A stretch of 64,000 nt of DNA from Paenibacillus terrigena DSM 21567 (GTDB lineage: Bacteria; Bacillota; Bacilli; Paenibacillales; Paenibacillaceae): NCBI RefSeq assembly GCF_000374845.1, contig NZ_KB895415.1:62001-126000 (forward strand). Reading direction: 5' to 3'. How positions within the stretch are numbered: position 1 is the stretch's first letter; each line of letters opens with the position of its first letter. The notes under the pieces were generated by a model. That model made no database searches. It was not told the DNA's origin and saw nothing but the letters and a program-made list of their open reading frames with translations. Below, piece by piece: positions 1-64,000 of this stretch. The position numbers and the translations under genes were made by a program.

Positions 1-300
1 AGCGAATTGCATGCGATGGAGGGCCATGTCGCAGAACTAACGGAGCAGCATGCGCCACTGACGTCTTATGTCATCTATGAATCACCGAGCACTGGCGATC
101 ACTACGACCATCAAGGCTTCATTGATCTCGAGTGGCTGAAGTCGGTACTCCCTGCAGCGACAGTGAACACCGGTGAATTCTACTTCTGCGGTCCAACACC
201 ATTCATGAAAGCCATCAATCTTGCATTGAAGCAGCTAGGTGTGAGCACGGATCGTATTCACTACGAGTTCTTCGGGCCAGCTGGCAGCTTAGAAGCATAG
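1..300 (+). CDS. hmp: Flavohemoprotein / nitric oxide dioxygenase, C-terminal fragment
   Basis: The last 99 codons of a gene that begins outside the window. The reading frame is open from base 1 and ends in TAG. The protein contains the FYFCGPTPFM motif of the NAD-binding half of ferredoxin-reductase-like domains and ends in YEFFGP, as flavohemoproteins do. Known family role: the haem-globin plus FAD/NADH reductase turns NO and O2 into nitrate in the cytoplasm. The globin and FAD-binding parts are not visible, so a different member of the ferredoxin-NADP reductase family is possible but less likely. A strong terminator follows directly. A Crp/Fnr-type regulator lies convergently next to it and might control it (inference). 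Confidence 0.88.
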   Translation, partial: SELHAMEGHVAELTEQHAPLTSYVIYESPSTGDHYDHQGFIDLEWLKSVLPAATVNTGEFYFCGPTPFMKAINLALKQLGVSTDRIHYEFFGPAGSLEA

Positions 301-314
301 TATTCATTGAATGC

Positions 315-359
315 AAAAGGAGGCCACTTGTCTATTCGGACAATGAGGCCTCCTTTTTT
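315..359 (+). terminator. Rho-independent terminator after hmp
   Basis: An 11-bp perfect stem (AAAAGGAGGCC with GGCCTCCTTTT) around a loop of about 21 bases, running into TTTTTT. It ends hmp. The A-rich left arm could also let it act for the convergent Crp/Fnr gene ending at 379. Confidence 0.85.
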
Positions 360-378
360 GCGTTGTATGTGTCAGTGT

Positions 379-900
379 TCAACCCTGACTGCGAAGCAAG
401 CGATTGATCGTCTCTCGGCGAACGCCAATGAGCTGTCCGATCTCCTCCTGCGTCAACAAGTCCGTCAACGTCTCGTTCTGTGCATAGCTGGACATCCATT
501 CTTCCAACAGCTTCAATCGTTCTCCTGGCGAACCAATCGTCAGATGATCAATACGCTGCTGCATGAATCGCAATTTCTCCTGCAGCATTTTGGCGATGGA
601 TAAGGCTTTATCTGGGTTCTCTTCTAGCTCCTTATACCACGCCTCTGCCGGAATCAGCTCCACCTCACTAGTCGTAATTGCCGTTGCCGTACCATGGAAA
701 TCCTTCGGCGTAATTAACGAATGGTGCGGAACAATTTCTCCCGGATACAAGATGTTAAATAACACCAGATTCCCATTCGGATGAACCCTTGTTACTTTGA
801 ATATGCCACGCTTAATATGATACAAATATTCCCCTGAGTCACCTTGCCGGAACAAGATATCTCCTTTATGTACGATCATGCAGCTCTCTCCCGCCTTCAT
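379..900 (-). CDS. Crp/Fnr-family transcription regulator (short)
   Basis: A 173-aa cytoplasmic DNA-binding regulator. An N-terminal cyclic-nucleotide-binding-like beta-roll (about residues 8-110: KGDILFRQGDSGEYLYHI, then GEIV) is followed by a long dimer helix and a winged helix-turn-helix (LTQEEIGQLIGVRRETINRLL) at the very C-terminus. The protein stops right after the recognition helix, so the wing seems shortened compared with usual 220-230 aa members. No N-terminal cysteine cluster typical of FNR is seen. The start was chosen because AGGGAG lies 7 nt upstream of this ATG; the next upstream in-frame start codons overlap that site or lack one. The ligand is unknown. Its position next to hmp suggests a role in NO or oxygen response (inference). 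Confidence 0.8.
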   Translation of the reverse strand: MKAGESCMIVHKGDILFRQGDSGEYLYHIKRGIFKVTRVHPNGNLVLFNILYPGEIVPHHSLITPKDFHGTATAITTSEVELIPAEAWYKELEENPDKALSIAKMLQEKLRFMQQRIDHLTIGSPGERLKLLEEWMSSYAQNETLTDLLTQEEIGQLIGVRRETINRLLRSQG

Positions 901-973
901 TATCATTCTCCCTATGATAACCAATGACAAGCCAACCAGCAAACAACTTCAACGCAGCTACCAAAAATTGTTG

Positions 974-1026
974 TTGTCATACGAATATTTGTTCGCTATT
1001 ATGAATATAATAAGAACAGGTGTTCG
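974..1026 (+). promoter_or_regulatory. SigmaA-type promoter with two LexA (SOS) boxes
   Basis: A -35 TTGTCA (974-979) and -10 TATTAT (997-1002) are separated by 17 bp. A LexA-type box CGAATATTTGTTCG (982-995) fills the spacer, and a second box AGAACAGGTGTTCG (1013-1026) lies just downstream. Each differs from CGAAC-N4-GTTCG at one arm position. The start codon of the following gene is 41 bp away. This is the geometry expected for LexA repression. Confidence 0.72.
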
Positions 1027-1066
1027 AAACAAGAATTAAACATTCTAAGCATAGGAAGTGTTCGCG

Positions 1067-1444
1067 ATGAAATCTGTCCCCCTCCAGACCGAGGTTGATT
1101 TCACACTCGTTAAGCAGTATATTCTCCTCCCGATCGTACTGGATGTATTGGAACGAGATATGCAGACCCTGGGAATGGCGCCGCTCAAGATGCCGACCAT
1201 CTATGTTCGCAATTTGCAGCAAGTACAGCGCCAAGTGCATGATGATCTGGTCCGTATACGGAAGCAGCTCCGTGCCCACGGATTGAAGGTCTACGAAGAG
1301 AAACGCACCAAATCTGGCGTCGAAGTCCTCTATGTATGCCGGGGATACCACCATACGTTCTCCATGTTATGGAGCTTGATTAAAGCGGAGATTGAGCGTT
1401 ATTTGAGCGAATACATGAATGTGGATTTGGATATGGAGATGTGA
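1067..1444 (+). CDS. Small SOS-regulated protein of unknown function, paralogue of the 32206-32688 protein
   Basis: 125 aa, predicted soluble and mostly helical, with no known motif that I recognise. It starts at ATG 1067 with AGGAAG about 8 nt upstream; the in-frame GTG at 1058 lies inside that site. It aligns along its length with the C-terminal two thirds of the protein at 32206-32688: QYILLPIVLDVLERD matches DYILLPIMYTLVTKK, and the LIKAEIERYLSEY end matches YMKAEISKRLARY. The other member is translationally coupled to a Y-family DNA polymerase, and both genes have paired LexA-type boxes, so a role in DNA-damage tolerance or its control is inferred. Enzymatic activity cannot be judged. 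Confidence 0.72.
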   Translation: MKSVPLQTEVDFTLVKQYILLPIVLDVLERDMQTLGMAPLKMPTIYVRNLQQVQRQVHDDLVRIRKQLRAHGLKVYEEKRTKSGVEVLYVCRGYHHTFSMLWSLIKAEIERYLSEYMNVDLDMEM

Positions 1445-1538
1445 TGGGGATCTTACAACGCTCAGGATAATTTCATCCTTGCCGGGAAAATATAATCATG
1501 ATGAACATCACCAAACTAATGCATCGAGGTGTTGACAC

Positions 1539-2270
1539 ATGAAGAAATATATTGCCTTAACCGCATTATTGCTGGCGGCAGGATGTACTTCCCCGAACGG
1601 AAATATGTCGACTAAGCAAGTAGCACCGGGAACACGTATTGAGACGCATTCCCACACGAAAATCCCGAAGACGCTGAAGACACAAGCTTCATCCACAGCT
1701 ACTCCTGGCGCTCGGAAACCGGTTAGAATCCAACAAGCACCGGGCGCACCGCTGCAATGGATTGTCGGAGGCCAAGCGCCATCGCAATATCCGGCTCAGC
1801 CAAATCCAGTACAGAATCCGACACAGAATCCAGCTCCAAGTCCTGCTCCAAGCCCAGTTCAGAATCCTAGCAAAAGTCCGAATAACCAAACACCATCATC
1901 TTCCCAACAGTTTGATCAAGAGATCCTAAACCTTGTGAATCAACAACGCGCCAACGCCGGATTAAATGCCCTAACGATGGATGCGAATTTGTCCAAGATG
2001 GCGCTCGTGAAAGCGCAAGACATGATCCAGAACAATTATTTCGATCACAATTCACCAACGTATGGATCCCCCTTCGATATGATGAAAAAGTTCGGGATCA
2101 CGTATAATGCTGCTGGCGAAAATATTGCCAAAGGCCAGACGACACCAGATCAAGTTATGAACGACTGGATGAATAGCGAAGGCCATAGAGCGAATATTTT
2201 AAGCAGCAACTTCACCAAACTCGGGGTCGGATTTTACAACAATGCATGGGTCCAAGAATTTACCGGATGA
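1539..2270 (+). CDS. CAP-domain (SCP/PR1-like) lipoprotein
   Basis: 243 aa. It begins with a lipoprotein signal peptide ending in the lipobox LLAAGC (Cys at about 16), so it should be anchored to the outer face of the membrane. A low-complexity linker rich in Pro, Asn, Gln and Ser (about 85-120, with repeated QNP and APSP units) leads to a CAP domain (about 124-240) with the HN-type signature YFDHNSP, the GENIA motif and the HRANIL motif. This resembles YkwD-type proteins and the C-terminal domain of the SafA-associated coat proteins of spore formers. The biochemical role of bacterial CAP domains is poorly known. A terminator follows immediately. Confidence 0.85.
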   Translation: MKKYIALTALLLAAGCTSPNGNMSTKQVAPGTRIETHSHTKIPKTLKTQASSTATPGARKPVRIQQAPGAPLQWIVGGQAPSQYPAQPNPVQNPTQNPAPSPAPSPVQNPSKSPNNQTPSSSQQFDQEILNLVNQQRANAGLNALTMDANLSKMALVKAQDMIQNNYFDHNSPTYGSPFDMMKKFGITYNAAGENIAKGQTTPDQVMNDWMNSEGHRANILSSNFTKLGVGFYNNAWVQEFTG

Positions 2271-2273
2271 CAG

Positions 2274-2308
2274 AACATGCTGCCTGAGTAGGCAGCATGT
2301 TTTTTTAT
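2274..2308 (+). terminator. Bidirectional terminator
   Basis: An 11-bp stem AACATGCTGCC / GGCAGCATGTT with a 6-base loop and a T run. It sits between the convergent CAP lipoprotein gene and the DUF3221 gene, whose stop lies inside its T run. Confidence 0.85.
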
Positions 2309-2820
2309 TTATTCAGTTTACCATCTTGCGTAAAGACAAGGACATGTTCTGAATGATTGGACTGCGCATCATCAAATAGAGTCACGTGCCACAACTTCTC
2401 ATTGGAGAGATATTCAACTGCTTTTACGATAGGAATAGAACTGTTAAAGTGATTCAATGCTCTTGCAACGATATCTTCTGCCGTGATATCAGCGCCTTGC
2501 GGTGAATCTGCCTTTATCATTTCAATGCTCTTCACAGCAGCTTGACCTGGATATGAAGTTTCAATTTCGCCGTTAAATTCAACTGCAACTTTCGTTCCCA
2601 GTCCGTATTGTTTTTTCGTTCGCACCCAAATCGCTTCGCTCTGTGATGTATTGGCCGAGAAGGCTGTGACAAGCAGCTGATCTGGCTTATGTTTGACGAC
2701 ATATCCTATATATTGATGCACAACATCTGGGGATTCCTTGTCACTGCTCTTGCCTGGATGGACGCAACCCGATAAAAGAAGAAATAGCACGAACAATAAT
2801 GCCGTAGACTTTCGTTTCAT
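2305..2820 (-). CDS. DUF3221-domain lipoprotein
   Basis: 171 aa, secreted and lipid-anchored: the signal peptide ends in LLLSGC (Cys about 19). The middle (about 35-100) matches the DUF3221 pattern: IGYVVKHKPDQLLV, EAIWVRT, GTKVAVEFNG, SYPGQAAVKSIE, a small OB-like beta fold of unknown role. The C-terminal part (105-171) looks like a separate small alpha/beta unit. The start was moved to the MKRKST methionine because AGGGAG lies 6 nt upstream. Many Bacillota have such lipoproteins; no function is established. Confidence 0.75.
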   Translation of the reverse strand: MKRKSTALLFVLFLLLSGCVHPGKSSDKESPDVVHQYIGYVVKHKPDQLLVTAFSANTSQSEAIWVRTKKQYGLGTKVAVEFNGEIETSYPGQAAVKSIEMIKADSPQGADITAEDIVARALNHFNSSIPIVKAVEYLSNEKLWHVTLFDDAQSNHSEHVLVFTQDGKLNK

Positions 2821-2857
2821 ATCGTTCTCCCTGCCATCATCCAATCAACTGCACAAC

Positions 2858-3700
2858 CTAGATCTGGTAGTTATACTTTACTAAATAATTTGCAATGACT
2901 TGTTTGTCTTCATGCCACCATAAAATTGGTACTTCTCCAACTTTATTAAATCCTAATTTATTAGCTAATTGATTAGATGCATCATTGCCAGAATCACAAT
3001 CCCAATAAGGAATTAACTTACGTTGCCTACTTTTTATAATAAATTCCTGACACAGTGTAAAAGCTAGACCTTGATTCCTATAATCTGAAAGTGTAATGAT
3101 GTCTGGTTCAATATATCCTCCACCCAAATAAAAGGTGTTACATGCACTTACAAAACCTGATTCATTCAGAAAACAGTAGCCAATTGCTCTTTCAAGATAC
3201 ATCTCCGCAGAATCCCAAAGCAAAGAATACGAATGATCCATTTCCTGTACATATTTATCATATAACTGTGTATTCATTCTTGTTAATTGAGACGCTCCAG
3301 ACTGGACATGATGTTTATCAGGAACGATTGCCGTGTCACTTAAAATATAATGAGATCTTTTTAACTCAACCACATTATCATGTAATGGGGCTTTAATCGT
3401 CGAGATCCAAGAATCTGAAGAGAAATATAAATCATAAAAATGAGCGTGAGTATCGGGATTAGCTAAGAAATCAAGCAAGGATCGATTGAACGATAGATCT
3501 TGTTCGTCTCCAAATAGATAATACTTCCCGCCACGGCTAGCCACCAACCCAGCAGTTGGATGGTCCATATTATTAACAAAAATCCTTCCTAGTTGATTAC
3601 GATCAATAACAGATTGAACAAATACAAAAATGAACTCATGTTCTTTATGAGCTATAAGAGGAGTTATCTTATCGTACTCATTCGTTTTTAGTTCTATCAT
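2858..3700 (-). CDS. GNAT acetyltransferase (zwittermicin-resistance-like family)
   Basis: 280 aa. The sequence fits the GNAT_acetyltran family that includes zwittermicin A self-resistance proteins: an N-terminal all-beta half (about 1-130, with GLVASRGGKYYLFGD) and a C-terminal GNAT fold (about 150-275). The acetyl-CoA region is LSDYRNQGLAFTLC, followed by YWDCDSGNDASNQLANKLGF, where N, A and LGF form the usual final strand and helix. It is AT-rich compared with the genes further left, as is the whole stretch to 8 kb, which suggests acquisition. The substrate is unknown. The downstream gene (2305) has another base composition and is probably not part of the same unit. Confidence 0.8.
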   Translation of the reverse strand: MIELKTNEYDKITPLIAHKEHEFIFVFVQSVIDRNQLGRIFVNNMDHPTAGLVASRGGKYYLFGDEQDLSFNRSLLDFLANPDTHAHFYDLYFSSDSWISTIKAPLHDNVVELKRSHYILSDTAIVPDKHHVQSGASQLTRMNTQLYDKYVQEMDHSYSLLWDSAEMYLERAIGYCFLNESGFVSACNTFYLGGGYIEPDIITLSDYRNQGLAFTLCQEFIIKSRQRKLIPYWDCDSGNDASNQLANKLGFNKVGEVPILWWHEDKQVIANYLVKYNYQI

Positions 3701-3760
3701 TTTTATTATTCTTCTCCTCCAGCTATTTCGCCACTCAACACCTGTAATTCTAGGTTTAGG

Positions 3761-4033
3761 TTATTCAATTAATTCAATTTCAAAAAAATTTATAATTATC
3801 GAATAGATAATATATCCAAAAAATGTTGAAACATATAATATTATCGCCCATCGAATTATTTGTCTTATAGACCTTGGAAACTGATTGAGTTGTTTTGGGT
3901 TTTGGAATCCATTAACTGCATCATAATGCTTTATCACATCATTAAATCCTTGTCGATCGGAATCATCAGAAATATTACCAGGCTGAGTTGTATGAATGGT
4001 TTTATCTTCAAATGGGTTATATTTATATTCCAT
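3761..4033 (-). CDS. Hypothetical small membrane protein (last cassette of array)
   Basis: 90 aa. The N-terminal 55 residues are polar (starting EYKYNPFEDKT). One predicted membrane segment near the C-terminus (WAIILYVSTFFGYIIYSIII, about 61-80) is followed by a short tail. GGAGG lies 7 nt before the ATG. I do not recognise a family. It is the leftmost of the single-gene units separated by structured repeats; a left-truncated repeat copy ends 39 nt upstream of its start. No repeat is visible after its own stop codon, so the array seems to end here. Confidence 0.6.
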   Translation of the reverse strand: MEYKYNPFEDKTIHTTQPGNISDDSDRQGFNDVIKHYDAVNGFQNPKQLNQFPRSIRQIIRWAIILYVSTFFGYIIYSIIINFFEIELIE

Positions 4034-4071
4034 GTCATACCTCCAGAAAAATATTTGTTTTACGGTCTAGT

Positions 4072-4156
4072 CTGCCTGATTCTACTTCTCCGAAATTCCC
4101 TCTTGGCGACCGAGGGTCTCGTTAGAGACCCGATGCTTGAATGCAGTGTTTATCGG
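4072..4156 (-). repeat. attC-like structured repeat, truncated copy 1
   Basis: This copy keeps the half with the hairpin GGGTCTC-gtta-GAGACCC and the GTTTATC end next to the stop codon of the hydrolase gene (36 nt away). The other outer arm is missing. The internal part GCCTGATTCTACTTCT matches the copy at 5125-5271. Confidence 0.55.
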
Positions 4157-4191
4157 ATGGGCACGCCTTCTTTGAAAAACTGATCTATCCC

Positions 4192-5088
4192 TTATTTATT
4201 TAAAATATAGTTCTCGAAATATTGTATTGGACCTGAGGTATTATCGGATAAGATACTTGTAAATACGGTAACTAATCGTCTTTCTTGATTAACAAATATA
4301 TATTGCCCTCTCATGCCTCCCATACCCATAGCATAGTATGTCTTATCTTCTTCACAGTCTACATTCTTACTATTCATTATCCACCAATGATATCCATACA
4401 AGGATTCTGCAACAGAATTATTATTTGTTGATTTTTCAATCCATCCAGCAGGAATCAGTTGTTTCGAATTCCATTCTCCATTTTGTGAATACAACACCCC
4501 AAATTTCAACATATCTTCTATCTTCATTCTCAAACCAAATCCACCTATTGCAATCCCTTGAGCATCCTGAAACCAATTGAAATCGTGAATACCTAAAGGT
4601 AAAAATAAGTTCTTTTTTGCAAAATCCACTGTGTTCATTTTGGTTGCCTTCTGCAATATAGCGCTAAGTAAATGTGAATTACCACAACTATAATTCATTT
4701 GCTTTCCTGGTTCTGATTCAACAGGTTGTTCTAGAATGAATTTCACCCAATCCTTTGTTGGAATCATAGCTTCATTTCCAGACCATTTCAAACCCGAGGA
4801 CATCGTTAATAGATGTCTAATTGTAATTCCGTTTTTTGTATCATCGATTTCGCTGAAATAATTTGAAATTGGAACGTCCTCATTCTCAATATACCCCTGT
4901 TGAATTGCAATTCCATACAATGCAGATAGAACACTCTTTGTAATTGAATTTACTTTGTGTTGTTTATCTTTCGTTTTTCGATTTCTAAAATATTCAAATA
5001 AAGTTGAGTTCTCTTCGTATACAACACAACTCTCAATTTTATCTTTCTTTATCGCTCTTTCGAGTTCATATAAGTTAATAAAGATGAT
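4192..5088 (-). CDS. Serine hydrolase, beta-lactamase/PBP-like, with non-canonical start
   Basis: Serine hydrolase of the beta-lactamase (class C/PBP4*) superfamily. The nucleophile motif SITK lies upstream of the first TTG (4920), so any protein starting there would be inactive. The frame stays open to 5103 and has no ATG, GTG or TTG before the motif. AAAGGGGG lies 5 nt before an ATC codon at 5088, which is the start proposed here (298 aa; Ser about 48, Lys 51); the ATT at 5079 is an alternative. Further motifs are YSCGN (second catalytic Tyr) and GMGGMRGQYI in the place of the third box. The N-terminal ESCVVYEENSTLFEYF is typical of the family. No signal peptide is seen, so it is probably cytoplasmic. 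It could be a natural non-AUG gene or one that lost its start. Confidence 0.7.
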   Translation of the reverse strand: MIFINLYELERAIKKDKIESCVVYEENSTLFEYFRNRKTKDKQHKVNSITKSVLSALYGIAIQQGYIENEDVPISNYFSEIDDTKNGITIRHLLTMSSGLKWSGNEAMIPTKDWVKFILEQPVESEPGKQMNYSCGNSHLLSAILQKATKMNTVDFAKKNLFLPLGIHDFNWFQDAQGIAIGGFGLRMKIEDMLKFGVLYSQNGEWNSKQLIPAGWIEKSTNNNSVAESLYGYHWWIMNSKNVDCEEDKTYYAMGMGGMRGQYIFVNQERRLVTVFTSILSDNTSGPIQYFENYILNK

Positions 5089-5124
5089 ATCCCCCTTTCT
5101 GCTTTATTTATTGTGGGCCATTCA

Positions 5125-5271
5125 GATAACGTTACCGCATTCCCGACGGCCATTCCCCTTAGATAGAGCTCTTATCTAAGAGGAATGGCTGTGTCTACCT
5201 GATTCTGCTTCTTGAAATCCATCGGGAAGATCAAGGGGCGTATGCCCCGCAGCAGGAATGTATTGTTATCG
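5125..5271 (-). repeat. attC-like structured repeat, copy 2
   Basis: 147 bp. The outer ends GATAACG and TTGTTATC are complementary, followed inward by GCATTCC pairing with GGAATG. Inside are a hairpin with arms GCCATTCC / GGAATGGC (extended by CTTAGATA / TATCTAAG) and a GGGGC-gtat-GCCCC hairpin. It starts 13 nt after the stop at 5284 and ends 37 nt before the proposed start of the hydrolase gene. Confidence 0.7.
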
Positions 5272-5283
5272 GAAGTACCCTCT

Positions 5284-5859
5284 TCATCGAAATATCATAT
5301 CCGTGTCTTTGTTTCTTATTATCAATTCAATGCTTCCCTGAGTAGACCATTCGTCAAAATGTGTATGTCCTTCATCAGTATCACTTAGTTCCTTACAGAC
5401 CAATTCTGCTAGTCGAAGCCCTAATGAATTTGTACTCATTGAAATCAACTGCCCGCTAGATCGAATTGAATAAATATTTTTAAACTTCCATGCCTCATGC
5501 ATACGATCATTTTTTCTTTCCTGTGATGTCTTTAAGTCATAATTGCCTACAGTATTTGCTTTATATATTCTTTTTCTAATATCTGCAAAGTCACTAAAAC
5601 TTAATGGATTGCTTGTACCATGAAAGAAAGCAAAATCAGATCCTTCTTCAGCATTTCTGAAAAGGTAAACGATCAAGCTCTTTTCTCTTTGGACTAAATT
5701 AAATAAGCCAGCAAGAGTAATCAAGGACTTACTGTCTCCATAGAGATTCATCTGTGTATCGGGATATATTGAGTTCTCTAATCCGATTTCTTCCTGGGAT
5801 AGATAGATTATGCTTAGACTTTTTTGATTAATCGTTAGCTTTTTAACGAGGACTTCTAT
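5284..5859 (-). CDS. Hypothetical protein, non-AUG start proposed (cassette)
   Basis: No family recognised. The frame holds an ATG at 5749-5751 giving 155 aa, but it is open much further. The best ribosome site (GGAGGG, 5866-5871) is followed 6 nt later by an ATA codon at 5859, giving 191 aa starting xEVLVKKLTINQKSL. No ATG, GTG or TTG lies between, and no ribosome site precedes the inner ATG. The protein is soluble, without a signal peptide or membrane segment, and rich in polar residues; SSGQLISMSTNSLGLRLAELV looks like a beta-hairpin plus helix. Distance to the repeat upstream (38 nt) equals that of its neighbours, which supports the longer form. Translation from ATA would be weak; loss of the start is the alternative. 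Confidence 0.55.
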   Translation of the reverse strand: MEVLVKKLTINQKSLSIIYLSQEEIGLENSIYPDTQMNLYGDSKSLITLAGLFNLVQREKSLIVYLFRNAEEGSDFAFFHGTSNPLSFSDFADIRKRIYKANTVGNYDLKTSQERKNDRMHEAWKFKNIYSIRSSGQLISMSTNSLGLRLAELVCKELSDTDEGHTHFDEWSTQGSIELIIRNKDTDMIFR

Positions 5860-5896
5860 GCGTATCCCTCCATTAAAATGGTATTTAGGGGATTTC

Positions 5897-6062
5897 TTAT
5901 TACGTTTCCGTGATCACGACGTCCCACCGACTTAAGAGAACGAACTTGAGTGGCCGCGATGCGGTTAGTCGGTGCAGATGTGTCCCGGATATCACTTCCT
6001 CGACTTACCTTCCGGGACCGATGGGGCTTGCCCCCCCCGATGCGTGAACACATTATTATCTG
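5897..6062 (-). repeat. attC-like structured repeat, copy 3
   Basis: 166 bp, between the stop of the AAA kinase (22 nt) and the next start (38 nt). The outer arms GTGATCACG / CGTGAACAC pair with one mismatch. Internal hairpins: CACCGACT / AGTCGGTG, GTCCCGG / CCGGGAC, and GGGGC-ttg-CCCC. The outline is the same as copy 4, with different arm sequences. Confidence 0.72.
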
Positions 6063-6083
6063 ATGCAACATGACATCTTCGAA

Positions 6084-6584
6084 TCAGCTTTCAGAGAGCA
6101 CTTGGTTAACTATACCCTTAATTTTTTCCGTTACCTCAGAAGGAGAAATTGAACTTGTATTAATTAATGGCATACTAGGATTAAAAGCCGTTGCTGCATT
6201 ATTCAATATCCAGTCGTTAAATTCTTTATGGTCATTTATGAGCTCGTCAGACCAACCTCTTGCTTGCAACCTTAATTCTCTCGTTCTATCATCACAATAT
6301 AGACCAATAAAGTAAGGTTTAAAGTAATCTTTCAAGTCCACTTCATCGTACTCTCCAGGCATAAAAGTCCCACATAAAATTGTAGTTCGACCATTCAAGC
6401 TTATTTGTTTGGCAAAATGGATCCAAACATTTTTAATTAAAGTCCATTCATTTAATGGGCCATATATTGCGTCCAAATCCAGTGTTATGTATTCAGCACA
6501 CTGTTTAAGAAGTTCGGGGATAATAGTAGTTTTTCCTGATCCACTTGCACCTGTAATTAAGAATATTGGTTTTCTCTCAGTCAT
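6084..6584 (-). CDS. P-loop kinase-like ATPase (AAA/shikimate-kinase-like), cassette
   Basis: 166 aa cytoplasmic P-loop protein. Walker A GASGSGKTT is at about residues 12-20, followed by a short core and a LID-like arginine segment (DDRTRELRLQARGW). Size and layout are like gluconate/shikimate-type or nucleoside kinases and small resistance phosphotransferases. A hydrophobic strand and TTILCGTFMPGEYDE follow in mid-protein. The substrate cannot be told. The ATG has GGAG about 10 nt upstream. The gene is a single unit between two copies of the structured repeat, AT-rich, and not co-linear with any operon I know. Confidence 0.7.
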   Translation of the reverse strand: MTERKPIFLITGASGSGKTTIIPELLKQCAEYITLDLDAIYGPLNEWTLIKNVWIHFAKQISLNGRTTILCGTFMPGEYDEVDLKDYFKPYFIGLYCDDRTRELRLQARGWSDELINDHKEFNDWILNNAATAFNPSMPLINTSSISPSEVTEKIKGIVNQVLSES

Positions 6585-6641
6585 TGATATTAGTCTCCAA
6601 TCGGAATAATTAATGGTTTTAATAGTGATTCATATTGTTTC

Positions 6642-6803
6642 AGCTAACGTTTCCGTGTTCACGACGCCTCACCACCTAAAGACCTTTAGGTCCGGTCGCG
6701 ATGCGATTAGGTGGTGCAGGTGTGTCCCGGCAATCGCTTCTTCATCGTTACTTCCGGGACCGAGGGGGCTTGTCCCTCGATACGTAAACACATTGTTATA
6801 TGA
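6642..6803 (-). repeat. attC-like structured repeat, copy 4
   Basis: 162 bp. The outer arms CTAACG... and ...GTTATATG plus GTGTTCACG / CGTAAACAC pair with one mismatch. Internal hairpins: CACCACCTAA / TTAGGTGGTG, TCCCGG / CCGGGA, and CGAGGG / CCCTCG. It lies 36 nt after the GNAT pseudogene stop and 58 nt before the kinase start. Confidence 0.75.
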
Positions 6804-6838
6804 AGGATCGGCCTTCTTTGGTATACCGACGCTTTCAT

Positions 6839-7292
6839 TTACATCCCTTCTTTTCCTTCCAAGTTCAATACGTGACTTGCTTTTTGTATTCCTTCTGCTC
6901 TTGAGAACCCAATATTTCTGTACAACTTATCAGCAATTGGATTCTCAGTATATAAAGTTAATGTCCGAAAATACTTCTTTGCTTCCTCAATGATCATCCC
7001 TAAGAGTTTCTTTCCTACGCCACTACTTCTGTGCCTCGGTAAAACATATAAGTGTCTAACTCGACCTACATCAATAAGATCCAGATAAGGATCAATATTC
7101 AAACCACCTATCCCAATGACTTCCTCATCAATTATTGCTACAAATAAAGATTCTCCGAATCTATTAAATCTGTTACTTCTCCGTGTATTCATCATGTAAT
7201 TTCTGAACCATTTTATATCCCTCAGATATGCTATCGTCTAACAACAAATTCAAATTGTACTGTTCGAGATAAGTAACTCTTTCAATAAGCAT
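6839..7292 (-). pseudogene. GNAT acetyltransferase, disrupted by a frameshift
   Basis: A GNAT of about 150 aa is split between two frames. The first frame starts at ATG 7292 (AGGGTG 9 nt upstream) and runs MLIERVTYLEQ...VQKLHDEYTE to a stop at 7173. The second frame continues with SNRFNRFGESLFVAI, GVGKKLLGMI (acetyl-CoA loop RSSGVGKK) and PIADKLYRNIGF to 6839. Removing one base near 7173-7185 (in GGAGAAGTAAC) joins them into a normal GNAT with the DEY...NRF...GESLFVA segment seen in relatives. It could be a natural pseudogene, a sequencing error or a recoding site; no typical slippery heptamer is visible. It is one unit of the repeat-separated array. Confidence 0.7.
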
Positions 7293-7334
7293 CGTAGTAT
7301 TCACCCTCATTTGATACATGGTTTGCCGTTCTTT

Positions 7335-7396
7335 CATATAACGTTCTTGTGTTCCTGAGCCCGAAAGGCTTAAAGGAGGCAAACAGTGTTATACGA
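7335..7396 (-). repeat. attC-like structured repeat, short copy 5
   Basis: 62 bp with the same outer ends as the long copies (ATATAACGTT...GTGTTATACG) but only one small inner hairpin (GAGCC-cgaaa-GGCTT) and the pair GTTCCT / AGGAGGC. It lies 27 nt after the stop at 7423 and 43 nt before the start at 7292. A large size range with conserved ends is typical of integron attC sites. Confidence 0.65.
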
Positions 7397-7422
7397 CGGA
7401 ACTTTGAGATACTCTCAAAAAC

Positions 7423-7962
7423 TTACTTTTCTGTATTATCAAATCGAAAAATCAGTTTATGTCCGTCAAAAGTATCTCCATACAATTCAGCATAATTCTT
7501 TTTACTATAATTAGAAACGGTCTTCCGCCAAAATCTTTGCCCTATAATGTTTCTTTCAGATGGGTTGGTAAACAATTCCCATCTCCCTTTAAATTGTTCA
7601 AACACTTTAATAGCTGCCTGTTCTGCTATACCTTGACCTCTATAAGGGCGGAGTAAAAAGAATTCATTAACAAAATAATCAATTCCCTCTGCACAATGTG
7701 GGGGTGTAGCAATGAGAATAAACCCCGCTGGTTTATCTTCTACTAAAATTAAATAGGGGTATAAACAATCTGGTTTTTCCCACCAAATATTCTGAACTTC
7801 ATATTGATCACTCAATTTTCTAAAGTCATCACTATCTTCGTAAATTCCATGAATATTTGGAAATCTGACATAATGTTCTGATAAATCGTATAAATAGAGA
7901 GGGTATAAGTTTTTTATTATATATGCTTCGTTTTTACTGGTTAGTTGCACCTTAATCTTCAT
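7423..7962 (-). CDS. GNAT-family acetyltransferase (cassette)
   Basis: 179 aa. A GNAT fold covers most of the protein. The acetyl-CoA pyrophosphate loop is LLRPYRGQGIAEQAA (about 105-119), preceded by the beta-4 strand YFVNEFFLL, and the final part NPSERNIIGQRFWRKTV is the usual last helix and strand. The substrate is unknown. AAAGGAG is 7 nt before the ATG. The gene is low in GC and sits between two structured repeats (27 nt after its stop, 38 nt before its start), so it behaves like a cassette. The homologous fold is common among antibiotic-modifying and protein-acetylating enzymes. Confidence 0.82.
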   Translation of the reverse strand: MKIKVQLTSKNEAYIIKNLYPLYLYDLSEHYVRFPNIHGIYEDSDDFRKLSDQYEVQNIWWEKPDCLYPYLILVEDKPAGFILIATPPHCAEGIDYFVNEFFLLRPYRGQGIAEQAAIKVFEQFKGRWELFTNPSERNIIGQRFWRKTVSNYSKKNYAELYGDTFDGHKLIFRFDNTEK

Positions 7963-7999
7963 AAATTAGCTCCTTTGAAAATAATCACTTCGTTCTGTC

Positions 8000-8060
8000 G
8001 TATAACGTCTTTTTTACGAACTTCGCATTACACACAATCTATGCTATATCAGCGAACCCC
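8000..8060 (-). repeat. attC-like structured repeat, incomplete copy 6
   Basis: One outer end (TATAACGTC, 8001-8009) and an inverted repeat TTCGC / GCGAA can be seen, but the other conserved end (GTTAT) is missing. It lies between the bifunctional resistance-like gene (stop at 8115) and the GNAT start at 7962 (38 nt). It may mark the right edge of the array. Confidence 0.45.
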
Positions 8061-8114
8061 CTCCAGCATTACACATTTCACCATCGGTTCTGCTCCTACG
8101 CCATACCATCATAA

Positions 8115-9455
8115 TCAACAAGCAGAACTGTTTCCTACCTGAATCTCACCTAACATATACCGAATAAACTCACTCAACTCCGGTAACTCCACTTCACTTC
8201 GATCGATTTTCCCGTTATATTCGTCAAGGCATTGCTGAACCAAAGCTTGATAAGGCTGAGGTAGTACTTGTAAGCCCCACGCTCCACCTTCGCGCTTCGA
8301 TGCGATGATGCCTTCCCGGATAAAATAGAGCACCCTGCACAAATTCAATGTCACGTACATTGGCGTTAGATACGCTGGCGGATTATGGATGATATCTTCC
8401 GCTGCCTCTTCGACATCATGCAGGATGGACGCGAGGTATAGCTCCCGATCAATCGGCTCATACAACTCATGTAAAGGAGTACCGTACAATGCAATCCCTC
8501 GATGGTAGGCAACCATCAGCTGCGCAGCCATATCGTTATCTTCGTAACCTCCGCACAGATAGTTCTCATCTGTCAGATAGCGCTCCCGGTGGTAATCCGA
8601 GTAATGAAATTCGACAGGCGTCGGATAGACGAAGGATTTCAAGTGATCTTCCAATAGGATACTGAACTCGAATCCACGTGCATTCGGCAGCCCATCGTGC
8701 ACCGATAGCGCCAATTGGGCGATTCGCTTGTTATTTTCCATTGTCAATTTCTCTCTGACTACCACAAGACAATCGACATCGCTTTGAGACGGATTGAAGC
8801 AGCCCATCGCCAGTGATCCATGCAAATAAATACCCGCTAGATTATCCTTCAACTCATCCAGAAACAACGCAACGATGTTGTCCAAATAGACTTGCATTTT
8901 CAGTTCGTCCAGCGATACACGCATAATCTGGTTATCTCGATATTCGCCATCGAACAATTCATGTGCAGTGAGCACTTTAACCTTTTTGAACCCGCATTTC
9001 TCATAGCTTCGAATGGCCCTTGTATTCCATGTCTGAGGATCGATATAAACGTCAGCAGCCCCCTGCTCCGTCAACAAATACCGAACAACCGATTTTAATG
9101 CCGTCGTCCCAATCCCCGAATCCCAATAGTCGGTCTCGCCGATGAATAGATCTACGCCGTATTGAGGCTGGTCTGATTTCGCTTCGTATAATTCTATTTC
9201 ATCCTCTTGTAGCGGATAGAATTGCACATACCCAATCGCTGTATTGTCCCATTCCATGATCCAAGGCGTAACGTCATGCTCACCTCTCGCCCGCGAAGCG
9301 TATTTGGCAATAATCTGCTCCATCGTATACCGCTTACTGGGCCCTTCGATATAGTGCAGCAATTTCTCATCATTCAACCATTTGAACATGAACGCATAAT
9401 CTTCCTCGTGATCCCGCATTCTCCGTATGGAAAGTTGCCCCTCTGCTATAAACAT
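8115..9455 (-). CDS. Bifunctional GNAT acetyltransferase / aminoglycoside-type nucleotidyltransferase fusion
   Basis: 446 aa, two enzymes in one chain. Residues about 1-180 are an AAC(6')-like GNAT (LSIRRMRDHEEDY, GYVQFYPL, YGVDLFIGE, DSGIGTTALKSVV, NTRAIRSYEKCGF). Residues about 190-446 are a nucleotidyltransferase of the ANT(3'')/ANT(9) type with GSLAMGCFNPSQSDVD (about 213-228) holding the metal-binding SDVD, then a helical C-terminal (DUF4111-like) domain. Such enzymes acetylate or adenylate aminoglycosides; whether this one confers resistance is not known. AGAGGTG precedes this ATG by about 7 nt; the in-frame GTG at 9464 has no ribosome site. GC content returns to the genomic norm here. 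Confidence 0.85.
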   Translation of the reverse strand: MFIAEGQLSIRRMRDHEEDYAFMFKWLNDEKLLHYIEGPSKRYTMEQIIAKYASRARGEHDVTPWIMEWDNTAIGYVQFYPLQEDEIELYEAKSDQPQYGVDLFIGETDYWDSGIGTTALKSVVRYLLTEQGAADVYIDPQTWNTRAIRSYEKCGFKKVKVLTAHELFDGEYRDNQIMRVSLDELKMQVYLDNIVALFLDELKDNLAGIYLHGSLAMGCFNPSQSDVDCLVVVREKLTMENNKRIAQLALSVHDGLPNARGFEFSILLEDHLKSFVYPTPVEFHYSDYHRERYLTDENYLCGGYEDNDMAAQLMVAYHRGIALYGTPLHELYEPIDRELYLASILHDVEEAAEDIIHNPPAYLTPMYVTLNLCRVLYFIREGIIASKREGGAWGLQVLPQPYQALVQQCLDEYNGKIDRSEVELPELSEFIRYMLGEIQVGNSSAC

Positions 9456-9479
9456 CGATTTCACCTCTTCTCGAAGACA

Positions 9480-9917
9480 TTATTGATCGCCGAATACCCC
9501 TAAATCCTTCTTCAAATAATAATGCGTGTGCCTTCCCGCGTTCTCAATCACCCCATAGACTTCAAAGCCCTGCTTCTTGTAAAAGTCCAACGCCTGAAAG
9601 CTTAACGTATCCAGCTTCATAAATTCGCACCGTTTCTCTCTCGCCAGCTTCTCAGCCTCCGCGAGTAGCTTCTTCCCATACCCCGCTCCACGACAGGCAG
9701 CATCGACAAAAAGGTACTGGATCTCCATCCAGTTCCAGCAAATCTCGCCGATGATCCCGCCATAGATTTGACCTGCTTCATCCTTCAGGAACAGGTTCAC
9801 CTCTTGGTACCTCCCCTTCAGATCGTCAGGAAAATGCATCATGTTAAATTCGTACATTTTGTCACATACGTATGCTTTATCATCCCTGTTCGACGCATTC
9901 GTAATCGTTAATTCCAT
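9480..9917 (-). CDS. GNAT-family acetyltransferase
   Basis: 145 aa single GNAT domain. Key parts: EIQYLFVDAACRGAGYGKKLL (split over about 66-86; acetyl-CoA loop CRGAGYGKK), KLDTLSFQALDFYKKQGF near the end and a basic last strand HTHYYLKKDL. Similar to small-molecule acetyltransferases of Bacillota. GAGGAAG is about 8 nt before the ATG. It is followed closely (24 nt) by the fusion gene, so the two may be cotranscribed. The substrate is unknown. Confidence 0.82.
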   Translation of the reverse strand: MELTITNASNRDDKAYVCDKMYEFNMMHFPDDLKGRYQEVNLFLKDEAGQIYGGIIGEICWNWMEIQYLFVDAACRGAGYGKKLLAEAEKLAREKRCEFMKLDTLSFQALDFYKKQGFEVYGVIENAGRHTHYYLKKDLGVFGDQ

Positions 9918-9941
9918 CCGTCTCTTCCTCTCATGACTCTT

Positions 9942-11219
9942 CTATTCGCTTAACCCTTCTTCCGGATACATTCGCAGCACGAGATTTCTTGCTGTCAATG
10001 AGCTGTCCTCGCCCTCTTTGTTTTTGACTGGCGCGAACTCCTTCTCCCGCTCCACCCGCAGAACCGTCATCGCTTCCGCAAGCGGGAAAAAATCAAATAT
10101 AAACCGTTCCAGCTTGTAACCATTCGGCGCATCAGGAACGATGATTTCTCTAGCAGCATTCATATGCGGGATTGCCTTGGATGCTACGTGAAATGGGATC
10201 TGTGTATCCGCATGCTGCGCGATAAAATCATAACGGAACATATGAATCGAGATATTCGCCAGCGCGTAAGCCAGATCCCCTCGATCATTACGCTCGTTCA
10301 ATACATGTTCGGGAAATTCCGTATATTCTACAATGGCCGGGCGCTGATTCCACAAACAGACCATTCCGACCTTCTCATCAGGCCGCTCCTTGAATACCAC
10401 CTTGGATGCAATCGGATGATGCTGGAGGTCCGCCATCCCAATAAATACTGGGTCTGCAACTTGTATAAGCGCATTATCCACGTTGTAATAGAAGAGCCAC
10501 GTCAATCCTCTCTTCTCCATATCCTCTAGCGCACCAGAACGCTTGAATGAGGCAAAACATTCCCCATTCCCACTCGGGGCAAAATGAAGCTCTGAAGGCG
10601 ACGCGAGCAACAGCTTGCCCTCATGGTCCATTGCAGGCATCGTATTCTGCTCCAAGAAGAAGCAATCTTCCGCGGGATAGCCGAAAAACTGATGCGATTC
10701 AAAGAATTGAACGGTGTCCTCATGATTCTCCGGACTTGTCATCAGGTACCATGGAATAATACGGCCAACCCGCAGCGATAGCTGCAGCAGCCGTTCAGCT
10801 TGAAGCTGGAACAATGATTTATGTGACGGCAAGCCGATATCGAACGTTCCTTTGGGTCCTGCATGTCCAAGCCTACTCCCTTGACCCCCCGCTACCACGA
10901 TAACGCCAATTTTGCCGTCTCGAAGCAATTCTAAGCCGCGCTCCTCATACTGCTCATAAACTTCTTTGGATAACGTATCCACGTCAAAATAAGGGATAGG
11001 CGAGATATGCTTTCCCTGCCCCATACTCGACGTTGATCGATTTAGATAGGCTTGCGCAAGCTGATCAAAATCAACACGCAGCACTTGTGCTGCAAGCTTT
11101 TGCTTTTCTTCAACAGATAACTCCTTCATACATCGTACAACATGGTCTTGCTGATAGGCATGAAGAAGACTTTCGGCTTGATTCACGAGATTCTCCATCG
11201 CTTCACGCTCACTTGTCAT
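9942..11219 (-). CDS. UDP-sugar pyrophosphorylase, eukaryotic (UAP/UDPGP) type
   Basis: 425 aa cytoplasmic nucleotidyltransferase of the UDPGP family. The Rossmann core carries the nucleotide signature VVAGGQGSRLG (about 108-118) and PKGTFDIGLP. NVDNALI in mid-protein fits the metal/UTP-binding Asp. The C-terminal part has SFYK-like lysine region PNGYKLERFIFD. The family makes UDP-GlcNAc, UDP-GalNAc or UDP-glucose from UTP and a sugar-1-phosphate. Bacteria normally use GlmU or GalU, so a eukaryote-like enzyme is less common but known in Bacillota. The start has GGGGG 9 nt upstream. The gene begins 15 nt after the SDR gene ends, so both are probably one transcript. Confidence 0.85.
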   Translation of the reverse strand: MTSEREAMENLVNQAESLLHAYQQDHVVRCMKELSVEEKQKLAAQVLRVDFDQLAQAYLNRSTSSMGQGKHISPIPYFDVDTLSKEVYEQYEERGLELLRDGKIGVIVVAGGQGSRLGHAGPKGTFDIGLPSHKSLFQLQAERLLQLSLRVGRIIPWYLMTSPENHEDTVQFFESHQFFGYPAEDCFFLEQNTMPAMDHEGKLLLASPSELHFAPSGNGECFASFKRSGALEDMEKRGLTWLFYYNVDNALIQVADPVFIGMADLQHHPIASKVVFKERPDEKVGMVCLWNQRPAIVEYTEFPEHVLNERNDRGDLAYALANISIHMFRYDFIAQHADTQIPFHVASKAIPHMNAAREIIVPDAPNGYKLERFIFDFFPLAEAMTVLRVEREKEFAPVKNKEGEDSSLTARNLVLRMYPEEGLSE

Positions 11220-11234
11220 TGTTCAAAACCCCCG

Positions 11235-11930
11235 TCATCCCACACGTGGACATGTAAGTGATTTGCCATTATCCTTCGTCGTAAGTCGCAATATATAGGG
11301 AACTGCAGCACGAGACCACGCCTCCGGTGTTGGAGAACCGGACATATATTGCGGCCCGCAAGCCGCTAGCATGGACGTCTGAATACCTCCGCCGGGATCT
11401 AAGGCGACAACGCCTATCGATTCAGGCAATTCCAAAGCCATCGACTGCGTCAGCCCTTCAATGGCAAATTTGGATGCACAATACGGCGCAAGCTCGGCTT
11501 CGCCTTCTCTCCCCCAGCCGGAGCTCATATTGACGATCATTCCCCGCTGCGCATCAATCATCGCAGGCACGAAGGATCGAATAACATTCACAGTACCGTT
11601 CACATTAATACGCATCACATCCGTGAATTCTTCGTCCGAAATCGACCAGATCGGTGCATTCCTGTTCACGATGGACGCATTATTGATCAGCAGATCTGGT
11701 GCACCGAACGCATTTAGCACTTGATCCGCCCATCGCGATACCGCTTGCGCATCCCCAACATCAACCGCTTCAAAATCATGATTCGCGAACTCCACTCGAA
11801 GTTCCTCTACTTTATTTATCGAACGCCCACAACCATGGACGGTCCACCCCAGCTCATCGAACCGATCGACCATAGCCCGACCTAATCCTTGCGTCACACC
11901 CGTAATAACGACTCTTTTGGCCGTATTCAT
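11235..11930 (-). CDS. Short-chain dehydrogenase/reductase (SDR)
   Basis: 231 aa classical SDR. NAD(P)-binding motif TGVTQGLG (about 11-18), NNAS (about 87-90), catalytic Ser in VNMSSGWG (about 137), and Tyr-x3-Lys as YCASK (about 153-157). The C-terminal PGG loop and a shortened end are seen; the usual substrate loop is present. It oxidises or reduces an unknown alcohol or ketone. It lies between a GNAT gene and the UDP-sugar pyrophosphorylase on the same strand with short gaps (about 15-20 nt), so it is likely part of a four-gene unit from 12878 down to 9480. Confidence 0.88.
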   Translation of the reverse strand: MNTAKRVVITGVTQGLGRAMVDRFDELGWTVHGCGRSINKVEELRVEFANHDFEAVDVGDAQAVSRWADQVLNAFGAPDLLINNASIVNRNAPIWSISDEEFTDVMRINVNGTVNVIRSFVPAMIDAQRGMIVNMSSGWGREGEAELAPYCASKFAIEGLTQSMALELPESIGVVALDPGGGIQTSMLAACGPQYMSGSPTPEAWSRAAVPYILRLTTKDNGKSLTCPRVG

Positions 11931-11948
11931 AACTTCATCTCCTATTTC

Positions 11949-12878
11949 CTATTCCGATAACGGCGGGATCTCCATTTTCTGCACTTCCAGCAGACCTGGC
12001 ACAAATCCCAGCTTCACATACACCGACTCCGCATCATTTCCCTGCATCACATATAACCGGAGCAGAGGATACGAGCCTTTCAGTTCCGATAGCGCCCGCT
12101 GGAGCATCAAGCTAGCAAGCCCGCGTCCCCGATACGCTGGAATGACACCGATCGAATACACAGCGGCATAATCCCCCTGCAACCCGATACGGCAATTCGC
12201 AACCAGTTCATTCGTCTGCTTGTCATAGACGAGCGTCGAGGCGTTCATCAACACTTCATTCGTATAATTCGGGTCTACGGACGGCGTATGATCTTCCTTC
12301 GCCAGTTGCCCTCTCCGTGTTGCATCAAGACCGTGAGCAAAGCTAGCGTACTCGCACGCAGTAATCTCTTGTTCATTTACATAGCGATAGGATCCATCAC
12401 TTTTCTCTTCCCGCTGCAGCGTTTCGATCCGAAATTCTTCCCCCCACACCACGTCAAAATGTTCCGTCGGTCGCTGCATCCAGCGGCATCGGAACGCATC
12501 CGGCCAGAAGCCCGCGCAGGCGAACAGATCGACTTGATCCGGGAGCACTTCAAAAGCTTTTATCGGTTGACTTCGATCCGACCATGCAAGCAATAATTGC
12601 TTAAGCCCTTTCATTACTTGAGGTGCATCATTGAACGGCGGGATGAAGAACAAATAGTAAATCCGATTCGGACCCATTCGTACCCCGCCTACTCTGGCAT
12701 CCCCTTTACAAATCCAATAGGCAGGGCTTCCCGAGGTAACATACGTCTCCTCTCTAAAAAAGCCATTATACGCCATGTTATAATATACGGAGCAAAAAAT
12801 CCCCCATTCCTCAGGGTCCGCACTCTGAATGGAATAATCGCATGATAATGTATATATTTTGATATTTTCAGACACCAT
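11949..12878 (-). CDS. Two-part GNAT acetyltransferase
   Basis: 309 aa. The C-terminal GNAT (about 160-305) has YSIGVIPAYRGRGLASLML (acetyl-CoA loop RGRGLA), then NDAESVYVKLGFVPG. The N-terminal half (1-150) is another alpha/beta unit with weak GNAT features (FFIPPF, LLLAWSD), so the protein may be a tandem GNAT with a degenerate first domain, as in mycothiol-synthase-like enzymes (inference). GGAGG is about 10 nt before the ATG. It heads the minus-strand group GNAT-SDR-pyrophosphorylase-GNAT. Confidence 0.8.
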   Translation of the reverse strand: MVSENIKIYTLSCDYSIQSADPEEWGIFCSVYYNMAYNGFFREETYVTSGSPAYWICKGDARVGGVRMGPNRIYYLFFIPPFNDAPQVMKGLKQLLLAWSDRSQPIKAFEVLPDQVDLFACAGFWPDAFRCRWMQRPTEHFDVVWGEEFRIETLQREEKSDGSYRYVNEQEITACEYASFAHGLDATRRGQLAKEDHTPSVDPNYTNEVLMNASTLVYDKQTNELVANCRIGLQGDYAAVYSIGVIPAYRGRGLASLMLQRALSELKGSYPLLRLYVMQGNDAESVYVKLGFVPGLLEVQKMEIPPLSE

Positions 12879-12987
12879 GGTATGTATTCCTCCCTCAATA
12901 TCTCACCGTTCGAGCCATTCGAATGATGAAATTCTATGAAATCATGGTAAAATAGAACCGTTAGAACCAGAAAGGCGGAGAAAACGA

Positions 12988-13743
12988 ATGGAAATGACAT
13001 TTATTATCAAGCCCACTACATATACAGCCTTCGAGAACGAAATCGAACACATGGACAAATGCAAAGAATGGGGCCTTTTATCCGACAAAGCCGTGAAAAC
13101 CAAGACCTTCTACTACAAAGGAAGCGGCATGAATCACCCTTGTGACATTATCGGTTACGTCGATGACTTGACTGCCGTCATTCAACTAGGCCCAGAGCAG
13201 CTGCACTGCATTCACCCCTCCTATCTAAAAGAGATGCAGGCTTCCACCTTCGGATCGAGAGTCACAGCAGCGACGGATAAATCCAATGAACCCGAACAAG
13301 AGACTGTCACCGATCAAGTTGAACCAGAACAGCAGTCGCAAGAACCGGTTGCACAGGTAGAGCCCGAAGCAGAAGCAGACGAAACACCTCAAGTCGAGGT
13401 AGCTGCAACCAAGACCAAGGCTAAAAAGGGTAAGGCACCTAAGCTAGAACTCCCGGAAGAGAAAGTAAAAATGACCGCTACCGTCCAAGAATTCACCACG
13501 GTGCCGAATAACTTCTCCGATACGGAAGATGAAGTCATCATTTATGAAGCGGTAGCCATTATCGATCCGCCACTCGAAGTCGGCGTTGCCTGGTCAAGTC
13601 ATAGTGCAACACTGAAGAAATTCGAGCTGGAAGTTGGGGACACGATTACGTTTGATGCCAAAATCGTTGCCAAGAAGCTAACCAAACACCCTGTACCGTA
13701 CAAAATCAACAATCCCGCGAAAATCCAGAAAACCACATCATAG
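12988..13743 (+). CDS. Hypothetical protein with acidic linker and conserved-looking ends
   Basis: 251 aa, not recognised. Residues 1-80 form a compact unit (a FYYKGSGMNHPCDIIGYVDD segment, then IQLGPEQLHCIHPSYLKEM, two Cys). Residues about 95-155 are a Glu/Gln/Pro-rich linker ending in a lysine-rich patch (KTKAKKGKAPK). Residues 155-251 look like an OB-like beta domain (VKMTATVQEFTTVPN, ELEVGDTITFDAKIVAKKL). There is no signal peptide. Layout is that of a nucleic-acid- or protein-binding adaptor (inference only). AGGCGGAG precedes the ATG, and a good terminator follows. It is a single-gene unit. Confidence 0.65.
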   Translation: MEMTFIIKPTTYTAFENEIEHMDKCKEWGLLSDKAVKTKTFYYKGSGMNHPCDIIGYVDDLTAVIQLGPEQLHCIHPSYLKEMQASTFGSRVTAATDKSNEPEQETVTDQVEPEQQSQEPVAQVEPEAEADETPQVEVAATKTKAKKGKAPKLELPEEKVKMTATVQEFTTVPNNFSDTEDEVIIYEAVAIIDPPLEVGVAWSSHSATLKKFELEVGDTITFDAKIVAKKLTKHPVPYKINNPAKIQKTTS

Positions 13744-13749
13744 AAATCA

Positions 13750-13783
13750 AGAGAGTATGCGCGTGCATGCTCTCTTTTTCTTT
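13750..13783 (+). terminator. Rho-independent terminator
   Basis: AGAGAGTATGC pairs with GCATGCTCTCT (one G-T pair) across a 4-base loop, followed by TTTTTC. It ends the hypothetical gene at 13743. Confidence 0.8.
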
Positions 13784-13873
13784 TGCCTAGAGATACTTCC
13801 ATTCTAAACCTATTGAACACACGCTCATAAGGAAAAAATAAATATAATCAACTCTACACATCATACCGTTAGC

Positions 13874-13912
13874 AAAAAACGGCCCCTTCCCGTTCGCAAC
13901 GAGAAGAAGCCG
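13874..13912 (-). terminator. Terminator of the methyltransferase gene
   Basis: Read on the minus strand, CGGCTTCTTCTCGTT pairs with AACGGGAAGGGGCCG (several G-T pairs) around a 3-base loop, then TTTTTT. It lies about 95 nt after the stop at 14008. Confidence 0.7.
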
Positions 13913-14007
13913 CACTATTCTTTCCTATATCCTATTACTCATCCATCACGCCATATGCCCGATTTTTCTATATGAATCGATCATTTTTTATACAAATTCA
14001 AGAAAGG

Positions 14008-14820
14008 CTAACTCTTCCGGCCAATATAGAGCAAATGCGATGAGATGCCCAGTATAGATGGATCAGCAGCGTATCGGTAGATGAGCGCCATCATCTGATT
14101 AAATTCCTCTTCCCCACGGCTGCGCCAATCGTTCCAGTTCTCCTCGGTGAACCGTCCGCCAATGCTGGACGACCCTATCAGCTCGATCGTCTCGAACCCG
14201 CTAGATTCCATGAACGGCTTAATCTCTTCCAAGGGATAGAAATATGCACCTGTGAAGCGCCCCTCATCTTGGTGGTTAAAAATCCCTGTCTCCATAAAAG
14301 ACTTGATCGAGTCCATATGGTCGAGCGGCTTCCACATGTCTGGGTATAATAACGCCGTCTGCAGCTTGCGAATTCGTGTCATCAAGGCGATGAATACCAC
14401 ACCGCCCGGTTTGGTTACACGATATAACTCCTTCATCGCAGCCATTCGGTCTGCATCCGTCTGTAAATGATATAAAGGGCCGAGCATAAGCACTGCATCA
14501 TAATATTCTGACGGGATATCCTCCAGATTTCTCGCATCACGTACATGGAATCCGTCGAATTGGTCATGAAGTTCGAATTCCCTCGCCTTTGCTTCAGCTT
14601 GCTCTACAACCCGCGGCGTCAAATCCGTTAATGTCACTTGATAGCCCTGTCGTGCGATTGCCATGGCATATTTGCCCGGGCCTGCTCCGTTATCCAATAT
14701 TGTGCCGGTCTGTGGAAGATACTTCTGGATATAATGCCAATTCACCAAATATTCGAGGGGCTCACGATCCAATCTTCCCCACTCGTCAAAAGCCGAATAA
14801 TACCGAATAATCTCATTCAT
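14008..14820 (-). CDS. Class I SAM-dependent methyltransferase
   Basis: 270 aa. Rossmann-type methyltransferase: motif I ILDNGAGPGKYAMAIA (about 41-56), an acidic residue after TLTDLTP, motif II VRDARNL, and VLMLGPLYHL (about 106-115). The cytoplasmic enzyme methylates an unknown small molecule or protein using SAM. The GPLYHL segment is typical of a group of Bacillota UbiE/COQ5-like enzymes. AGGAGG is 7 nt before the ATG. It is divergent from the ABC exporter operon across a 238-bp gap. Confidence 0.85.
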   Translation of the reverse strand: MNEIIRYYSAFDEWGRLDREPLEYLVNWHYIQKYLPQTGTILDNGAGPGKYAMAIARQGYQVTLTDLTPRVVEQAEAKAREFELHDQFDGFHVRDARNLEDIPSEYYDAVLMLGPLYHLQTDADRMAAMKELYRVTKPGGVVFIALMTRIRKLQTALLYPDMWKPLDHMDSIKSFMETGIFNHQDEGRFTGAYFYPLEEIKPFMESSGFETIELIGSSSIGGRFTEENWNDWRSRGEEEFNQMMALIYRYAADPSILGISSHLLYIGRKS

Positions 14821-14994
14821 CGCAAGTCCTCCTTATTTGGAAATTTTATCTATTATATCTTCGGCGCCGCCCCACGACAACCTAAATTTTACTAATTTCA
14901 AAAAATATAGCTCGAATCTGACATTCCAACTTCATTCTCCTTTCATGAGCGAAAACCCCGGTGTTAAGCCAAATATCTTCTTATAAATTTATGA

Positions 14995-15024
14995 TTGACA
15001 TCCTGCATCTGGAAATGATAATAT
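14995..15024 (+). promoter_or_regulatory. SigmaA-type promoter of ABC exporter operon
   Basis: TTGACA (14995-15000) with TAATAT at 18 bp (15019-15024), or GATAAT at 16 bp. The start codon is about 35 bp downstream. Confidence 0.6.
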
Positions 15025-15058
15025 CTTCTTCCTGTCACTTGACCAAGAATGGAGGGTT

Positions 15059-16042
15059 ATGGAAGTGATCACATTAAACGGAATCAGTAAATCGTTCCTG
15101 GTGGCGAAGCGCCCATCAGGTATCAAGCATGCGGTTAAATCGCTATTCCACCGAGAATACACGAACGTGGAAGCGCTGCGTGACATCTCATTTTCTATTG
15201 CTCCCGGTGAAATTGTCGGTTATATCGGGCCTAACGGCGCCGGCAAATCGACCACCATCAAAATTATGAGCGGCATTCTCGTACCAGACAGTGGAACCTG
15301 CACAATTCATGGGTATACCCCATGGCTAGACCGCGTGCCGTATGTCAAGAACATTGGCGTCGTATTCGGACAACGCTCGCAGTTGTGGTGGGATGTCCCT
15401 GTCATGGATTCGTTCGAGCTGCTGCGCGATATCTACAATATTCCGCAGGCAGAATATCGCGACAATCTTACACTGCTCGTCGACACACTGGATCTTGGCA
15501 GCATCATTCACACCCCGGTGCGGCAGCTCAGTCTTGGACAACGTATGCGATGCGAGATTGCCGCTTCACTCCTGCACAGTCCGAGCATTTTGTTCCTCGA
15601 CGAACCAACGATCGGCCTCGATGCCGTCTCGAAGATCGCCGTGCGTCATTTTATCAAGACCATCAATAAAGAAAAAGGCGTCACCGTCATTCTCACCACA
15701 CATGATATGAATGATATCGAAGCCCTTGCAGATCGCATCCTGCTCATCGGCAAAGGAACGCTCCTCTATGACGGCAGTGTCCAAGGTCTTCGCGGTCAAT
15801 TCGGGACACGAAGGACCATCACGGTAGAATATCGCGAAAATGCGAACCCCCTCGATATTCCCGGTGCATCGCTCCTCTCATGGACCCCTGATCGTGCAAT
15901 CCTTAGTGTAGATACGGAACAAATTCTGATCTCAGACGCCATTACTCGTCTATCCTCACAAGTCGAACTGCTAGATGTCACCATCGATACCCAGCCAATT
16001 GAGGATATCATCGTACAGATGTACAAGGAGTATGAGCTATGA
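15059..16042 (+). CDS. ABC transporter ATP-binding protein (ABC-2 exporter)
   Basis: 327 aa. Walker A GPNGAGKST (57-65), Q-loop region VFGQRSQLWWD, signature LSLGQ (157-161), Walker B ILFLDEPT (177-184) and H-loop TTHD. The insert FGQRSQLWWDVPV after the Q-loop and the C-terminal extension of about 90 aa are typical of the YbbL/NatA-like group with DUF990-type permeases. It powers export or import by the two membrane partners that follow. Start: ATG with GGAGGG only 3 nt away; a GTG 6 nt further is possible. Stop overlaps the next ATG by 4 nt. Confidence 0.92.
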   Translation: MEVITLNGISKSFLVAKRPSGIKHAVKSLFHREYTNVEALRDISFSIAPGEIVGYIGPNGAGKSTTIKIMSGILVPDSGTCTIHGYTPWLDRVPYVKNIGVVFGQRSQLWWDVPVMDSFELLRDIYNIPQAEYRDNLTLLVDTLDLGSIIHTPVRQLSLGQRMRCEIAASLLHSPSILFLDEPTIGLDAVSKIAVRHFIKTINKEKGVTVILTTHDMNDIEALADRILLIGKGTLLYDGSVQGLRGQFGTRRTITVEYRENANPLDIPGASLLSWTPDRAILSVDTEQILISDAITRLSSQVELLDVTIDTQPIEDIIVQMYKEYEL

Positions 16043-16845
16043 TGAAGCCCTATCTCTCCGTATTCCGTTTACGAATTAGCAACGGTCTACAATACCGTGC
16101 AGCAGCTCTTGCTGGTGTCGGCACGCAATTTTTCTTCGGTTTTATATTCATCATGATCTTTCAAGCCTTCTATGCCCATGCCAGTGAAGCCCCGTCAATG
16201 ACGCTCTCCCAAGTCATTACGTATACGTGGCTCAAACAAGCTTTTCTCGCATTAATTGTTCTATGGCTTCGAGATAACGAGTTATTCCAACTGATCACGA
16301 GCGGCAATATTGCCTATGAGCTATGCAGACCTAGTGAGATTTACGGACTCTGGTACGCCAAACTGCTGGCACAACGGTTATCCAGCGCCCTCTTACGGTG
16401 CTTCCCCATTCTCATTGTCGTGGGATTTTTACCCGAACCTTATCGACTTCAGTTACCTCCGGATTTTGTCTCTGGACTGCTGTTTCTCGCCACGCTCCTG
16501 ATTGGATTGCTTATGATCGTCGCGCTCTCGATGCTCATCTATATTTCCGTATTCGTGACGATGTCTCCTGCCGGTTCGCTCTTGTTGTTCAGTATATTCG
16601 GGGAATTTTTCGCAGGGCTGATTATTCCTGTACCGCTAATGCCTGATTGGATGCAGAAAATTGTGTACATACTGCCTTTTCATTGGACCGCTGATTTTCC
16701 GTTCCGTGTATTCACAGGAAATATATCGAAGACTGAGGCCTTAACCGGAATCCTCGCACAGTGCCTCTGGTTAGCAGCCCTCATCCTATTCGGCAAATTC
16801 ACCATGGACAGAGCGCTGAAGCGCGTTGTTGTGCAGGGAGGTTAA
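16039..16845 (+). CDS. ABC-2 family permease, subunit 1
   Basis: 268 aa integral membrane protein with about six predicted helices, including FIFIMIFQAFYAH, LLFLATLLIGLLMIVALSML and the last LAALILFG. Matches the ABC2_membrane_6 (DUF990) type by layout: a long cytoplasmic loop with LCRPSEIYGLWYAK near the first third. It forms the channel with the next gene product and is driven by the ATPase encoded just upstream (ATGA overlap). The substrate is not known; related systems move peptides, sodium or antibiotics. Confidence 0.88.
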   Translation: MMKPYLSVFRLRISNGLQYRAAALAGVGTQFFFGFIFIMIFQAFYAHASEAPSMTLSQVITYTWLKQAFLALIVLWLRDNELFQLITSGNIAYELCRPSEIYGLWYAKLLAQRLSSALLRCFPILIVVGFLPEPYRLQLPPDFVSGLLFLATLLIGLLMIVALSMLIYISVFVTMSPAGSLLLFSIFGEFFAGLIIPVPLMPDWMQKIVYILPFHWTADFPFRVFTGNISKTEALTGILAQCLWLAALILFGKFTMDRALKRVVVQGG

Positions 16846-16850
16846 TCGAT

Positions 16851-17633
16851 ATGAGACTTTTCTTCAAATATATGGGACTCGAGCTTAAATCACAGATGCA
16901 ATACCGTACCTCGTTCTTGCTCCTGATGCTAGGACAGTGCTTGACTCCCTTCACCTCGTTCGCGGCGTTGTACTTCTTGTTCGAACGGTTCGGGCAAATT
17001 CAAGGGTGGAGCTTCTACGAGGTGACTCTATGCTTCGCAGTCACGTATGTGGCCTTCTCGGTTACGGAATGCTTCGCGCGGGGATTCGATACGTTCTCCA
17101 GTCTTGTCGTGAGCGGCAATTTCGACCGATTACTCGTCCGTCCGCGCAATACCGTCGTACAGGTTCTCGGAACGCGCTTCGAGTTCGCTCGTATCGGACG
17201 ACTCGTACTCAGCATTGTTATGCTCATCTGGGCTGCGATACATATCGAGATCGATTGGACACTGCTCAAGATCCTGACCCTCGTATTGATGTGTGTTAGC
17301 GGGGTGTTCATTTTTACCGGGGTATTCATTCTCGCGGCATCGATCAGCTTCTGGACCGTGCAGGGCCTTGAGATCGCCAACATCTTCACCGACGGCGGTC
17401 GTGAAATGACGCAATATCCGCTGAGTATTTATCAGACATGGGTCAAGCGATTCTTCACCTTCATCATCCCTTTCGCCTGCTTCAATTACTTGCCGCTCAC
17501 CTACATTGTCGGTCGTGAAGGCAGTGACAGTCCGTTCTATGCACTGATCCCGCTCGTAGGCATTCTGTTCCTGATCCCTTGCTTGCTTGTCTGGCGCATC
17601 GGGGTACGACATTACCGTTCGACGGGGTCATGA
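16851..17633 (+). CDS. ABC-2 family permease, subunit 2 (DUF990-like)
   Basis: 260 aa membrane protein with about six helices and LLVRPRNTVVQVLG in the cytoplasmic loop, equivalent to the CRPSEIYG loop of subunit 1, so the two subunits are paralogous and probably pair. The start was set to MRLFFKYM since GGGAGG lies 9 nt upstream; the longer frame from 16761 only overlaps the previous gene. A terminator follows at 17658. The three genes form a complete exporter operon with no regulator or substrate gene beside it. Confidence 0.88.
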   Translation: MRLFFKYMGLELKSQMQYRTSFLLLMLGQCLTPFTSFAALYFLFERFGQIQGWSFYEVTLCFAVTYVAFSVTECFARGFDTFSSLVVSGNFDRLLVRPRNTVVQVLGTRFEFARIGRLVLSIVMLIWAAIHIEIDWTLLKILTLVLMCVSGVFIFTGVFILAASISFWTVQGLEIANIFTDGGREMTQYPLSIYQTWVKRFFTFIIPFACFNYLPLTYIVGREGSDSPFYALIPLVGILFLIPCLLVWRIGVRHYRSTGS

Positions 17634-17657
17634 GGGGTTGAATTACTTCATCATGCC

Positions 17658-17695
17658 AAACACTCCCCTTAGCCAAAGCTATGGGGAGTGTTTTT
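17658..17695 (+). terminator. Bidirectional terminator between ABC operon and GH8 gene
   Basis: AAACACTCCCC pairs with GGGGAGTGTTT across a 14-base loop, with T runs on both strands (17691-17695 on plus). Confidence 0.82.
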
Positions 17696-17704
17696 GCTTA
17701 TCAA

Positions 17705-20227
17705 CTATTGCCCGCCGCCATTAATCAACAACACGGGCCGGAACGCTTCATTCGCATGCTCCTTAGACGCATAGTTCGCTCCGGTATCCTCATCGCCGCC
17801 GACAAGCCGGAAGCTGACGACGCCATCCGTCTGACCCTTCACGAACGCCGTGACGTCGAAGCTCACGTAAGCGCCAACTGTACTCAACGTTTCGGAGCCA
17901 AGTACCGTACCCGCTTCCGTCGACTGATTGCTTGCATTCAGCGTCAATTCATCCCATGTATCGCTGTTGATCCCCTGCACTTGGAGAACTTGCGACGTCG
18001 TATTGCTATGGAAATTGACGAGATATACCTTCAGAATGGCCGAATTTACCGTTCCCGTTAACGATGAGGTATCGAACTTCAAGTACGCTTCGCGATTCAC
18101 GTCTTGATTCGTCGTTCTCTTCTTCACCGTCAAGGAGGTCTCCGTGCCGTAATTGTCATTGCTGTAGGCGCCGCCACGCGAATAGGTATCTTGGGTCACC
18201 GACAACGTGACAGGGATCTGCAGCTGCGGAACGCCTGGGTCTAAGCTAGTCGCCCCCGGTCCATAGACTTCGAACTCATAGAGGGAATACCCATACGCCG
18301 TCCCGCGCGCCGTGCCGTATACGCGAACATACTTGGCATTACGTGCTGAGAAGGTAATTTCCTGAACGCCAGCTTTGCCGGATGTCGTCGAATAGACGTC
18401 CGTCCAATTCGTTGGCGCTCCGCTGTCTGTCGAGACCTGAACTTTATAGGTCGAAGCATAAGCCGCTTCCCAATTCAACCGAACCTTCTTGATCGATTGC
18501 GCGGAGCCTAGATCGACATAGATCCACTGCGGATCAACACCCTCCAGACTCGCCCAACGCGTCGTTGCATTACCGTCGAACGCTTTGGAAGCTTCAAATC
18601 CAGCTCCCTCGACAGTGCTGGCTGTCCCCGCTTTACCCAGAGCCAAGTTCGTTCCATTCCCCGGCGTCCCAGCTTGCGTCGTGGCCGTCGCCGTATTGCT
18701 GTTCGGAGACACATTCCCTGCTGCATCCAACGCTTGCACCACATAACTATACGGTGTATTCGCATTTAATCCCGTGTCACTGTAAGTCGTCCCGGTCGAT
18801 GTGCCTACTTGTGTACCGCCTCTTAGAATGCGGTATCCCGTAACGCCGACATTATCCGTGGAGGCAGACCATTTCAGGTTGATCTGGCTGCTCGATGTTG
18901 CCGTCGCACTCAGATTCGTCGGCGCAGTCGGCGGCTGCGTATCCGCAACACCTCCTGGTGTCGGTTTCCACCAGTTGCCTGTCAGGAACAACATCGTCAA
19001 CAGGTTATACGAATCGCTGTAGTAGCTTTCTTTCTTGTTCTTCATCCAGTCCCATCCAGCATTGACCCAAGCCTGATGACTTGTATTCGTCGTCCCAGCC
19101 GCGATGAACGGCGAGACGAAGACGGCCGTAGCATAACTGCCGATCGCCGTACCATTCATTTGATACCCGTCTTTCACATTCGCAGGCTTGCCAGATGTCT
19201 TGCCTTTGATCCACGTTGCGATCTTATCCGCAATGGTTTTACCACGCGTATCCCCGTACAAGGCATAGTCCATGACAATGCGGAGCGGCACCCGTGACGC
19301 ATTCCAGAAATATTGATTGGTCTCTTTAAATTCGTGCAGATAATCTTCGGGCGCCGGCTCTGGCGGATTGTTCACGACGAAATCCGAGATCAGCCCCGTA
19401 TTCGGGGAGTACGTATTGCTGAACTGCGTATAGACGCTGTACAGGTTATCGATGACATTCAACCATGTCTGATCGCCCGTAAAATCATAGAACGCCCGCA
19501 GATGCGACAGCATCCAGTCGGATGGGCGCGTGTTCAACGCACTTTTCGTATCCCAATCCCCTAAGTTCAATCGGTTATTCGTCGTCACATTGCTGGCCTT
19601 GATCCCATTAATCATCTTTTTCGCTTCAGCCAAATAATTCACGGATCCGTTCGAGCCCCACTGACGGTCCGCTAGCAGGAGCGAATATGCAATATCCAAA
19701 TCCCCGTCCGTTGCAGAGCCGTAATATCCTTGCGCATTGATATGATCTGCGACAATCCAGCCCATCAGATTGGAATTGTGTTTGCTTTTGAATGCTCTTG
19801 CCGTTTTGAAAAGACCGTTATAAAGCGTCTGCGCATTCGGGTCATGGCCCGCCATTAAAGCGGTAATGACCATCCCATACCCTTGACCTTCGGATGTTCC
19901 AAGAGCAGTGAAATCATCATCATCTCCCGTAATTTCGCCTTTCACGTAATATCCGCCAGGGAGCGAGGAGAGGTTATTCTTCAGATATTTACCCTTCCAA
20001 TAGTCATAATACGCTGTTACAGCAGCGTTCATCGATGCCTGAGTCACATGATTCGGCTTAATAATCCCGGGATAACTTAACTGTTGTGGGAACGGTTTCA
20101 TTTCACCCGCCGCATGCACCTTTGGCTGTCCAACCGGGACGATGAGCGAGGCAGCCACCATCGCAAAACAAAGCAAACTTAAAAACAACATCCTCGGTTT
20201 TCCGTACAACGTTCTTGTCGTGTCCAT
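17705..20227 (-). CDS. Secreted multidomain glycoside hydrolase family 8 enzyme
   Basis: 840 aa. A signal peptide of about 40 residues ends in VHA-AG. GH8 domain about 45-405: general acid Glu in GTSEGQGYGM (about 113) and the ATDGDLD motif (about 173-179). Then a fibronectin type III domain (about 428-515: PPTAPTNLSAT, DAAGNVSPNS), a discoidin/CBM32 domain (about 525-655: ASKAFDGNATTRWAS, RYVRV-like KYVRVYGTA) and a DNRLRE/CBM96-like domain (about 675-838: VTQDTYSRGG, EAYLKFD). GH8 members cut chitosan, lichenan, cellulose or xylan with inversion; chitosan is likely for this architecture (inference). AAGGAG lies 7 nt before the chosen ATG. A palindromic operator lies upstream. Confidence 0.92.
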   Translation of the reverse strand: MDTTRTLYGKPRMLFLSLLCFAMVAASLIVPVGQPKVHAAGEMKPFPQQLSYPGIIKPNHVTQASMNAAVTAYYDYWKGKYLKNNLSSLPGGYYVKGEITGDDDDFTALGTSEGQGYGMVITALMAGHDPNAQTLYNGLFKTARAFKSKHNSNLMGWIVADHINAQGYYGSATDGDLDIAYSLLLADRQWGSNGSVNYLAEAKKMINGIKASNVTTNNRLNLGDWDTKSALNTRPSDWMLSHLRAFYDFTGDQTWLNVIDNLYSVYTQFSNTYSPNTGLISDFVVNNPPEPAPEDYLHEFKETNQYFWNASRVPLRIVMDYALYGDTRGKTIADKIATWIKGKTSGKPANVKDGYQMNGTAIGSYATAVFVSPFIAAGTTNTSHQAWVNAGWDWMKNKKESYYSDSYNLLTMLFLTGNWWKPTPGGVADTQPPTAPTNLSATATSSSQINLKWSASTDNVGVTGYRILRGGTQVGTSTGTTYSDTGLNANTPYSYVVQALDAAGNVSPNSNTATATTQAGTPGNGTNLALGKAGTASTVEGAGFEASKAFDGNATTRWASLEGVDPQWIYVDLGSAQSIKKVRLNWEAAYASTYKVQVSTDSGAPTNWTDVYSTTSGKAGVQEITFSARNAKYVRVYGTARGTAYGYSLYEFEVYGPGATSLDPGVPQLQIPVTLSVTQDTYSRGGAYSNDNYGTETSLTVKKRTTNQDVNREAYLKFDTSSLTGTVNSAILKVYLVNFHSNTTSQVLQVQGINSDTWDELTLNASNQSTEAGTVLGSETLSTVGAYVSFDVTAFVKGQTDGVVSFRLVGGDEDTGANYASKEHANEAFRPVLLINGGGQ

Positions 20228-20303
20228 CACAACTCTCCTTCATTTTTTAGCATAAAAAACGAAATCAGCGGCTAGTCTCACCTTCATTGTGTTTGTTCAA
20301 AAA

Positions 20304-20317
20304 TTAAAGCGCTTTAA
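20304..20317. promoter_or_regulatory. Palindromic LacI/CcpA-type operator
   Basis: A perfect 14-bp palindrome TTAAAGCGCTTTAA about 77 bp upstream of the GH8 start. The CG centre with flanking AAAG/CTTT is the core of LacI-family operators including cre. It suggests carbon-source control of the hydrolase; cre proper would be TGNAAGCGNWWNCA-like, so a dedicated LacI regulator is equally possible. Confidence 0.5.
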
Positions 20318-20451
20318 CTTTTGAAGTAAAAAATAGACATCTATTCGCTACTAAGTTATCACACATTTTTAGATTTTCATAGCAATTTTTTTGTAAATTT
20401 TAGGGAATTTCTATTCGACAATCTGCAACAATTACGGCGACTCCTATCGAC

Positions 20452-20478
20452 AAAAAAGAGGCAGAATTTCTTCTGCCC
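20452..20478 (-). terminator. Terminator of the DUF1992 gene
   Basis: GGCAGAA-gaaa-TTCTGCC followed by TCTTTTTT on the minus strand, 29 nt after the stop at 20507. Confidence 0.8.
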
Positions 20479-20506
20479 CTCGCACATATTATCGTACGCG
20501 ATATGC

Positions 20507-20992
20507 TTACATCCAATTTTCATATTGTTCATGCAGCGAATCCGCTGACACTTTCCGCTTCTGGAATAGACTGCTCGGGACGAGTTGATTATATTTGCCG
20601 ATCTTTTGGTTAATCTTATCCACTCGCTCATTCATATTCATCAGCGTTTGCTCATCTTGTTGCTCCAGAAGCAACCGTATTTCATCACGAATTTCATGCT
20701 GCAATTCCAGCCACGCAGGCAGCACATGCGCCGTCTTAAGGACCGAATTCAGGACATCACCCTGGGAGACTTCGAGCGGTTTGTTTTTTCCCGGTAAATC
20801 TTGAAATCCACCTTTCCGCTCATAATCTCGAATCGCTAGCTCTGTCACGGACATGTATCCAAGCTCCTCACGAACCTCTTCATTCGCAATCGACTCGGTG
20901 TTCGAATCACTCGATGGGCTCTGCTTATTCCCCTCTTGGATCACTGGCGTTGTCGAGGGTTCTTGACGCGACTTCCACCTTTTCCAGAACAT
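20507..20992 (-). CDS. DUF1992 / DnaJ-homologue subfamily C28-like protein
   Basis: 161 aa. The C-terminal 115 residues match the DUF1992 pattern found in bacterial YhdN-like and eukaryotic DNAJC28 proteins: a helical domain with GFQDLPGKNKPLE, LPAWLELQHEIRDEI and a closing coiled helix MNERVDKINQKIGKYNQLVP. The N-terminal 45 residues are a low-complexity, Ser/Gln-rich tail. There is no J domain, so it is not a co-chaperone in the strict sense; function unknown, cytoplasmic. Confidence 0.82.
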   Translation of the reverse strand: MFWKRWKSRQEPSTTPVIQEGNKQSPSSDSNTESIANEEVREELGYMSVTELAIRDYERKGGFQDLPGKNKPLEVSQGDVLNSVLKTAHVLPAWLELQHEIRDEIRLLLEQQDEQTLMNMNERVDKINQKIGKYNQLVPSSLFQKRKVSADSLHEQYENWM

Positions 20993-21145
20993 GAATTCAC
21001 ACTCCCTTTAAAAATCAAACTCGCACACCAATTCCATATTATGGGTTATGGTATCTATTATACGGTGCAATTGATCTTCAGTGAAATTGGGCCCGAGAGA
21101 TTATATGACAATCCAATGACAATTGAAACTAGCAATGCATATACA

Positions 21146-21838
21146 TTAAATAACCTTCAGCAGCTCCTGCAATTCGTTAACAACATACTTCGGTTGGTAT
21201 GCACTCGTCATCTGAATATCGTCGCGATTGTAGAAGCAGAAGTCGATCCCTGCATTTTTCGCCCCATGATAGTCATCCGACAAAGAGTCGCCGATAAACA
21301 ATACTTCGTGATTGAATAATTCGAGCTCATGCAGCGAAAGCTCGAAAATTTCCTTTCTAGGCTTCCTTATGCCAACTTCATCTGACACAATGACTGATTC
21401 GAACATGTCACGGACGTTCCCTACGGTTAGCCTTTTTCGCTGTGCATCACCAATACCATTCGAGATAATCCCCAGCTTATATTGGGACTTCAAGGAGTGC
21501 AGCACTTCCTCCGCCCCGCCTTCAAAATAACAGGTATTGCAAAAATGATTCCAATACGTATACGATAACATCTCATGCTGAGATGGATTCATGTTCAAGG
21601 TGTCTCGGAAAGAACTAATCAGGACATCTTCGATCGATTGATGCGCACCGGTTTTATTGACGAAGTCCATCCAATGCCTAAAGTTATGCTTGGTATAGGT
21701 CGACCAAAACGCCCCCCATTCCATCTCTTCATCGGCTAATAATTGGTGATCGCGAACGGTTCTTTTCATCGAATTCAGCTCGCTTAATGAATAATTTAAG
21801 AGGGTATTATCCAAATCAAATATAATGGCTTTGTACAT
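21146..21838 (-). CDS. HAD-superfamily hydrolase, YjjG-like
   Basis: 230 aa. HAD motif I FDLDNTLLNY (about 7-16), motif II IISNGIGD (about 124), the conserved Lys in GIRKPRKEIF, and motif IV FIGDSLSDDYHGAKNAG. A helical cap after motif I puts it in subfamily I, as in YjjG/YfnB pyrimidine nucleotidases that hydrolyse nucleoside monophosphates; the substrate is inferred only. The MYKAII start was chosen because GGAGGAAG lies about 8 nt upstream; the first frame methionine lies inside that site. Confidence 0.87.
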   Translation of the reverse strand: MYKAIIFDLDNTLLNYSLSELNSMKRTVRDHQLLADEEMEWGAFWSTYTKHNFRHWMDFVNKTGAHQSIEDVLISSFRDTLNMNPSQHEMLSYTYWNHFCNTCYFEGGAEEVLHSLKSQYKLGIISNGIGDAQRKRLTVGNVRDMFESVIVSDEVGIRKPRKEIFELSLHELELFNHEVLFIGDSLSDDYHGAKNAGIDFCFYNRDDIQMTSAYQPKYVVNELQELLKVI

Positions 21839-21934
21839 GATTTCTTCCTCCACTCTTGTTACTTGTTGAACCTCTTCTAGCTTTCTATGTAGCTCTCCCA
21901 GTCATAATCTTCGATTTTCCGATTCCCTCCTATC

Positions 21935-23209
21935 CTATCTGGATGGAGAATCTTCATACGCATAGATCTTAAAAAGCCTAATATAAAGAACGATACTAAT
22001 TAGTGCACAGACAAGGATGAATGTAAAAACGCCCATTGGAGGTACCCATGCCGATAAAAAAACGGTCAAGGGTGCTGCGAATCTTCCAATCGTGTATTGT
22101 AACCTAGCTGCCCCCATATATTGCCCTCTAGCGTTCACAGGAGCATACTGGCTTACAAAGTTATTGGTCACTGGAGAACGCATGATTTCTCCAAATGTAA
22201 ACACAATTGTGATGAGGAACAATAACCAAATGTTCGTTGTCAATCCAATGGCGAACATCCCCACCCCAGCTAGAGCTGATGACAGAATGAACACATCGCG
22301 ATCTCTTAAGCGATTTAACCATTTGGTAGCGGGTAAGACAAATAGAACGAACAACAGTCCATTTAACCCCAGAATCCATCCCAATACTTCAGTACTCGTA
22401 AGCCGGAGCGACCAATCATGCCAATGGAATAGAGATTGCGATGGGACTTCTTGGGTGATATATACCGCTAGATACAAATCCAATTGCATGATAGTTATAA
22501 TGGAGAAGACGCCTGCCAGAATATAAAGGACAAATATTTTATCCCGAAAGATGATTCCATAGCCTTTCCATTGTTCTTGTATCGAAGTTAAAATTGCATT
22601 GGATGGAACCTTCTGGGGGGTATCCGGCATACTCTCACGAATTCTCAGAAAGATTGCAATAGCGTAGAGCAGCATAACAATTGTACAAGTCCATAGCAGC
22701 TCACTTCGATAATGAAAGAAAAAATATGCACCCAATGCGGGTCCTAATACAGCACCAATATTATTCGCTGTCGTAAACGTAGCGAACACCTGCCGTCGGT
22801 CCTTATCAGGAATAAGATCCGCTACCATCGCATCGCTGGCAGGTCCATAGAGGGCACCACCTAATCCAACGCCAATAAATGCGAAATAATTAACCCAATG
22901 CGAACTGGAACTGGACAGCGCAAACAATGCGAACATAACTGCTTTAAGGGAAGCACCTGCCAACATCGTGGGACGACGTCCCAACCTATCCGCTAAACTC
23001 CCACCAACCATGCTTCCAAGTATACCAATGAGTGGCGGAATCGTCATCAACATCCCTGCCGTCTGATTACCTAACGCTTCGCTAAAGTAGACCGTAATGA
23101 AAGGAAAGTACATCCAATACAACAAATTGAACAGCGCCTCGCCGATTAGGCGAATTTTCAAATTAACATCCCACACATGCAACTTCAATAAATCGCCTCT
23201 TCTCCACAT
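21935..23209 (-). CDS. MFS multidrug-type transporter
   Basis: About 424 aa, twelve predicted membrane helices, MFS drug/H+ antiporter type. Motif A appears as GGSLADRLGRRP in the loop between helices 2 and 3, and again as ATKWLNRLRDRD in the second half. Such carriers export drugs or small metabolites. Start uncertain: ATG 23209 has GGGGAG only 3 nt upstream; TTG 23188 (MKLHVWDV) has AGAGG 7 nt upstream and may be the true one; the longest frame begins at 23278. A LexA-type box with perfect arms lies at 23338-23351 upstream of all of them, so DNA-damage control is possible. Confidence 0.85.
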   Translation of the reverse strand: MWRRGDLLKLHVWDVNLKIRLIGEALFNLLYWMYFPFITVYFSEALGNQTAGMLMTIPPLIGILGSMVGGSLADRLGRRPTMLAGASLKAVMFALFALSSSSSHWVNYFAFIGVGLGGALYGPASDAMVADLIPDKDRRQVFATFTTANNIGAVLGPALGAYFFFHYRSELLWTCTIVMLLYAIAIFLRIRESMPDTPQKVPSNAILTSIQEQWKGYGIIFRDKIFVLYILAGVFSIITIMQLDLYLAVYITQEVPSQSLFHWHDWSLRLTSTEVLGWILGLNGLLFVLFVLPATKWLNRLRDRDVFILSSALAGVGMFAIGLTTNIWLLFLITIVFTFGEIMRSPVTNNFVSQYAPVNARGQYMGAARLQYTIGRFAAPLTVFLSAWVPPMGVFTFILVCALISIVLYIRLFKIYAYEDSPSR

Positions 23210-23337
23210 TCTCCCCGGCCAGGTATCCCTATAATAAGGCACCAAAAAAATTAAATATAGACTTATAATTTTTTCCAAGTTATACTAATAATATGAAAAT
23301 CGAGGTAACCTATTTTTAATTAAACTGCTCCACAAAA

Positions 23338-23351
23338 CGAACGTTTGTTCG
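23338..23351. promoter_or_regulatory. LexA (SOS) box with perfect arms
   Basis: CGAACGTTTGTTCG: both 5-base arms match CGAAC-N4-GTTCG exactly. It lies about 60-150 bp upstream of the possible MFS starts and 80 bp beyond the stop of the DUF4269 gene, so the MFS gene is the only candidate target. Confidence 0.6.
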
Positions 23352-23357
23352 AAACCA

Positions 23358-23388
23358 TAAAAAGACGCTCTTATGTGAGAGCGTCTTT
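23358..23388 (-). terminator. Terminator of the DUF4269 gene
   Basis: On the minus strand AAAGACGCTCT pairs with AGAGCGTCTTT, then TTTATGG. It is followed by the LexA box of the next gene. Confidence 0.78.
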
Positions 23389-23431
23389 GTTCGTATTGTA
23401 TAGATTATTTCATGAAATCTACCCTGCTTAT

Positions 23432-24022
23432 TTAGCTACTTTGCTTTTGTAACGTCACCAACTGCCGCAGCTTCTCATCGCTCCAATCATACATCGCTAA
23501 CAAAGCCGAATAGGGATCTCCGTCAAGGTTCAACCATTTCGCAAAAGCAGGCTCTGTCTTCAAGCCATTTTGCTTGAGTTCCCGGATCTCCCGCTTCCCC
23601 TCCGTACCGATCACTTGCAGAATTCGATGCTCTACGATCATATGACGATATCCATTTTGCTCATACGCGGGGATGGCTTGGGCGAAAATCTCAATCGGCC
23701 AGCCGTTGTATGTAAAATTCGCGACGAACCTCATGATTCCGCCGACTTCACGTTGATGGGAACGGAACTGCTCCATCTGTCCATAGGTATGGATAACGAG
23801 TTCCTGGAACGCTTGGAGATCATGCACTTCACAGATCATGTCTAGATCGCTCTCAGGCAGGTCAATATCAAGCGGAATCGTTCCTACGAGCAGCGGATGA
23901 TAGGCTTGCAGCGTAGTGCATATTTTGAGCTCGTTTAAAACCCGATAGACTTCCTGCTGTCTTGGACTCCCCTGAGCCAAATACGCTAGAGTCGTAAAGT
24001 TAATAGAATGATGATCCGTCAT
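23432..24022 (-). CDS. DUF4269 nucleotidyltransferase-like protein
   Basis: 196 aa cytoplasmic protein. The segment VGTIPLDIDLPESDLDMIC (about 45-64) has the GS/GT...D.D layout of the nucleotidyltransferase fold, and the whole matches the DUF4269 pattern (PHxQ-like PRQQEVYRVLNEL start, EIFAQAIP, NQNGYRHMIVEHR, GDPYSALL end). The usual GS is replaced by GT, so catalysis is uncertain. GGGGG precedes the ATG. Its relatives often sit next to GNATs; here one ends 33 nt upstream. Confidence 0.78.
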   Translation of the reverse strand: MTDHHSINFTTLAYLAQGSPRQQEVYRVLNELKICTTLQAYHPLLVGTIPLDIDLPESDLDMICEVHDLQAFQELVIHTYGQMEQFRSHQREVGGIMRFVANFTYNGWPIEIFAQAIPAYEQNGYRHMIVEHRILQVIGTEGKREIRELKQNGLKTEPAFAKWLNLDGDPYSALLAMYDWSDEKLRQLVTLQKQSS

Positions 24023-24055
24023 ACAATTCCCCCAAGTCCATAGAAAACGTCCTCT

Positions 24056-24559
24056 TTACGAGGACGAGGCAGGACTTTCTATCAGATTTTTCTCCATTTC
24101 AATCGCCACAATGTGCTGTCCCTCATGATTCAAGACGATTTTAGAACCGCAGGGTCTAAAGCCTAGCTTGCTATACAGAAGTAATGCTTTTGTATTCGTA
24201 TTGTGGCAGTAGAGCTTCATTCTCGTACAACCATGTTCATCCCTAGCTCTCTTCATCATGACGTCAACTAAAAAGGATGCGACAGCTTTCCCCCGATAGG
24301 CAGGTGAGACGAGCACATTTCCAAGCCAGCAGCAGTCTTCTTCCAGATCAAAATCATATAAGTTCGAATAAGCGATCGTCTTATCCTCAGAATCTACGAC
24401 AACCGTTGGGCTTCGGCGTTGTTCTATGACTTTCATCACTTGATCGGGGGTCCAAGGATAACGAGACTTAGGACTTGCGTAGAACGATTCAACCGTATTT
24501 TGTGGAAAGGTACATATGCGCGCAACATCTTTGTCCAGAAGATCTCTATGCGTGACCAT
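24056..24559 (-). CDS. GNAT-family acetyltransferase
   Basis: 167 aa. A GNAT core with GNVLVSPAYRGKAVASFLV (acetyl-CoA loop RGKAVA), then HNTNTKALLLYSKLGFRPCG and a last strand IVAIEMEKNL. Residues 1-50 hold an unusual stretch with FPQNTVESFYASPKSRYPW, seen in a GNAT group acting on unknown substrates. It lies 33 nt upstream of the DUF4269 gene, same strand, probably cotranscribed. Confidence 0.82.
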   Translation of the reverse strand: MVTHRDLLDKDVARICTFPQNTVESFYASPKSRYPWTPDQVMKVIEQRRSPTVVVDSEDKTIAYSNLYDFDLEEDCCWLGNVLVSPAYRGKAVASFLVDVMMKRARDEHGCTRMKLYCHNTNTKALLLYSKLGFRPCGSKIVLNHEGQHIVAIEMEKNLIESPASSS

Positions 24560-24617
24560 TTTTTAGTTCACCGCCCCTCGGCTTCCAAATCTCTCTAATA
24601 AAAAATTATCAACCAAC

Positions 24618-25376
24618 TCATTCGCGAAACAGTTCATCCAGCATCCGCTCTTTGTTATTCATGAACTGCTTCATAATGATAAAATGCTCCGTCTCTTCCA
24701 GCGTTGTCCGCTCAATCCCCTCCGGCGTCAAATTGTAGATCACGCTATCCGGATATGCCATGAGAATCGGGGAGTGCGTCGCAATGATAAATTGAGAGTT
24801 GGCTTGCACCAGCTCATGCATGCGGGACAACATCGACATCTGCCTAAGCGGCGACAACGCTGCCTCTGGCTCATCTAAGATATATAATCCGTACCCGCCA
24901 AAACGATGAATAAACGTCGCGAAGAACGATTCGCCGTGCGATTGCTCATGCAGCGATTTTCCGCCATATGAATCCTTTATGGGAGGAGCTGAAGCTTTTT
25001 GTTCATCCAACTCATCAATGTTCGTCGCCAAATTATAATAACTCTCTGCTCGGAAAAAGAAGCCATCACGCGGCCTACGCATCCCACGTACGGGGCGGAT
25101 ATATTCATACAAATTCGAATGGGTTGCACGGGTAGAGAACGTGAAGTTCAGCGTCCCCCCTTCGGGATTGAAGCCGAGCGCAACCGCAATCGCCTCCATT
25201 AAGGTGGATTTGCCCATGCCGTTCTCACCGACAATATACGTGACCTTCGGATGAAAAGGGAGCCCCTTCAGTCCCTTCAGCACAGGCAGGTTGAATGGAT
25301 AATGATCCATGGATGGCACACCTTGTCGATGAAATACAATATCTCTGAGATAAGCGTCTCGCGCAGAACTACGCAT
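24618..25376 (-). CDS. AAA-family ATPase of the ABC/RecF type (YhaR-like)
   Basis: 252 aa. Walker A GENGMGKS (50-57), a signature-like SHGESFF (about 147), Walker B YILDEPEAALSP (about 164) and the switch ATHSPIL. This is the compact AAA_23/AAA_15 form of the ABC-type ATPase fold (the OLD/Rad50 group) without membrane domain. Known relatives appear in repair, in anti-phage systems and as stand-alone proteins; none of the typical partner genes is present beside it, so the role is open. GGGGGAG lies about 4 nt before the ATG. Cytoplasmic. Confidence 0.85.
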   Translation of the reverse strand: MRSSARDAYLRDIVFHRQGVPSMDHYPFNLPVLKGLKGLPFHPKVTYIVGENGMGKSTLMEAIAVALGFNPEGGTLNFTFSTRATHSNLYEYIRPVRGMRRPRDGFFFRAESYYNLATNIDELDEQKASAPPIKDSYGGKSLHEQSHGESFFATFIHRFGGYGLYILDEPEAALSPLRQMSMLSRMHELVQANSQFIIATHSPILMAYPDSVIYNLTPEGIERTTLEETEHFIIMKQFMNNKERMLDELFRE

Positions 25377-25485
25377 CGGCTCCCCCTCCCTCTTGTTCCC
25401 TCTATCATATCACACTGAATTTTTCCCACAAAGTGATGCATGTGCATTGCGGGGGGACCCCGAACTTTTAACGTATAACCAAATG

Positions 25486-25513
25486 AAAAAAACCAAGCGC
25501 TGTCGCACTTGGT
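25486..25513 (-). terminator. Terminator of the kbl-tdh operon
   Basis: ACCAAGTGC-gaca-GCGCTTGGT (one G-T pair) and TTTTTTT on the minus strand, 15 nt after the kbl stop. Confidence 0.82.
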
Positions 25514-25527
25514 CTTTGGCATACCTA

Positions 25528-26706
25528 TTAAATTAATCCGAACTCGCGCCCTACACGCTCCAACACATCCGCCGCAAACTTCAAGTCTTCCTCCGTATGC
25601 TGCGCCGTTACGATCAGTCGCACGCGGCCTTTGTCCATCGCCACCGTTGGATAGACGATACCCTGCGCACATACGCCCTCCTCCAGCAATCGCTTCGAGA
25701 AGGCAAGCGCCCGCGCGGATTCCCCGACGATGATCGGGATAATCGGGGTCTCGCTATCTCCCGTATCAAATCCAAGCTGCTGCAGCTTCGTACGGAATCC
25801 ATTCGCATTTAGCCACAAGCGCTCGGTTAGCTCAGGCTCGCCTTGCAGCACCTCGATCGCCGCAATACAGCTGGCTGCGACAGACGGCGGCAGTGCCGTA
25901 CTGAACAGGAAGGCACGCGCACTATTAATCATATAATCCTTCGCGACTTGCGCCGTCGCAACGTAACCTCCTACAGCGCCAATCGCCTTCGACAAAGTTC
26001 CGATTTGGAAATGTACGCGCCCGTTCAGACCGAAGTGATCGGTCGATCCTTTGCCATGCTTCCCTAATACACCGCTCGCATGCGCATCATCCACATAGAC
26101 AAGCGCGCCGTAACGCTCCGCTAGTTCTACAATCGCAGGCAATGGTGCAATATCCCCATCCATACTGAATACGCCGTCGGTCACAACAACCTTTTGACGG
26201 AAGGATCCGCATTCTTTCAATACCGCTTCCAGCTGGTTCATATCTTTATGGGCAAAGATACGGCGACTTGCCTTCGTCAAACGAATACCATCAATAATGC
26301 TCGCATGATTGAGTTCATCGCTAATGACGACATCATCTGCACCAAGAATCGTTCCTAACACCCCTTGGTTCGTCGTAAATCCGGATTGAAAGACCAGCGC
26401 TGCTTCCGTTCCTTTGAAAGCCGCAAGCTTCTGCTCCAATTCATCATGTATCGCGAGCGTGCCCGTGATCGTGCGAACCGAGCCTGCGCCTACCCCATAC
26501 TTCTCCGTCGCCGCAATAGCAGCTTGTATTAATTTCGGATGATGTGTAAGTCCCAAATAATTGTTGGAAGACATCTGCAGCACGCGCTTGCCGCCCTGTA
26601 ATGTCATCCATGCGTCCGATCCATCCTCCCACACCGTCAATGGACGATAGCGCCCCGCTTCGTTCAAGCTCTGCAACTGCTGTGCAATCACTTCAAATCC
26701 GTTCAT
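25528..26706 (-). CDS. kbl: Glycine C-acetyltransferase (2-amino-3-ketobutyrate CoA ligase)
   Basis: 392 aa PLP enzyme of the alpha-oxoamine synthase family. The PLP lysine is in GTLSKAIGAVGGY (about 240); VYVDDAHASG is the Asp-x-His motif (about 212). It splits 2-amino-3-oxobutanoate with CoA into glycine and acetyl-CoA, the second step of threonine degradation. The upstream gene makes its substrate. The start MNGFEV was chosen since GAGGAGG lies about 9 nt upstream. Related enzymes (BioF, 8-amino-7-oxononanoate synthase) are similar, but the tdh neighbour settles the call. Confidence 0.93.
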   Translation of the reverse strand: MNGFEVIAQQLQSLNEAGRYRPLTVWEDGSDAWMTLQGGKRVLQMSSNNYLGLTHHPKLIQAAIAATEKYGVGAGSVRTITGTLAIHDELEQKLAAFKGTEAALVFQSGFTTNQGVLGTILGADDVVISDELNHASIIDGIRLTKASRRIFAHKDMNQLEAVLKECGSFRQKVVVTDGVFSMDGDIAPLPAIVELAERYGALVYVDDAHASGVLGKHGKGSTDHFGLNGRVHFQIGTLSKAIGAVGGYVATAQVAKDYMINSARAFLFSTALPPSVAASCIAAIEVLQGEPELTERLWLNANGFRTKLQQLGFDTGDSETPIIPIIVGESARALAFSKRLLEEGVCAQGIVYPTVAMDKGRVRLIVTAQHTEEDLKFAADVLERVGREFGLI

Positions 26707-26745
26707 CTGAAGTACCTCCTCATTTATGTTCAAATATGCAGCGTC

Positions 26746-27801
26746 TTACAATTCAGGATCATGCTTGAATACAATTTTCCCGCATTTGCCAGACATCATC
26801 AATTCAAATGCCTCTTCATATTGGTCGAGTGTAAAGTAATGTGTGATAAGCGGCTTCAAATCAATGCGTCCGCACTCCAGCAAGCCTTTGACCTGATACC
26901 ATGTATCATACATCCGACGGCCTGTGATGCCATGCACCTGCAGCCCCTTAAATATAATATCCTCTGCCAAGTCAATGGACACTTCTCTCGTAGGAATTCC
27001 TAACAGAGATACACGTGCCGCAGGTGAAGCCGCTTTCAGAGCATCCCGAATCGCCTGCGGATGACCTGACATCTCCAGAATCACCTCGACTCCTTCGCCG
27101 TGCGTCGCTTCCATAATCGCCTCAATTGATGATGCTTCACTGCTATTAACAATCACATCCGCACCCATCGTCTTGGCCATTTCCAAGCGGTACGGATTAA
27201 TATCTACAGCAATAATCGTACCACTGCCGCACGCTTTTGCAACAGCAACCGCCATGAGCCCAATCGGCCCTACGCCGATAATCGCCACACTCTTCCCTAC
27301 AATATCACCGCTAAGGACCGTCTGTACGGCATTACCCAGTGGATCTTGCAGACATGCAATCTCATAAGGCAGCTTTGGATCATTATGAATAATGTTGCTT
27401 GCACGCACGATCGCGTATTCCGCGAAGCAGCCTGGAATCGTAATCCCGAAACTCTTCGTATGCTTACATACATGCGCATTTCCGGTGCGACATGCCTTAC
27501 AGAGACCGCATACCACATGCCCCTCACCCGATACGTAATCTCCGATTTTCACATTCGTGACTTCTTCCCCAACCGCTTCCACGATCCCAGCGAATTCATG
27601 CCCGAATACGTTCGGCGTTACAACCGTTTTCGATGCCCATTCATCCCATTTGTAAATGTGGACGTCTGTCCCACAGATGGACGATGTCTTAACACGAACA
27701 AGTACATCATGGGGGCCACAGGTAGGAATAGGTACTTCTTTATACACGGCACCGGGCTTTCGCTCATCTTTTACTAACCCCATCATATTTCCGCTCAACA
27801 T
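26746..27801 (-). CDS. tdh: L-threonine 3-dehydrogenase
   Basis: 351 aa zinc medium-chain dehydrogenase. It oxidises threonine to 2-amino-3-oxobutanoate using NAD. Catalytic zinc ligands: SSICGTDVH (about 32-40) and GHEFAG. Structural zinc: CGLCKACRTGNAHVC. NAD site: IIGVGPIGLMA. The ATG of MLSGNMMG is preceded by GAGAGGGG at 7 nt. It is 39 nt from kbl (same strand), so the two form an operon for threonine use, divergent from an XRE-cupin regulator that is likely its controller. Confidence 0.94.
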   Translation of the reverse strand: MLSGNMMGLVKDERKPGAVYKEVPIPTCGPHDVLVRVKTSSICGTDVHIYKWDEWASKTVVTPNVFGHEFAGIVEAVGEEVTNVKIGDYVSGEGHVVCGLCKACRTGNAHVCKHTKSFGITIPGCFAEYAIVRASNIIHNDPKLPYEIACLQDPLGNAVQTVLSGDIVGKSVAIIGVGPIGLMAVAVAKACGSGTIIAVDINPYRLEMAKTMGADVIVNSSEASSIEAIMEATHGEGVEVILEMSGHPQAIRDALKAASPAARVSLLGIPTREVSIDLAEDIIFKGLQVHGITGRRMYDTWYQVKGLLECGRIDLKPLITHYFTLDQYEEAFELMMSGKCGKIVFKHDPEL

Positions 27802-27995
27802 TTGATTGCCCCTCTCCATCTTTTCTCATAAAATAGAGTAAATACGGCTTCACCGATTCATCCTATATTCATCAACTTCAATCTTCCTTTGTATAATATA
27901 TTACACATTTGTGCGTTATTTTGCACTATAATTTTTGCATGTATTTGGATGATTTTTTTTTTAAGTTCGTGTGAAGAAGCTGAGAGGAGACAACC

Positions 27996-28565
27996 ATGCA
28001 GGAACAAATTCACCAGAAAATCGGTAAGAACTTACAAGATATACGCAAATCACGAAAGCTTAGCCTGGATGCCGTTGCTGAATTAAGCGGGGTCAGCAAG
28101 GGAATGCTCGGACAGATTGAACGCGGGGAGACCAACCCAACGATTTCGATTCTATGGAAAATTGTCAACGGCCTTCGCATCTCCTTCGCCACCTTGATGG
28201 AGGACTCCACGCCCCAGGTCACCCTGGTGAAAATGGAGGATACGACACCACTCGTGGAAGAAGACGGCGCGTATCGTGCCTATCCGATCTTCCCTTTTGA
28301 GCAAGACCGCGGATTTGAAGTCTACAATGTCGTCATTGAACCTGGCAACTCGCATACGTCCGAAGCTCACTATGAGGGCGTTGAGGAGTTCATTATGGTG
28401 ATGGAAGGCGAACTGCGCGTTGAAGTTGGGGGCGAGACGTATACCTTGAAGCCAAGCCTGGCCATTCGATTCGCTGCGGACCAGCCGCATACGTATTATA
28501 ACGATACCGATAAGGCGATTCGTTATACGACGCTGATTCACTATCCATCGTCGAATAGAAGATAG
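27996..28565 (+). CDS. XRE-family regulator with C-terminal cupin
   Basis: 189 aa. N-terminal HTH (about 8-62: IRKSRKLSLDAVAELSGVSKGMLGQIE split at 20) and a cupin_2 barrel (about 105-180: FEVYNVVIEPGNSHTSEAHYEGVEEFIMVMEGEL in parts). The cupin has the His and Glu residues of a metal or ligand site (EAHYEGVEEF). This type commonly senses a small metabolite to control amino-acid genes. It faces tdh-kbl across about 195 bp, which makes threonine or a breakdown product the likely ligand (inference). GAGAGGAG precedes the ATG. A terminator follows. Confidence 0.88.
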   Translation: MQEQIHQKIGKNLQDIRKSRKLSLDAVAELSGVSKGMLGQIERGETNPTISILWKIVNGLRISFATLMEDSTPQVTLVKMEDTTPLVEEDGAYRAYPIFPFEQDRGFEVYNVVIEPGNSHTSEAHYEGVEEFIMVMEGELRVEVGGETYTLKPSLAIRFAADQPHTYYNDTDKAIRYTTLIHYPSSNRR

Positions 28566-28584
28566 CGTGAGATATACATACAAG

Positions 28585-28620
28585 AAAGGAGCAACCTTTA
28601 TAACAAGGTCGCTCCTTTTT
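28585..28620 (+). terminator. Terminator of the XRE-cupin gene
   Basis: AAAGGAGCAACCTT pairs with AAGGTCGCTCCTTT (one mismatch) and runs into TTTTT. Confidence 0.85.
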
Positions 28621-28793
28621 CTATCGCATACAGTCTGAATACGAATCCTCACACTCTCCCCGCTCCCTTAAACTTTTCACGAGCAGATCAATATATCGTC
28701 CGAGCCTCATGCTGATCTCCGCACAAGGGAGCAATAATATTAAGTCTTGTCCTATCTCCCAACACCTGATTTCTTATATACCTTTGTTTAGGA

Positions 28794-28846
28794 CAAAAAG
28801 CCAGAACTTCATTTGTTGGTATATTGACCAATTGAAGACTGGCTTA
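28794..28846 (-). terminator. Terminator of the Hsp20 gene
   Basis: On the minus strand AAGCCAGTCTTCA pairs with TGAAGTTCTGGCTT, with an inner TTGGT / ACCAA pair, then TTTTG. About 45 nt after the stop at 28890. The 324-base gap 28566-28889 holds this and the previous terminator; the middle (28640-28790) shows nothing I can name. Confidence 0.72.
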
Positions 28847-28889
28847 CATTTTGAATATAAAGAGTCTTATTGAACTCAAATGGTACCTT

Positions 28890-29333
28890 TTATTCATAAC
28901 TAATATACACATCATGAAATTTCTGGTCATCGATATTTTTTCTTACCTTGATTTGCAAGATGCCGTCTTTGAATTTAGCTCTGCTTTCTCGAAACTTTAC
29001 GATTTCTGGGAGTTTAATGACATGATGCTGATTTTCCGGAAGTCCATCAATCATGATCTGGTTAGGACTTACGGATAACTGTAAATCCCTAATATTAACG
29101 TTTTGGGGAATGGCGACTTTGATAAATACAAAATTATGAGTTTGAAATATATCGTGTTTTAACAAGTTGTTTTTTTTAGCTGTTGTAGGGATATTTTTCA
29201 ATATACCTTGTACATAATTTTCAACCCAATTTTGCGAAGGCATTCCATTTTCCATTTCCATGGAAGGTAATTTCCCACCAAAAAACTCATCAAAATTTTT
29301 CCAATCAAACGTATCTCTCGGTGTTTTTCTCAC
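28890..29333 (-). CDS. Hsp20/alpha-crystallin-like protein near gerP
   Basis: 147 aa. The C-terminal 90 residues form an alpha-crystallin-like beta sandwich: FVFIKVAIPQNVNIRDLQLSV, QIMIDGLPENQHHVIKLP and FKDGILQIKVRK (the conserved DGxLxI core). The N-terminal part is polar and lacks the usual IXI tail. Small heat-shock-like proteins occur in spore coats (CotM/CotP type), and its place divergent to gerP suggests a coat or spore role (inference). Start: GTG at 29333 with AGAGAGG 8 nt upstream; the first GTG (29342) overlaps that site. Confidence 0.78.
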   Translation of the reverse strand: MRKTPRDTFDWKNFDEFFGGKLPSMEMENGMPSQNWVENYVQGILKNIPTTAKKNNLLKHDIFQTHNFVFIKVAIPQNVNIRDLQLSVSPNQIMIDGLPENQHHVIKLPEIVKFRESRAKFKDGILQIKVRKNIDDQKFHDVYISYE

Positions 29334-29476
29334 CTTTGTCACCTCTCTAATCGATATTTTCTATATTGTATGTAAGTTGAGTCTTTAGGTGTTCACCCAT
29401 TGTTGCAGTAACAAATAGGCATTTGCCGCATATGTTGTATAATCCGGAATAAACCGTGGAATGAAGGTGGTATCGT

Positions 29477-29674
29477 ATGAATCTTGTTGTCCACCAGAGT
29501 ATTACAATTCAAAACTTAACTGTGAATTCGATATCAAATTCTTCCATATTGCAGATTGGCAGTACTGGTGTTATGAATCCACTATCAAATTCGTACAACA
29601 CAAGTGGTTCTCCTCCGGCCGCGGAGAGTCAATCTGAAGAACCTTTAGTCCCTTTGCCACCTCCAGGTTATTAG
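29477..29674 (+). CDS. gerPB: Spore germination protein GerPB
   Basis: 65 aa. Starts with VHQSITIQNLTVNSISNSSIL, QIGSTG, then a low-complexity end rich in Pro and Gly (PLPPPGY). This matches the short GerPB form in the GerP coat operon, whose products let germinants pass the spore coat to the inner-membrane receptors. It is the first gene of the operon here; no GerPA-like gene precedes it. AAGGTGG is about 7 nt before the ATG. The region upstream has a possible mother-cell -10 (CATATGTTG), not tested. Confidence 0.85.
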   Translation: MNLVVHQSITIQNLTVNSISNSSILQIGSTGVMNPLSNSYNTSGSPPAAESQSEEPLVPLPPPGY

Positions 29675-29700
29675 CAAATATTTTTTAGGAGGAACTAGCC

Positions 29701-30333
29701 ATGAATCAAGCTTCAAATAATTGGAGCGATTATTTTCGTCAACTTCATACTTATATCAACTGGCAAACAGATCAGATAAATAAATTGGAAACAAACCTCG
29801 AACAATTAAAAAAAGAATTGACAGAGACCAGAAATCAAAAGCAAATTTCAATAGATAAAATCGAGTATCGATTTGATATGCTAAAAGTAGAAAATTTAAG
29901 CGGGACACTAGTAATCGGGGTAACTCCAGATGGAGTCAAATCAATGGATGAAATGGAAAAAAACGGTTTGAATTGGGTGCAAAGTTCTAAGGATAAACAA
30001 TCCGACCTTTATGATTCCACATCTAAAATGATGGACCAGTATCTAAAAAATCAAGTTCCGGATACAATTGATTCCTTTACGAAAACACACCAAGTACATG
30101 TGGATCAAGAGTATCGACAACTCATGGTAAGTGATTTAAAAAAACAAGTACATGACAGAATTCATCATTATATCAACCAAATGGATAAAGAAACAGCTAA
30201 GGATGCGTCAATTGCTAGACAATATATATTGGATCATGTGAAAAGAGACATTCAAATGGCGATTGAACAGCATATCACAACGATTCAAACTGATCCGAAG
30301 GGAGCTCAGCATCATGCAAATGACAGTCATTAA
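29701..30333 (+). CDS. gerPC: Spore germination protein GerPC
   Basis: 210 aa. An N-terminal coiled coil (about 20-50, QTDQINKLETNLEQLKKELTE) is followed by a conserved middle (KIEYRFDMLKVENLSGTL, IGVTPDG) and an amphipathic helical C-terminal half. GerPC is the largest GerP protein and the only one with a coiled coil. Ribosome site AGGAGG 7 nt before the ATG. Its 3' end overlaps the start of gerPD. Confidence 0.9.
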   Translation: MNQASNNWSDYFRQLHTYINWQTDQINKLETNLEQLKKELTETRNQKQISIDKIEYRFDMLKVENLSGTLVIGVTPDGVKSMDEMEKNGLNWVQSSKDKQSDLYDSTSKMMDQYLKNQVPDTIDSFTKTHQVHVDQEYRQLMVSDLKKQVHDRIHHYINQMDKETAKDASIARQYILDHVKRDIQMAIEQHITTIQTDPKGAQHHANDSH

Positions 30334-30490
30334 TAAAGAAATCAATGTAATTTCAATCCGTGTGACGAGTGTGTCCACGTCTTCTGTATTGATGGTCGGC
30401 GATACTGAAGTGATTAAATGTTCATCTATTACGGATACTCCCCCAGAGTCGTTAGTCCCCACTCCAGCGGCTCCGTTACCATCAAGATGA
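30314..30490 (+). CDS. gerPD: Spore germination protein GerPD
   Basis: 58 aa. Runs NKEINVISIRVTSVSTSSVL, MVGDTEVIKCSSITDTPPES, ending LPSR. This is the GerPD pattern (VxSIxxxxVSTSSVxxxGD and a Pro-rich tail). Begins inside the end of gerPC with GGGAG about 9 nt upstream; a second in-frame ATG is 6 nt later. Confidence 0.85.
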   Translation: MQMTVINKEINVISIRVTSVSTSSVLMVGDTEVIKCSSITDTPPESLVPTPAAPLPSR

Positions 30491-30494
30491 TAAA

Positions 30495-30860
30495 ATGACC
30501 AGAATTTCATTCGTTCCTTGGCTACAGGTTGAAAGCATTTCGGCGAGTGCCATTCTAATTGTAGGAGATGCACAAAGGCTGACACCTGATTCAAAAGCTC
30601 TCGTCTTTCAAAAAGAGATATCTAATTATCTTGGAACAGAAGGGGATTTTAACGAGTATCCAATTTTCTCAAAAGAAATTCCAGAACCGACAGCACTGAC
30701 CCCTGTACAGATGAATATTGTTAACGAATCGAAATTCATAAAAGTAAGGGGGATAGAAATAAAAGGAGTGGATACTTCTTCCATTATTCAAATTGGTTCA
30801 AACTGCTTAATTGAAAGTGAATCGAGGTTCAAACAGATACGACAGGTACTGAGGAAATAA
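30495..30860 (+). CDS. gerPE: Spore germination protein GerPE
   Basis: 121 aa. Two GerP-like repeats: VESISASAILIVGD near the start (about 14-27), and EIKGVDTSSIIQIGSN near the end. The middle part (EGDFNEYPIFSKEIPEP) links them. GerPE is the usual fifth member. It starts 4 nt after the gerPD stop with only a weak ribosome site, so translation is probably coupled. Confidence 0.86.
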   Translation: MTRISFVPWLQVESISASAILIVGDAQRLTPDSKALVFQKEISNYLGTEGDFNEYPIFSKEIPEPTALTPVQMNIVNESKFIKVRGIEIKGVDTSSIIQIGSNCLIESESRFKQIRQVLRK

Positions 30861-30956
30861 CTTTAGATATTCATCTTGCCTATAAGAAATGTGTCACTTA
30901 GGCGAATGACGGCATAAGATGCATTATCTTGCTTGCCAATAGAGGTGGTATTACGT

Positions 30957-31193
30957 ATGCCTTCCATAGTTGGAAATATAAAAATCATAAGCGTAGGATC
31001 ATCTGGAATTGTGCATATTGGCGATGCAATACAATTATCACCAGAAAGTACCAGCAAATCCTATGCCGGCTCAGGGTCGTTTAATACAGGCGATTTCATG
31101 ACGAACAACAATGCTGTCAGCGCTACAAATACCTGGGATTCTGATGTGAACGATTCGAATCAATCGACATTTGGTAATAAGGGAATCGTATAA
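30957..31193 (+). CDS. gerPF: Spore germination protein GerPF (GerPA/PF family)
   Basis: 78 aa. The whole protein matches the GerPA/GerPF family: PSIVGNIKIISVGSSGIVHIGD, then SPESTSKSYAGSGSFNTGDF and the end NTWDSDVNDSNQS. Position at the end of the operon supports gerPF. Ribosome site AGAGGTGG 7 nt before the ATG. No GerPA copy is present at the operon head; this one may cover both roles (inference). Confidence 0.88.
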   Translation: MPSIVGNIKIISVGSSGIVHIGDAIQLSPESTSKSYAGSGSFNTGDFMTNNNAVSATNTWDSDVNDSNQSTFGNKGIV

Positions 31194-31200
31194 TTCACAT

Positions 31201-31332
31201 ATGCCCCCCAATTTTCATTGACCGCTCCGACGCTTGACCCGCCTTCGTGGCAGACGATGCCCGCATGATTGCAGCACTGCCATATCGTTCCTTAATACGA
31301 TCCGTCGCTCGATCGAGCGCCTGCATCCGTTC
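31201..31332 (-). pseudogene. Duplicated 3' end of dinB (fragment)
   Basis: 132 bp that repeat 32694-32825, the last part of the intact Y-family polymerase gene, with about three differences. In the minus frame it still reads RMQALDRATDRIKERYG and ends at GGHM-stop, so it is a silent remnant. It lies directly after gerPF, 8 bp from its stop. Confidence 0.82.
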
Positions 31333-31346
31333 CCCTTTGTAAAGGA

Positions 31347-31431
31347 CATTCAAAAAAAGTCTAGGCAGATTGAAGAAGATGATCTCTGTATTGAACAGGG
31401 GTCATCTTTTTTAAATTCCTGATACCTGTAG
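31347..31431 (+). terminator. Terminator block, copy 1 (duplicated)
   Basis: Hairpin AAGATGA...TCATCTT followed by TTTTTT (about 31374-31412), with flanks CATTCAAAAAAAGTCTAGGC and GATACCTGTA. Almost the same as 32068-32161. The gap 31433-31560 holds a weak promoter-like pair (TTGGAA 31497, TAGACT 31520) for the lipoprotein. Confidence 0.68.
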
Positions 31432-31559
31432 TGGCGATAACGATCTCCTCATTACGCGCATGGACGATGATCGTCACTATTGGAATTTTTTACATGTTGG
31501 AATTTGGTAGAAAACGGATTAGACTATGGTGATGATTACAGAATAAAAGGAGAATTCAA

Positions 31560-32057
31560 ATGCGTAACAAATTCACGACCGTATTCATTCTAGTCATTCT
31601 TATTCTATCCGTTGTAGCCTGCTCTACACCGGCCAAAGAAGCCGATCCGATGGACAAGCAGATTGCCTATAACGATGCTAGTGTTGCGGTAGATAAAGTC
31701 AAAATATTATTCCACAAAAAAACCGCAGCAGACGGCACGCCGATCTTAGATCCGGCAACAGGCGGACGAGATAAGGCGAAAGAACTGCTGCTTGGATACT
31801 TCGATGCACCGCTCGTCGATAAAATCATGGCCCATTATGTTACAGACCAGACGGTAGACGACAACGTGGTCTTGAACAAAGGAGAAGACGGCGCTGCGGT
31901 TCCATTCTTCAACCCTTCTATAATCGATACGACGTTCGATGCCGTGAAAGTGGAAGGCAGTAAAGAAGAATTTAAAATTACAACACCGGAGAACAAGATC
32001 TATACCCTGAAATGGCAAGAGGACAAAGGAAGATATATTGTAACTAATTATGAGTAA
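31560..32057 (+). CDS. Hypothetical lipoprotein
   Basis: 165 aa. Signal peptide with lipobox LSVVAC (Cys at about 21), so exported and membrane anchored. Two small parts follow: a helical one (about 35-100) and a beta-rich end (KEEFKITTPENKIYTLKWQ), typical of small cell-surface proteins. No family recognised. AAAAGGAG precedes the ATG. It lies between two copies of a terminator block and two copies of the dinB tail, so it sits inside a duplication. Confidence 0.72.
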   Translation: MRNKFTTVFILVILILSVVACSTPAKEADPMDKQIAYNDASVAVDKVKILFHKKTAADGTPILDPATGGRDKAKELLLGYFDAPLVDKIMAHYVTDQTVDDNVVLNKGEDGAAVPFFNPSIIDTTFDAVKVEGSKEEFKITTPENKIYTLKWQEDKGRYIVTNYE

Positions 32058-32067
32058 TTTCCCGTGT

Positions 32068-32161
32068 CATTCAAAAAAAGTCTAGGCAGATTGAAGAAGA
32101 TGATCTCTGTATTGCGTATTGAACAGGGATCATCTTTTTTTTAATTCCATTGATACCTGTA
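32068..32161 (+). terminator. Terminator block, copy 2 (duplicated)
   Basis: Ends the lipoprotein gene: the same hairpin AAGATGA / TCATCTT as copy 1 with a longer T run, plus a 9-base internal insertion (GCGTATTGA). Together with copy 1 it forms direct repeats around the lipoprotein. Confidence 0.75.
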
Positions 32162-32205
32162 ACAGTTGTAGTAGGTCATGCAAATAACTCATTCATTTTT
32201 TATTA

Positions 32206-32688
32206 TTACATTTTACTTAAGTTTATTATAAGACTGTCCGTATATCGAGCTAATCTCTTGCTTATTTCCGCCTTCATGTATTCTTTTGTTATAATCAAAC
32301 GATCCTCATAATCACGATAGGCATAATGCAACTCCAATATATCTTCATGCTTTTCTTCATTAAAAACGCGAATTTCTTTTTCCATCATTTCTTGTTTCAC
32401 CTTGGACAAATCTTTGTAAATATTAGCCGCAAGGACTTGTGCTGCTTTGGCATATAGCGACTTTAGCGTCTCAGAAGAGAGTTTCACTTCGGAGATCTTT
32501 TTGGTTACCAGCGTATACATAATGGGGAGCAGAATATAATCGCGTATTAATTCAATATCTTCCTTCTTTGGGTGGCTTGAACGAAGACTCGGAATTTCAT
32601 GATGTCTATTTAGCAAGGCCTCCCGATGCTGTGGCAGCATCATGCGACTGGACTCCCATAGACCGTTATTTTCCAGCTTCTTACTCAT
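32206..32688 (-). CDS. YolD-like N-terminus fused to the 1067-family domain; Y-polymerase partner
   Basis: 160 aa. Residues 1-26 carry NGLWESSRMMLPQHREALL, the N-terminal motif of YolD-like proteins. From about residue 48 the sequence instead follows the protein at 1067-1444 (RDYILLPIMYTLVTKK, TKEYMKAEISKRLARY), so the usual YolD C-terminal domain is replaced. YolD-like proteins accompany UvrX/DinB polymerases in Bacillus (yolD-uvrX, yqjX-yqjW). Here ATG overlaps the polymerase stop by 4 nt (ATGA), so it is translated right after it. Role in translesion synthesis or its control is inferred. Confidence 0.78.
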   Translation of the reverse strand: MSKKLENNGLWESSRMMLPQHREALLNRHHEIPSLRSSHPKKEDIELIRDYILLPIMYTLVTKKISEVKLSSETLKSLYAKAAQVLAANIYKDLSKVKQEMMEKEIRVFNEEKHEDILELHYAYRDYEDRLIITKEYMKAEISKRLARYTDSLIINLSKM

Positions 32689-33953
32689 TTATAATGCCCC
32701 CCAATTTTCATTGACCGTTCCGACGCTTGACCCGCCTTCGTGGCAGATGATGCCCGCATGATTGCAGCACTGCCATATCGTTCCTTAATACGATCCGTCG
32801 CTCGATCGAGCGCCCGCATCCGTTCTTGATCCTCGAACAACGTCAACTGATATGCATCGTCATCCGTTAGTGCGCTCAGCATAACACCGGCACGTCGCAC
32901 GGGCATCTGATCCCAATACTTGTAGAAGAGCGTCTTCACCGTCTCGAACACTTTGTTCGTATTGTTCGTCGGATCGGCCATCTTCATCTGGCGCGAGAAG
33001 CCCGTTGGCGTCTCATAAGGGCTGCACATACAGCTGACCGTCACGACCGAGCCCATATAACCCTTCTGCCGACAGTCGCGGCAGACCTCTTCCGTCAGCT
33101 CGAGTAGAATCGTATCGACTTCCGAAGCATCCGCATAGTCCCGCGGCAAGGTCATCATATGACCGACCGACTTTGGCGCTGCATGGAAGGTGCCTGGCGA
33201 CACCGGGCTGTTATCCAGACCGTTCGCCGTTCGCCACATCACCTCGGCATGAATATCCGACTGCTTGCCGAACCGTGCGCGGAACTTATCCTTAAGCTCC
33301 GGCAACGGCGTTCGTGCAATATCTCCGATCGTCATCATGCCGAGCTTCGTGAAGTGTGCGGTCATTCGGGAGCCAACGCCATACATCTTATGGACCGGCT
33401 CCTGCCATAGTGTACGCTCAAGATCGGATGGCGACAGAATGAAGATCCCATTCTTATTTTTCTTCGCCCATATGTCAGTTGCGATTTTCGCCAGTACCTT
33501 ATTCGAGCTGATCCCTACGCGTATGCGTATTCCTGTCTCATGCATTACTTGGTCTTGAATGGCTCGCGCGATGGTGATGGGATCCCCCAGGAGGGACTGA
33601 CTTGCCGTAATATCTAAGAACTGTTCGTCAATGCTGAACACTTCCACAAGATCCGTAAATTTTTCGTATATTTCCGTTATCTTCAAGGATATATCGATAT
33701 AATGCTGCATACGAGGGCGCATAATAACAAGATCCGGGCATTTCCTCAGCGCCTCCCCGAGCCGTTCCGCTGTCGTGACACCGAAGCTCTTCGCAATAGG
33801 GCAGGCCGCCAGAATGATGCCCGACCTTCGCGCAGGGTCTCCTGCCACAGCTACCGGTTTGTTCTTATATTCTGGATGATCTGCTTTCTCTACGCTCGCA
33901 TAAAAACTCTGACAGTCCGCTAAAAAGATGACCCTTTCGCTTGGTTGACTCAA
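32685..33953 (-). CDS. Y-family DNA polymerase (DinB/UvrX type)
   Basis: 422 aa. N-terminal palm/finger motifs FLADCQSFYASVEKA (about 10-24), catalytic SIDEQFLD (about 107-114), GVGSRM in the thumb (HhH) and the C-terminal little finger. QLTLF near the C-terminus is a beta-clamp binding motif. It copies damaged DNA. Sequence details (DPARRSGIILAACPIAKSFGV) fit the UvrX/YqjW branch rather than plain DinB. Start: TTG 33953 with GGAGGG 8 nt upstream; the first frame TTG (33968) overlaps that site. Two LexA-type boxes lie 44-92 bp upstream. It heads an SOS operon with the YolD-like gene. Confidence 0.92.
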   Translation of the reverse strand: MSQPSERVIFLADCQSFYASVEKADHPEYKNKPVAVAGDPARRSGIILAACPIAKSFGVTTAERLGEALRKCPDLVIMRPRMQHYIDISLKITEIYEKFTDLVEVFSIDEQFLDITASQSLLGDPITIARAIQDQVMHETGIRIRVGISSNKVLAKIATDIWAKKNKNGIFILSPSDLERTLWQEPVHKMYGVGSRMTAHFTKLGMMTIGDIARTPLPELKDKFRARFGKQSDIHAEVMWRTANGLDNSPVSPGTFHAAPKSVGHMMTLPRDYADASEVDTILLELTEEVCRDCRQKGYMGSVVTVSCMCSPYETPTGFSRQMKMADPTNNTNKVFETVKTLFYKYWDQMPVRRAGVMLSALTDDDAYQLTLFEDQERMRALDRATDRIKERYGSAAIMRASSATKAGQASERSMKIGGHYK

Positions 33954-33996
33954 TTTAACACCCTCCAAGTCATATTCCTAACTCATTTACATGTAA

Positions 33997-34053
33997 CGAA
34001 CAAACATTCGCATTTGTTATTTATTATATACCAAACACATGTTCGATATGCAA
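33997..34053 (-). promoter_or_regulatory. SOS promoter of the polymerase operon, two LexA boxes
   Basis: On the minus strand: -35 TTGCAT (34053-34048), -10 TATAAT or TATATA near 34023-34030, spacing 17-19 bp. One box (CGAACATGTGTTTG, 34032-34045) fills the spacer; a second (CGAATGTTTGTTCG, 33997-34010) lies downstream. Each has one arm mismatch. Same layout as the promoter at 974-1026. Confidence 0.7.
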
Positions 34054-34097
34054 GTGAATTTTATGGAAATCGGTGCCTAGATTTAACCTGACTTGCG

Positions 34098-34160
34098 CAG
34101 GATGATAAAACCTGCCGAGGATATCCAACTGAAAACCTCCTTCCCACTAAAATCATCCTG
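34098..34160. repeat. Inverted repeat between divergent promoters
   Basis: CAGGATGAT (34098-34106) and ATCATCCTG (34152-34160), 9 bp perfect arms, 45 bp apart. It lies upstream of both the polymerase promoter and the nhaC promoter, so it is not in either leader RNA. Its use is unknown. Confidence 0.4.
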
Positions 34161-34178
34161 TTCTGTATGTTCATAACA

Positions 34179-34208
34179 TTGACGTTATCCATGCACATCC
34201 TTTATACT
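34179..34208 (+). promoter_or_regulatory. SigmaA-type promoter of the NhaC gene
   Basis: TTGACG (34179-34184) and TATACT (34203-34208), 18 bp apart, 43 bp before the GTG start. Confidence 0.65.
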
Positions 34209-34250
34209 TTAACGCATAAAAGCTAAAAAGTATTTAAGGAGCCCAACATC

Positions 34251-35627
34251 GTGAATAAACAACTCAGTTTCTCCAAGAGCATGCTGCTCATTGTCTTTAT
34301 TCTCTCCCTGCTATTCATCTCCATTTTCCTCTTAAAAGCAGAGCCGCATCTCCCGCTTCTCGCGACGACCGTCGGAACCGCCGCCCTCTTGTGGATGTTC
34401 GGTATCCCTTGGACAAGCATCGAATCGGCGATCATCCGCGGCATTCAGACTGCGATCATGCCCATTCTGATCCTATCCCTCATCGGGATTCTTATCGCCG
34501 TCTGGATGATGAGCGGTACCGTGCCGACCATTCTCTACTACGGCATGGATTATATTCAGCCGAATTATTTTGCCGTGAGCGCGCTTTATGTGACCATCAT
34601 GATCTCTTTGTTCACAGGCAGTTCGTTCACAACCGTCAGTACGGTTGGGGTAGCCTTCATGGGGATCGCCGCGACGACAGGCGTCTCACCGACATTAGCT
34701 GCAGGGGCCGTCATTTGCGGGGCTTGCTTTGGCGATAAAATGTCACCGCTGTCCGATACGACGAACTTCGCGCCCGCTGTGGCAGGTACGACGCTATTCA
34801 CACATATTCGCAATATGCTCTACACCACCGTTCCAGCACTTGTCCTGACGACGATCTTCTTTTTATTCGGGGCGCGAACAGGCACGGTTGATCTAAGCTC
34901 GATGGAACAGATTAAGCTTGCGCTGCATGAGGGCTTCAACATCCATTGGCTAACATTATTATCGCCATTAGCTGTTCTGATCTGCTCCGTTAGACGCGTA
35001 CCCATCTTGCCTACGCTAATCGCAGGGATCGTCACAGGCCTCTTGATCACCGCGTTCGTACAGCATCAGAGTGCAATCGACATGTGGTTCCAAGTCATGC
35101 AGAGCGGCTACAAGAGCAGCATTACGAACGAGACCGTCGCTGCGATAGTCAATCGCGGCGGATTGCAATCGATGATGTGGTCCGTCTCTCTGATCTTGAT
35201 CGCCTTATCTCTAGGCGGATTGCTGCAGCATTGCGGCGTCATTGAAGCCTTCTTCCGCACCGTAATCGCGCCGCTGAAGCGGAAGAGCAGCATCGTGCTC
35301 ATGACAGGCGTATCCTCTATTGCGGTGAACGGCATGACGGGGGAGCAATATCTATCGATCCTTCTACCTGGTCAAATGTTCAAGGACGAATATGCACGGC
35401 GCCAAATTCCGGCGAGAACGCTCTCCCGGACGCTTGAGGACTGTGGAACTCTCGTGAATCCTTTAATTCCTTGGGGAGTTAGCGGCGCCTTCTTCGCATC
35501 GACGCTGGGCGTTCCGGTCATCGAATACTTGCCATATGCGATATTCCTATGGGCCAGTCCTTTATTCACCTTCGCCTATGCCGTCATCAAGCCGTTACAG
35601 AAGAATTCGCTCGGAAGCAACGAATAA
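34251..35627 (+). CDS. Na+/H+ antiporter, NhaC family
   Basis: 458 aa membrane protein with about eleven helices. Fits the NhaC family: GIPWTSIESAIIRGIQTAIMP near the first quarter, GSSFTTVSTVGVAFMG, and GACFGDKMSPLSDTTNFAPAV (the conserved core with Asp and Lys) in the middle. It swaps external H+ for Na+ (or other substrates in some branches). GTG start with AAGGAG 9 nt upstream. A single-gene unit with its own promoter and terminator. Confidence 0.88.
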   Translation: MNKQLSFSKSMLLIVFILSLLFISIFLLKAEPHLPLLATTVGTAALLWMFGIPWTSIESAIIRGIQTAIMPILILSLIGILIAVWMMSGTVPTILYYGMDYIQPNYFAVSALYVTIMISLFTGSSFTTVSTVGVAFMGIAATTGVSPTLAAGAVICGACFGDKMSPLSDTTNFAPAVAGTTLFTHIRNMLYTTVPALVLTTIFFLFGARTGTVDLSSMEQIKLALHEGFNIHWLTLLSPLAVLICSVRRVPILPTLIAGIVTGLLITAFVQHQSAIDMWFQVMQSGYKSSITNETVAAIVNRGGLQSMMWSVSLILIALSLGGLLQHCGVIEAFFRTVIAPLKRKSSIVLMTGVSSIAVNGMTGEQYLSILLPGQMFKDEYARRQIPARTLSRTLEDCGTLVNPLIPWGVSGAFFASTLGVPVIEYLPYAIFLWASPLFTFAYAVIKPLQKNSLGSNE

Positions 35628-35663
35628 CCACCCAAGATGAATCACATCTCATCGATCAACGCA

Positions 35664-35694
35664 AAAAGGGAGCGCGGCAGCGCTCCCTTTTCTT
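35664..35694 (+). terminator. Terminator of the NhaC gene
   Basis: AAAAGGGAGCGC-ggca-GCGCTCCCTTTT then TCTT. A clean 12-bp stem. Confidence 0.88.
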
Positions 35695-35813
35695 CTAATT
35701 TGATTTCATTCTACAAACTTGTAAAAAAAAGGATCCCCGCTCTTACCTTATCGGATTGATCTGACATCCTTTTTACCCCTTCACCTGGCTTTACTGCTAT
35801 TTTCATCTCTCTT

Positions 35814-36014
35814 TTACGTGAAATCCCCCCCTTGACGATGTTCTTGCAATTTCTTGAACCAAGGCTGATGAATGACCCCTTCAACTTTACGCATCCCAAC
35901 CCAAGCTCCAGCCCCCTGTACTGACCCCGTTTCCTCACGTGCTCGACTTCCCAATAGGTCCGTATTTCGATGTTTCAAGCCACAGTCCAAGTACGATGAC
36001 AGTCTTACTCTCAT
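35814..36014 (-). CDS. Possible small basic protein
   Basis: 66 aa, rich in Arg, Gly and Lys, beginning RVRLSSYLDCGLKHRNTDLL. AGGGAGG precedes the ATG by about 10 nt, which is the main support. No family recognised and no coding bias can be judged at this length. It lies in the 546-base gap 35628-36174 otherwise holding only two terminators. Confidence 0.3.
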   Translation of the reverse strand: MRVRLSSYLDCGLKHRNTDLLGSRAREETGSVQGAGAWVGMRKVEGVIHQPWFKKLQEHRQGGDFT

Positions 36015-36044
36015 AACGAATCCACCTCCCTATGCTGATGACAA

Positions 36045-36093
36045 CAAAAAAAGAACGCAAACCGGGAGTTATCTCCTCAGCTTGCGTTCTTCG
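36045..36093 (-). terminator. Terminator of the YhdH-like gene
   Basis: AAGAACGCAA / TTGCGTTCTT on the minus strand with TTTTTT, about 80 nt after the stop at 36175. Confidence 0.78.
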
Positions 36094-36174
36094 CAAACGT
36101 AATATTTTACAATTACCCCTATTGTATCAGAACAAGTATCGACCGTCTACCAAATTATGTCGATTCCTGTCACG

Positions 36175-37164
36175 TTACAACGCTACGATCAACCGCCCGC
36201 GTTGCTTCCCTTGCAGGATTATCTTCAGTTCATGTGACAAATGCGCAAGTGTCGTCACACGCCCAATCTCCTCGAGCAGCAAATCCGGCTTCAGATCCGA
36301 ACCTAACCGCTTCCAAATCGCAATTCGCTCGTCCATCGGACAATAGACGGAATCGATCCCAATGAGTTGTACGCCGCGCAAAATAAATGGATACACATTG
36401 CCCGGGAATCCCGCACCCCCGATCATTCCACTCACCGCAATAGCCCCACCGTACTTGGTGGTACTAAGTGCATGTGCAAGCGTATTCCCGCCCACAGGAT
36501 CAACAACAGCTGCCCAGCGTGCTTTGCTGAGCGGTCTAATCTGCTCAGGTGATACATCCTCCCGTGAGAGAATCTCCTTAGCCCCTAATTTACGTAGGAA
36601 ATCATGCTCCTCCGTCTTGCCCGAACTTGCCACCACGTGATAGCCGATCTTGGATAGCATAGCCACCGCCAGACTCCCTACGCCGCCAGATGCACCCGTG
36701 ACTAATACTTCTCCCTGGTCCGGCCTCAGACCGTGTTGTTCCAATTTATGTATAGATAATGCCGCAGTAAACCCAGCTGTACCAAGCGCCATCGATTCTT
36801 TGAGCGTTATGCCTTCCGGGAGGTGAACGATCCAATCCCCTGGTACTCGAATATATTCGCTATACCCGCCAAAATGAGACACGCCTAACCCATAACCTGT
36901 GACTAGCACGAAATCTCCTTCTTCAAACCGCTCGTCCTTCGACTCGATAACCGTCCCTGCAACATCAATGCCCGGGATGAACGGATATTGGTTCACAATA
37001 CCGCCATTCAGCAGTGTCGCCAGGCCGTCTTTATAGTTCACACTGGAATATGCAGCACGTATGGTTACATCCCCAGCAGGCAGATCTTCCATCGTTAACG
37101 TCTTGACTTGCGTAATGACTTCCTCATCTTGTTTATCTACCACGAAAGCTTGAAATCTTGTCAC
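36175..37164 (-). CDS. Quinone oxidoreductase, YhdH/YhfP (acrylyl-CoA reductase-like) family
   Basis: 329 aa zinc-free medium-chain reductase. N-terminal GroES-like part with YSSVNYKDGLA and GIDVAGTV, then the NADPH-binding half with VTGASGGVGSLAV (about 150-162). Close to YhdH/AcuI, which reduce acrylyl-CoA or quinones with NADPH. The true substrate is unknown. GTG start with GGGAGGG 7 nt upstream. Confidence 0.9.
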   Translation of the reverse strand: MTRFQAFVVDKQDEEVITQVKTLTMEDLPAGDVTIRAAYSSVNYKDGLATLLNGGIVNQYPFIPGIDVAGTVIESKDERFEEGDFVLVTGYGLGVSHFGGYSEYIRVPGDWIVHLPEGITLKESMALGTAGFTAALSIHKLEQHGLRPDQGEVLVTGASGGVGSLAVAMLSKIGYHVVASSGKTEEHDFLRKLGAKEILSREDVSPEQIRPLSKARWAAVVDPVGGNTLAHALSTTKYGGAIAVSGMIGGAGFPGNVYPFILRGVQLIGIDSVYCPMDERIAIWKRLGSDLKPDLLLEEIGRVTTLAHLSHELKIILQGKQRGRLIVAL

Positions 37165-37265
37165 GTCAAATCCCTCCCGTATGTACGTAGTTCATGTACC
37201 CTGCGCTTCCTATTGTAGCATATGTTGCCCAAATCACATAAAAATGACTTCCTACTTATATGGAG

Positions 37266-37299
37266 CAAAAAGCCCGCCTTCTAAAATCGAAGAACGGGC
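37266..37299 (-). terminator. Terminator of spoVIF
   Basis: GCCCGTTCTTC pairs with GAAGGCGGGC and TTTTT follows on the minus strand, about 30 nt after the stop at 37328. Confidence 0.8.
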
Positions 37300-37327
37300 A
37301 TTTCCCTGAGAACCAGGCATCACAACC

Positions 37328-37615
37328 TTAACGAAACATCCCCCACAGCTTAATGAGATGAAACGTATTATTCGGATCAATCTTCTGCGCCAAGACGAAC
37401 GCAACAATCTGATCTTCCTGCGTTCCCGAAATCTTCTCATTCAGAATGACCCCAGCCGATTTGACGAGACGGCGCACCTTCGTTCGATCCTGCAGATCGT
37501 GTTTGCTCACGCCATCCAGCATTTTTTTCAATTTGTCTTTCACTTGCGGATTCTTCGTCTTGGTCTTGACCCGCTCCACGAAATCCGGACTAATCCCATA
37601 TTTGACATAACTCAC
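37328..37615 (-). CDS. spoVIF: Stage VI sporulation protein F-like
   Basis: 95 aa helical protein. The segments SYVKYGISPDFVERVK, SKHDLQDRTKVRRLVKSAG and QKIDPNNTFHLIKLWGMFR fit the SpoVIF (YjcC) family, which acts in coat assembly and spore resistance under mother-cell control. GTG start at 37615 chosen because GGAGGTG lies about 9 nt upstream and the frame upstream of it lacks conserved residues. It stands between recG and the YhdH-like gene, all on the minus strand. Confidence 0.8.
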   Translation of the reverse strand: MSYVKYGISPDFVERVKTKTKNPQVKDKLKKMLDGVSKHDLQDRTKVRRLVKSAGVILNEKISGTQEDQIVAFVLAQKIDPNNTFHLIKLWGMFR

Positions 37616-37685
37616 CTGTAGACACCTCCAGAGAAACGACTTATGCAATATTCCCAGTATATGCGCAGGCAGCTTGTCAATTGAA

Positions 37686-39743
37686 CTAATCTAACAGATC
37701 CCCTTGGAAAATTTGTTCACGCTGCAGGAACTTGCGAAGCCCAACATATTGCGCAGATGTCCAGAACGCCGCATCATTGACGAGTCTCCCTGCGTCATCA
37801 CGCGCTTGTTCCAGAACAGCAAAATCCGCTACCATATCCGCAAGACGGAACTCCGGAAGACCACTCTGTTTCGTACCGAAGAAATCCCCCGGACCACGCA
37901 GCTCCAAATCCCGCCGAGATACCTCGAAGCCATCATCCGTCTCCGTCATGACCTGCATCCGCTGCTGACCCACTTCGGACTTAGGATCTGCGATCAGAAT
38001 ACAATAGGATTGGTGTTCTCCCCGACCAACGCGACCACGAAGCTGATGAAGCTGCGATAACCCAAATCGATCCGCATCCATTATGATCATCAATGTGGAA
38101 TTCGGCACATCCACCCCAACCTCGATAACCGTCGTCGAGATAAGTACCTGCACTTCATTTCGACTGAATTGCTGCATGACTTCTTCTTTCTCCTGCGCAC
38201 TCATCCGACCATGAAGAAGACCTACACGATAATGAGGCAGCGCTTGCTGAATCTGTACATGCAGATCAATCGCATTCTGGACATCAATCTTCTCCGACTC
38301 TTCGATTAACGGACAAATCATATAGGCCTGGCGACCTTGATCCACCTCTTTGCGAATGAAGCCAAGTACGCGCTCCAGCATGCTGTGCTTCACCCAGAAC
38401 GTCTGAATCGGCTTCCTCCCTTTGGGGCGTTCCGAAATCGTGGAGACATCCATATCACCAAAAGCAGAAATGGCGAGTGTCCGTGGAATAGGAGTCGCTG
38501 TCATCGTCAGCACATCCGGGTTCATCCCTTTGCGCCGCAGAATACTCCGCTGATTCACCCCGAACCGATGCTGCTCATCCGTCACGACAAGACCAAGCTG
38601 TCTGAAGAATACATCCTCTTGGATCAACGCATGTGTACCAACCACAATATCGATCATGCCCATCTGCAGCGATGCGAGCAGATCCTTACGTTTACGCCCC
38701 GTCACACTGCCTGTGAGCAGACCGACTTGAATACCGTGAGGCTCGAAGAGCTTCTGTAGTGAACGCAAATGCTGCTCGGCGAGAATCTCTGTCGGTACCA
38801 TCAGCGCGCCTTGATACCCTGCCCGTACCGTAGCGAACAATGCAATTGCAGCAACAACCGTCTTCCCGGAACCAACATCCCCTTGCAGCAATCGATTCAT
38901 ACAGCTAGGAGAGCGTAAATCACTTAATATTTCGGTGACGACCTGCTTCTGTGCATCGGTTAGCTCGAAAGGCAAGCTGCGCACAAACTCTCGTACCGTG
39001 CGATTCTCCACTTGGTGCGCAATGCCGTCCATACGTTCACGCGTCAACGTCCGGAACGCTTGCAGCTTCAGCTGGAACATGAACAATTCCTCATAGACCA
39101 TCCGATTGCGGGCCTGCTGCCCTTCTTCCGTATTCTGCGGATGATGGATAAGTGCAATCGCTTGTTTGCGAGGCATAAAATGATACTGCTCCACCAAAGC
39201 GTACGGAAGGACCTCTTCAATCATCGCACCGAACTGTGTTAAGGCTTGTACCATCGTCTTGCGCATCCAGGTCTGCGTAATCTTGCCGTGGACGGTATAG
39301 ACCGGCTGCAGTGTGCCTTTTCGCCCGCTCCCTCGGTCTGGGAACTCCGAGTCCGCGACCGTAATTTGCATCCGCTTCTGCTCCCATTTTCCCGTTAGCA
39401 CGATTTCTCGTCCGGCAATGATCTGCTCTTGAAGGAAGTGACGGTTGAACCACGTGGCTGTCACGAGAAAATCGCCAATCATCACCTTACAAGTCATCCG
39501 GGACTTATTCCGTCCGAATCGCGATACTACGGGAGGGCTCGCGATCTTCCCTTCTACCGTGACCTTCTCGCCATCCTTCACCTCGGTTAAATCTCTTAGC
39601 CGATAGTCCTCATAGCGATAGGGATAATATTCGAGCAGATCCGCTACCGATAAAATGCCAAAGGCGTGAAGCTCTAGTTCCTTCGGAGCACTCACGCCAC
39701 TTACTTTACGTAATGAAATTTGTCTTAAGTCCATCTGTTCCAT
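37686..39743 (-). CDS. recG: ATP-dependent DNA helicase RecG
   Basis: 685 aa. N-terminal wedge/OB domain (about 1-160) holding KVTVEGKIASPPVVSRFGRNK in part, then the helicase core: Walker A GDVGSGKTVVA (about 290), DEQHRFGVNQR (motif II), TATPIPRTLA (III), GRVGRGEHQSYC (VI). It remodels stalled replication forks and Holliday junctions. TGAGGG lies 7 nt before the ATG, and it starts 2 nt after the degV stop, so both are cotranscribed. Length is normal for the family. Confidence 0.96.
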   Translation of the reverse strand: MEQMDLRQISLRKVSGVSAPKELELHAFGILSVADLLEYYPYRYEDYRLRDLTEVKDGEKVTVEGKIASPPVVSRFGRNKSRMTCKVMIGDFLVTATWFNRHFLQEQIIAGREIVLTGKWEQKRMQITVADSEFPDRGSGRKGTLQPVYTVHGKITQTWMRKTMVQALTQFGAMIEEVLPYALVEQYHFMPRKQAIALIHHPQNTEEGQQARNRMVYEELFMFQLKLQAFRTLTRERMDGIAHQVENRTVREFVRSLPFELTDAQKQVVTEILSDLRSPSCMNRLLQGDVGSGKTVVAAIALFATVRAGYQGALMVPTEILAEQHLRSLQKLFEPHGIQVGLLTGSVTGRKRKDLLASLQMGMIDIVVGTHALIQEDVFFRQLGLVVTDEQHRFGVNQRSILRRKGMNPDVLTMTATPIPRTLAISAFGDMDVSTISERPKGRKPIQTFWVKHSMLERVLGFIRKEVDQGRQAYMICPLIEESEKIDVQNAIDLHVQIQQALPHYRVGLLHGRMSAQEKEEVMQQFSRNEVQVLISTTVIEVGVDVPNSTLMIIMDADRFGLSQLHQLRGRVGRGEHQSYCILIADPKSEVGQQRMQVMTETDDGFEVSRRDLELRGPGDFFGTKQSGLPEFRLADMVADFAVLEQARDDAGRLVNDAAFWTSAQYVGLRKFLQREQIFQGDLLD

Positions 39744-39745
39744 GG

Positions 39746-40621
39746 CTAACCCTCATTCACCGGGGTCACGAAGAGTGCGATTACACCTGGACCCGTATGG
39801 GTTCCGATGACCGAGCCTATCGTTGTATATTCCACAGAAGCTACATCGAATTGCTCACGCATAAGACCAATTAATTCTTCTAACGCACCGCGCTCTGTCG
39901 CATACCCCGCAGCAATATGTATTTGTCTGCCCTCAAAATCCTTCTTGAACATGTCGACAACGCGTGCCATCGCTTTCTTCTGACCACGCACCTTATCGAC
40001 AGCATGCACTTCGCCTTCCACATCAATCGATAGGATCGGCTTAATGTTCAGTAACGTTCCGAGTACAGCAGAGGCTTTCCCGATACGGCCGCCCTTCTGC
40101 AAGAAATCGAGCGTATCGAGAAGAAAGTACAATTTACGTTCATTCTGAAATCTCGTGATCATCGCTAGAATTTCATCCTTCGACTTCCCTTGCTCTGCAA
40201 GCCGTGCGGCCAGCACGACCATCTGCCCGAACCCATAGGAGGCCGATCTGGAATTCACTATGGATACGCGCCCCTCATTGGAGGTATCCTCTTCTTCAAC
40301 CATCGATTTCGCGAGCACAGCCGACTGATACGTACCGCTTAAAGCCGCAGATAAATGAATCGATATAATTTCGGTATCTGGCTCCGCTAACAATTGTTTG
40401 TAGACTTCAGTGAAATCAAGCGGAGAAGGCTGCGACGTCGTCGGGAGCTTCTCCGATTTCGTAAGCTTATCATAGAATTGTGCCGGCTCGATCGTTACCG
40501 CATCCATGTACATCTCATCACCAAAATGCACTTTCAGTGGAACCATTCGGATATCATACTGCTCTCTTATCTCACGAGGGATATCCCCGGTGCTATCTGT
40601 TACAATACGCACTTGACCCAT
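39746..40621 (-). CDS. degV: DegV-family fatty-acid-binding protein (FakB-like)
   Basis: 291 aa. DegV fold: VRIVTDSTGDIPREI at the start, TSQPSP (the Thr/Ser loop near residues 60-65), ISIHLSAALSGTYQSA, and a closing GTHTGPGVIALF. DegV/FakB proteins hold a fatty acid and present it to the kinase FakA, encoded 59 nt upstream here, so a FakAB pair for exogenous fatty-acid phosphorylation is likely. AAGGAGG is 9 nt before the chosen ATG. Confidence 0.92.
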   Translation of the reverse strand: MGQVRIVTDSTGDIPREIREQYDIRMVPLKVHFGDEMYMDAVTIEPAQFYDKLTKSEKLPTTSQPSPLDFTEVYKQLLAEPDTEIISIHLSAALSGTYQSAVLAKSMVEEEDTSNEGRVSIVNSRSASYGFGQMVVLAARLAEQGKSKDEILAMITRFQNERKLYFLLDTLDFLQKGGRIGKASAVLGTLLNIKPILSIDVEGEVHAVDKVRGQKKAMARVVDMFKKDFEGRQIHIAAGYATERGALEELIGLMREQFDVASVEYTTIGSVIGTHTGPGVIALFVTPVNEG

Positions 40622-40679
40622 ATCCAATTCCTCCTTATTCAAGGCTTAGGTATACGCAATGCGAGTTATTATCGAAGAT

Positions 40680-42422
40680 TTACTCTACGGAGAACAGATA
40701 ATGATAGATTGGCTGTCCGCCTGGATGAATCTCCACTTCCGCATCTGGGAATTGCTCTGCCATCCATGACGATAACTGCCCAGTTGTCTCTTCTTCTGCA
40801 TCGTCTCCGACCAAGATCGTGACAATCTCGTCGCCGCTGCCGATCATTTGGCGAAGCAAGTCCTGACAAGTCTCCACAATGGAATCGGTTGTCGCGACAA
40901 TTTTGGAATTATGAATCCCGATATAGTGACCCGCTTTGATCTCAAGGCCATCTAGGCTCGTATCACGGATCGAATACGTCACTTGACCTGACTGCACATG
41001 CGAAATGCCCTGCCCCATCGCTTCAATATTCACTTCGACGGATTCGTCTTCTTGGAAAGCAAATGCTGCTGCAAGACCTTGCGGAATTGTCTTCGATGGC
41101 AATACCGTTACTTCACGGTCCATTACGAGCTCCTTGGCTTGCTGTGCCGCAAGAATAATGTTCGAGTTGTTCGGAAGAATCAAGATATGCTGCGCAGAGA
41201 TTGACTCAATCGCCTTGACGAAATCTTCTGTACTCGGGTTCATCGTCTGCCCACCTGAGAGAACGACATCTACGCCAAGACTTGTGAAGATATCCGAAAT
41301 CCCTTGTCCCATCGAGACAGAAATCATCCCATAAGCAGCAAGCTCATCTGCTGGAGGTTCAACAGCCGTCTCTACAGTTCCCGCTTCTTCTCTATCAATG
41401 GCAGGATACAGTTCCGGCATCGGCGTAACATCACCGCCATCGGCTAGTAGATCACGGTGCTGCTCACGCATATTCAGAATATTAATCTTGATCAATTCAC
41501 CATATTGCAGCGATTCACTCAGGACATCGCCTGGCGCTTTGGAATGTACGTGAACCTTCACAATCTCTTGATCCGCGATCACGATGATCGAGTCCCCATT
41601 CTTCGCAAGCGCTTTCCTGAATTGGTGCTCGTCGAACTTCTTTTGCGGTTTTCCTAAATTTAACTGAATGAAAAACTCCATATCGTACAAAAATTCAATA
41701 TCTTCCGTTGATAATTGCGATTGTGCAGACACTGTATGCTTCACCGAATCTACAGTGGAAGCTGTAGTTGCAGGATGCGCTGGCACGTCCGTAAGAGAAG
41801 CTTCGCCAGCCTCAATAGCTTGCAAGAACCCTTCGTAAATGTAGACGAGTCCTTGTCCACCTGAATCCACGACACCGACTTGCTTCAGCACCGGCAGTTG
41901 GTTTGGCGTGTTCGCCAAAGCCTCATTCGCCTTCAGGAGCACTTCACGCATCAATTCCGAGATATCTGTCGTACGGCGAGCGATTTGCACTGCGTGCTTG
42001 GCAGCCTCTTTCGCAACGGTCAAGATGGTCCCTTCTACAGGTTTGACGACTGCTTTGTAAGCTGTATCCACACCACTCTGCAGTGCAGCAGCAAATTGAT
42101 TTGAATTGACGGAATCTAGCCCTACGACGGATTTGCTAAATCCACGGAATAATTGGGAGAGAATAACTCCCGAATTCCCACGTGCGCCCATCAGTAGTCC
42201 TTTGGACAGCACCTCAGCGCTCTTCCCAAGCGACGGAGAGCTCTTCTCCCGTAGTGCATTCACGCCCGCCGCCATCGTTAAATTCATATTCGTTCCTGTA
42301 TCTCCGTCTGGGACAGGAAACACATTTAATGAATTCACATGATCGGAATACTGATGCAATTGATTTGCACCCCGTAAGACCATGCTTGTAAAATCTGCCC
42401 CATCCAATGAAAACTTCCTCAA
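40680..42422 (-). CDS. fakA: Fatty-acid kinase subunit A (YloV, DhaL/DAK2 domain)
   Basis: 580 aa. N-terminal DAK2/DhaL ATP-binding domain (about 1-200: PVPDGDTGTNMNLTM with the Mg-binding Asp residues, GLLMGARGNSGVILSQL). The C-terminal half is the FakA middle and C-terminal domain (GQGISDIFTSLG, LPNNSNIILAAQQA, EIHPGGQPIYHYL). Phosphorylates FakB-bound fatty acids with ATP. TTG start with GGAAGGGG upstream. Located with yloU and degV, as in Bacillus. Confidence 0.93.
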   Translation of the reverse strand: MRKFSLDGADFTSMVLRGANQLHQYSDHVNSLNVFPVPDGDTGTNMNLTMAAGVNALREKSSPSLGKSAEVLSKGLLMGARGNSGVILSQLFRGFSKSVVGLDSVNSNQFAAALQSGVDTAYKAVVKPVEGTILTVAKEAAKHAVQIARRTTDISELMREVLLKANEALANTPNQLPVLKQVGVVDSGGQGLVYIYEGFLQAIEAGEASLTDVPAHPATTASTVDSVKHTVSAQSQLSTEDIEFLYDMEFFIQLNLGKPQKKFDEHQFRKALAKNGDSIIVIADQEIVKVHVHSKAPGDVLSESLQYGELIKINILNMREQHRDLLADGGDVTPMPELYPAIDREEAGTVETAVEPPADELAAYGMISVSMGQGISDIFTSLGVDVVLSGGQTMNPSTEDFVKAIESISAQHILILPNNSNIILAAQQAKELVMDREVTVLPSKTIPQGLAAAFAFQEDESVEVNIEAMGQGISHVQSGQVTYSIRDTSLDGLEIKAGHYIGIHNSKIVATTDSIVETCQDLLRQMIGSGDEIVTILVGDDAEEETTGQLSSWMAEQFPDAEVEIHPGGQPIYHYLFSVE

Positions 42423-42437
42423 GGTGTATTCCCCTTC

Positions 42438-42797
42438 CTAACTTATTACACGTACGCCCTGCACAAACACATTCACCACATCAACATGAATTCCGACGAT
42501 TTCATTCAGCACATACTTCACTTTAACTTGAATATTATGAGCAACTTCGGATATTTTCGTACCATAGCTGACAATAATGTATAAATCTATTTGAACCTGG
42601 TCATTCACCTTACGAATCTCAACACCACGAGCCAAGTTCTCACGGCCGAGCAGTTCAGCAATGCCATCCTTCAATTGTTTGCGCGAAGCCATTCCTATCA
42701 GCCCATAACAATCCAGAGCAGCAGAACCTGCAATGATCGCTACGACATCATCAGATATGTACACTTTTCCACTTTCCATGCTGAGTTGAATAGTCAT
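42438..42797 (-). CDS. yloU: Asp23/Gls24 family protein YloU
   Basis: 119 aa. The Asp23 pattern runs through: VYISDDVVAIIAGSAALDCYGLIGMA, GVEIRKVNDQVQIDLYIIV, and VKYVLNEIVGIHVDVVNVFVQGV. The function is poorly known: a small cytoplasmic or membrane-associated protein linked to alkaline or envelope stress, always next to fakA. MTIQLS was chosen with GGAGAAAAGAG just upstream. It is 15 nt from fakA and divergent from rpmB. Confidence 0.9.
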   Translation of the reverse strand: MTIQLSMESGKVYISDDVVAIIAGSAALDCYGLIGMASRKQLKDGIAELLGRENLARGVEIRKVNDQVQIDLYIIVSYGTKISEVAHNIQVKVKYVLNEIVGIHVDVVNVFVQGVRVIS

Positions 42798-42888
42798 CTC
42801 TCTTTTCTCCACTCCTTTTTGTGTATTATGGACTAATCAACATTGTACTATAATAGATAAGATAAATAAATAAAGTTTTTTAGGTGAG

Positions 42889-42918
42889 TTGACGAAGCAA
42901 ATTTGCCTATGCTATTAT
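42889..42918 (+). promoter_or_regulatory. SigmaA-type promoter of rpmB
   Basis: TTGACG (42889-42894) and TATTAT (42913-42918) with 18 bp spacing, about 49 bp before the start. Confidence 0.65.
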
Positions 42919-42966
42919 ATATAAGTATTGTTTTATGCAGGTGTCTCGAACAAGGAGGTGTACTCA

Positions 42967-43155
42967 ATGTCTCGCAAATGTTTCGTAACTGGCAAATCGC
43001 CAAAAACAGGAAACCACGTTTCCCACGCAAACAACAAAAACAAACGCACTTGGGGCGTTAACGTTCAAAAAGTTCGTATTTTGGTAGATGGCAAGCCAAA
43101 ACGTGTTTATGTTAGCACACGCGCATTGAAATCCGGTAAAGTAGCTCGCGTATAA
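42967..43155 (+). CDS. rpmB: 50S ribosomal protein L28
   Basis: 62 aa, full length for L28: [20 protein letters not shown] at the start, [13 protein letters not shown] in the middle, [14 protein letters not shown] at the end. The two cysteine positions of zinc-binding L28 are reduced to one. GGAGG is 8 nt before the ATG. It is divergent from yloU and convergent with spoVM, as in other Bacillota. Confidence 0.97.
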
Positions 43156-43175
43156 TAACTGATAAACTCATAAGC

Positions 43176-43206
43176 AAAAAGCACCTGCTCTCGCAGGTGC
43201 TTTTTT
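43176..43206 (+). terminator. Terminator of rpmB
   Basis: AAAAAGCACCTGC-tctc-GCAGGTGCTTTTTT, a 13-bp stem. Confidence 0.92.
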
Positions 43207-43315
43207 AAATGTAAAAAACTTTTATAAGTATCATAATTCCAGCTAGCCTATACAAAGTCTTGACTCCACCATAGGATGAAGAAGACGATACCGTAGATTA
43301 GCGCGTTACTACGCG

Positions 43316-43396
43316 CTAGTTCTTATGGAACGTATTCAAAATCGCCTTTACAAAGCCTCCCAAGAACTTCGGTAACTTGAATGTATAAAATTTCAT
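43316..43396 (-). CDS. spoVM: Stage V sporulation protein M
   Basis: 26 aa: MKFYTFKLPKFLGGFVKAIL then NTFHKN, an amphipathic helix that senses the convex forespore membrane and anchors the SpoIVA coat base. The sequence is typical of SpoVM along its full length. GGGAGG lies 7 nt before the ATG. It stands between rpe/membrane gene and rpmB, its usual place. Too short to be found by size-filtered ORF searches. Confidence 0.95.
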   Translation of the reverse strand: MKFYTFKLPKFLGGFVKAILNTFHKN

Positions 43397-43511
43397 ACTC
43401 CACCCTCCCAACATTTTCTAAAGAACCCCCACTCCCGCACACTTATGTATCCATCATATGCGGGAACGGCATGCCCTATTCCATAGAGAATGATAAGGAT
43501 AAGCCCAAATC

Positions 43512-43769
43512 CTAAATCGATGCAGGTATCGGATTCGTCTTCACAAATTGAATCATCGTGATCACGACAATAAAGAGGAGGAAGAATATGATCGATAGAA
43601 CGACATACCAAATCCGAATCGCAAGGCGTTCATATTTACGGAAGAAATAAATCGTAATCACAAGCGCCAGCAAGGAACAGATTAAGTTCGCAGGCGACGC
43701 CATTAACGTATAAGTCCCGAGCAATATGCCCGATAATAGACTGGCTACAATTAACCACAGTGCTGTCAC
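43512..43769 (-). CDS. Small membrane protein of unknown function
   Basis: 85 aa with three predicted membrane segments (LWLIVASLLSGILLG, LICSLLALVITIYFF, VVLSIIFFLLFIVVI). No domain recognised. GTG start at 43769 has AAGGAG 8 nt upstream; the upstream GTG (43778) overlaps that site. Lies 12 nt after the rpe stop, and before spoVM, so likely cotranscribed with rpe. Confidence 0.68.
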   Translation of the reverse strand: MTALWLIVASLLSGILLGTYTLMASPANLICSLLALVITIYFFRKYERLAIRIWYVVLSIIFFLLFIVVITMIQFVKTNPIPASI

Positions 43770-43781
43770 GAAAGTCACTCC

Positions 43782-44444
43782 TTACGATGTCATGCGATCT
43801 CGAATGCGTTCCATTGCAGCTTTGCGATCTTGTTGCCCAAATACAGCGCTGCCTGCAACGAGCACGTCTGCACCTGCTTGAACGACACGCGCAACGGTCT
43901 CTTCGTTAACTCCACCATCTACCTCGATATGCACATGCTGTAATCCACGAGCATCTAACATGTTGCGTAGTCTAGTGATTTTGGACAACGTGCTCTCAAT
44001 GAAGCTCTGACCGCCAAATCCCGGATTCACCGTCATAATTAAGACCATATCCAGATCTTCAAGCACTTCCTCAATCGCCGATAACGGTGTTGCTGGATTC
44101 AGAGCGACCCCAGCCTTAACCCCCTGCTCTTTGATCAAGTGGATGACACGGTGGAGATGCGTACATGCCTCAGCATGAACCGTAATCCAATCCGCACCAG
44201 CCTTAGCGAATACAGGAATATATTGTTCAGGTTTCTCAATCATCAGATGAACGTCAAGTGGTAGCGTTGTATGCGGACGAATGGCATCCACAATTAACGG
44301 ACCAATCGTAATATTCGGCACGAAATGACCATCCATCACGTCCACATGGATCCAGTCGGCTCCACCGCGCTCAACTTCTTTAATTTCATCCCCAAGCTTA
44401 GCAAAATCCGCAGACAAAATGGACGGAGCAATTTTATGTTTCAT
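43782..44444 (-). CDS. rpe: Ribulose-phosphate 3-epimerase
   Basis: 220 aa TIM barrel of the pentose phosphate pathway, interconverting ribulose-5-P and xylulose-5-P. Signatures: [34 protein letters not shown], the [13 protein letters not shown] motif and VDGGVN. The metal-binding His and Asp residues are in HVDVMDGHF and VDGG. GGAGG 9 nt before ATG. Only 3 nt after rsgA stop, as usual. Confidence 0.96.
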
Positions 44445-44447
44445 CGT

Positions 44448-45380
44448 TTAGTACCTCCGTTTCTTTTCTTTCATTTCATTGTAGAACAGCTCGTAATGCG
44501 CATACCTGCTCGCCGAAACCTCACCCGCTTCTTTAGCAGCAAGCACTTTACAGCCCGGCTCATGCAGATGCGTACAACCTCGGAATTTACACCCTGCCGC
44601 ATAGTCCCGGAACTCCCGGAAGCAGTCGCCTAATGCCTCAACACCAAGCTCTAAGAAGTCGAGCTGACTGAATCCCGGCGTATCCGCTACGAATCCCCCA
44701 GCAGGCAGAGGAATCAATTCCACATGTCTTGTCGTATGCTTACCGCGGCCAAGCCTCATACTGATCTGATTCGTCTCCAGTGCAAGCCCTGGCAAGAGTG
44801 CGTTAAGCATCGAAGATTTACCCACCCCGGATTGACCAGCAAAGACACTGATTTTTCCCGTCAGCTGTGCCATAAGCTCTTCCTTACCTAGTCCCGTCAC
44901 AGAACTTGTTCGAATGACAGTATAGCCAATCTGTTTGTACAGCGCCTCAGCATCCTCAATCCGCGTTAACTCTCGTTCCGCAATGGAAGACACGCTAACC
45001 TCAACATCCTTCTCCGATGAAGACTCATCGAGCAAGTCTTCCTTGGTGAAGCAGATCACAACATCCAGTCCAGCATGTTCAATATGAACAAGGAATTTGT
45101 CGAGCAACTGTAGATTAAGTTCCGGTTCTTGAACTGAGAAGACAAGAATCGCTTGCTCCACATTGGAGATCGGTGGACGGATCAGCTCCGAAGAGCGAGG
45201 GGAGATCGCATCGACCATCCCCTCCCCGTTCTCCGTAAGCGTATATTCAACGTAATCGCCAACAAGCGGCGACTCGCCTCTTTTCTTGAAAATCCCGCGC
45301 GCCCGGCATTGAATGAGCTCACCTGACGCTTCAATATAGTAATAACCGCTTAATGCCTTAACAATTAATCCTTGAGGCAT
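44448..45380 (-). CDS. rsgA: Ribosome biogenesis GTPase RsgA
   Basis: 310 aa circularly permuted GTPase that matures the 30S subunit. N-terminal OB fold (about 1-70), G domain with G4 CFTKEDL, G1 GQSGVGKSSMLN and DTPGF (G3), and a C-terminal zinc knuckle CKFRGCTHLHEPGC. Start with GGAG about 7 nt upstream. Located in the stp-prkC-rsgA-rpe operon, which links ribosome work to the serine/threonine kinase. Confidence 0.96.
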   Translation of the reverse strand: MPQGLIVKALSGYYYIEASGELIQCRARGIFKKRGESPLVGDYVEYTLTENGEGMVDAISPRSSELIRPPISNVEQAILVFSVQEPELNLQLLDKFLVHIEHAGLDVVICFTKEDLLDESSSEKDVEVSVSSIAERELTRIEDAEALYKQIGYTVIRTSSVTGLGKEELMAQLTGKISVFAGQSGVGKSSMLNALLPGLALETNQISMRLGRGKHTTRHVELIPLPAGGFVADTPGFSQLDFLELGVEALGDCFREFRDYAAGCKFRGCTHLHEPGCKVLAAKEAGEVSASRYAHYELFYNEMKEKKRRY

Positions 45381-45433
45381 ATTCTCGCTCCTATTCTTCG
45401 AATGGCAGCATCCCTCCGCTTCGATTGTGTGGC

Positions 45434-47611
45434 TTAGTCATCATTATGTTTGTCTTTCTTATCTTTCCCATTACCATGGCCGTTGCCATTGCCGTTGCCG
45501 TTGCCATTACCGTTTCCATTGTTCCCCGTATCGAAGCTGCTGTCGGTCCATTCGTTGGTCGTAGTTCCATCCGTAACAGGGTCCGTGGTTGCAGGGACAT
45601 CGATTTGCGGAATCTGAACCGTTCCATTCTTCGCATCAAAGTAAGAGACAGGATACGAATCAAGGAACTCTTTGTTCCGATAGACATTAACGACACCATC
45701 TTTATTCGGGGCAAGCACGAGATCGATGGCAAACGTCTGAACATGTGAAATGGTCTGAGCAGGACCCCATTCAATATTTTCTCCGCGAGCATCGGAATAG
45801 ACAATCCGAATGGAGCTCTTCTTGCCCTCTTCGACAGGTGCGATCGGCAGATTGAATGTGTATTCAATCGCTTCCGGCGGATAACCTGAACTCACGTAGA
45901 TCATAACCTCCGAATTCGGCTCAGCCATCTCCTTCGGTTCATACGGCCATTGCTTAAATACTTCACCTTTCGGGAAGTAACTCGGCTCCCGCTTCACGCC
46001 GCCGGATTCTGCTGCAAGCTTCAAACCGGCAGATTGTATTAATGCCTTCGCCTCATCTTCCGTTTTGCCAATCAAATTCGGCATCGGCTTCGCCGCGCTG
46101 CCCTTACTCACCGTAAGACGTATTTGCAGCTGCGCAAGGTCACTGTCGGTTCCCGCCTCTGGTGATTGAGCGAATACCCTACCCGCTGCCACATTATCAT
46201 TGTTTTCTTCTACTTTCGTAATCTGGCTCTCCGGCACTTTCAGATCGATTAGCATCTGACGTGCTTCCGTATACGATTTATTGGTCAACTCCGGCATCTT
46301 GAACATCGGAACTCCTTCGCTGACCGAAATCGAGATCGTAGAGCCTTCCTTCACCTTCGTGCCTTCCGGCTTACTCTGCTCGAATACGATCCCCTTCGCA
46401 AAGCCTTCCTTATTCACGCGGTTGACCGGCTCTTCGATGTCAATCTTCAGATCCGACAACTGCTTCCTTGCCTCTTCCTCCGTAAGATTCACGAGGTTCG
46501 GCAGCGTTACCTCCGGGACATAGACAAGCTTCTGCACATACAGCACGACCCCGAGCATAATCGCAAGAAACACGATAGTCGCTCCTACCCAAACGGCTGG
46601 CTTCACCCACTTCTTCTTGGGCTCTGTACGTTCGTTCTCCTGCTCTTCTGTCTCTTCTTTCACTTCACGAGCAATCGGAGCTGCAGCTTTCTTCGGCGCA
46701 ATACGATCCGGCTTAATGGCAGGAATAACACGTGTCTTCTGCTCATCGATAAATGCATCGTCTTCGAAGCCAATCTTCTTCTCGAACCGACGATCCGCTG
46801 ATAGGCTTGTATCCAGATCCGCCATCATTTCTTTGGCCGATTGATAGCGTTCCTGTGGATTCTTGCGCATCGATTTCAGAATAATGTTCTCTACACTCTG
46901 AGGAATCAGAGGATTGACCACGCGCGGCTCCTCGAATTCATCTTGCAGATGCTTAAGCGCAACACTGATCGGGCTCTCGCCAAGGAATGGCAGACGCGCA
47001 GTGAGCATCTGATAGAGCACAATCCCAAGCGAATATAAGTCCGACTTCGCCCCTGTAGCAACGCCCTTTGCATGTTCTGGCGAGAAGTAATGCACAGACC
47101 CCAGCACCGAACCTGCATGTGTAATCGTAGACGAGGTCACAGCACGAGCTATCCCAAAATCCGTCACCTTCACACGGCCATTTTTGCCAATAAGAATGTT
47201 ATGCGGCTTGATGTCACGGTGAATAATCTCGTTATGGTGCGCATGATCCAAAGCATCACAGATTTGCATCGCAATATGTATCGCTTCTTCGGCCTGGAGC
47301 GGCGCCTTCTCTTTAATATACTCATTTAAATTCTGACCTTCGACGTATTCCATCACAATATAATGAATGTCTTCTTCTTGACCTACATCATAGATACTTA
47401 CAACATTCGGATGTGATAAGGCTGCCGCTGACTGGGCCTCCCGACGAAACCGACGAATAAACTCCTCATCATGGACGAACTCTTGACGCAAAATTTTAAC
47501 GGCTACGTTACGTCCTAATAATAGGTCCTGGGCTTTATAGACAAGCGCCATACCGCCGCCGCCTACTCGTGTTAGTATCTCGTAACGTCCGCCTAGTTCA
47601 TGACCAATCAT
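45434..47611 (-). CDS. prkC: Serine/threonine protein kinase PrkC with PASTA domains
   Basis: 725 aa membrane kinase. Kinase domain about 8-270 (VKILRQEF Lys, HRDIKPHNIL about 131, VTDFGIARA). One membrane helix at about 346-368, then three PASTA repeats (about 372-580) outside the cell which bind peptidoglycan fragments, and an Ig-like end. The C-terminal tail is a GN-rich run (GNGNGN..., about 30 aa) followed by KDKKDKHNDD, not usual in relatives. PrkC triggers germination and stationary-phase responses. It starts with AGGGGG 8 nt upstream; the stp stop overlaps its ATG. Confidence 0.95.
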   Translation of the reverse strand: MIGHELGGRYEILTRVGGGGMALVYKAQDLLLGRNVAVKILRQEFVHDEEFIRRFRREAQSAAALSHPNVVSIYDVGQEEDIHYIVMEYVEGQNLNEYIKEKAPLQAEEAIHIAMQICDALDHAHHNEIIHRDIKPHNILIGKNGRVKVTDFGIARAVTSSTITHAGSVLGSVHYFSPEHAKGVATGAKSDLYSLGIVLYQMLTARLPFLGESPISVALKHLQDEFEEPRVVNPLIPQSVENIILKSMRKNPQERYQSAKEMMADLDTSLSADRRFEKKIGFEDDAFIDEQKTRVIPAIKPDRIAPKKAAAPIAREVKEETEEQENERTEPKKKWVKPAVWVGATIVFLAIMLGVVLYVQKLVYVPEVTLPNLVNLTEEEARKQLSDLKIDIEEPVNRVNKEGFAKGIVFEQSKPEGTKVKEGSTISISVSEGVPMFKMPELTNKSYTEARQMLIDLKVPESQITKVEENNDNVAAGRVFAQSPEAGTDSDLAQLQIRLTVSKGSAAKPMPNLIGKTEDEAKALIQSAGLKLAAESGGVKREPSYFPKGEVFKQWPYEPKEMAEPNSEVMIYVSSGYPPEAIEYTFNLPIAPVEEGKKSSIRIVYSDARGENIEWGPAQTISHVQTFAIDLVLAPNKDGVVNVYRNKEFLDSYPVSYFDAKNGTVQIPQIDVPATTDPVTDGTTTNEWTDSSFDTGNNGNGNGNGNGNGNGHGNGKDKKDKHNDD
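45469..45525. repeat. Short tandem repeat encoding the GN tail of PrkC
   Basis: About nine copies of a 6-base unit (GCCATT / GCCGTT and variants on the plus strand) encode the alternating Gly-Asn tail. Such repeats change length by slippage. Confidence 0.7.
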
Positions 47612-48381
47612 TCCGCCCACCCCCTTACTGCGCTGTCGTTAATTCCTGATGTCTGTTCCAATAGAACAACTGTAATATTATCTTCTCCGCCCGCTTGCAG
47701 GGCTAGTTGAAGCAGTTGATCCGCTCTCGCAGCAAGAGAGTCTTGTACCGTATTGACGGTACGCTTCATTTCATCTTCCGTAACGCGATTGCTTAACCCA
47801 TCGCTGCACAGCATAAGCGTATCATGCTCAGTAAGTGCGACAGGGATTAACTCTACGGACACATGTGGGTCCGTTCCTAATGCACGAGTCACAACATTTT
47901 TCATCGGATGATGCTGCGCTTCTTCGCTGCTAATCTGACCCTTCTTCACCAACTCGTTCACGAGAGAATGATCTTCTGTCAGCTGTTCGATCACATCTTC
48001 ATTTATTTTGTAGACGCGACTATCTCCAATGTGACCGATCATGCCCTTTAGACCATCGAGAAGGACAGCCACGATCGTCGTCCCCATATTATGATACTTC
48101 CTGTCTTGCGAAGCGAGTTCGTAAATCACGCGGTTCGCTCGCAGAATCGCTGCAGCTAGCGCATCCCCTAATTCTTCAGCAGAAAGCCCCGAACGGAGCG
48201 ACAGCAATTGCTGCGAGACCGTCTCAACGGCTAGCCTGCTCGCGGTGTCCCCCGCTTGATGACCACCCATTCCATCTGCAACAATTGCGAGTGTTACCCC
48301 GCTGTCCAGAGCTTGTACCCAAGATAGATCTTCATTGACTGTTCGAACGCGCCCAACATCGGAACGCTGTACCATATTCAT
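47608..48381 (-). CDS. stp: PP2C-type serine/threonine phosphatase
   Basis: 257 aa PPM/PP2C phosphatase, the partner of PrkC (PrpC in Bacillus). Metal-binding motifs: RTVNEDLSW, VADGMGGHQAG, GHIGDSRVY, and EDNITVVLL. Cytoplasmic; removes phosphates placed by PrkC. ATG with GAGGTG 6 nt upstream. Its stop overlaps the prkC ATG by 4 nt, and it begins 13 nt after rlmN. Confidence 0.95.
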   Translation of the reverse strand: MNMVQRSDVGRVRTVNEDLSWVQALDSGVTLAIVADGMGGHQAGDTASRLAVETVSQQLLSLRSGLSAEELGDALAAAILRANRVIYELASQDRKYHNMGTTIVAVLLDGLKGMIGHIGDSRVYKINEDVIEQLTEDHSLVNELVKKGQISSEEAQHHPMKNVVTRALGTDPHVSVELIPVALTEHDTLMLCSDGLSNRVTEDEMKRTVNTVQDSLAARADQLLQLALQAGGEDNITVVLLEQTSGINDSAVRGWAE

Positions 48382-48394
48382 GGCTCTCACCTCG

Positions 48395-49438
48395 CTATTT
48401 GGCTTCCAAATGCTTCGCCCGCAATTGTCCGCAAGCCGCTGCGATATCATGTCCTTGTTCGCGACGAATGGTCGCATTAATTCCTTTACGCTCTAGAATC
48501 CGTTGGAATTCAAAAATATCATTACGCGGTGTTCTTACGTAGTTGCGCTCAGGCACGTGGTTAACAGGAATCAAGTTCACATGGCAGAGCATGTCCTTAA
48601 TCACATCAGCAAGCTCTTCCGCATGTTCAGGACGATCGTTCACACCGCCAATGAGGGCATATTCGAACGTAATTCTGCGTCCCGTCTTCGCCAAATAGTA
48701 ACGAAGTGAATCCATAACATCATTGAATGGGAATCTGCGATTCACCGGCATGAGCTTCGAGCGAAGCGCATCATTAGGAGCATGGATGGAAATCGCTAGA
48801 TTAATCTGTGTATTCTCGTCCGCAAATTTATAAATATTCGGTACAATGCCACTTGTCGAGACAGTGATGTGACGCTGCCCAATATTAAGACCCTTCTCAT
48901 GAATCATAATACGTAAGAACTTCATGGTCTCCTCATAGTTCTCGAAAGGTTCGCCTGTTCCCATAATCACGATACTGCTTACGCGTTCATCGCGTGTATC
49001 GAGAATTTTCTGAGCTTGAACGACTTGCGCAACAATCTCGCCTGCAGTTAAATCTCGTTTCAATCCACCTAGGGTTGAAGCACAGAACGTACAGCCGACA
49101 CGGCAGCCCACTTGCGTCGTGACACACACGCTATTACCGTAGTTGTGCTTCATCACAACCGTCTCAATCGCATGTTCATCGTGTAGGCCGAAGAGGAACT
49201 TCACCGTACCGTCCTTGGATTCAAACTTCGTAATTTCTTTTAAAGTTACAAATTGAAACTGCTCTTCTAGTTTATGCCGGAGTTCTTTGGACAAATTACT
49301 CATTTGTTCAAAGTTATCTACGCGTTTCACATAAATCCAATCGAAGATTTGAGCCGCTCGAAATACAGGCTCCCCGTTCTCCTTGGCCCATATTTGCAGT
49401 TCTTCAAGTGTAAAATCATAAATAAATGGTTTATCCAA
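48395..49438 (-). CDS. rlmN: 23S rRNA/tRNA adenosine-C2 methyltransferase RlmN
   Basis: 347 aa radical SAM enzyme that methylates A2503 of 23S rRNA and A37 of some tRNAs. The iron-sulfur motif is [12 protein letters not shown] (C-x3-C-x2-C); the second cysteine of catalysis is near the end in AAACGQL. TTG start; the ribosome site is weak (GTGAGAAAAA). It begins the rlmN-stp-prkC-rsgA-rpe operon. Confidence 0.95.
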
Positions 49439-49625
49439 TTTTTCTCACAACCTATTCAGTCCATTTTCTACTTAGTTTATCTCATTCGTCCTATTTTAAC
49501 ATAAATAACCCCCTGGCTAAAGAGGGAGGAATTTTTCCAAGAAAGTAATCACCTCTTACCCCCTCGCTCAATATGATAGGTATGGGTGAATGACCACGTC
49601 AGAGACGGAAGAGGTGAATAGTGAT

Positions 49626-50057
49626 ATGGCTGTCGTCAAAGCAAATTCCGAAGATATAAAAGTACTAGCACGACTCCTGCGAGCAGAGGCAGAAGGTGAA
49701 GGTGAACAAGGCATGTTGATGGTCGGCAATGTTGGAATTAACCGAATTTTAGCTGACTGCCTTGATTTCTTGAATATTCGCAATATCAACGATATGGTCT
49801 ACCAAAGTCCTGGCGGATTCGAAGCTGTCCAGAAAGGATACTTCTATCAAAGGGCACGCGATAGAGACATCCGACTCGCCCAAAGAGCAGTTAACGGCGA
49901 ACAAATATGGCCGGCAAGCAATGCCTTATGGTACTTCCGTCCATCAGGGGACTGTCCACCGACATGGTACAACCAAGAACTTAGCGGCAGATTCAAATTA
50001 CATTGCTTCTATATCCCGGAGGGAGAAGTCTGCCCGAAAGTCTATCGTTCACGTTAA
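49626..50057 (+). CDS. cwlJ: Spore cortex-lytic enzyme CwlJ
   Basis: 143 aa, the size of B. subtilis CwlJ. SleB/Hydrolase_2 catalytic fold: VLARLLRAEAEGEGEQGML with the catalytic Glu, NVGINRI, GGFEAVQKGYF and ALWYFRPSGDCPPTWY. It hydrolyses cortex peptidoglycan during germination, triggered by Ca-DPA. No signal peptide, as in CwlJ. GAGGTG 9 nt before the ATG; the frame start 49590 lies upstream of it. Followed 40 nt later by gerQ, its coat anchor. Confidence 0.9.
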   Translation: MAVVKANSEDIKVLARLLRAEAEGEGEQGMLMVGNVGINRILADCLDFLNIRNINDMVYQSPGGFEAVQKGYFYQRARDRDIRLAQRAVNGEQIWPASNALWYFRPSGDCPPTWYNQELSGRFKLHCFYIPEGEVCPKVYRSR

Positions 50058-50097
50058 CACCTAAAAAGAGATATTATTTGAGGAGGAATAGAACGCA

Positions 50098-50616
50098 ATG
50101 AATTACGTTTATCGAGGATCAGTAGGTAATTATGGATATATGATGCCAGCTCCCGCTCCAGCACCAGCAGGAATCCCAATGCCGCAAAGCACCATGCCCG
50201 GTTATCCCGCTGCCGCTCCAATGAACCCTGGCATGCAAGGAATGCAAGGAATGCAAGCGCAAGGGGTAGCACCTGGTACACCCGTCGGACCTATGACTGC
50301 CACAACCGGTGCCGTGATTACACCATCAGGGACGACAGTAGCTCCACCTCAATACGAGCAATCTTATGTAGAGAATATCCTTCGTATGAACCTCGGCAAA
50401 ACCGGTACATTCTACATGACATATGAGAATAACTGCGAATGGAACGCCAAAATTTTCCGCGGCGTCATTGAAGCAGCAGGGCGCGATCACATTATCATCA
50501 GCGATCCGACAACAGGACAACGCATTCTCATGCTGATGGTGAACCTCGATTATATAACTTTTGACGAACCTCTCAACTATACGTATCCGGGCGTGATTGG
50601 CAACCCGACTCGCTAA
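50098..50616 (+). CDS. gerQ: Spore coat protein GerQ
   Basis: 172 aa. The N-terminal half is low complexity (Pro, Ala, Met, Gly, with repeated GMQGMQ). The C-terminal 90 aa are the GerQ domain: SYVENILRMNLGKTGTFYMT, EWNAKIFRGVIEAAGRDHI, DYITFDEPLNY. GerQ is needed to place CwlJ in the coat and is crosslinked by transglutaminase. GAGGAGG precedes the ATG. This operon is the second CwlJ-GerQ pair marker of sporulation in the window. Confidence 0.92.
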   Translation: MNYVYRGSVGNYGYMMPAPAPAPAGIPMPQSTMPGYPAAAPMNPGMQGMQGMQAQGVAPGTPVGPMTATTGAVITPSGTTVAPPQYEQSYVENILRMNLGKTGTFYMTYENNCEWNAKIFRGVIEAAGRDHIIISDPTTGQRILMLMVNLDYITFDEPLNYTYPGVIGNPTR

Positions 50617-50641
50617 TTCACGAGCAGTTTATATATTTACA

Positions 50642-50686
50642 AAAGAACCTCCCGCTCCCACAAACCTGTGGAATAGGAGGTTCTTT
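50642..50686. terminator. Bidirectional terminator between gerQ and rsmB
   Basis: AAAGAACCTCC / GGAGGTTCTTT with an inner CCCACA / TGTGG stem. Convergent genes on both sides. Confidence 0.82.
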
Positions 50687-50692
50687 GATGGA

Positions 50693-52072
50693 TTAGGATT
50701 TGCGTTTCATGAATCTTGCGATAAAAAATCCGTCCGAATGGAACTGATGCGGTAGAATCTGAATTAGATTCGCAGGCTCCCCAGTCTTCTCGCAAATATC
50801 GAGCCAAGCCGGACTCGCCGATTCTTCGCCCGCCCAAGTGAAGTCCGGGTGCCGGTCAAGGAAAGCCTCCGCCATACGAACATTCTCTTCCGGTTCAGTC
50901 GTACAGGTGCTATAGACGAGAATTCCGCCTGGACGAAGAAGAGATTGAACTTCATCGAGCAGCTGCGATTGCAGCGCTGCAATCTGCTCCACTTCTTCCG
51001 GCTTCTTTGCCCATTTCAAGTCTGGTTTACGCCGAATTACGCCAAGTCCTGAACAAGGAGCATCGAGCAGAATGCGCTCGAAGGACGCAGGCTTCAACTG
51101 CTTAGCCAAAGATAACGCATCGCTCACTCTCGTCTCAATCGACCCTAGCTTCAATCTGAAGGCTTGTTCCGCAATCAGCTTCTGCTTGTGTGGATGTACA
51201 TCATTCGCTAAGACATGGCCCGTATCATTCATCAGCTCTGCAATATGCGCCGTTTTGCCGCCTGGGGCCGCACAGCAATCCAATATTTTCATTCCAGCTT
51301 CAGGATTCAGCGCTTCGGCAACAAGCATCGAGCTTTCATCTTGCACCGAGAAGAGTCCATCTTTGTACCAATCCGTCAAAGCCATATTGCCGCCGCTATC
51401 AACCACAATGCCTGCAGGCGATATCTCAGACGGACGTGCATCCATGCCTGCTGACGTCATCGCTTCGAGCATGGAATCCCGATCCGTCTTCACACAATTC
51501 ACTCGAACACTTACATGTGGTGCTTCATTGTTCGAAGCACACATCGCAATGGCAGCTTCTTCACCATACTGCCGAATCCAACGTTCTACCATCCATTCCG
51601 GATGCGAATAGGAGAGCGCGATACGGGCAACACGATCCAACGATTCAGGAATGCTAAGCGATTCCTTATTACGCAGCACATTCCGCAAAACGCCGTTCAC
51701 CATGCCTGAGATCCCTTGATGGCCTTTGCGTTTGGCAATGTTCACCGCTTCATTCACGGCCGCATGCGGTGGAATCCGATCGAGGTAATAGATCTGATAG
51801 AAGCTTAGGCGCAGCAAATTTCGCACCCAAGGCTGCAGCTTCGCAAGTCCTTTGCTCACGAATGAGCTTAAGAAATAGTCAATGGTATTCAGTCGTTGAA
51901 TTGTCCCATAGACCAATTCCGTAGCAAATCCAGCCTCCGTACGCTCTAGCTGCAATTTCTGGAGCGATTGGTTCAAGAGCAGATTGCTATAAGCGCCCTC
52001 CTGCTCCACACGGGTCAAGACATCAAGTGCAACTTCACGAGCAGATATCTTTCTTTTCGCCGCCCCGCTCAC
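50693..52072 (-). CDS. rsmB: 16S rRNA (cytosine-C5)-methyltransferase RsmB
   Basis: 459 aa. N-terminal NusB-like RNA-binding domain (about 1-140, REVALDVLTRVEQEGAYSN), C-terminal Rossmann methyltransferase with CAAPGGKTAHIAEL (SAM site), DAPCSGLGVIRRKP (first cysteine) and YSTCTTEPEENV (catalytic cysteine). Methylates C967 of 16S rRNA. GTG start overlaps the fmt stop by 4 nt (GTGA). Confidence 0.96.
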   Translation of the reverse strand: MSGAAKRKISAREVALDVLTRVEQEGAYSNLLLNQSLQKLQLERTEAGFATELVYGTIQRLNTIDYFLSSFVSKGLAKLQPWVRNLLRLSFYQIYYLDRIPPHAAVNEAVNIAKRKGHQGISGMVNGVLRNVLRNKESLSIPESLDRVARIALSYSHPEWMVERWIRQYGEEAAIAMCASNNEAPHVSVRVNCVKTDRDSMLEAMTSAGMDARPSEISPAGIVVDSGGNMALTDWYKDGLFSVQDESSMLVAEALNPEAGMKILDCCAAPGGKTAHIAELMNDTGHVLANDVHPHKQKLIAEQAFRLKLGSIETRVSDALSLAKQLKPASFERILLDAPCSGLGVIRRKPDLKWAKKPEEVEQIAALQSQLLDEVQSLLRPGGILVYSTCTTEPEENVRMAEAFLDRHPDFTWAGEESASPAWLDICEKTGEPANLIQILPHQFHSDGFFIARFMKRKS

Positions 52073-52998
52073 GTTAGTATCGTTCCCTTCGTCATTTTCC
52101 CGCCGCGCACAAATTCCGCAGCATCCATTGCTTTCTTACCAGCAGGCTGAACTTGCATCAGAATGATCGAACCGTCTCCTGTCTTCACTTCAATGCCATT
52201 CGGATCGCAGGCAAGGACTGTGCCCGGCACAGCATCCATAGCGCTCACTGACACACGGCATGACCATACCTTGAACACTTCATCCTGCCAGAGGGTGAAC
52301 CCACCCGACCATGGAACAAGGCCGCGGACTTGGTTGAAAATATCTCTCGAGCTGCGTGACCAATCAATTCGCTCATCTTCACGCGTCAAATTCGGCGAAT
52401 ACGTAGCAAGTGAATCATCCTGCTTAACGGCTTCGATGCGTCCAGCAATCAATTCAGGCAGCGTCTCTCGAAGCAGATTCGCTCCAGCAATACTGAGCTT
52501 CTCGAACATCGTTCCCGCCGTATCCTCGTCGGTAATCGGCACCTCGACGCGCGAGATCATATCCCCCGTATCCAAACCTTCCGCCATATACATAATCGTA
52601 ACACCGGTAACGGTCTCCCCATTCATAATCGAACGTTGAATTGGCGCTCCACCGCGGTATTCGGGCAGAAGCGAACCGTGTACATTGATGCAGCCTAATC
52701 GCGGAAGATCCAAAACCGCTTTGGGTAGAATCTGTCCATACGCAGCCGTTACGATCAAATCAGGTTGCAACTTGGCAAGCTCATCGACCGATTCAGGACT
52801 GCGAAGTTTCATCGGCTGGAGCACAGGAATACCGTTCTCAATCGCTACTTCCTTCACAGGGGTCGGTGTTAATAACCGTTTTCTACCCTTTGGCCGATCC
52901 GGCTGCGAGACGACTGCCGCTACGTTATATCCTTCGCTTAATAACATTTGTAGTGCTGGAACGGCGAACTCCGGCGTCCCCATAAATACAATTTTCAT
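52069..52998 (-). CDS. fmt: Methionyl-tRNA formyltransferase
   Basis: 309 aa. Formyl-THF binding and catalytic core: MGTPEFAVPAL, NVHGSLLPEYRGGAPIQ (catalytic Asn and His), EGLDTGDM. C-terminal OB fold binds initiator tRNA. Adds the formyl group needed to start translation. It begins right after the def stop (TAA-ATG adjacent), an operon common to bacteria. Confidence 0.97.
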   Translation of the reverse strand: MKIVFMGTPEFAVPALQMLLSEGYNVAAVVSQPDRPKGRKRLLTPTPVKEVAIENGIPVLQPMKLRSPESVDELAKLQPDLIVTAAYGQILPKAVLDLPRLGCINVHGSLLPEYRGGAPIQRSIMNGETVTGVTIMYMAEGLDTGDMISRVEVPITDEDTAGTMFEKLSIAGANLLRETLPELIAGRIEAVKQDDSLATYSPNLTREDERIDWSRSSRDIFNQVRGLVPWSGGFTLWQDEVFKVWSCRVSVSAMDAVPGTVLACDPNGIEVKTGDGSIILMQVQPAGKKAMDAAEFVRGGKMTKGTILT

Positions 52999-53481
52999 TT
53001 AATTCTCCTTGCCTTTCCGTTCGGTAGTGTCGTAGAGTTTCTCGGCAAGCTCTGTGAACAATACCCCATTCAAATGATCAACCTCGTGCTGAAAAGCGCG
53101 TGCCAGCAGCTCCGAGCCTGTAATTATAATTTCTTCGCCATGACGATTCAAGCCCTTCACCGTAACCGTCATTGCACGACGAACATCACCATTGATTCCA
53201 ACGATGCTTAGGCACCCCTCTGAACCGAATTGCTCGCCTTCTTTGGAAAGTATCTCAGGGTTAATCATCTCAATCAACCCATGCTCATCACCACAATCAA
53301 CCACAATAACACGCTTAAGGATGCCCACCTGCGGCGCAGCTAAGCCAACCCCATCCGCATCATACATCGTCTCTGCCATGTCGTCGATCAATTTAATAAT
53401 TTTAGGCGTAATCTCCGTTACTTCTTTTGCACGTTTATGCAGCACCGGATCTGGCTCTTGCACAATAACTCGAACGGCCAT
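52999..53481 (-). CDS. def: Peptide deformylase
   Basis: 160 aa. The three metal-site motifs are GVGLAAPQ (about 44-51), EGCLS (about 89-93) and QHEVDHLNG (about 131-139; HExxH). Removes formyl from nascent chains. GGAGGG is 8 nt before the chosen ATG. Type 1 length. Located between priA and fmt. Confidence 0.96.
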   Translation of the reverse strand: MAVRVIVQEPDPVLHKRAKEVTEITPKIIKLIDDMAETMYDADGVGLAAPQVGILKRVIVVDCGDEHGLIEMINPEILSKEGEQFGSEGCLSIVGINGDVRRAMTVTVKGLNRHGEEIIITGSELLARAFQHEVDHLNGVLFTELAEKLYDTTERKGKEN

Positions 53482-53520
53482 CACAGCACCCTCCTTCATT
53501 CACTTTTCTCTATCTAGTCG

Positions 53521-56040
53521 TTACATTAACATTTGGGGATCGACATCCACACTGATAAGCAGTTGTTGTCCTCTGACATGTTCATCGAACTCCGCGGAGA
53601 TCGCGCGTACAAGCTGCACGGCATCAACGTTCCCCCGATATTTTAACATACATTGAAATCGGTATCTATTCTTGATCCGAGGCATCGGCGATGCAACGGG
53701 CCCGAGCAATTCGAATGCATCTTCCGAAGGACTATCCAGCGCCTGACTCCATCCGTGTGCAATCGCTTGTTCCCTCACGCGTGTCGCGAAATTCTCACTC
53801 ATTCGAACCAGCAAAGGAAGCTGTTCATGCGAGAACGTAATCAGAATCAGATTACAATAAGGCGGATAGGCCCGCTTCCAACGATGCTCCAATTCATCCC
53901 GAGCAAACGCCTCAAAATGATGCTCCGATGCATGTTGAATGGAATAGTGCTCAGGCGTATACGTCTGAATAAATACTTCCCCAGGCAGGTGATGACGGCC
54001 TGCGCGGCCTGCTACCTGTGTTAACAGCTGAAAGGTACGTTCCGCTGCACGGAAATCCGGAATGTTCAGCGCCGAATCTGCTGTGATGACACCTACCAGT
54101 GTCACATAAGGAAAGTCAAGTCCTTTGGCAACCATCTGTGTGCCTAAGAGAACATCGGCCTGACGATCTCGGAACTGACCGAGCAGCTTTTCATGGGAGC
54201 CTTTCTCCGTCGTCGTATCCACATCCATTCGAATGACTCGGATACCTGGGAACAGCTTGGAAAGCTCCTCCTCGACGCGCTGCGTACCGGTGCCGAAATA
54301 GCGAATATGCTCACTCTCGCAAGAAGGACATGTCTTGGGCGCTTTCTCGGCATGACCGCAATAGTGGCAGCGTAAGTGATCCGACTTCTGATGATAGGTC
54401 AAGGCGATATCGCACTCCGGACATTGAGCCACGTATCCGCAAGTCCGGCACATGACAAAAGTCGAATACCCGCGCCGATTAAGCAGCAGGACCATCTGCT
54501 CCTGCTTCTTGAGGCGGTCTTCAATCGCTTGATATAGCGGACGACTGAACATCGACCGATTGCCGTTCTTAAGCTCTTCACGCAGATCTACGATATGAAC
54601 CGTCGGAAGATCTCGCCCGCCAACCCGCGTCGGCATAGACAGCAGCCGCATCGGAGCTTGATCATCGAAGCCCGGCAAAGGCTGTCCTTCAACGGCAGCA
54701 CGATAGCTCTCCAGCGAAGGCGTAGCCGAACCCAAGATGACGACAGCCCCTTGCTGCGCAGCTCGTTTCACTGCTACATCTCGTGCATGATACTTCGGAC
54801 TCTCTTCTTGCTTATACGAAGTCTCATGTTCCTCATCGATAATCACAAGCCCAATTTGTTCGAATGGCGCGAATATCGCTGAACGCGCACCAATCGCAAC
54901 CTTCACCTTGCGCTCGCGAATTTTGCGCCATTCATCATACCGCTCACCATGAGAGAGTCTGCTGTGCAGCACGGCGACTAACGCGCCAAATCGGCTCTTA
55001 AATCGTTCCACCATCTGCGGCGTAAGGGAGATTTCCGGGACGAGTACGATGGCTTCACGGCCCTGGGCTATACAATGCTGAATCGACTGCAAGTAGACCT
55101 CCGTCTTCCCGCTTCCAGTAACACCGTGCAGCAAGAACAAATCATGTTCGCGTGTGTCTAGCGATGCCTCTATCCTATCATATACGTGCTGCTGTTCTTC
55201 GGTGAAACGCATCGGCTCCGATTTCTTGAACCGACGATCCGCATAAGGATCACGGAACACTTCCATCTCCCGGATATCCACGTAACCTTTATCTTCAAGC
55301 CCTTTAATCGTTGAACTCGTCGTATGCAGCTCTGTGAGCAAATCCGTCATGAGCATCGGCTGCCAGGTCTGCATGAGGAACTCTAAAGCTTCCTTCTGCC
55401 GACGGGCCTTGGTTGGGAACGAAGCAAGTATCGCTTCCGCTTCTTCTTCCTCGATCTTTAAGAGCACCGTCTTCACTTTCTTCTTCGCGACACGGTCTTT
55501 GATGGATTGCGTCTCGATTAAGTACCCTTGCTTTAGCAGGCGTTTGATCAAGTTCTCATGCGCAGGGAACATCGAGGTCACCTGTTCAAGCTTCATCGGC
55601 CCTAAACGCTCAACGGTCTCAAGCACAGTGCGTTCCTCTGGAAGCCACAGCAATTCATCATCCTGATATGTCTCCGAGACATGCAGCACGCGCTCAACCT
55701 TGCCTTTCAGCGCGGTTGGTATCATCGATTGCAGTGCGGCAATATCGTGGCATACATACTTTGCACTCATCCAAGCGCCCAGCTCGATCAAATCGGGGGA
55801 TAAAGGAGGAACGAGATCCAAGAGCTCCTGAATATATTTCATGCGACTTTTATTCACTTCTAATGACTCATCCGATGTGAACCCCACCACAAAACCTTGC
55901 ACAGTTCTTGGTCCGAATGGCACCCCGACCCGGCTGCCGACTTCAATCCAAGGCTCCATCGTATCCGGAATCATATAATCAAATGGCCGATTGGTCTGCT
56001 TACTCGGCACATCGACAATCACTCTTGCATAACGTGTCAA
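53521..56040 (-). CDS. priA: Primosomal protein N' (replication restart helicase PriA)
   Basis: 839 aa. N-terminal 3'-DNA-end-binding domain (RPFDYMIPD), winged helix, then helicase motifs GVTGSGKTEVY (Walker A), IDEEHETSYKQ (DEEH), two zinc-binding groups CRTCGYVAQCPECD and CHYCGHAEKAPKTCPSC, and VAGRAGR. Restarts stalled forks. TTG start overlaps the coaBC stop by 4 nt (TTGA). Confidence 0.96.
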   Translation of the reverse strand: MTRYARVIVDVPSKQTNRPFDYMIPDTMEPWIEVGSRVGVPFGPRTVQGFVVGFTSDESLEVNKSRMKYIQELLDLVPPLSPDLIELGAWMSAKYVCHDIAALQSMIPTALKGKVERVLHVSETYQDDELLWLPEERTVLETVERLGPMKLEQVTSMFPAHENLIKRLLKQGYLIETQSIKDRVAKKKVKTVLLKIEEEEAEAILASFPTKARRQKEALEFLMQTWQPMLMTDLLTELHTTSSTIKGLEDKGYVDIREMEVFRDPYADRRFKKSEPMRFTEEQQHVYDRIEASLDTREHDLFLLHGVTGSGKTEVYLQSIQHCIAQGREAIVLVPEISLTPQMVERFKSRFGALVAVLHSRLSHGERYDEWRKIRERKVKVAIGARSAIFAPFEQIGLVIIDEEHETSYKQEESPKYHARDVAVKRAAQQGAVVILGSATPSLESYRAAVEGQPLPGFDDQAPMRLLSMPTRVGGRDLPTVHIVDLREELKNGNRSMFSRPLYQAIEDRLKKQEQMVLLLNRRGYSTFVMCRTCGYVAQCPECDIALTYHQKSDHLRCHYCGHAEKAPKTCPSCESEHIRYFGTGTQRVEEELSKLFPGIRVIRMDVDTTTEKGSHEKLLGQFRDRQADVLLGTQMVAKGLDFPYVTLVGVITADSALNIPDFRAAERTFQLLTQVAGRAGRHHLPGEVFIQTYTPEHYSIQHASEHHFEAFARDELEHRWKRAYPPYCNLILITFSHEQLPLLVRMSENFATRVREQAIAHGWSQALDSPSEDAFELLGPVASPMPRIKNRYRFQCMLKYRGNVDAVQLVRAISAEFDEHVRGQQLLISVDVDPQMLM

Positions 56041-57272
56041 CCGCGTCCACCCGCCAACCGTTCAGAGACGATGCGGAGTAGACGATGCGCAACTTGATCT
56101 TTGGACATTTGCGGTAGTGCTTCAACAAGGCCCTGACGGTCATAGATATGAACAATATTCGTATCCACACCAAATCCGGCGCCTTCCGCAGTCACATCGT
56201 TTGCGACCATAAGGTCGCAGTTTTTCCGCGATAATTTATCAAGCGCATAGCGCTCCACATCATTCGTCTCTGCCGCGAATCCAACGACGAACTGCTGCGT
56301 CTTCCGTCTTCCAATTTCCTGCAAAATATCTTGCGTACGCTCAAGCTCCAGCGTCAACCGTTCATTGGTCTTCTTCATCTTGCTGGATTCCATTTTCGCA
56401 GGACGATAATCCGCGACTGCTGCCGCTTTGATAATGATATCCGCTTCTTCCATCCGTTCCATTACACGATCGTACATGTCTTGTGCTGACATCGCCTGAA
56501 TGACCTCGACACCTTCCGGCGGAGGCCCATCCGTACTTGCTGCGATCAACTGCACATGCGCACCCAAATCCCGTGCTGCACGTGCAATCGCGTATCCCAT
56601 TTTGCCGGAGGAATCATTCGTAATGTAACGAACAGGGTCAATCCGTTCAACCGTCCCCCCTGCTGTTACGATCACTGTGCGACCTGCTAACAGCAATGGC
56701 TCATCCTGCTGCGTCGCCGCACGATGCTGATCCGCGAAGAAGCGCTCGATGAAGTGGAATATATCCTCGGGTTCAGCGAGTCTTCCTTGTCCGACGTACC
56801 CGCAAGCAAGTTGACCTGTCCCCGGCTCAATAAACAACACCCCGCGTTCTTCGAGCACTTTCATGTTATGAACCGTTGCAGGATGCTGATACATGTGTAC
56901 ATTCATTGCAGGGGCAACAACCACAGGAGCTGTCGTTGCAAGCAATACATTCGTTAACATGTCATCTGCCAGGCCATACGTCATTTTAGCCAATGTATTG
57001 GCTGTTGCGGGTGCGACTACGACTAAATCTGCCTCGTCAGCGAGATGAATATGAGATACGACGGACGGATCGCGCTCATCGAACGTATCCGTGTATACCG
57101 AGTTGCGTGATAACGCCTGCAATGTCAATTCCGTCACGAAATGTTTGGCAGACTCTGTCAGGATGACATGGACGTTCGCACCATGCTGCACGAGTCTGCT
57201 GCATAGCGTAATTGCCTTATACGCTGCGATGCCTCCGCTAATCCCTAGAATAATCTTCTTTCCGTTCAACAT
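56037..57272 (-). CDS. coaBC: Bifunctional CoaBC (PPC decarboxylase / PPC synthetase)
   Basis: 411 aa. N-terminal flavoprotein decarboxylase (about 1-190: ILGISGGIAAYKA, the PAMNVHMY motif, CGYVGQGRL) and C-terminal phosphopantothenoylcysteine synthetase (about 195-411: TVIVTAGGTVERIDPVRYI, KKTNERLTLEL). Two steps of CoA synthesis. MLNGKK start chosen because AAGGGGG lies about 5 nt upstream. Confidence 0.95.
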   Translation of the reverse strand: MLNGKKIILGISGGIAAYKAITLCSRLVQHGANVHVILTESAKHFVTELTLQALSRNSVYTDTFDERDPSVVSHIHLADEADLVVVAPATANTLAKMTYGLADDMLTNVLLATTAPVVVAPAMNVHMYQHPATVHNMKVLEERGVLFIEPGTGQLACGYVGQGRLAEPEDIFHFIERFFADQHRAATQQDEPLLLAGRTVIVTAGGTVERIDPVRYITNDSSGKMGYAIARAARDLGAHVQLIAASTDGPPPEGVEVIQAMSAQDMYDRVMERMEEADIIIKAAAVADYRPAKMESSKMKKTNERLTLELERTQDILQEIGRRKTQQFVVGFAAETNDVERYALDKLSRKNCDLMVANDVTAEGAGFGVDTNIVHIYDRQGLVEALPQMSKDQVAHRLLRIVSERLAGGRG

Positions 57273-57342
57273 GGGTATCCCCCTTATCAATAAATAGAAT
57301 TTTACGTTTCTATTTAGAGAAACTTCATAAATTCTATTGTGG

Positions 57343-57369
57343 TAAAAAAATAACAACCTTTCGGTTGTC
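57343..57369 (-). terminator. Terminator or attenuator between rpoZ and coaBC
   Basis: ACAACC-gaaa-GGTTGT with a TTTTTTT tail on the minus strand, 35 nt after the rpoZ stop. coaBC then needs read-through or its own promoter. Confidence 0.65.
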
Positions 57370-57403
57370 GAGGAAGAACGAGCCTTATCTTTATAATTCG
57401 TGA

Positions 57404-57613
57404 TTAATCTCTAGGTTCAGCGTTACGCTCAATTTGAACAAAATCGCCGTAGATCTCTTCAAGCGCTGTTCCTACGAATTTGTGGGATTTGGGATTGCGA
57501 AGATCAGACTTGGATCCGTCTCTTAATTGTCTAGCCCGACGTGAAGCTGCAACGACTAGCGAGTATTTGCTGTCCACTTTGTTCATCATTTCATCGATCG
57601 AAGGGTATAGCAT
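57404..57613 (-). CDS. rpoZ: DNA-directed RNA polymerase omega subunit
   Basis: 69 aa. Omega fold MLYPSIDEMMNKVDSKYSLV, VVAASRRARQLRDG, KFVGTALEEI. It helps beta-prime folding and RNA polymerase assembly. Ribosome site GAGGTG 6 nt before the ATG. Gene order remA-gmk-rpoZ-coaBC-priA as in Bacillus. Confidence 0.96.
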   Translation of the reverse strand: MLYPSIDEMMNKVDSKYSLVVAASRRARQLRDGSKSDLRNPKSHKFVGTALEEIYGDFVQIERNAEPRD

Positions 57614-57663
57614 TTGAACACCTCATTCTTTTCTAATAAAAATCCAATAAAGCCTTGGCGCTA

Positions 57664-58239
57664 TTATTCTTTCGGGATCTTACAATGCTCAGCGGTAATA
57701 ATCGAATCAATCCGTCTGCATGCATGTTCGATCTCGTCGTTGACAACGGCATAATCATAATACTCAATCATATTGATCTCTTCTTCTGCTACAGACATCC
57801 GATGATCAATCACGGTATCATTCTCAGTGCCGCGACCTTTGATACGATCCTTCAACTCATCCAAGGAAGGCGGCAATAAGAAGATGAAGACTCCTTGCGG
57901 GAAAGACTTTTTCACTTGCAAAGCACCTTGAACTTCAATCTCAAGGATAATATCTTTGCCTTCATTGATTGTCTGCTCGACGAAATCGCGCGGTGTTCCA
58001 TAATAGTTCCCCACATATTCAGCATACTCGAGCAGTTGGTTATGCTCAATCATATCCAGAAATTGCTCGCGGGACTTATAGAAGTAGTTCACACCTTCTT
58101 CTTCACCCATACGCGGCTGACGCGTCGTTGCAGACACGGAATAGATTAGATTAGGCATCTTTTTGCGTAGGGCGGTACATACCGTACCTTTACCTACACC
58201 AGAAGGGCCGGATAACACAATTAATAAACCTTTACTCAT
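57664..58239 (-). CDS. gmk: Guanylate kinase
   Basis: 191 aa. P-loop [13 protein letters not shown] (about 8-20), GMP-binding [13 protein letters not shown] and FYKSREQF. Phosphorylates GMP to GDP. Trimmed to MSKGLL with GGAG 6 nt upstream; the extra 11 codons in the frame are not supported. Downstream of remA with 13 nt gap. Confidence 0.96.
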
Positions 58240-58252
58240 AGTATTCTCCATC

Positions 58253-58513
58253 TCATTCGTCGTTGTCATCATCCTTGGTCGAGAGGCGATGCGCTACAGT
58301 TTCAGGTTGTACTGCAGATAGAATAACGTGATCGCTATCTGTAATAATAACCGCACGCGTACGGCGACCATAGGTTGCGTCAATCAGCATATGCCGATCG
58401 CGCGCTTCTTGAATAATCCGCTTAATTGGCGCGGACTCTGGGCTTACGATCGAGATAATTCGATTCGCGGATACGATATTCCCGAAACCGATGTTAATCA
58501 GTTTGATAGCCAT
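58253..58513 (-). CDS. remA: Extracellular matrix regulator RemA (DUF370)
   Basis: 86 aa. DUF370 signature: [56 protein letters not shown]. In B. subtilis RemA binds DNA to activate matrix genes; in others it is an oligomeric regulator. Ribosome site GGGGG 8 nt before the ATG. Ordinary place before gmk. Confidence 0.93.
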
Positions 58514-58540
58514 TTCTGGTTTCCCCCTATAATAAATGCA

Positions 58541-59425
58541 TTATTCCATATTCGCGACCTGTTCACGAATTTTCTCCAGTTCGGCTTTCATGTCAACCAC
58601 ACGATTTACAAGCGCAAGGTGATTCGCTTTCGATCCAATCGTATTCACTTCACGATTCATTTCTTGAATTAGAAAATCCAGCTTACGTCCTATCGGCTCA
58701 TGCATCTGTAACAAAGTACGGCATTGCCCAAAATGGCTCTTGAGCCGAGTCAATTCTTCATCAATATTGCAACGTTCCGCGAACAGGGCTAATTCCATAC
58801 CGAATTTATGCTCATCGAATTTGAAGGTGGCATCCTGCAAATCCGCTAGCCGCTGTCTCAATTTCGTTCGGTATTCGGAGACGACGGTCGGGGCGAGGAG
58901 GACAAGTTCTTGATGAATCGCCTCTAAAGTGGTCAATCTAGATCCTGTATCTTCTGCCAGATGGTGCCCCTCTCTAGCACGCATCTCACATAATCCGTTC
59001 AGTGCTTCTTGTAAGCCAGCTACCAAATGCTCCTCGACTTCTTCGTTCGCAAGCGTCGAATCCTCACGCGCAACGAGAACATCAGGCATCTGCATCAGTT
59101 GATTCAATGTTAACGTATCCGTGAATCCGAATCGCTCTCGCAGCGCACTAGCTGCTTGCACATAAGAATGTGCTGCAGACCAATTGATATGCGGTGTATT
59201 GAGAGCATCTTCTTCCTTCTCTTTGTTGATAAAAATATCAATTCGTCCACGTCCAAGACGGTGCTGGACGATACGTTTCAGTACATCTTCGTAGCATGTC
59301 CATTCCCGCGGAAGACGGATAACCGTCTCACAGTAGCGGTGATTAACGGATTTAATCTCGATCTGCACTCTATAGCCGCCAAAATGTCTCGCGGAATGAC
59401 CAAATCCTGTCATACTGAAAACCAT
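58541..59425 (-). CDS. yicC: YicC-family endoribonuclease-like protein
   Basis: 294 aa. N-terminal YicC domain (MVFSMTGFGHS, RVQIEIKSVNHRYCETVIRL) and C-terminal DUF1732 end (KLDFLIQEMNREVNTIGSK, AELEKIREQVANME). The Escherichia homologue takes part in RNA decay. Start set to MVFSMTG because it fits relatives; the ribosome site is weak. It is 27 nt upstream of remA. Confidence 0.92.
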   Translation of the reverse strand: MVFSMTGFGHSARHFGGYRVQIEIKSVNHRYCETVIRLPREWTCYEDVLKRIVQHRLGRGRIDIFINKEKEEDALNTPHINWSAAHSYVQAASALRERFGFTDTLTLNQLMQMPDVLVAREDSTLANEEVEEHLVAGLQEALNGLCEMRAREGHHLAEDTGSRLTTLEAIHQELVLLAPTVVSEYRTKLRQRLADLQDATFKFDEHKFGMELALFAERCNIDEELTRLKSHFGQCRTLLQMHEPIGRKLDFLIQEMNREVNTIGSKANHLALVNRVVDMKAELEKIREQVANME

Positions 59426-59509
59426 GGGGACCACATCCATTACACTATAATAATTGATTCTAATAATCGTTACAAGTATGCGTTCAAAAAGTCTGCTTTT
59501 GAGTTTCCT

Positions 59510-61384
59510 CTACATAGTGGATTGGAGCACTGAGGCTTTTTCCCAGACATACGACGTCAACGTAACACTCATCTCATAGAACATGAACGGTGTCATGAAG
59601 TAGATTCCATTAAACCGCGGCATCGCCGTATCGAGCAATTCCTTCGCAATCTCGATACCTACTTTTCTTCCCTCTTCCCCTTCCAGGCCAGCCATCCGTT
59701 TGAGAACCTCATCAGATAACTGAATTCCTGGCACTTCATTATGAAGATATTCGGCATTGCGTCCGCTTGCAAGCGGCATAATACCAATGAATATCGGAAT
59801 ATCCAGATGCTTCGTGGATTCATAGATTCGTTCAATTAATGCTGGATCATAGACAGGTTGTGTCATAATATAATCCGCGCCAGCTTCAATCTTCTTCTCG
59901 AGGCGCTGTACAGCTTTATCCAAGTATTTTACATTCGGATTAAACGCTGCGCCTATGATAAAATTCGCTTTCTGTTTCAGCGGTTTCCCAGAGAAAGCAA
60001 CGCCTTCATTTAATTGTTTGATCATGCGAATAATCTCAAAAGAAGTTAAATCATAGACCGAGCTAGATCCCGGTAAATCGCCAAATCGTGCAGGATCCCC
60101 TGTGACGGCGAGTACATGATCAATATCTAATGCATCGAAGCCCATCAGATGCGACTGTGTTCCAATCAAATTACGGTCACGGCATGCAATATGAATGAGC
60201 GGGCGCAATCCCGTCTCTACCTTAACTTTATTGCCGAGGGCCATATTACTCATACGTGTAACTGCAAGAGAATTGTCAGCTAACGTCAACGCATCGACCC
60301 TCACATCCTTCAAGGCCGCTGCACCCTTCATGAATTTCGTGATGTCCAGATCACGCGGAGGATCTAGTTCAACGATGACCGTATGACGCTGCTTGACAAG
60401 ATCCACAATGCTAGGATTCCCCGTTGTACCCGCAGGAGGTTCTACAACAGCATGTTTGGCCGCAGACACACCCGTGCTGGACGGACTCTTCACTTGTACA
60501 TTTCCTTCCGCGTTCGGTACGAATCCAACAAGCGCCTTTGCAATCGCTTCGACATGCGCCGGTGTTGTTCCGCAGCATCCACCGATAAGCTGTACACCCA
60601 TATTCGCGAATTTGATGGCGCATTCACCGAAATACTCCGGAGAAGTCATATACATATATTTGCCATCAACATAGTCAGGAATACCCGCGTTCGGGAACAC
60701 GGAGATCGGTAAATGATAGAATCCTTGAATTTTTTCAACGGAATGAAGAATTCCTCTAGGGCCTGTATGGCAGTTAAATCCAATGACATCCGCACCTACA
60801 GCTTCAATAATCTTGAAAGCTTCTTCTAACGAGAACCCGTCCATCGTCGTACCGCCGGCTTCCACAGCAAATTGACAAATGACCGGCAGATCACTTAATT
60901 CTCGCAGCTTCTCGAGCGCAATCTTCATTTCTTCCACATCATAGAATGTTTCTAATAGAATCCCATCGACACCTTCTGCGAGCAGCGCACGAAACTGCTC
61001 TTCGAAGCAATCTTGTAAATAATCTACTAAAATATTTTTACGGCGACCGGCACGAATCGGGCCGACAGCGCCTACGACATAAGCCGATTCCCCCGCAGCT
61101 TGACGCGCGATACGAACGCCGGCGCGGTTAATTTCTTCCACTTTGCCTTCGAGGCCGTATTTGGATAATTTATCAGCATTCGCAGAGAAGGTATTCGTCT
61201 CTACGAGCTGCGCTCCCGCTTGAACATACTCCCGATGAACATTCTCGATAACGTCCGGGTGGAGCAGATTCAACTCCTCATAGGAAGTGCCCACAGGAAA
61301 ACCCATGTTGTACAAATAGGTCCCCATCGCTCCGTCACCTACGAGAATTTGCTGCTGTAATGCTTGACGTAAATCAATCTTCAT
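59510..61384 (-). CDS. yitJ: Bifunctional homocysteine S-methyltransferase / methylenetetrahydrofolate reductase (YitJ)
   Basis: 624 aa in two parts. N-terminal Zn homocysteine methyltransferase (about 1-300: DGAMGTYLYNMG, VETNTFSAN, GFNCHTGP, and the zinc site IGGCCGTTP). C-terminal MTHFR TIM barrel (about 335-615: VIVELDPPRDLD, TGDPARFGD, YIMTQPVYDPALI). Makes methionine and 5-methyl-THF. No SAM riboswitch visible in the 200 bases upstream, although some relatives have one. MKIDLRQ start has GGGGTGGGG upstream. Confidence 0.93.
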   Translation of the reverse strand: MKIDLRQALQQQILVGDGAMGTYLYNMGFPVGTSYEELNLLHPDVIENVHREYVQAGAQLVETNTFSANADKLSKYGLEGKVEEINRAGVRIARQAAGESAYVVGAVGPIRAGRRKNILVDYLQDCFEEQFRALLAEGVDGILLETFYDVEEMKIALEKLRELSDLPVICQFAVEAGGTTMDGFSLEEAFKIIEAVGADVIGFNCHTGPRGILHSVEKIQGFYHLPISVFPNAGIPDYVDGKYMYMTSPEYFGECAIKFANMGVQLIGGCCGTTPAHVEAIAKALVGFVPNAEGNVQVKSPSSTGVSAAKHAVVEPPAGTTGNPSIVDLVKQRHTVIVELDPPRDLDITKFMKGAAALKDVRVDALTLADNSLAVTRMSNMALGNKVKVETGLRPLIHIACRDRNLIGTQSHLMGFDALDIDHVLAVTGDPARFGDLPGSSSVYDLTSFEIIRMIKQLNEGVAFSGKPLKQKANFIIGAAFNPNVKYLDKAVQRLEKKIEAGADYIMTQPVYDPALIERIYESTKHLDIPIFIGIMPLASGRNAEYLHNEVPGIQLSDEVLKRMAGLEGEEGRKVGIEIAKELLDTAMPRFNGIYFMTPFMFYEMSVTLTSYVWEKASVLQSTM

Positions 61385-61532
61385 GAACCCCACCCCATTA
61401 AGTTTAAGTAAACCTACTGTATCATAATTCATATGAAAAAATAAGCACAAAATGACCCCACACCGGGCGGCCTTGACTTCGAAGCTGATTCAAGTACTTT
61501 GCGAGGACCCCCAAAATCAACCATTCAATAAA

Positions 61533-61560
61533 CAAAAAAATGCTCCTCTCGGAGCATTTT
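61533..61560 (-). terminator. Terminator of dapF
   Basis: TGCTCC-gaga-GGAGCA with TTTTTTT on the minus strand, 33 nt after the stop at 61593. Confidence 0.85.
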
Positions 61561-61592
61561 GGACATCATCATTCAACGTTCATCGGTTTGAA

Positions 61593-62429
61593 TTATAACA
61601 TTCCGTCGAACACCATCGCCGCAGGTCCCGTCATATACACATGATTGTCTGTCTCATTCCAATCAATATGCAAGTCGCCGCCTTTGAGCGAAATAACAGC
61701 TGTCCGGTCCGTTAATCCATTCAGCACCGAAGAGACGAGCGTCGCACAAGCCCCTGTTCCACAAGCAAGCGTAGGTCCCGCACCGCGTTCCCATACACGC
61801 ATATCCACATATTCCTTCGATTTCACGGTCGCGAACTCTACATTAATCTTCCGCGGGAAGAACGAATGAACCTCAAGCTTCGGCCCCCATGTCTCTAGAT
61901 CGAAGTTCACGGCATCATCCACGTAGATGACACAATGCGGATTGCCCATGGATACCGCTGTAAAATGAAATGTCTGACCATTGACCTCAATCGGCTCATT
62001 CACCACTTGCTTCGCATCAATCGTCGTCGGTACGAGCTTGCCGTCAAGAATCGGCGCACCCATGTCTACACGAACACGTGAGACGGCATTTGTTACGGGA
62101 TCCACTTCAAGCTGCAGCGGCTGAACGCCAGCGCCTAACGTTTCTATTGTAATATCATGCTGATCTGTCAGACCGCGGTCATATACGTATTTTGCAACAC
62201 AACGAATAGCATTGCCGCATTGCTCTGCTTCAGTACCGTCAGAGTTCATAATTCGCATCCGGAAATCCGCCCTTTCAGAAGGCAGTATGTATACAAGTCC
62301 ATCTGCCCCGATCCCGAAAAATCGATTACACGTCTCTATCGCAAGTTCTGATGCGTTGCTAGGGAGCTCCTGCTCCCCAGCGACGACAATAAAATCATTC
62401 CCAAGCCCATGCATTTTCGTGAATTTCAT
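61593..62429 (-). CDS. dapF: Diaminopimelate epimerase
   Basis: 278 aa. Two catalytic cysteines: CGNAIRC (about 73) and the ACGTGACAT motif (about 217). Start motif MHGLGNDF is complete. Turns L,L- to meso-diaminopimelate for lysine and peptidoglycan. MKFTKM start: GAGGAG 9 nt upstream. Length normal. Confidence 0.95.
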   Translation of the reverse strand: MKFTKMHGLGNDFIVVAGEQELPSNASELAIETCNRFFGIGADGLVYILPSERADFRMRIMNSDGTEAEQCGNAIRCVAKYVYDRGLTDQHDITIETLGAGVQPLQLEVDPVTNAVSRVRVDMGAPILDGKLVPTTIDAKQVVNEPIEVNGQTFHFTAVSMGNPHCVIYVDDAVNFDLETWGPKLEVHSFFPRKINVEFATVKSKEYVDMRVWERGAGPTLACGTGACATLVSSVLNGLTDRTAVISLKGGDLHIDWNETDNHVYMTGPAAMVFDGML

Positions 62430-62499
62430 TTTATAGCACTCCTCTACTTCAACCATTTCCATAAGCATATCTTAGAGGCTGCGCCGAAGTGGATTCACT

Positions 62500-64000
62500 T
62501 TATGCACGAATGTTTGTACTTTTTATGAGCGGACTGCGTTTCTGTGTTGGCGTTGTCTTCCGCGGCTTACCGCCCGTTAATACACTCCCAATCCCCATGA
62601 CGAACGTCGGCACGCCAGCGGCAACAAGGGTAATGGCCCAGTCTCTCAGATCCAGCGGCATTGTCTTGAACACGGGCTGCAGAGGTTCGATATAGAGCAC
62701 AGCGAGCAGGAGAACAATCGATGATAACACAGCCAACACCAGATAACGGTTCTGCAAAATATTGCGGTGGAAGATTGAGCGTGAACTGCGGCAGTCAAAT
62801 ACATGGATAAGCTGTGCCATGACGAGCGTTGCGAAGGCAACGGATTGCGCTTTGACGAGCTGCTCCGCGCTGTTCGGATCCACTCGCAGCGTCAACCAGA
62901 ACGCAAGAAGTGTGAATACGCCAATCAAGATCCCGCGACTAATAATTTTCCACCCTAATCTTCTGGCAAAAATATTCTCTTTCGCACCACGCGGTTTCTG
63001 CTCCATCAAATCCTTCTCTGCCTGATCCACACCCAGCGCCATCGCGGGCAGTCCATCCGTCACGAGATTGACCCAAAGAATCTGAATCGGCACGAGTGGC
63101 AGCGGGAACCCGAGCATCATGGCGATGAACATCGTTAAGATCTCCCCGACATTCGATGCGAGCAAGTAGCGGATGAACTTACGAATATTCTCATAGATAC
63201 CTCGGCCTTCTTCAATGGCAGCCACAATTGTCGAGAAGTTGTCATCACTAAGAATGAGAGCTGATGCTTCTTTCGATACGTCGGTTCCTGTGATCCCCAT
63301 GGCAATTCCGATATCGGCCGCCTTGATCGCAGGCGCATCGTTCACACCGTCGCCCGTCATCGCGACAACATGGCCTTTCCGCTGCAAGGACTTCACGATA
63401 CGAAGCTTATGTTCAGGCGATACCCGAGCGTATACGTAGGTATCATCCACCTTCTGATCCAAATCATCATCAGACATATTCGCTAATTGCTGCCCTGTTA
63501 GAAGCAAGCCGCCGCGCTGAGCAATACCCAGTTGATTCGCGATGGCCTCCGCTGTCGTCTGATGGTCACCCGTAATCATGACCGTCTTAATGCCTGCTCG
63601 GCGGCATTTGGAAATCGCATCACGAACTTCTTTCCTCGGCGGGTCAATCATCCCTGTTAATCCGACGAAAATCAAGTTGCACTCCGCATCATTTTCATTT
63701 GCAACTTCTTCATAAGACCTGACTTCACGGTAAGCCATCCCGAGTACACGGAGCGCTGACTTCGCCATGCCTTCATTCGCTGCGAGCACCTTCTGCCGAA
63801 GGGTTCCAGTGAACGGCACGACTTTACCATCCCATAAAATATAAGCGCATTGTTCGAGCAGCATATCCGGTGCGCCTTTCGCATAAATCAGCTGCCCGCC
63901 TTGATGCTTGAGCTGCACGGACATCCGTTTTCGTTCCGAATCGAATGGGAATTCACAGACCCGCTCATACATCCCGTTTAAGGATTGCTGGGTCACACCC
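62500..64000 (-). CDS. Cation-translocating P-type ATPase (SERCA-like), C-terminal part
   Basis: About 500 codons; the start lies beyond the window end. Contents: end of the nucleotide-binding domain (KGAPDMLLEQC), GLTGMIDPPRKEV, hinge MTGDGVNDAPAIKAADIGIAMG, then transmembrane helices M4-M10 with QILWVNLVTDGLPAMALGVD and the conserved Asn/Asp for Ca2+ binding. The N-terminal helices and phosphorylation site (DKTGT) are outside. Likely Ca2+ exporter of the plasma membrane. The frame is open up to base 63999. Confidence 0.93.
   Translation of the reverse strand, partial: GVTQQSLNGMYERVCEFPFDSERKRMSVQLKHQGGQLIYAKGAPDMLLEQCAYILWDGKVVPFTGTLRQKVLAANEGMAKSALRVLGMAYREVRSYEEVANENDAECNLIFVGLTGMIDPPRKEVRDAISKCRRAGIKTVMITGDHQTTAEAIANQLGIAQRGGLLLTGQQLANMSDDDLDQKVDDTYVYARVSPEHKLRIVKSLQRKGHVVAMTGDGVNDAPAIKAADIGIAMGITGTDVSKEASALILSDDNFSTIVAAIEEGRGIYENIRKFIRYLLASNVGEILTMFIAMMLGFPLPLVPIQILWVNLVTDGLPAMALGVDQAEKDLMEQKPRGAKENIFARRLGWKIISRGILIGVFTLLAFWLTLRVDPNSAEQLVKAQSVAFATLVMAQLIHVFDCRSSRSIFHRNILQNRYLVLAVLSSIVLLLAVLYIEPLQPVFKTMPLDLRDWAITLVAAGVPTFVMGIGSVLTGGKPRKTTPTQKRSPLIKSTNIRA

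Follow-up and report, generated by a model that had tools for sequence, protein, structure and literature searches.

A probable integron-like gene cassette system with a non-IntI recombinase in Paenibacillus and related bacteria

The window, the whole stretch of 64,000 nucleotides from Paenibacillus terrigena DSM 21567 that was analysed, carries a minus-strand array of five single genes, each followed by a structured repeat, with an attI-like site at its start (Table 1). This layout recalls integrons, which capture genes and are known as collectors of antibiotic-resistance genes. The structured repeats between 4017 and 7399 are genuine: a covariance model (R1) trained on 21 elements from other loci, two of them from another array of the same genome and none from the window, recovered five minus-strand sites at E values of 2e-21 to 3.5e-5, and these match five of the six repeat elements proposed in the earlier note (7335-7396, 6642-6803, 5897-6062, 5125-5271 and 4072-4156). 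An Rfam scan of the window gave no match at the gathering threshold. Chance repeats were rejected on these window matches and on strand-biased element counts, the loci of 20 relatives holding 3-20 elements per locus on the strand of the recombinase described below and 0-2 on the opposite strand, against 0-4 each in shuffled sequence.

The sixth element (8000-8060), previously taken for an attC site, contains GAAGTTCGTAAAAAAGAC directly followed by GTTATAC at 7997-8025. Because this motif is close to the one that follows the recombinase gene in relatives, the element is better described as attI-like, and the gene at 8115-9464 is therefore flank rather than cassette, which leaves five cassettes in place of six; homology to the flank in the sister genome G001 extends from 8141 upward. 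The attI-like site and the left arm of the site in cassette 1 share the core triplet TAC. The GNAT frame of cassette 2 is broken relative to a fragment at 7173-7382, the right core of the cassette 3 site reads GTAA, and the cassette 4 gene had no Pfam match at E<=0.001. Read by eye, the last site has a left arm only, so the array ends broken. Overall the window cores are partly decayed, with an exact within-cassette triplet match in one of four cases in addition to the pair formed by the attI-like site and the first cassette.

Table 1. Features of the array and its flank in the window
Feature	Coordinates	Strand	Evidence
attI-like insertion site, GAAGTTC..AAGAC then GTTATAC, at array start	7997..8025	-	Close match to motif directly 3' of recombinase in L017 and relatives
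Cassette 1: GNAT acetyltransferase gene 7423-7962 and attC-like site 7332-7399	7343..8006	-	Pfam Acetyltransf_1 6.2e-08; R1 37.2 bits
Cassette 2: GNAT gene 6839-7195 and attC-like site 6638-6806	6649..7342	-	R1 100.7 bits; unit found again at two positions in G001
Cassette 3: P-loop kinase-like gene 6084-6584 and attC-like site 5893-6066	5904..6648	-	Pfam AAA_18 8.2e-07; R1 95.9 bits
Cassette 4: open frame ending 5284 and attC-like site 5120-5276	5131..5903	-	R1 92.5 bits
Cassette 5: beta-lactamase-fold hydrolase (open frame ending 4192) and truncated attC-like site	4072..5130	-	Pfam PF00144 3.6e-25; R1 29.1 bits (4017-4160)
Flank, not cassette: GNAT and aminoglycoside-adenylyltransferase-like gene	8115..9464	-	Pfam AadA_C 2.3e-25, Acetyltransf_8 6.1e-25

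Across 21 loci, 223 elements were found on the array strand. The sites are about 60-220 nt long with conserved stems and are uniformly oriented, with a median distance of 36 nt from the preceding stop codon and of 50 nt to the following start. Logos and covariation reveal pairing arms in the order R''-L''-L'-R', and double compensatory changes were found at 12 of 20 pairs in long sites and 8 of 29 in short ones; judged by this comparison, the stems have been kept by compensatory changes. Integron core boxes follow the consensus RYYYAAC / GTTRRRY, and earlier doubt about a core deviating from GTTRRRY was apt: among 147 sites, which came from a search itself requiring GTTA, the R' box fits GTTRRRY in 31 and reads GTTANNNGAA in 119, while RYYYAAC fits in 34 and both boxes in 12, so these are not canonical integron cores. 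The L stem is unbulged in 98 cases (shuffle 3.4) and bulged in 8 (shuffle 11.8), the reverse of nine IntI loci scanned on both strands, where control sites, not individually verified, were unbulged in 4 cases (shuffle 1.4) and bulged in 26 (shuffle 6.8). With the IntI loci as control, the extrahelical base in L'' that marks integron sites is absent here, and an R1 search of nine IntI chromosome loci and a 1.6-kb IntI1 plasmid stretch returned no site.

The boundaries of the units suggest that they, and not the repeats by themselves, are what moves. A unit has the same core triplet at both ends in 128 of 180 cases, against 31 of 217 for the triplets within single sites; shuffles gave a mean of 12.4 and a maximum of 23. 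These counts come from an element detector that required TAAC and GTTA, not the tested triplets, and that may include some chance elements. In five shared cassette pairs (two between genomes and three within arrays, with nested pairs sharing one start excluded as detection artefacts), identity is 0.92-0.99 inside the cassette and 0.45-0.56 in the 200-bp flanks, random sequence giving 0.50-0.53, and homology breaks exactly before GTTA and after AAC, between C and GTTA. Comparison of these pairs shows cassettes exchanged as gene-plus-site units, and among the five there was no repeat that moved without its neighbouring gene. A passive mobile repeat or terminator family between genes, with the cassette appearance as a by-product, might account for sites in genomes with no detectable recombinase; nevertheless, it was rejected on the unit-end triplets and the shared-cassette boundaries and is extremely improbable, as the matching ends belong to the gene unit rather than to the repeat, shared stretches end at site cores, and the sites point one way at the median distances from stop and start codons given above.

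By comparison, then, the array would work like an integron cassette array in which each unit is a gene with its own attC-like site. The earlier note was right about the integron-cassette layout; its count of six cassettes, its attC site at 8000-8060 and a plain canonical CALIN were not supported. Gene order conserved in relatives with no gain or loss, which that note had named as evidence against cassettes, was not seen: between matching flanks, G001 has 12.3 kb with another set of genes and the window 5.8 kb. The G001 version of the locus has no R1 site even at E<=10, despite its cargo-like genes, and is unexplained by the model proposed here. Elsewhere in the window's genome, outside the array on contig C5, 27 sites hand-picked among 55 R1 matches gave 21 within-unit triplet comparisons, of which 8 match, and those sites are therefore regarded as decayed. 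Cargo is varied, with GNAT and NUDIX genes among it, and includes acetyltransferases and single phosphotransferase genes of the APH and chloramphenicol-phosphotransferase type.

The loci inspected have a motif like GAAGTTCRTAAATAAGAC followed by GTTA 3' of the recombinase gene, doubled in several of them, so that an attI site beside the recombinase, a hallmark of integrons, is recognized by comparison only. Such comparisons also show one and the same cassette behind either kind of site, attI-like or attC-like. Cassette 2 follows an attC-like site in the window and directly follows attI-like sites at two places in G001, at one of which the core reads CTTA, and a GNAT cassette (89% protein identity) lies mid-array on contig C5 and directly after an attI-like site in G125.

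A tyrosine recombinase gene lies upstream of the array and on its strand in 20 of 20 loci fetched from relatives' genomes in the family, and is partial or carries stops in several of them; sequence comparison shows these linked recombinases to be of one clade. L019 (G271) was excluded as an XerD-like gene. As noted earlier, no integrase is in view in the window: a search of the window found no recombinase of the linked family, and a genome-wide Phage_integrase search listed none inside it. The search for a distant recombinase that had been suggested found a single linked-family member in the genome of the window; it is broken and lies next to a different array on another contig, so the arrays of this genome are probably inactive, barring help from a partner in trans. 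This genome also has other tyrosine recombinases with open frames, which would favour movement of the cassettes by host XerC/XerD or a phage integrase acting on dif-like modules, the linked recombinase being a bystander. Dif-like modules moved by host XerC/XerD are known as pdif modules. We consider this very unlikely given the same-strand linkage in 20 of 20 loci, the attI-like motif downstream in those inspected, the co-occurrence of recombinase and sites across genomes, and the length and conserved stems of the sites.

By the tests made, on insertion, profile score and clade, the linked enzyme is not IntI. Excerpts of the literature describe an IntI-specific additional domain around patch III as defining (PMC9668308) and as essential (PMC8138268), and report integrons, defined by this insertion, as very rare in Bacillota (PMC9024848, PMC9668308). 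The insertion of about 41 residues is absent here: GKG-to-HxLRH spacing is 66-67 in 13 of 13 recombinases measured and 106-108 in nine of nine IntI, of which only IntI1 is annotated and the others were called IntI by spacing and, where included, by the tree. All 15 recombinases aligned lack the IntI-specific insert. TIGR02249 scores 203-223 bits in 15 of 15 whole proteins, below the cut-off of 265 (IntI1 507.5, a Vibrio IntI 489.1), and no protein in 394 genomes, with stretches scored separately, exceeded that cut-off. NF040815 (XerA-like) gives 207-226 bits in the 15 Paenibacillaceae proteins, five of them over its cut-off of 220, and the best PDB fold match is IntI4 (2a3v, E 2.2e-15). In a tree of 62 of 66 rows (leaving out L056, L110, L126 and L049, the last because it did not fit the motif pattern), IntI forms its own clade with support 100/100 and the linked recombinases fall outside it. 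The phylogeny did not settle whether they are sisters of IntI: in an AU test that additionally omits four distant recombinases of the window's own genome, p is 0.5 for linked recombinases and IntI as one clade, 0.345 for their union with the Bacteroidota group and 0.252 for all three together.

A plain IntI integron was accordingly rejected on spacing, tree and AU clade, L-stem bulges and TIGR02249 scores. An ordinary but highly divergent IntI integron, or a CALIN remnant, that happens to be in Bacillota would share the integron-type layout, attI, cassette boundaries and cargo, would explain the sub-threshold TIGR02249 matches and would agree with the single clade that the AU test does not reject. 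Moreover, IntI1 still carries out insertion at attI of an attC site that lacks extrahelical bases, at a 6.2-fold loss, according to an excerpt of PMC2727003, so such a site is not unusable by IntI. We nonetheless judge this reading unlikely in view of the missing insertion, the scores below cut-off, the separate IntI clade, the mostly unbulged L stem and the lack of R1 sites in IntI loci.

The recombinase has an extra N-terminal domain that we tentatively describe as HARP-like. With the isolated domains (N-terminal ~85 residues), Pfam HARP (PF07443) matched 8 of 15 at E<=10 (best 4.9e-4); among ten Paenibacillaceae domains seven scored 12.7-20.0 bits and three none against a curated cut-off of 25, while L055 reached 26.2 bits. 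Whole-protein HARP scans of L020, L026, L031, L028, L193, L068 and a Chryseobacterium relative gave no match. The patchy, sub-threshold matches in Paenibacillaceae lower the odds of the HARP reading. In fold the domain resembles the N-terminal part of UvsW from phage T4 (Z 6.5 over 62 residues, rmsd 2.2); unrelated eIF1 folds score almost as well (Z 5.3), and VIA Z values up to 6.5 can be chance. Foldseek returned nothing at E<=0.001 with this domain, and among solved structures 4o66 was matched at E 0.4.

Of 394 genomes in the family, 299 have sites, which also occur in other genomes of the phylum and in one Spirochaetota MAG; a related system is present in three Hymenobacteraceae genomes. 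Sites were found in 134 of 135 genomes with the recombinase and in 165 of 259 others (Fisher p 3e-19), the latter 165 being genomes without a recombinase match at E<=1e-70. Of 80 named loci put through a generic scan, Rufibacter L068 alone was flagged, and the scan is insensitive, since it also missed L049 and the IntI loci; a model from Rufibacter (R2) found nothing in five of eight Bacteroidota genomes. No recombinase at 60% identity or more was found in plasmids (best 5000 records) or phages (1272 records). Among the matches listed in openly licensed literature there was no report of integrons in Paenibacillus; an excerpt of PMC4909258 mentions a cassette protein from saliva with 39% identity to one from Paenibacillus assamensis.

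We consider it highly probable that these loci represent a cassette system that resembles integrons and is run by a recombinase other than IntI. In the mechanism we propose, an XerA/IntI-like recombinase would insert circular cassettes, each made up of a gene with its structured attC-like site, into an attI-like site that directly follows the recombinase's own gene and would move cassettes between attC-like sites; excision would yield circles, the attC-like site would be read as a folded single strand, and the N-terminal domain, or an uneven spacer, may take over the role that contacts between the IntI insertion and extrahelical bases have in integrons. It is a reasonable possibility, at somewhat short of even chances, that integrons of a second kind exist in three phyla or more (Bacillota, Bacteroidota and Spirochaetota), separately invented or surviving from before the IntI insertion, and that in the form found in Bacillota and Spirochaetota recognition of the folded site is the task of a HARP-like structure-specific DNA-binding domain, which would stand in for two features absent together, the IntI insertion and the extrahelical bases. 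If the system works as proposed, gene-cassette capture would be common in a large soil group, surveys that filter on the IntI insertion would miss such arrays, and single versus multiple origins of integrons and the purpose of the IntI insertion would become directly testable. The cargo may be an unsurveyed reservoir of acetyltransferases and of APH- and chloramphenicol-phosphotransferase-type genes.

Several known systems share parts of this arrangement. To the HARP domains of SMARCAL1 and the UvsW N-terminus (excerpt of PMC4666394) the N-terminal domain is linked by its weak Pfam HARP matches and its resemblance in fold to UvsW; here it is fused to a tyrosine recombinase and not to a helicase motor, and its matches stay below the curated cut-off except in the Spirochaetota protein. 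The SAM-like and catalytic domains align with the XerA-like model over its whole length in one stretch, whereas the linkage to cassette arrays and an attI-like site and the extra domain set the recombinase apart. The CALIN layout (at least two attC sites, no nearby integrase) fits the window, whose attC-like sites are not canonical attC; in contrast to CALIN, relatives of the array carry a linked recombinase of their own, which fails tests that define an integron integrase. An excerpt of PMC9024848 reports a few CALIN in Firmicutes and one complete integron in Limnochorda pilosa. With IntI integrons the system shares a recombinase gene, an adjacent attI-like site, single-gene cassettes, varied cargo and one imperfect-palindrome R''-L''-L'-R' site per cassette with boundaries in the R' core; it differs in a recombinase without the IntI insertion and with an extra N-terminal domain, in the missing extrahelical base of L'', in the core GTTANNNGAA in place of GTTRRRY, and in the orientation of the recombinase, which faces the array in all 20 fetched loci. 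Treponema integrons, described as intI integrons and likened here by that description only (excerpt of PMC3607928), likewise have a recombinase transcribed toward attI and in the direction of the cassettes.

The array in the window consists of an attI-like insertion site followed by five gene-plus-site units. The attC-like sites that end these cassettes scored 37.2, 100.7, 95.9, 92.5 and 29.1 bits with a covariance model built from elements of other loci. A Pfam scan of the cassette genes identified two GNATs, a P-loop kinase-like protein, a beta-lactamase-fold hydrolase and one unknown. The earlier note had counted six such units; five were retained, and the remaining gene proved to lie in the flank. 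Against the conserved gene order that it named as a refutation, the sister genome G001 carries a different gene set between the same flanks (12.3 kb vs 5.8 kb in the window). The G001 row may be an array whose attC-like sites have disappeared. Both G001 copies of the cassette 2 GNAT are broken, as is the window copy, at other points.

Coordinates of the window array, its flanks and the loci compared with it
Feature	Sequence	Position	Strand	Observation
Array	window	~8025 down to 4072	minus	attI-like site, then five units
Flank gene, no cassette	window	8115-9464	minus	GNAT fused to aminoglycoside-adenylyltransferase-like protein; adjoins array
Cassette 2 GNAT	window	6839-7382	minus	split over two frames
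Homology to G001	window	8141 upward; up to 2325		shared flanks on either side
Row of cargo-like genes	L182 (G001)	about 2760-15060		window-array flanks around tightly packed GNATs, NUDIX, phosphatases, kinase; no recognisable sites among them
287-base cassette	L132	starts 2685, 2972, 10168	reverse	three near-identical copies, two in tandem; no convincing gene
Array of G669	L193	935-8782	same as recombinase	six sites after open-frame recombinase
Rufibacter sp. SYSU D00344 array	L068	9350-17510		separate array type, sites ~57 bases

An integron cassette has matching ends, since these join in its circular form, while sites in the array are hybrids. Here 128 of 180 units have the same variable triplet after their opening GTTA as in the left arm of their own site, against 31 of 217 for the two arms of a single site; shuffles gave a mean of 12.4 and a maximum of 23. 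The site detector relied on TAAC and GTTA, without use of the compared triplets. The five shared cassette pairs examined, two between genomes and three within arrays, were 0.92-0.99 identical inside and 0.45-0.56 identical over the 200 bases outside, with edges falling exactly before GTTA and after AAC. Cassette 2 is preceded by an attC-like site in the window and at two G001 loci lies directly after AAGTTCGTAAATA(T/A)GAC or a near match, one of these having CTTA as its core and both having the right-hand site lost or cut. In genome G125 a GNAT cassette immediately follows the attI-like site, and its counterpart on contig C5 of the window's genome (89% protein identity) is mid-array. An ORF at least 50 codons long is present in 175 of 183 unit bodies, the longest being array-oriented in 149, with a median start codon 50 bases after GTTA and a median stop 36 bases before the left arm. 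The cargo sorts into 151 clusters; among 60 scanned proteins drawn from 135, Acetyltransf_1 was matched in 6, NUDIX in 3, and APH, chloramphenicol phosphotransferase-like, shikimate kinase and others once each.

The site consensus comprises a left arm, TTCNNNTAAC-A-nn-(A/G)TATTCACGC, and a right arm, GCGTGAATA-caa(g)-AAC|GTTANNNGAAA, enclosing an inner set of hairpins, with core-to-core distances mostly in the 80s or 130-180s. Long-type sites show compensatory double changes at 12 of 20 pairs and short-type sites at 8 of 29; by cell counts, double changes numbered 67 vs 6 single-sided (long) and 33 vs 9 (short), an excess that would fit selection acting on DNA and not on an RNA with G-U pairs. 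At 13 loci an unbulged 8-base L stem was counted 98 times (shuffle 3.4) and a bulged one 8 times (shuffle 11.8), and at nine IntI loci, both strands read, the unbulged form was counted 4 times (shuffle 1.4) and the bulged form 26 times (shuffle 6.8). Passages of PMC2727003 name extrahelical bases as one of the features shared by every known attC substrate, and report that IntI1 attC x attC deletion is abolished if both sites lack them, with attI x attC insertion dropping only 6.2-fold; given this modest drop, an IntI-type reaction may still take place where they alone are absent.

The model matched 55 sites at E<=0.1 across many contigs of the window's genome, and the search of related genomes advised in the earlier note returned 16 in G001 and 55 in genome G002. 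The distant recombinase that it suggested seeking was also located: on contig C5 (L017) a broken tyrosine recombinase gene, split by stops into pieces of 221.9 and 186.3 bits, is immediately followed by an array that points the same way. No other place in the genome outscores the XerD-like gene (142.8 bits) in the match to this recombinase family, and the motif between the broken gene and its first cassette closely resembles window 7997-8025. Several further site clusters lie on contigs C2, C7, C8, C12, C14 and C17 (L186-L192), with no open recombinase frame of this family among them.

Sites were detected in 299 of 394 family genomes (17 of 19 genera), and in 134 of 135 recombinase-bearing genomes vs 165 of 259 others. 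The family profile matched a recombinase at E<=1e-70 in those 135 genomes, from 13 of the 19 genera, and many of the matches listed are partial or carry stops; among named relatives of the profile, Paenibacillus sp. NFR01 comes closest, with 65% identity to the first sequence. With stretches scored apart, TIGR02249 matched at E<=1e-30 in 65 of the 394 genomes, and no match exceeded its cut-off. We fetched 20 loci, chosen among the top TIGR02249 matches whose contigs extended far enough on either side of the gene, and in all 20 the recombinase strand holds 3 to 20 detected sites within at most 18 kb, the other strand holding 0-2 and shuffles 0-4. In genome G210, among the matches listed, same-strand matches occur up to 48 kb away from the recombinase.

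Across the phylum, presumably Bacillota, sites were found in 24 of 398 genomes drawn from it; 20 of the 24 do not belong to the family and have a best site of 45-59 bits. Alignments from four loci contain both arms and stems. The array of G669, from another family of the phylum, is cleaner than that of the window, with triplets matching in 5 of 5; at two other out-of-family loci they match in 1 of 1 and 0 of 1, one of these (L195) having no recombinase of this family found. A Spirochaetota MAG carries the recombinase and one site (43.3 bits). In Rufibacter the recombinase ahead of the array is patchless with a longer N-terminal part; 8-mers match in five of six consecutive pairs listed, the sixth having another site between. 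With a Rufibacter-built model, Rufibacter itself gave 43 sites, Adhaeribacter 27 and an uncultured Pontibacter 10 (all Hymenobacteraceae); five further Bacteroidota genomes gave none.

The recombinase (~366-415 residues) comprises an N-terminal domain (IRxIPGRxW...KxWxxP) followed by SAM-like and catalytic domains. All 13 Paenibacillaceae proteins measured have a GKG-to-HxLRH spacing of 66-67 residues, vs 106-108 in all nine IntI measured; the pattern missed two of 15 Paenibacillaceae proteins, both of which align without an insert. All 15 whole proteins score 203-223 bits with TIGR02249 (cut-off 265), as compared with 217 for G669, 201 for the Spirochaetota relative, 206 for Rufibacter, 507.5 for IntI1 and 489.1 for Vibrio IntI. 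IntI4 is the best PDB match of the full model. Trees place IntI in one clade (100/100) and these recombinases in another (98/93; 95/91 with UBA5388 included); the trees gave no supported branching order between the two, and a sister relation was not rejected (p 0.5). Pfam HARP matches 8 of 15 isolated N-terminal domains (best 4.9e-4), at 12.7-20.0 bits in seven of ten rescanned (cut-off 25), and the Spirochaetota relative scores above that cut-off; no HARP match came from whole-protein scans of L020, L026, L031, L028, L193, L068, a Chryseobacterium relative, IntI1 and Vibrio IntI. In structure the domain is most like the T4 UvsW N-terminus (Z 6.5) and XPB (Z 5.1), with Z 5.3 for eIF1 and Z 3.7 (25% identity) for SMARCAL1 HARP; passages of PMC4666394 ascribe a HARP domain to UvsW. 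This likeness is only a lead, since Z under 8 can be chance.

Among the matches listed, no report of integrons in Paenibacillus was found in the openly licensed literature. Passages of PMC9024848 describe one complete integron (Limnochorda pilosa) and a few CALIN in Firmicutes, and the survey excerpted from PMC2426708, which selected intI by its additional domain or patch, found none among 103 Firmicutes genomes. Part of PMC9668308 treats that domain as defining and necessary; the word HARP is absent from its main text. In Treponema integrons, as a section of PMC3607928 describes them, intI is directed towards the cassettes. The integron-cassette reading of the earlier note is partly supported: by sequence comparison, the system very probably works like an integron, but it lies outside IntI integrons as defined because four of their defining features were looked for and found lacking. 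In a bolder reading it may be an integron of a second kind, in which a HARP-like domain acts as the reader.
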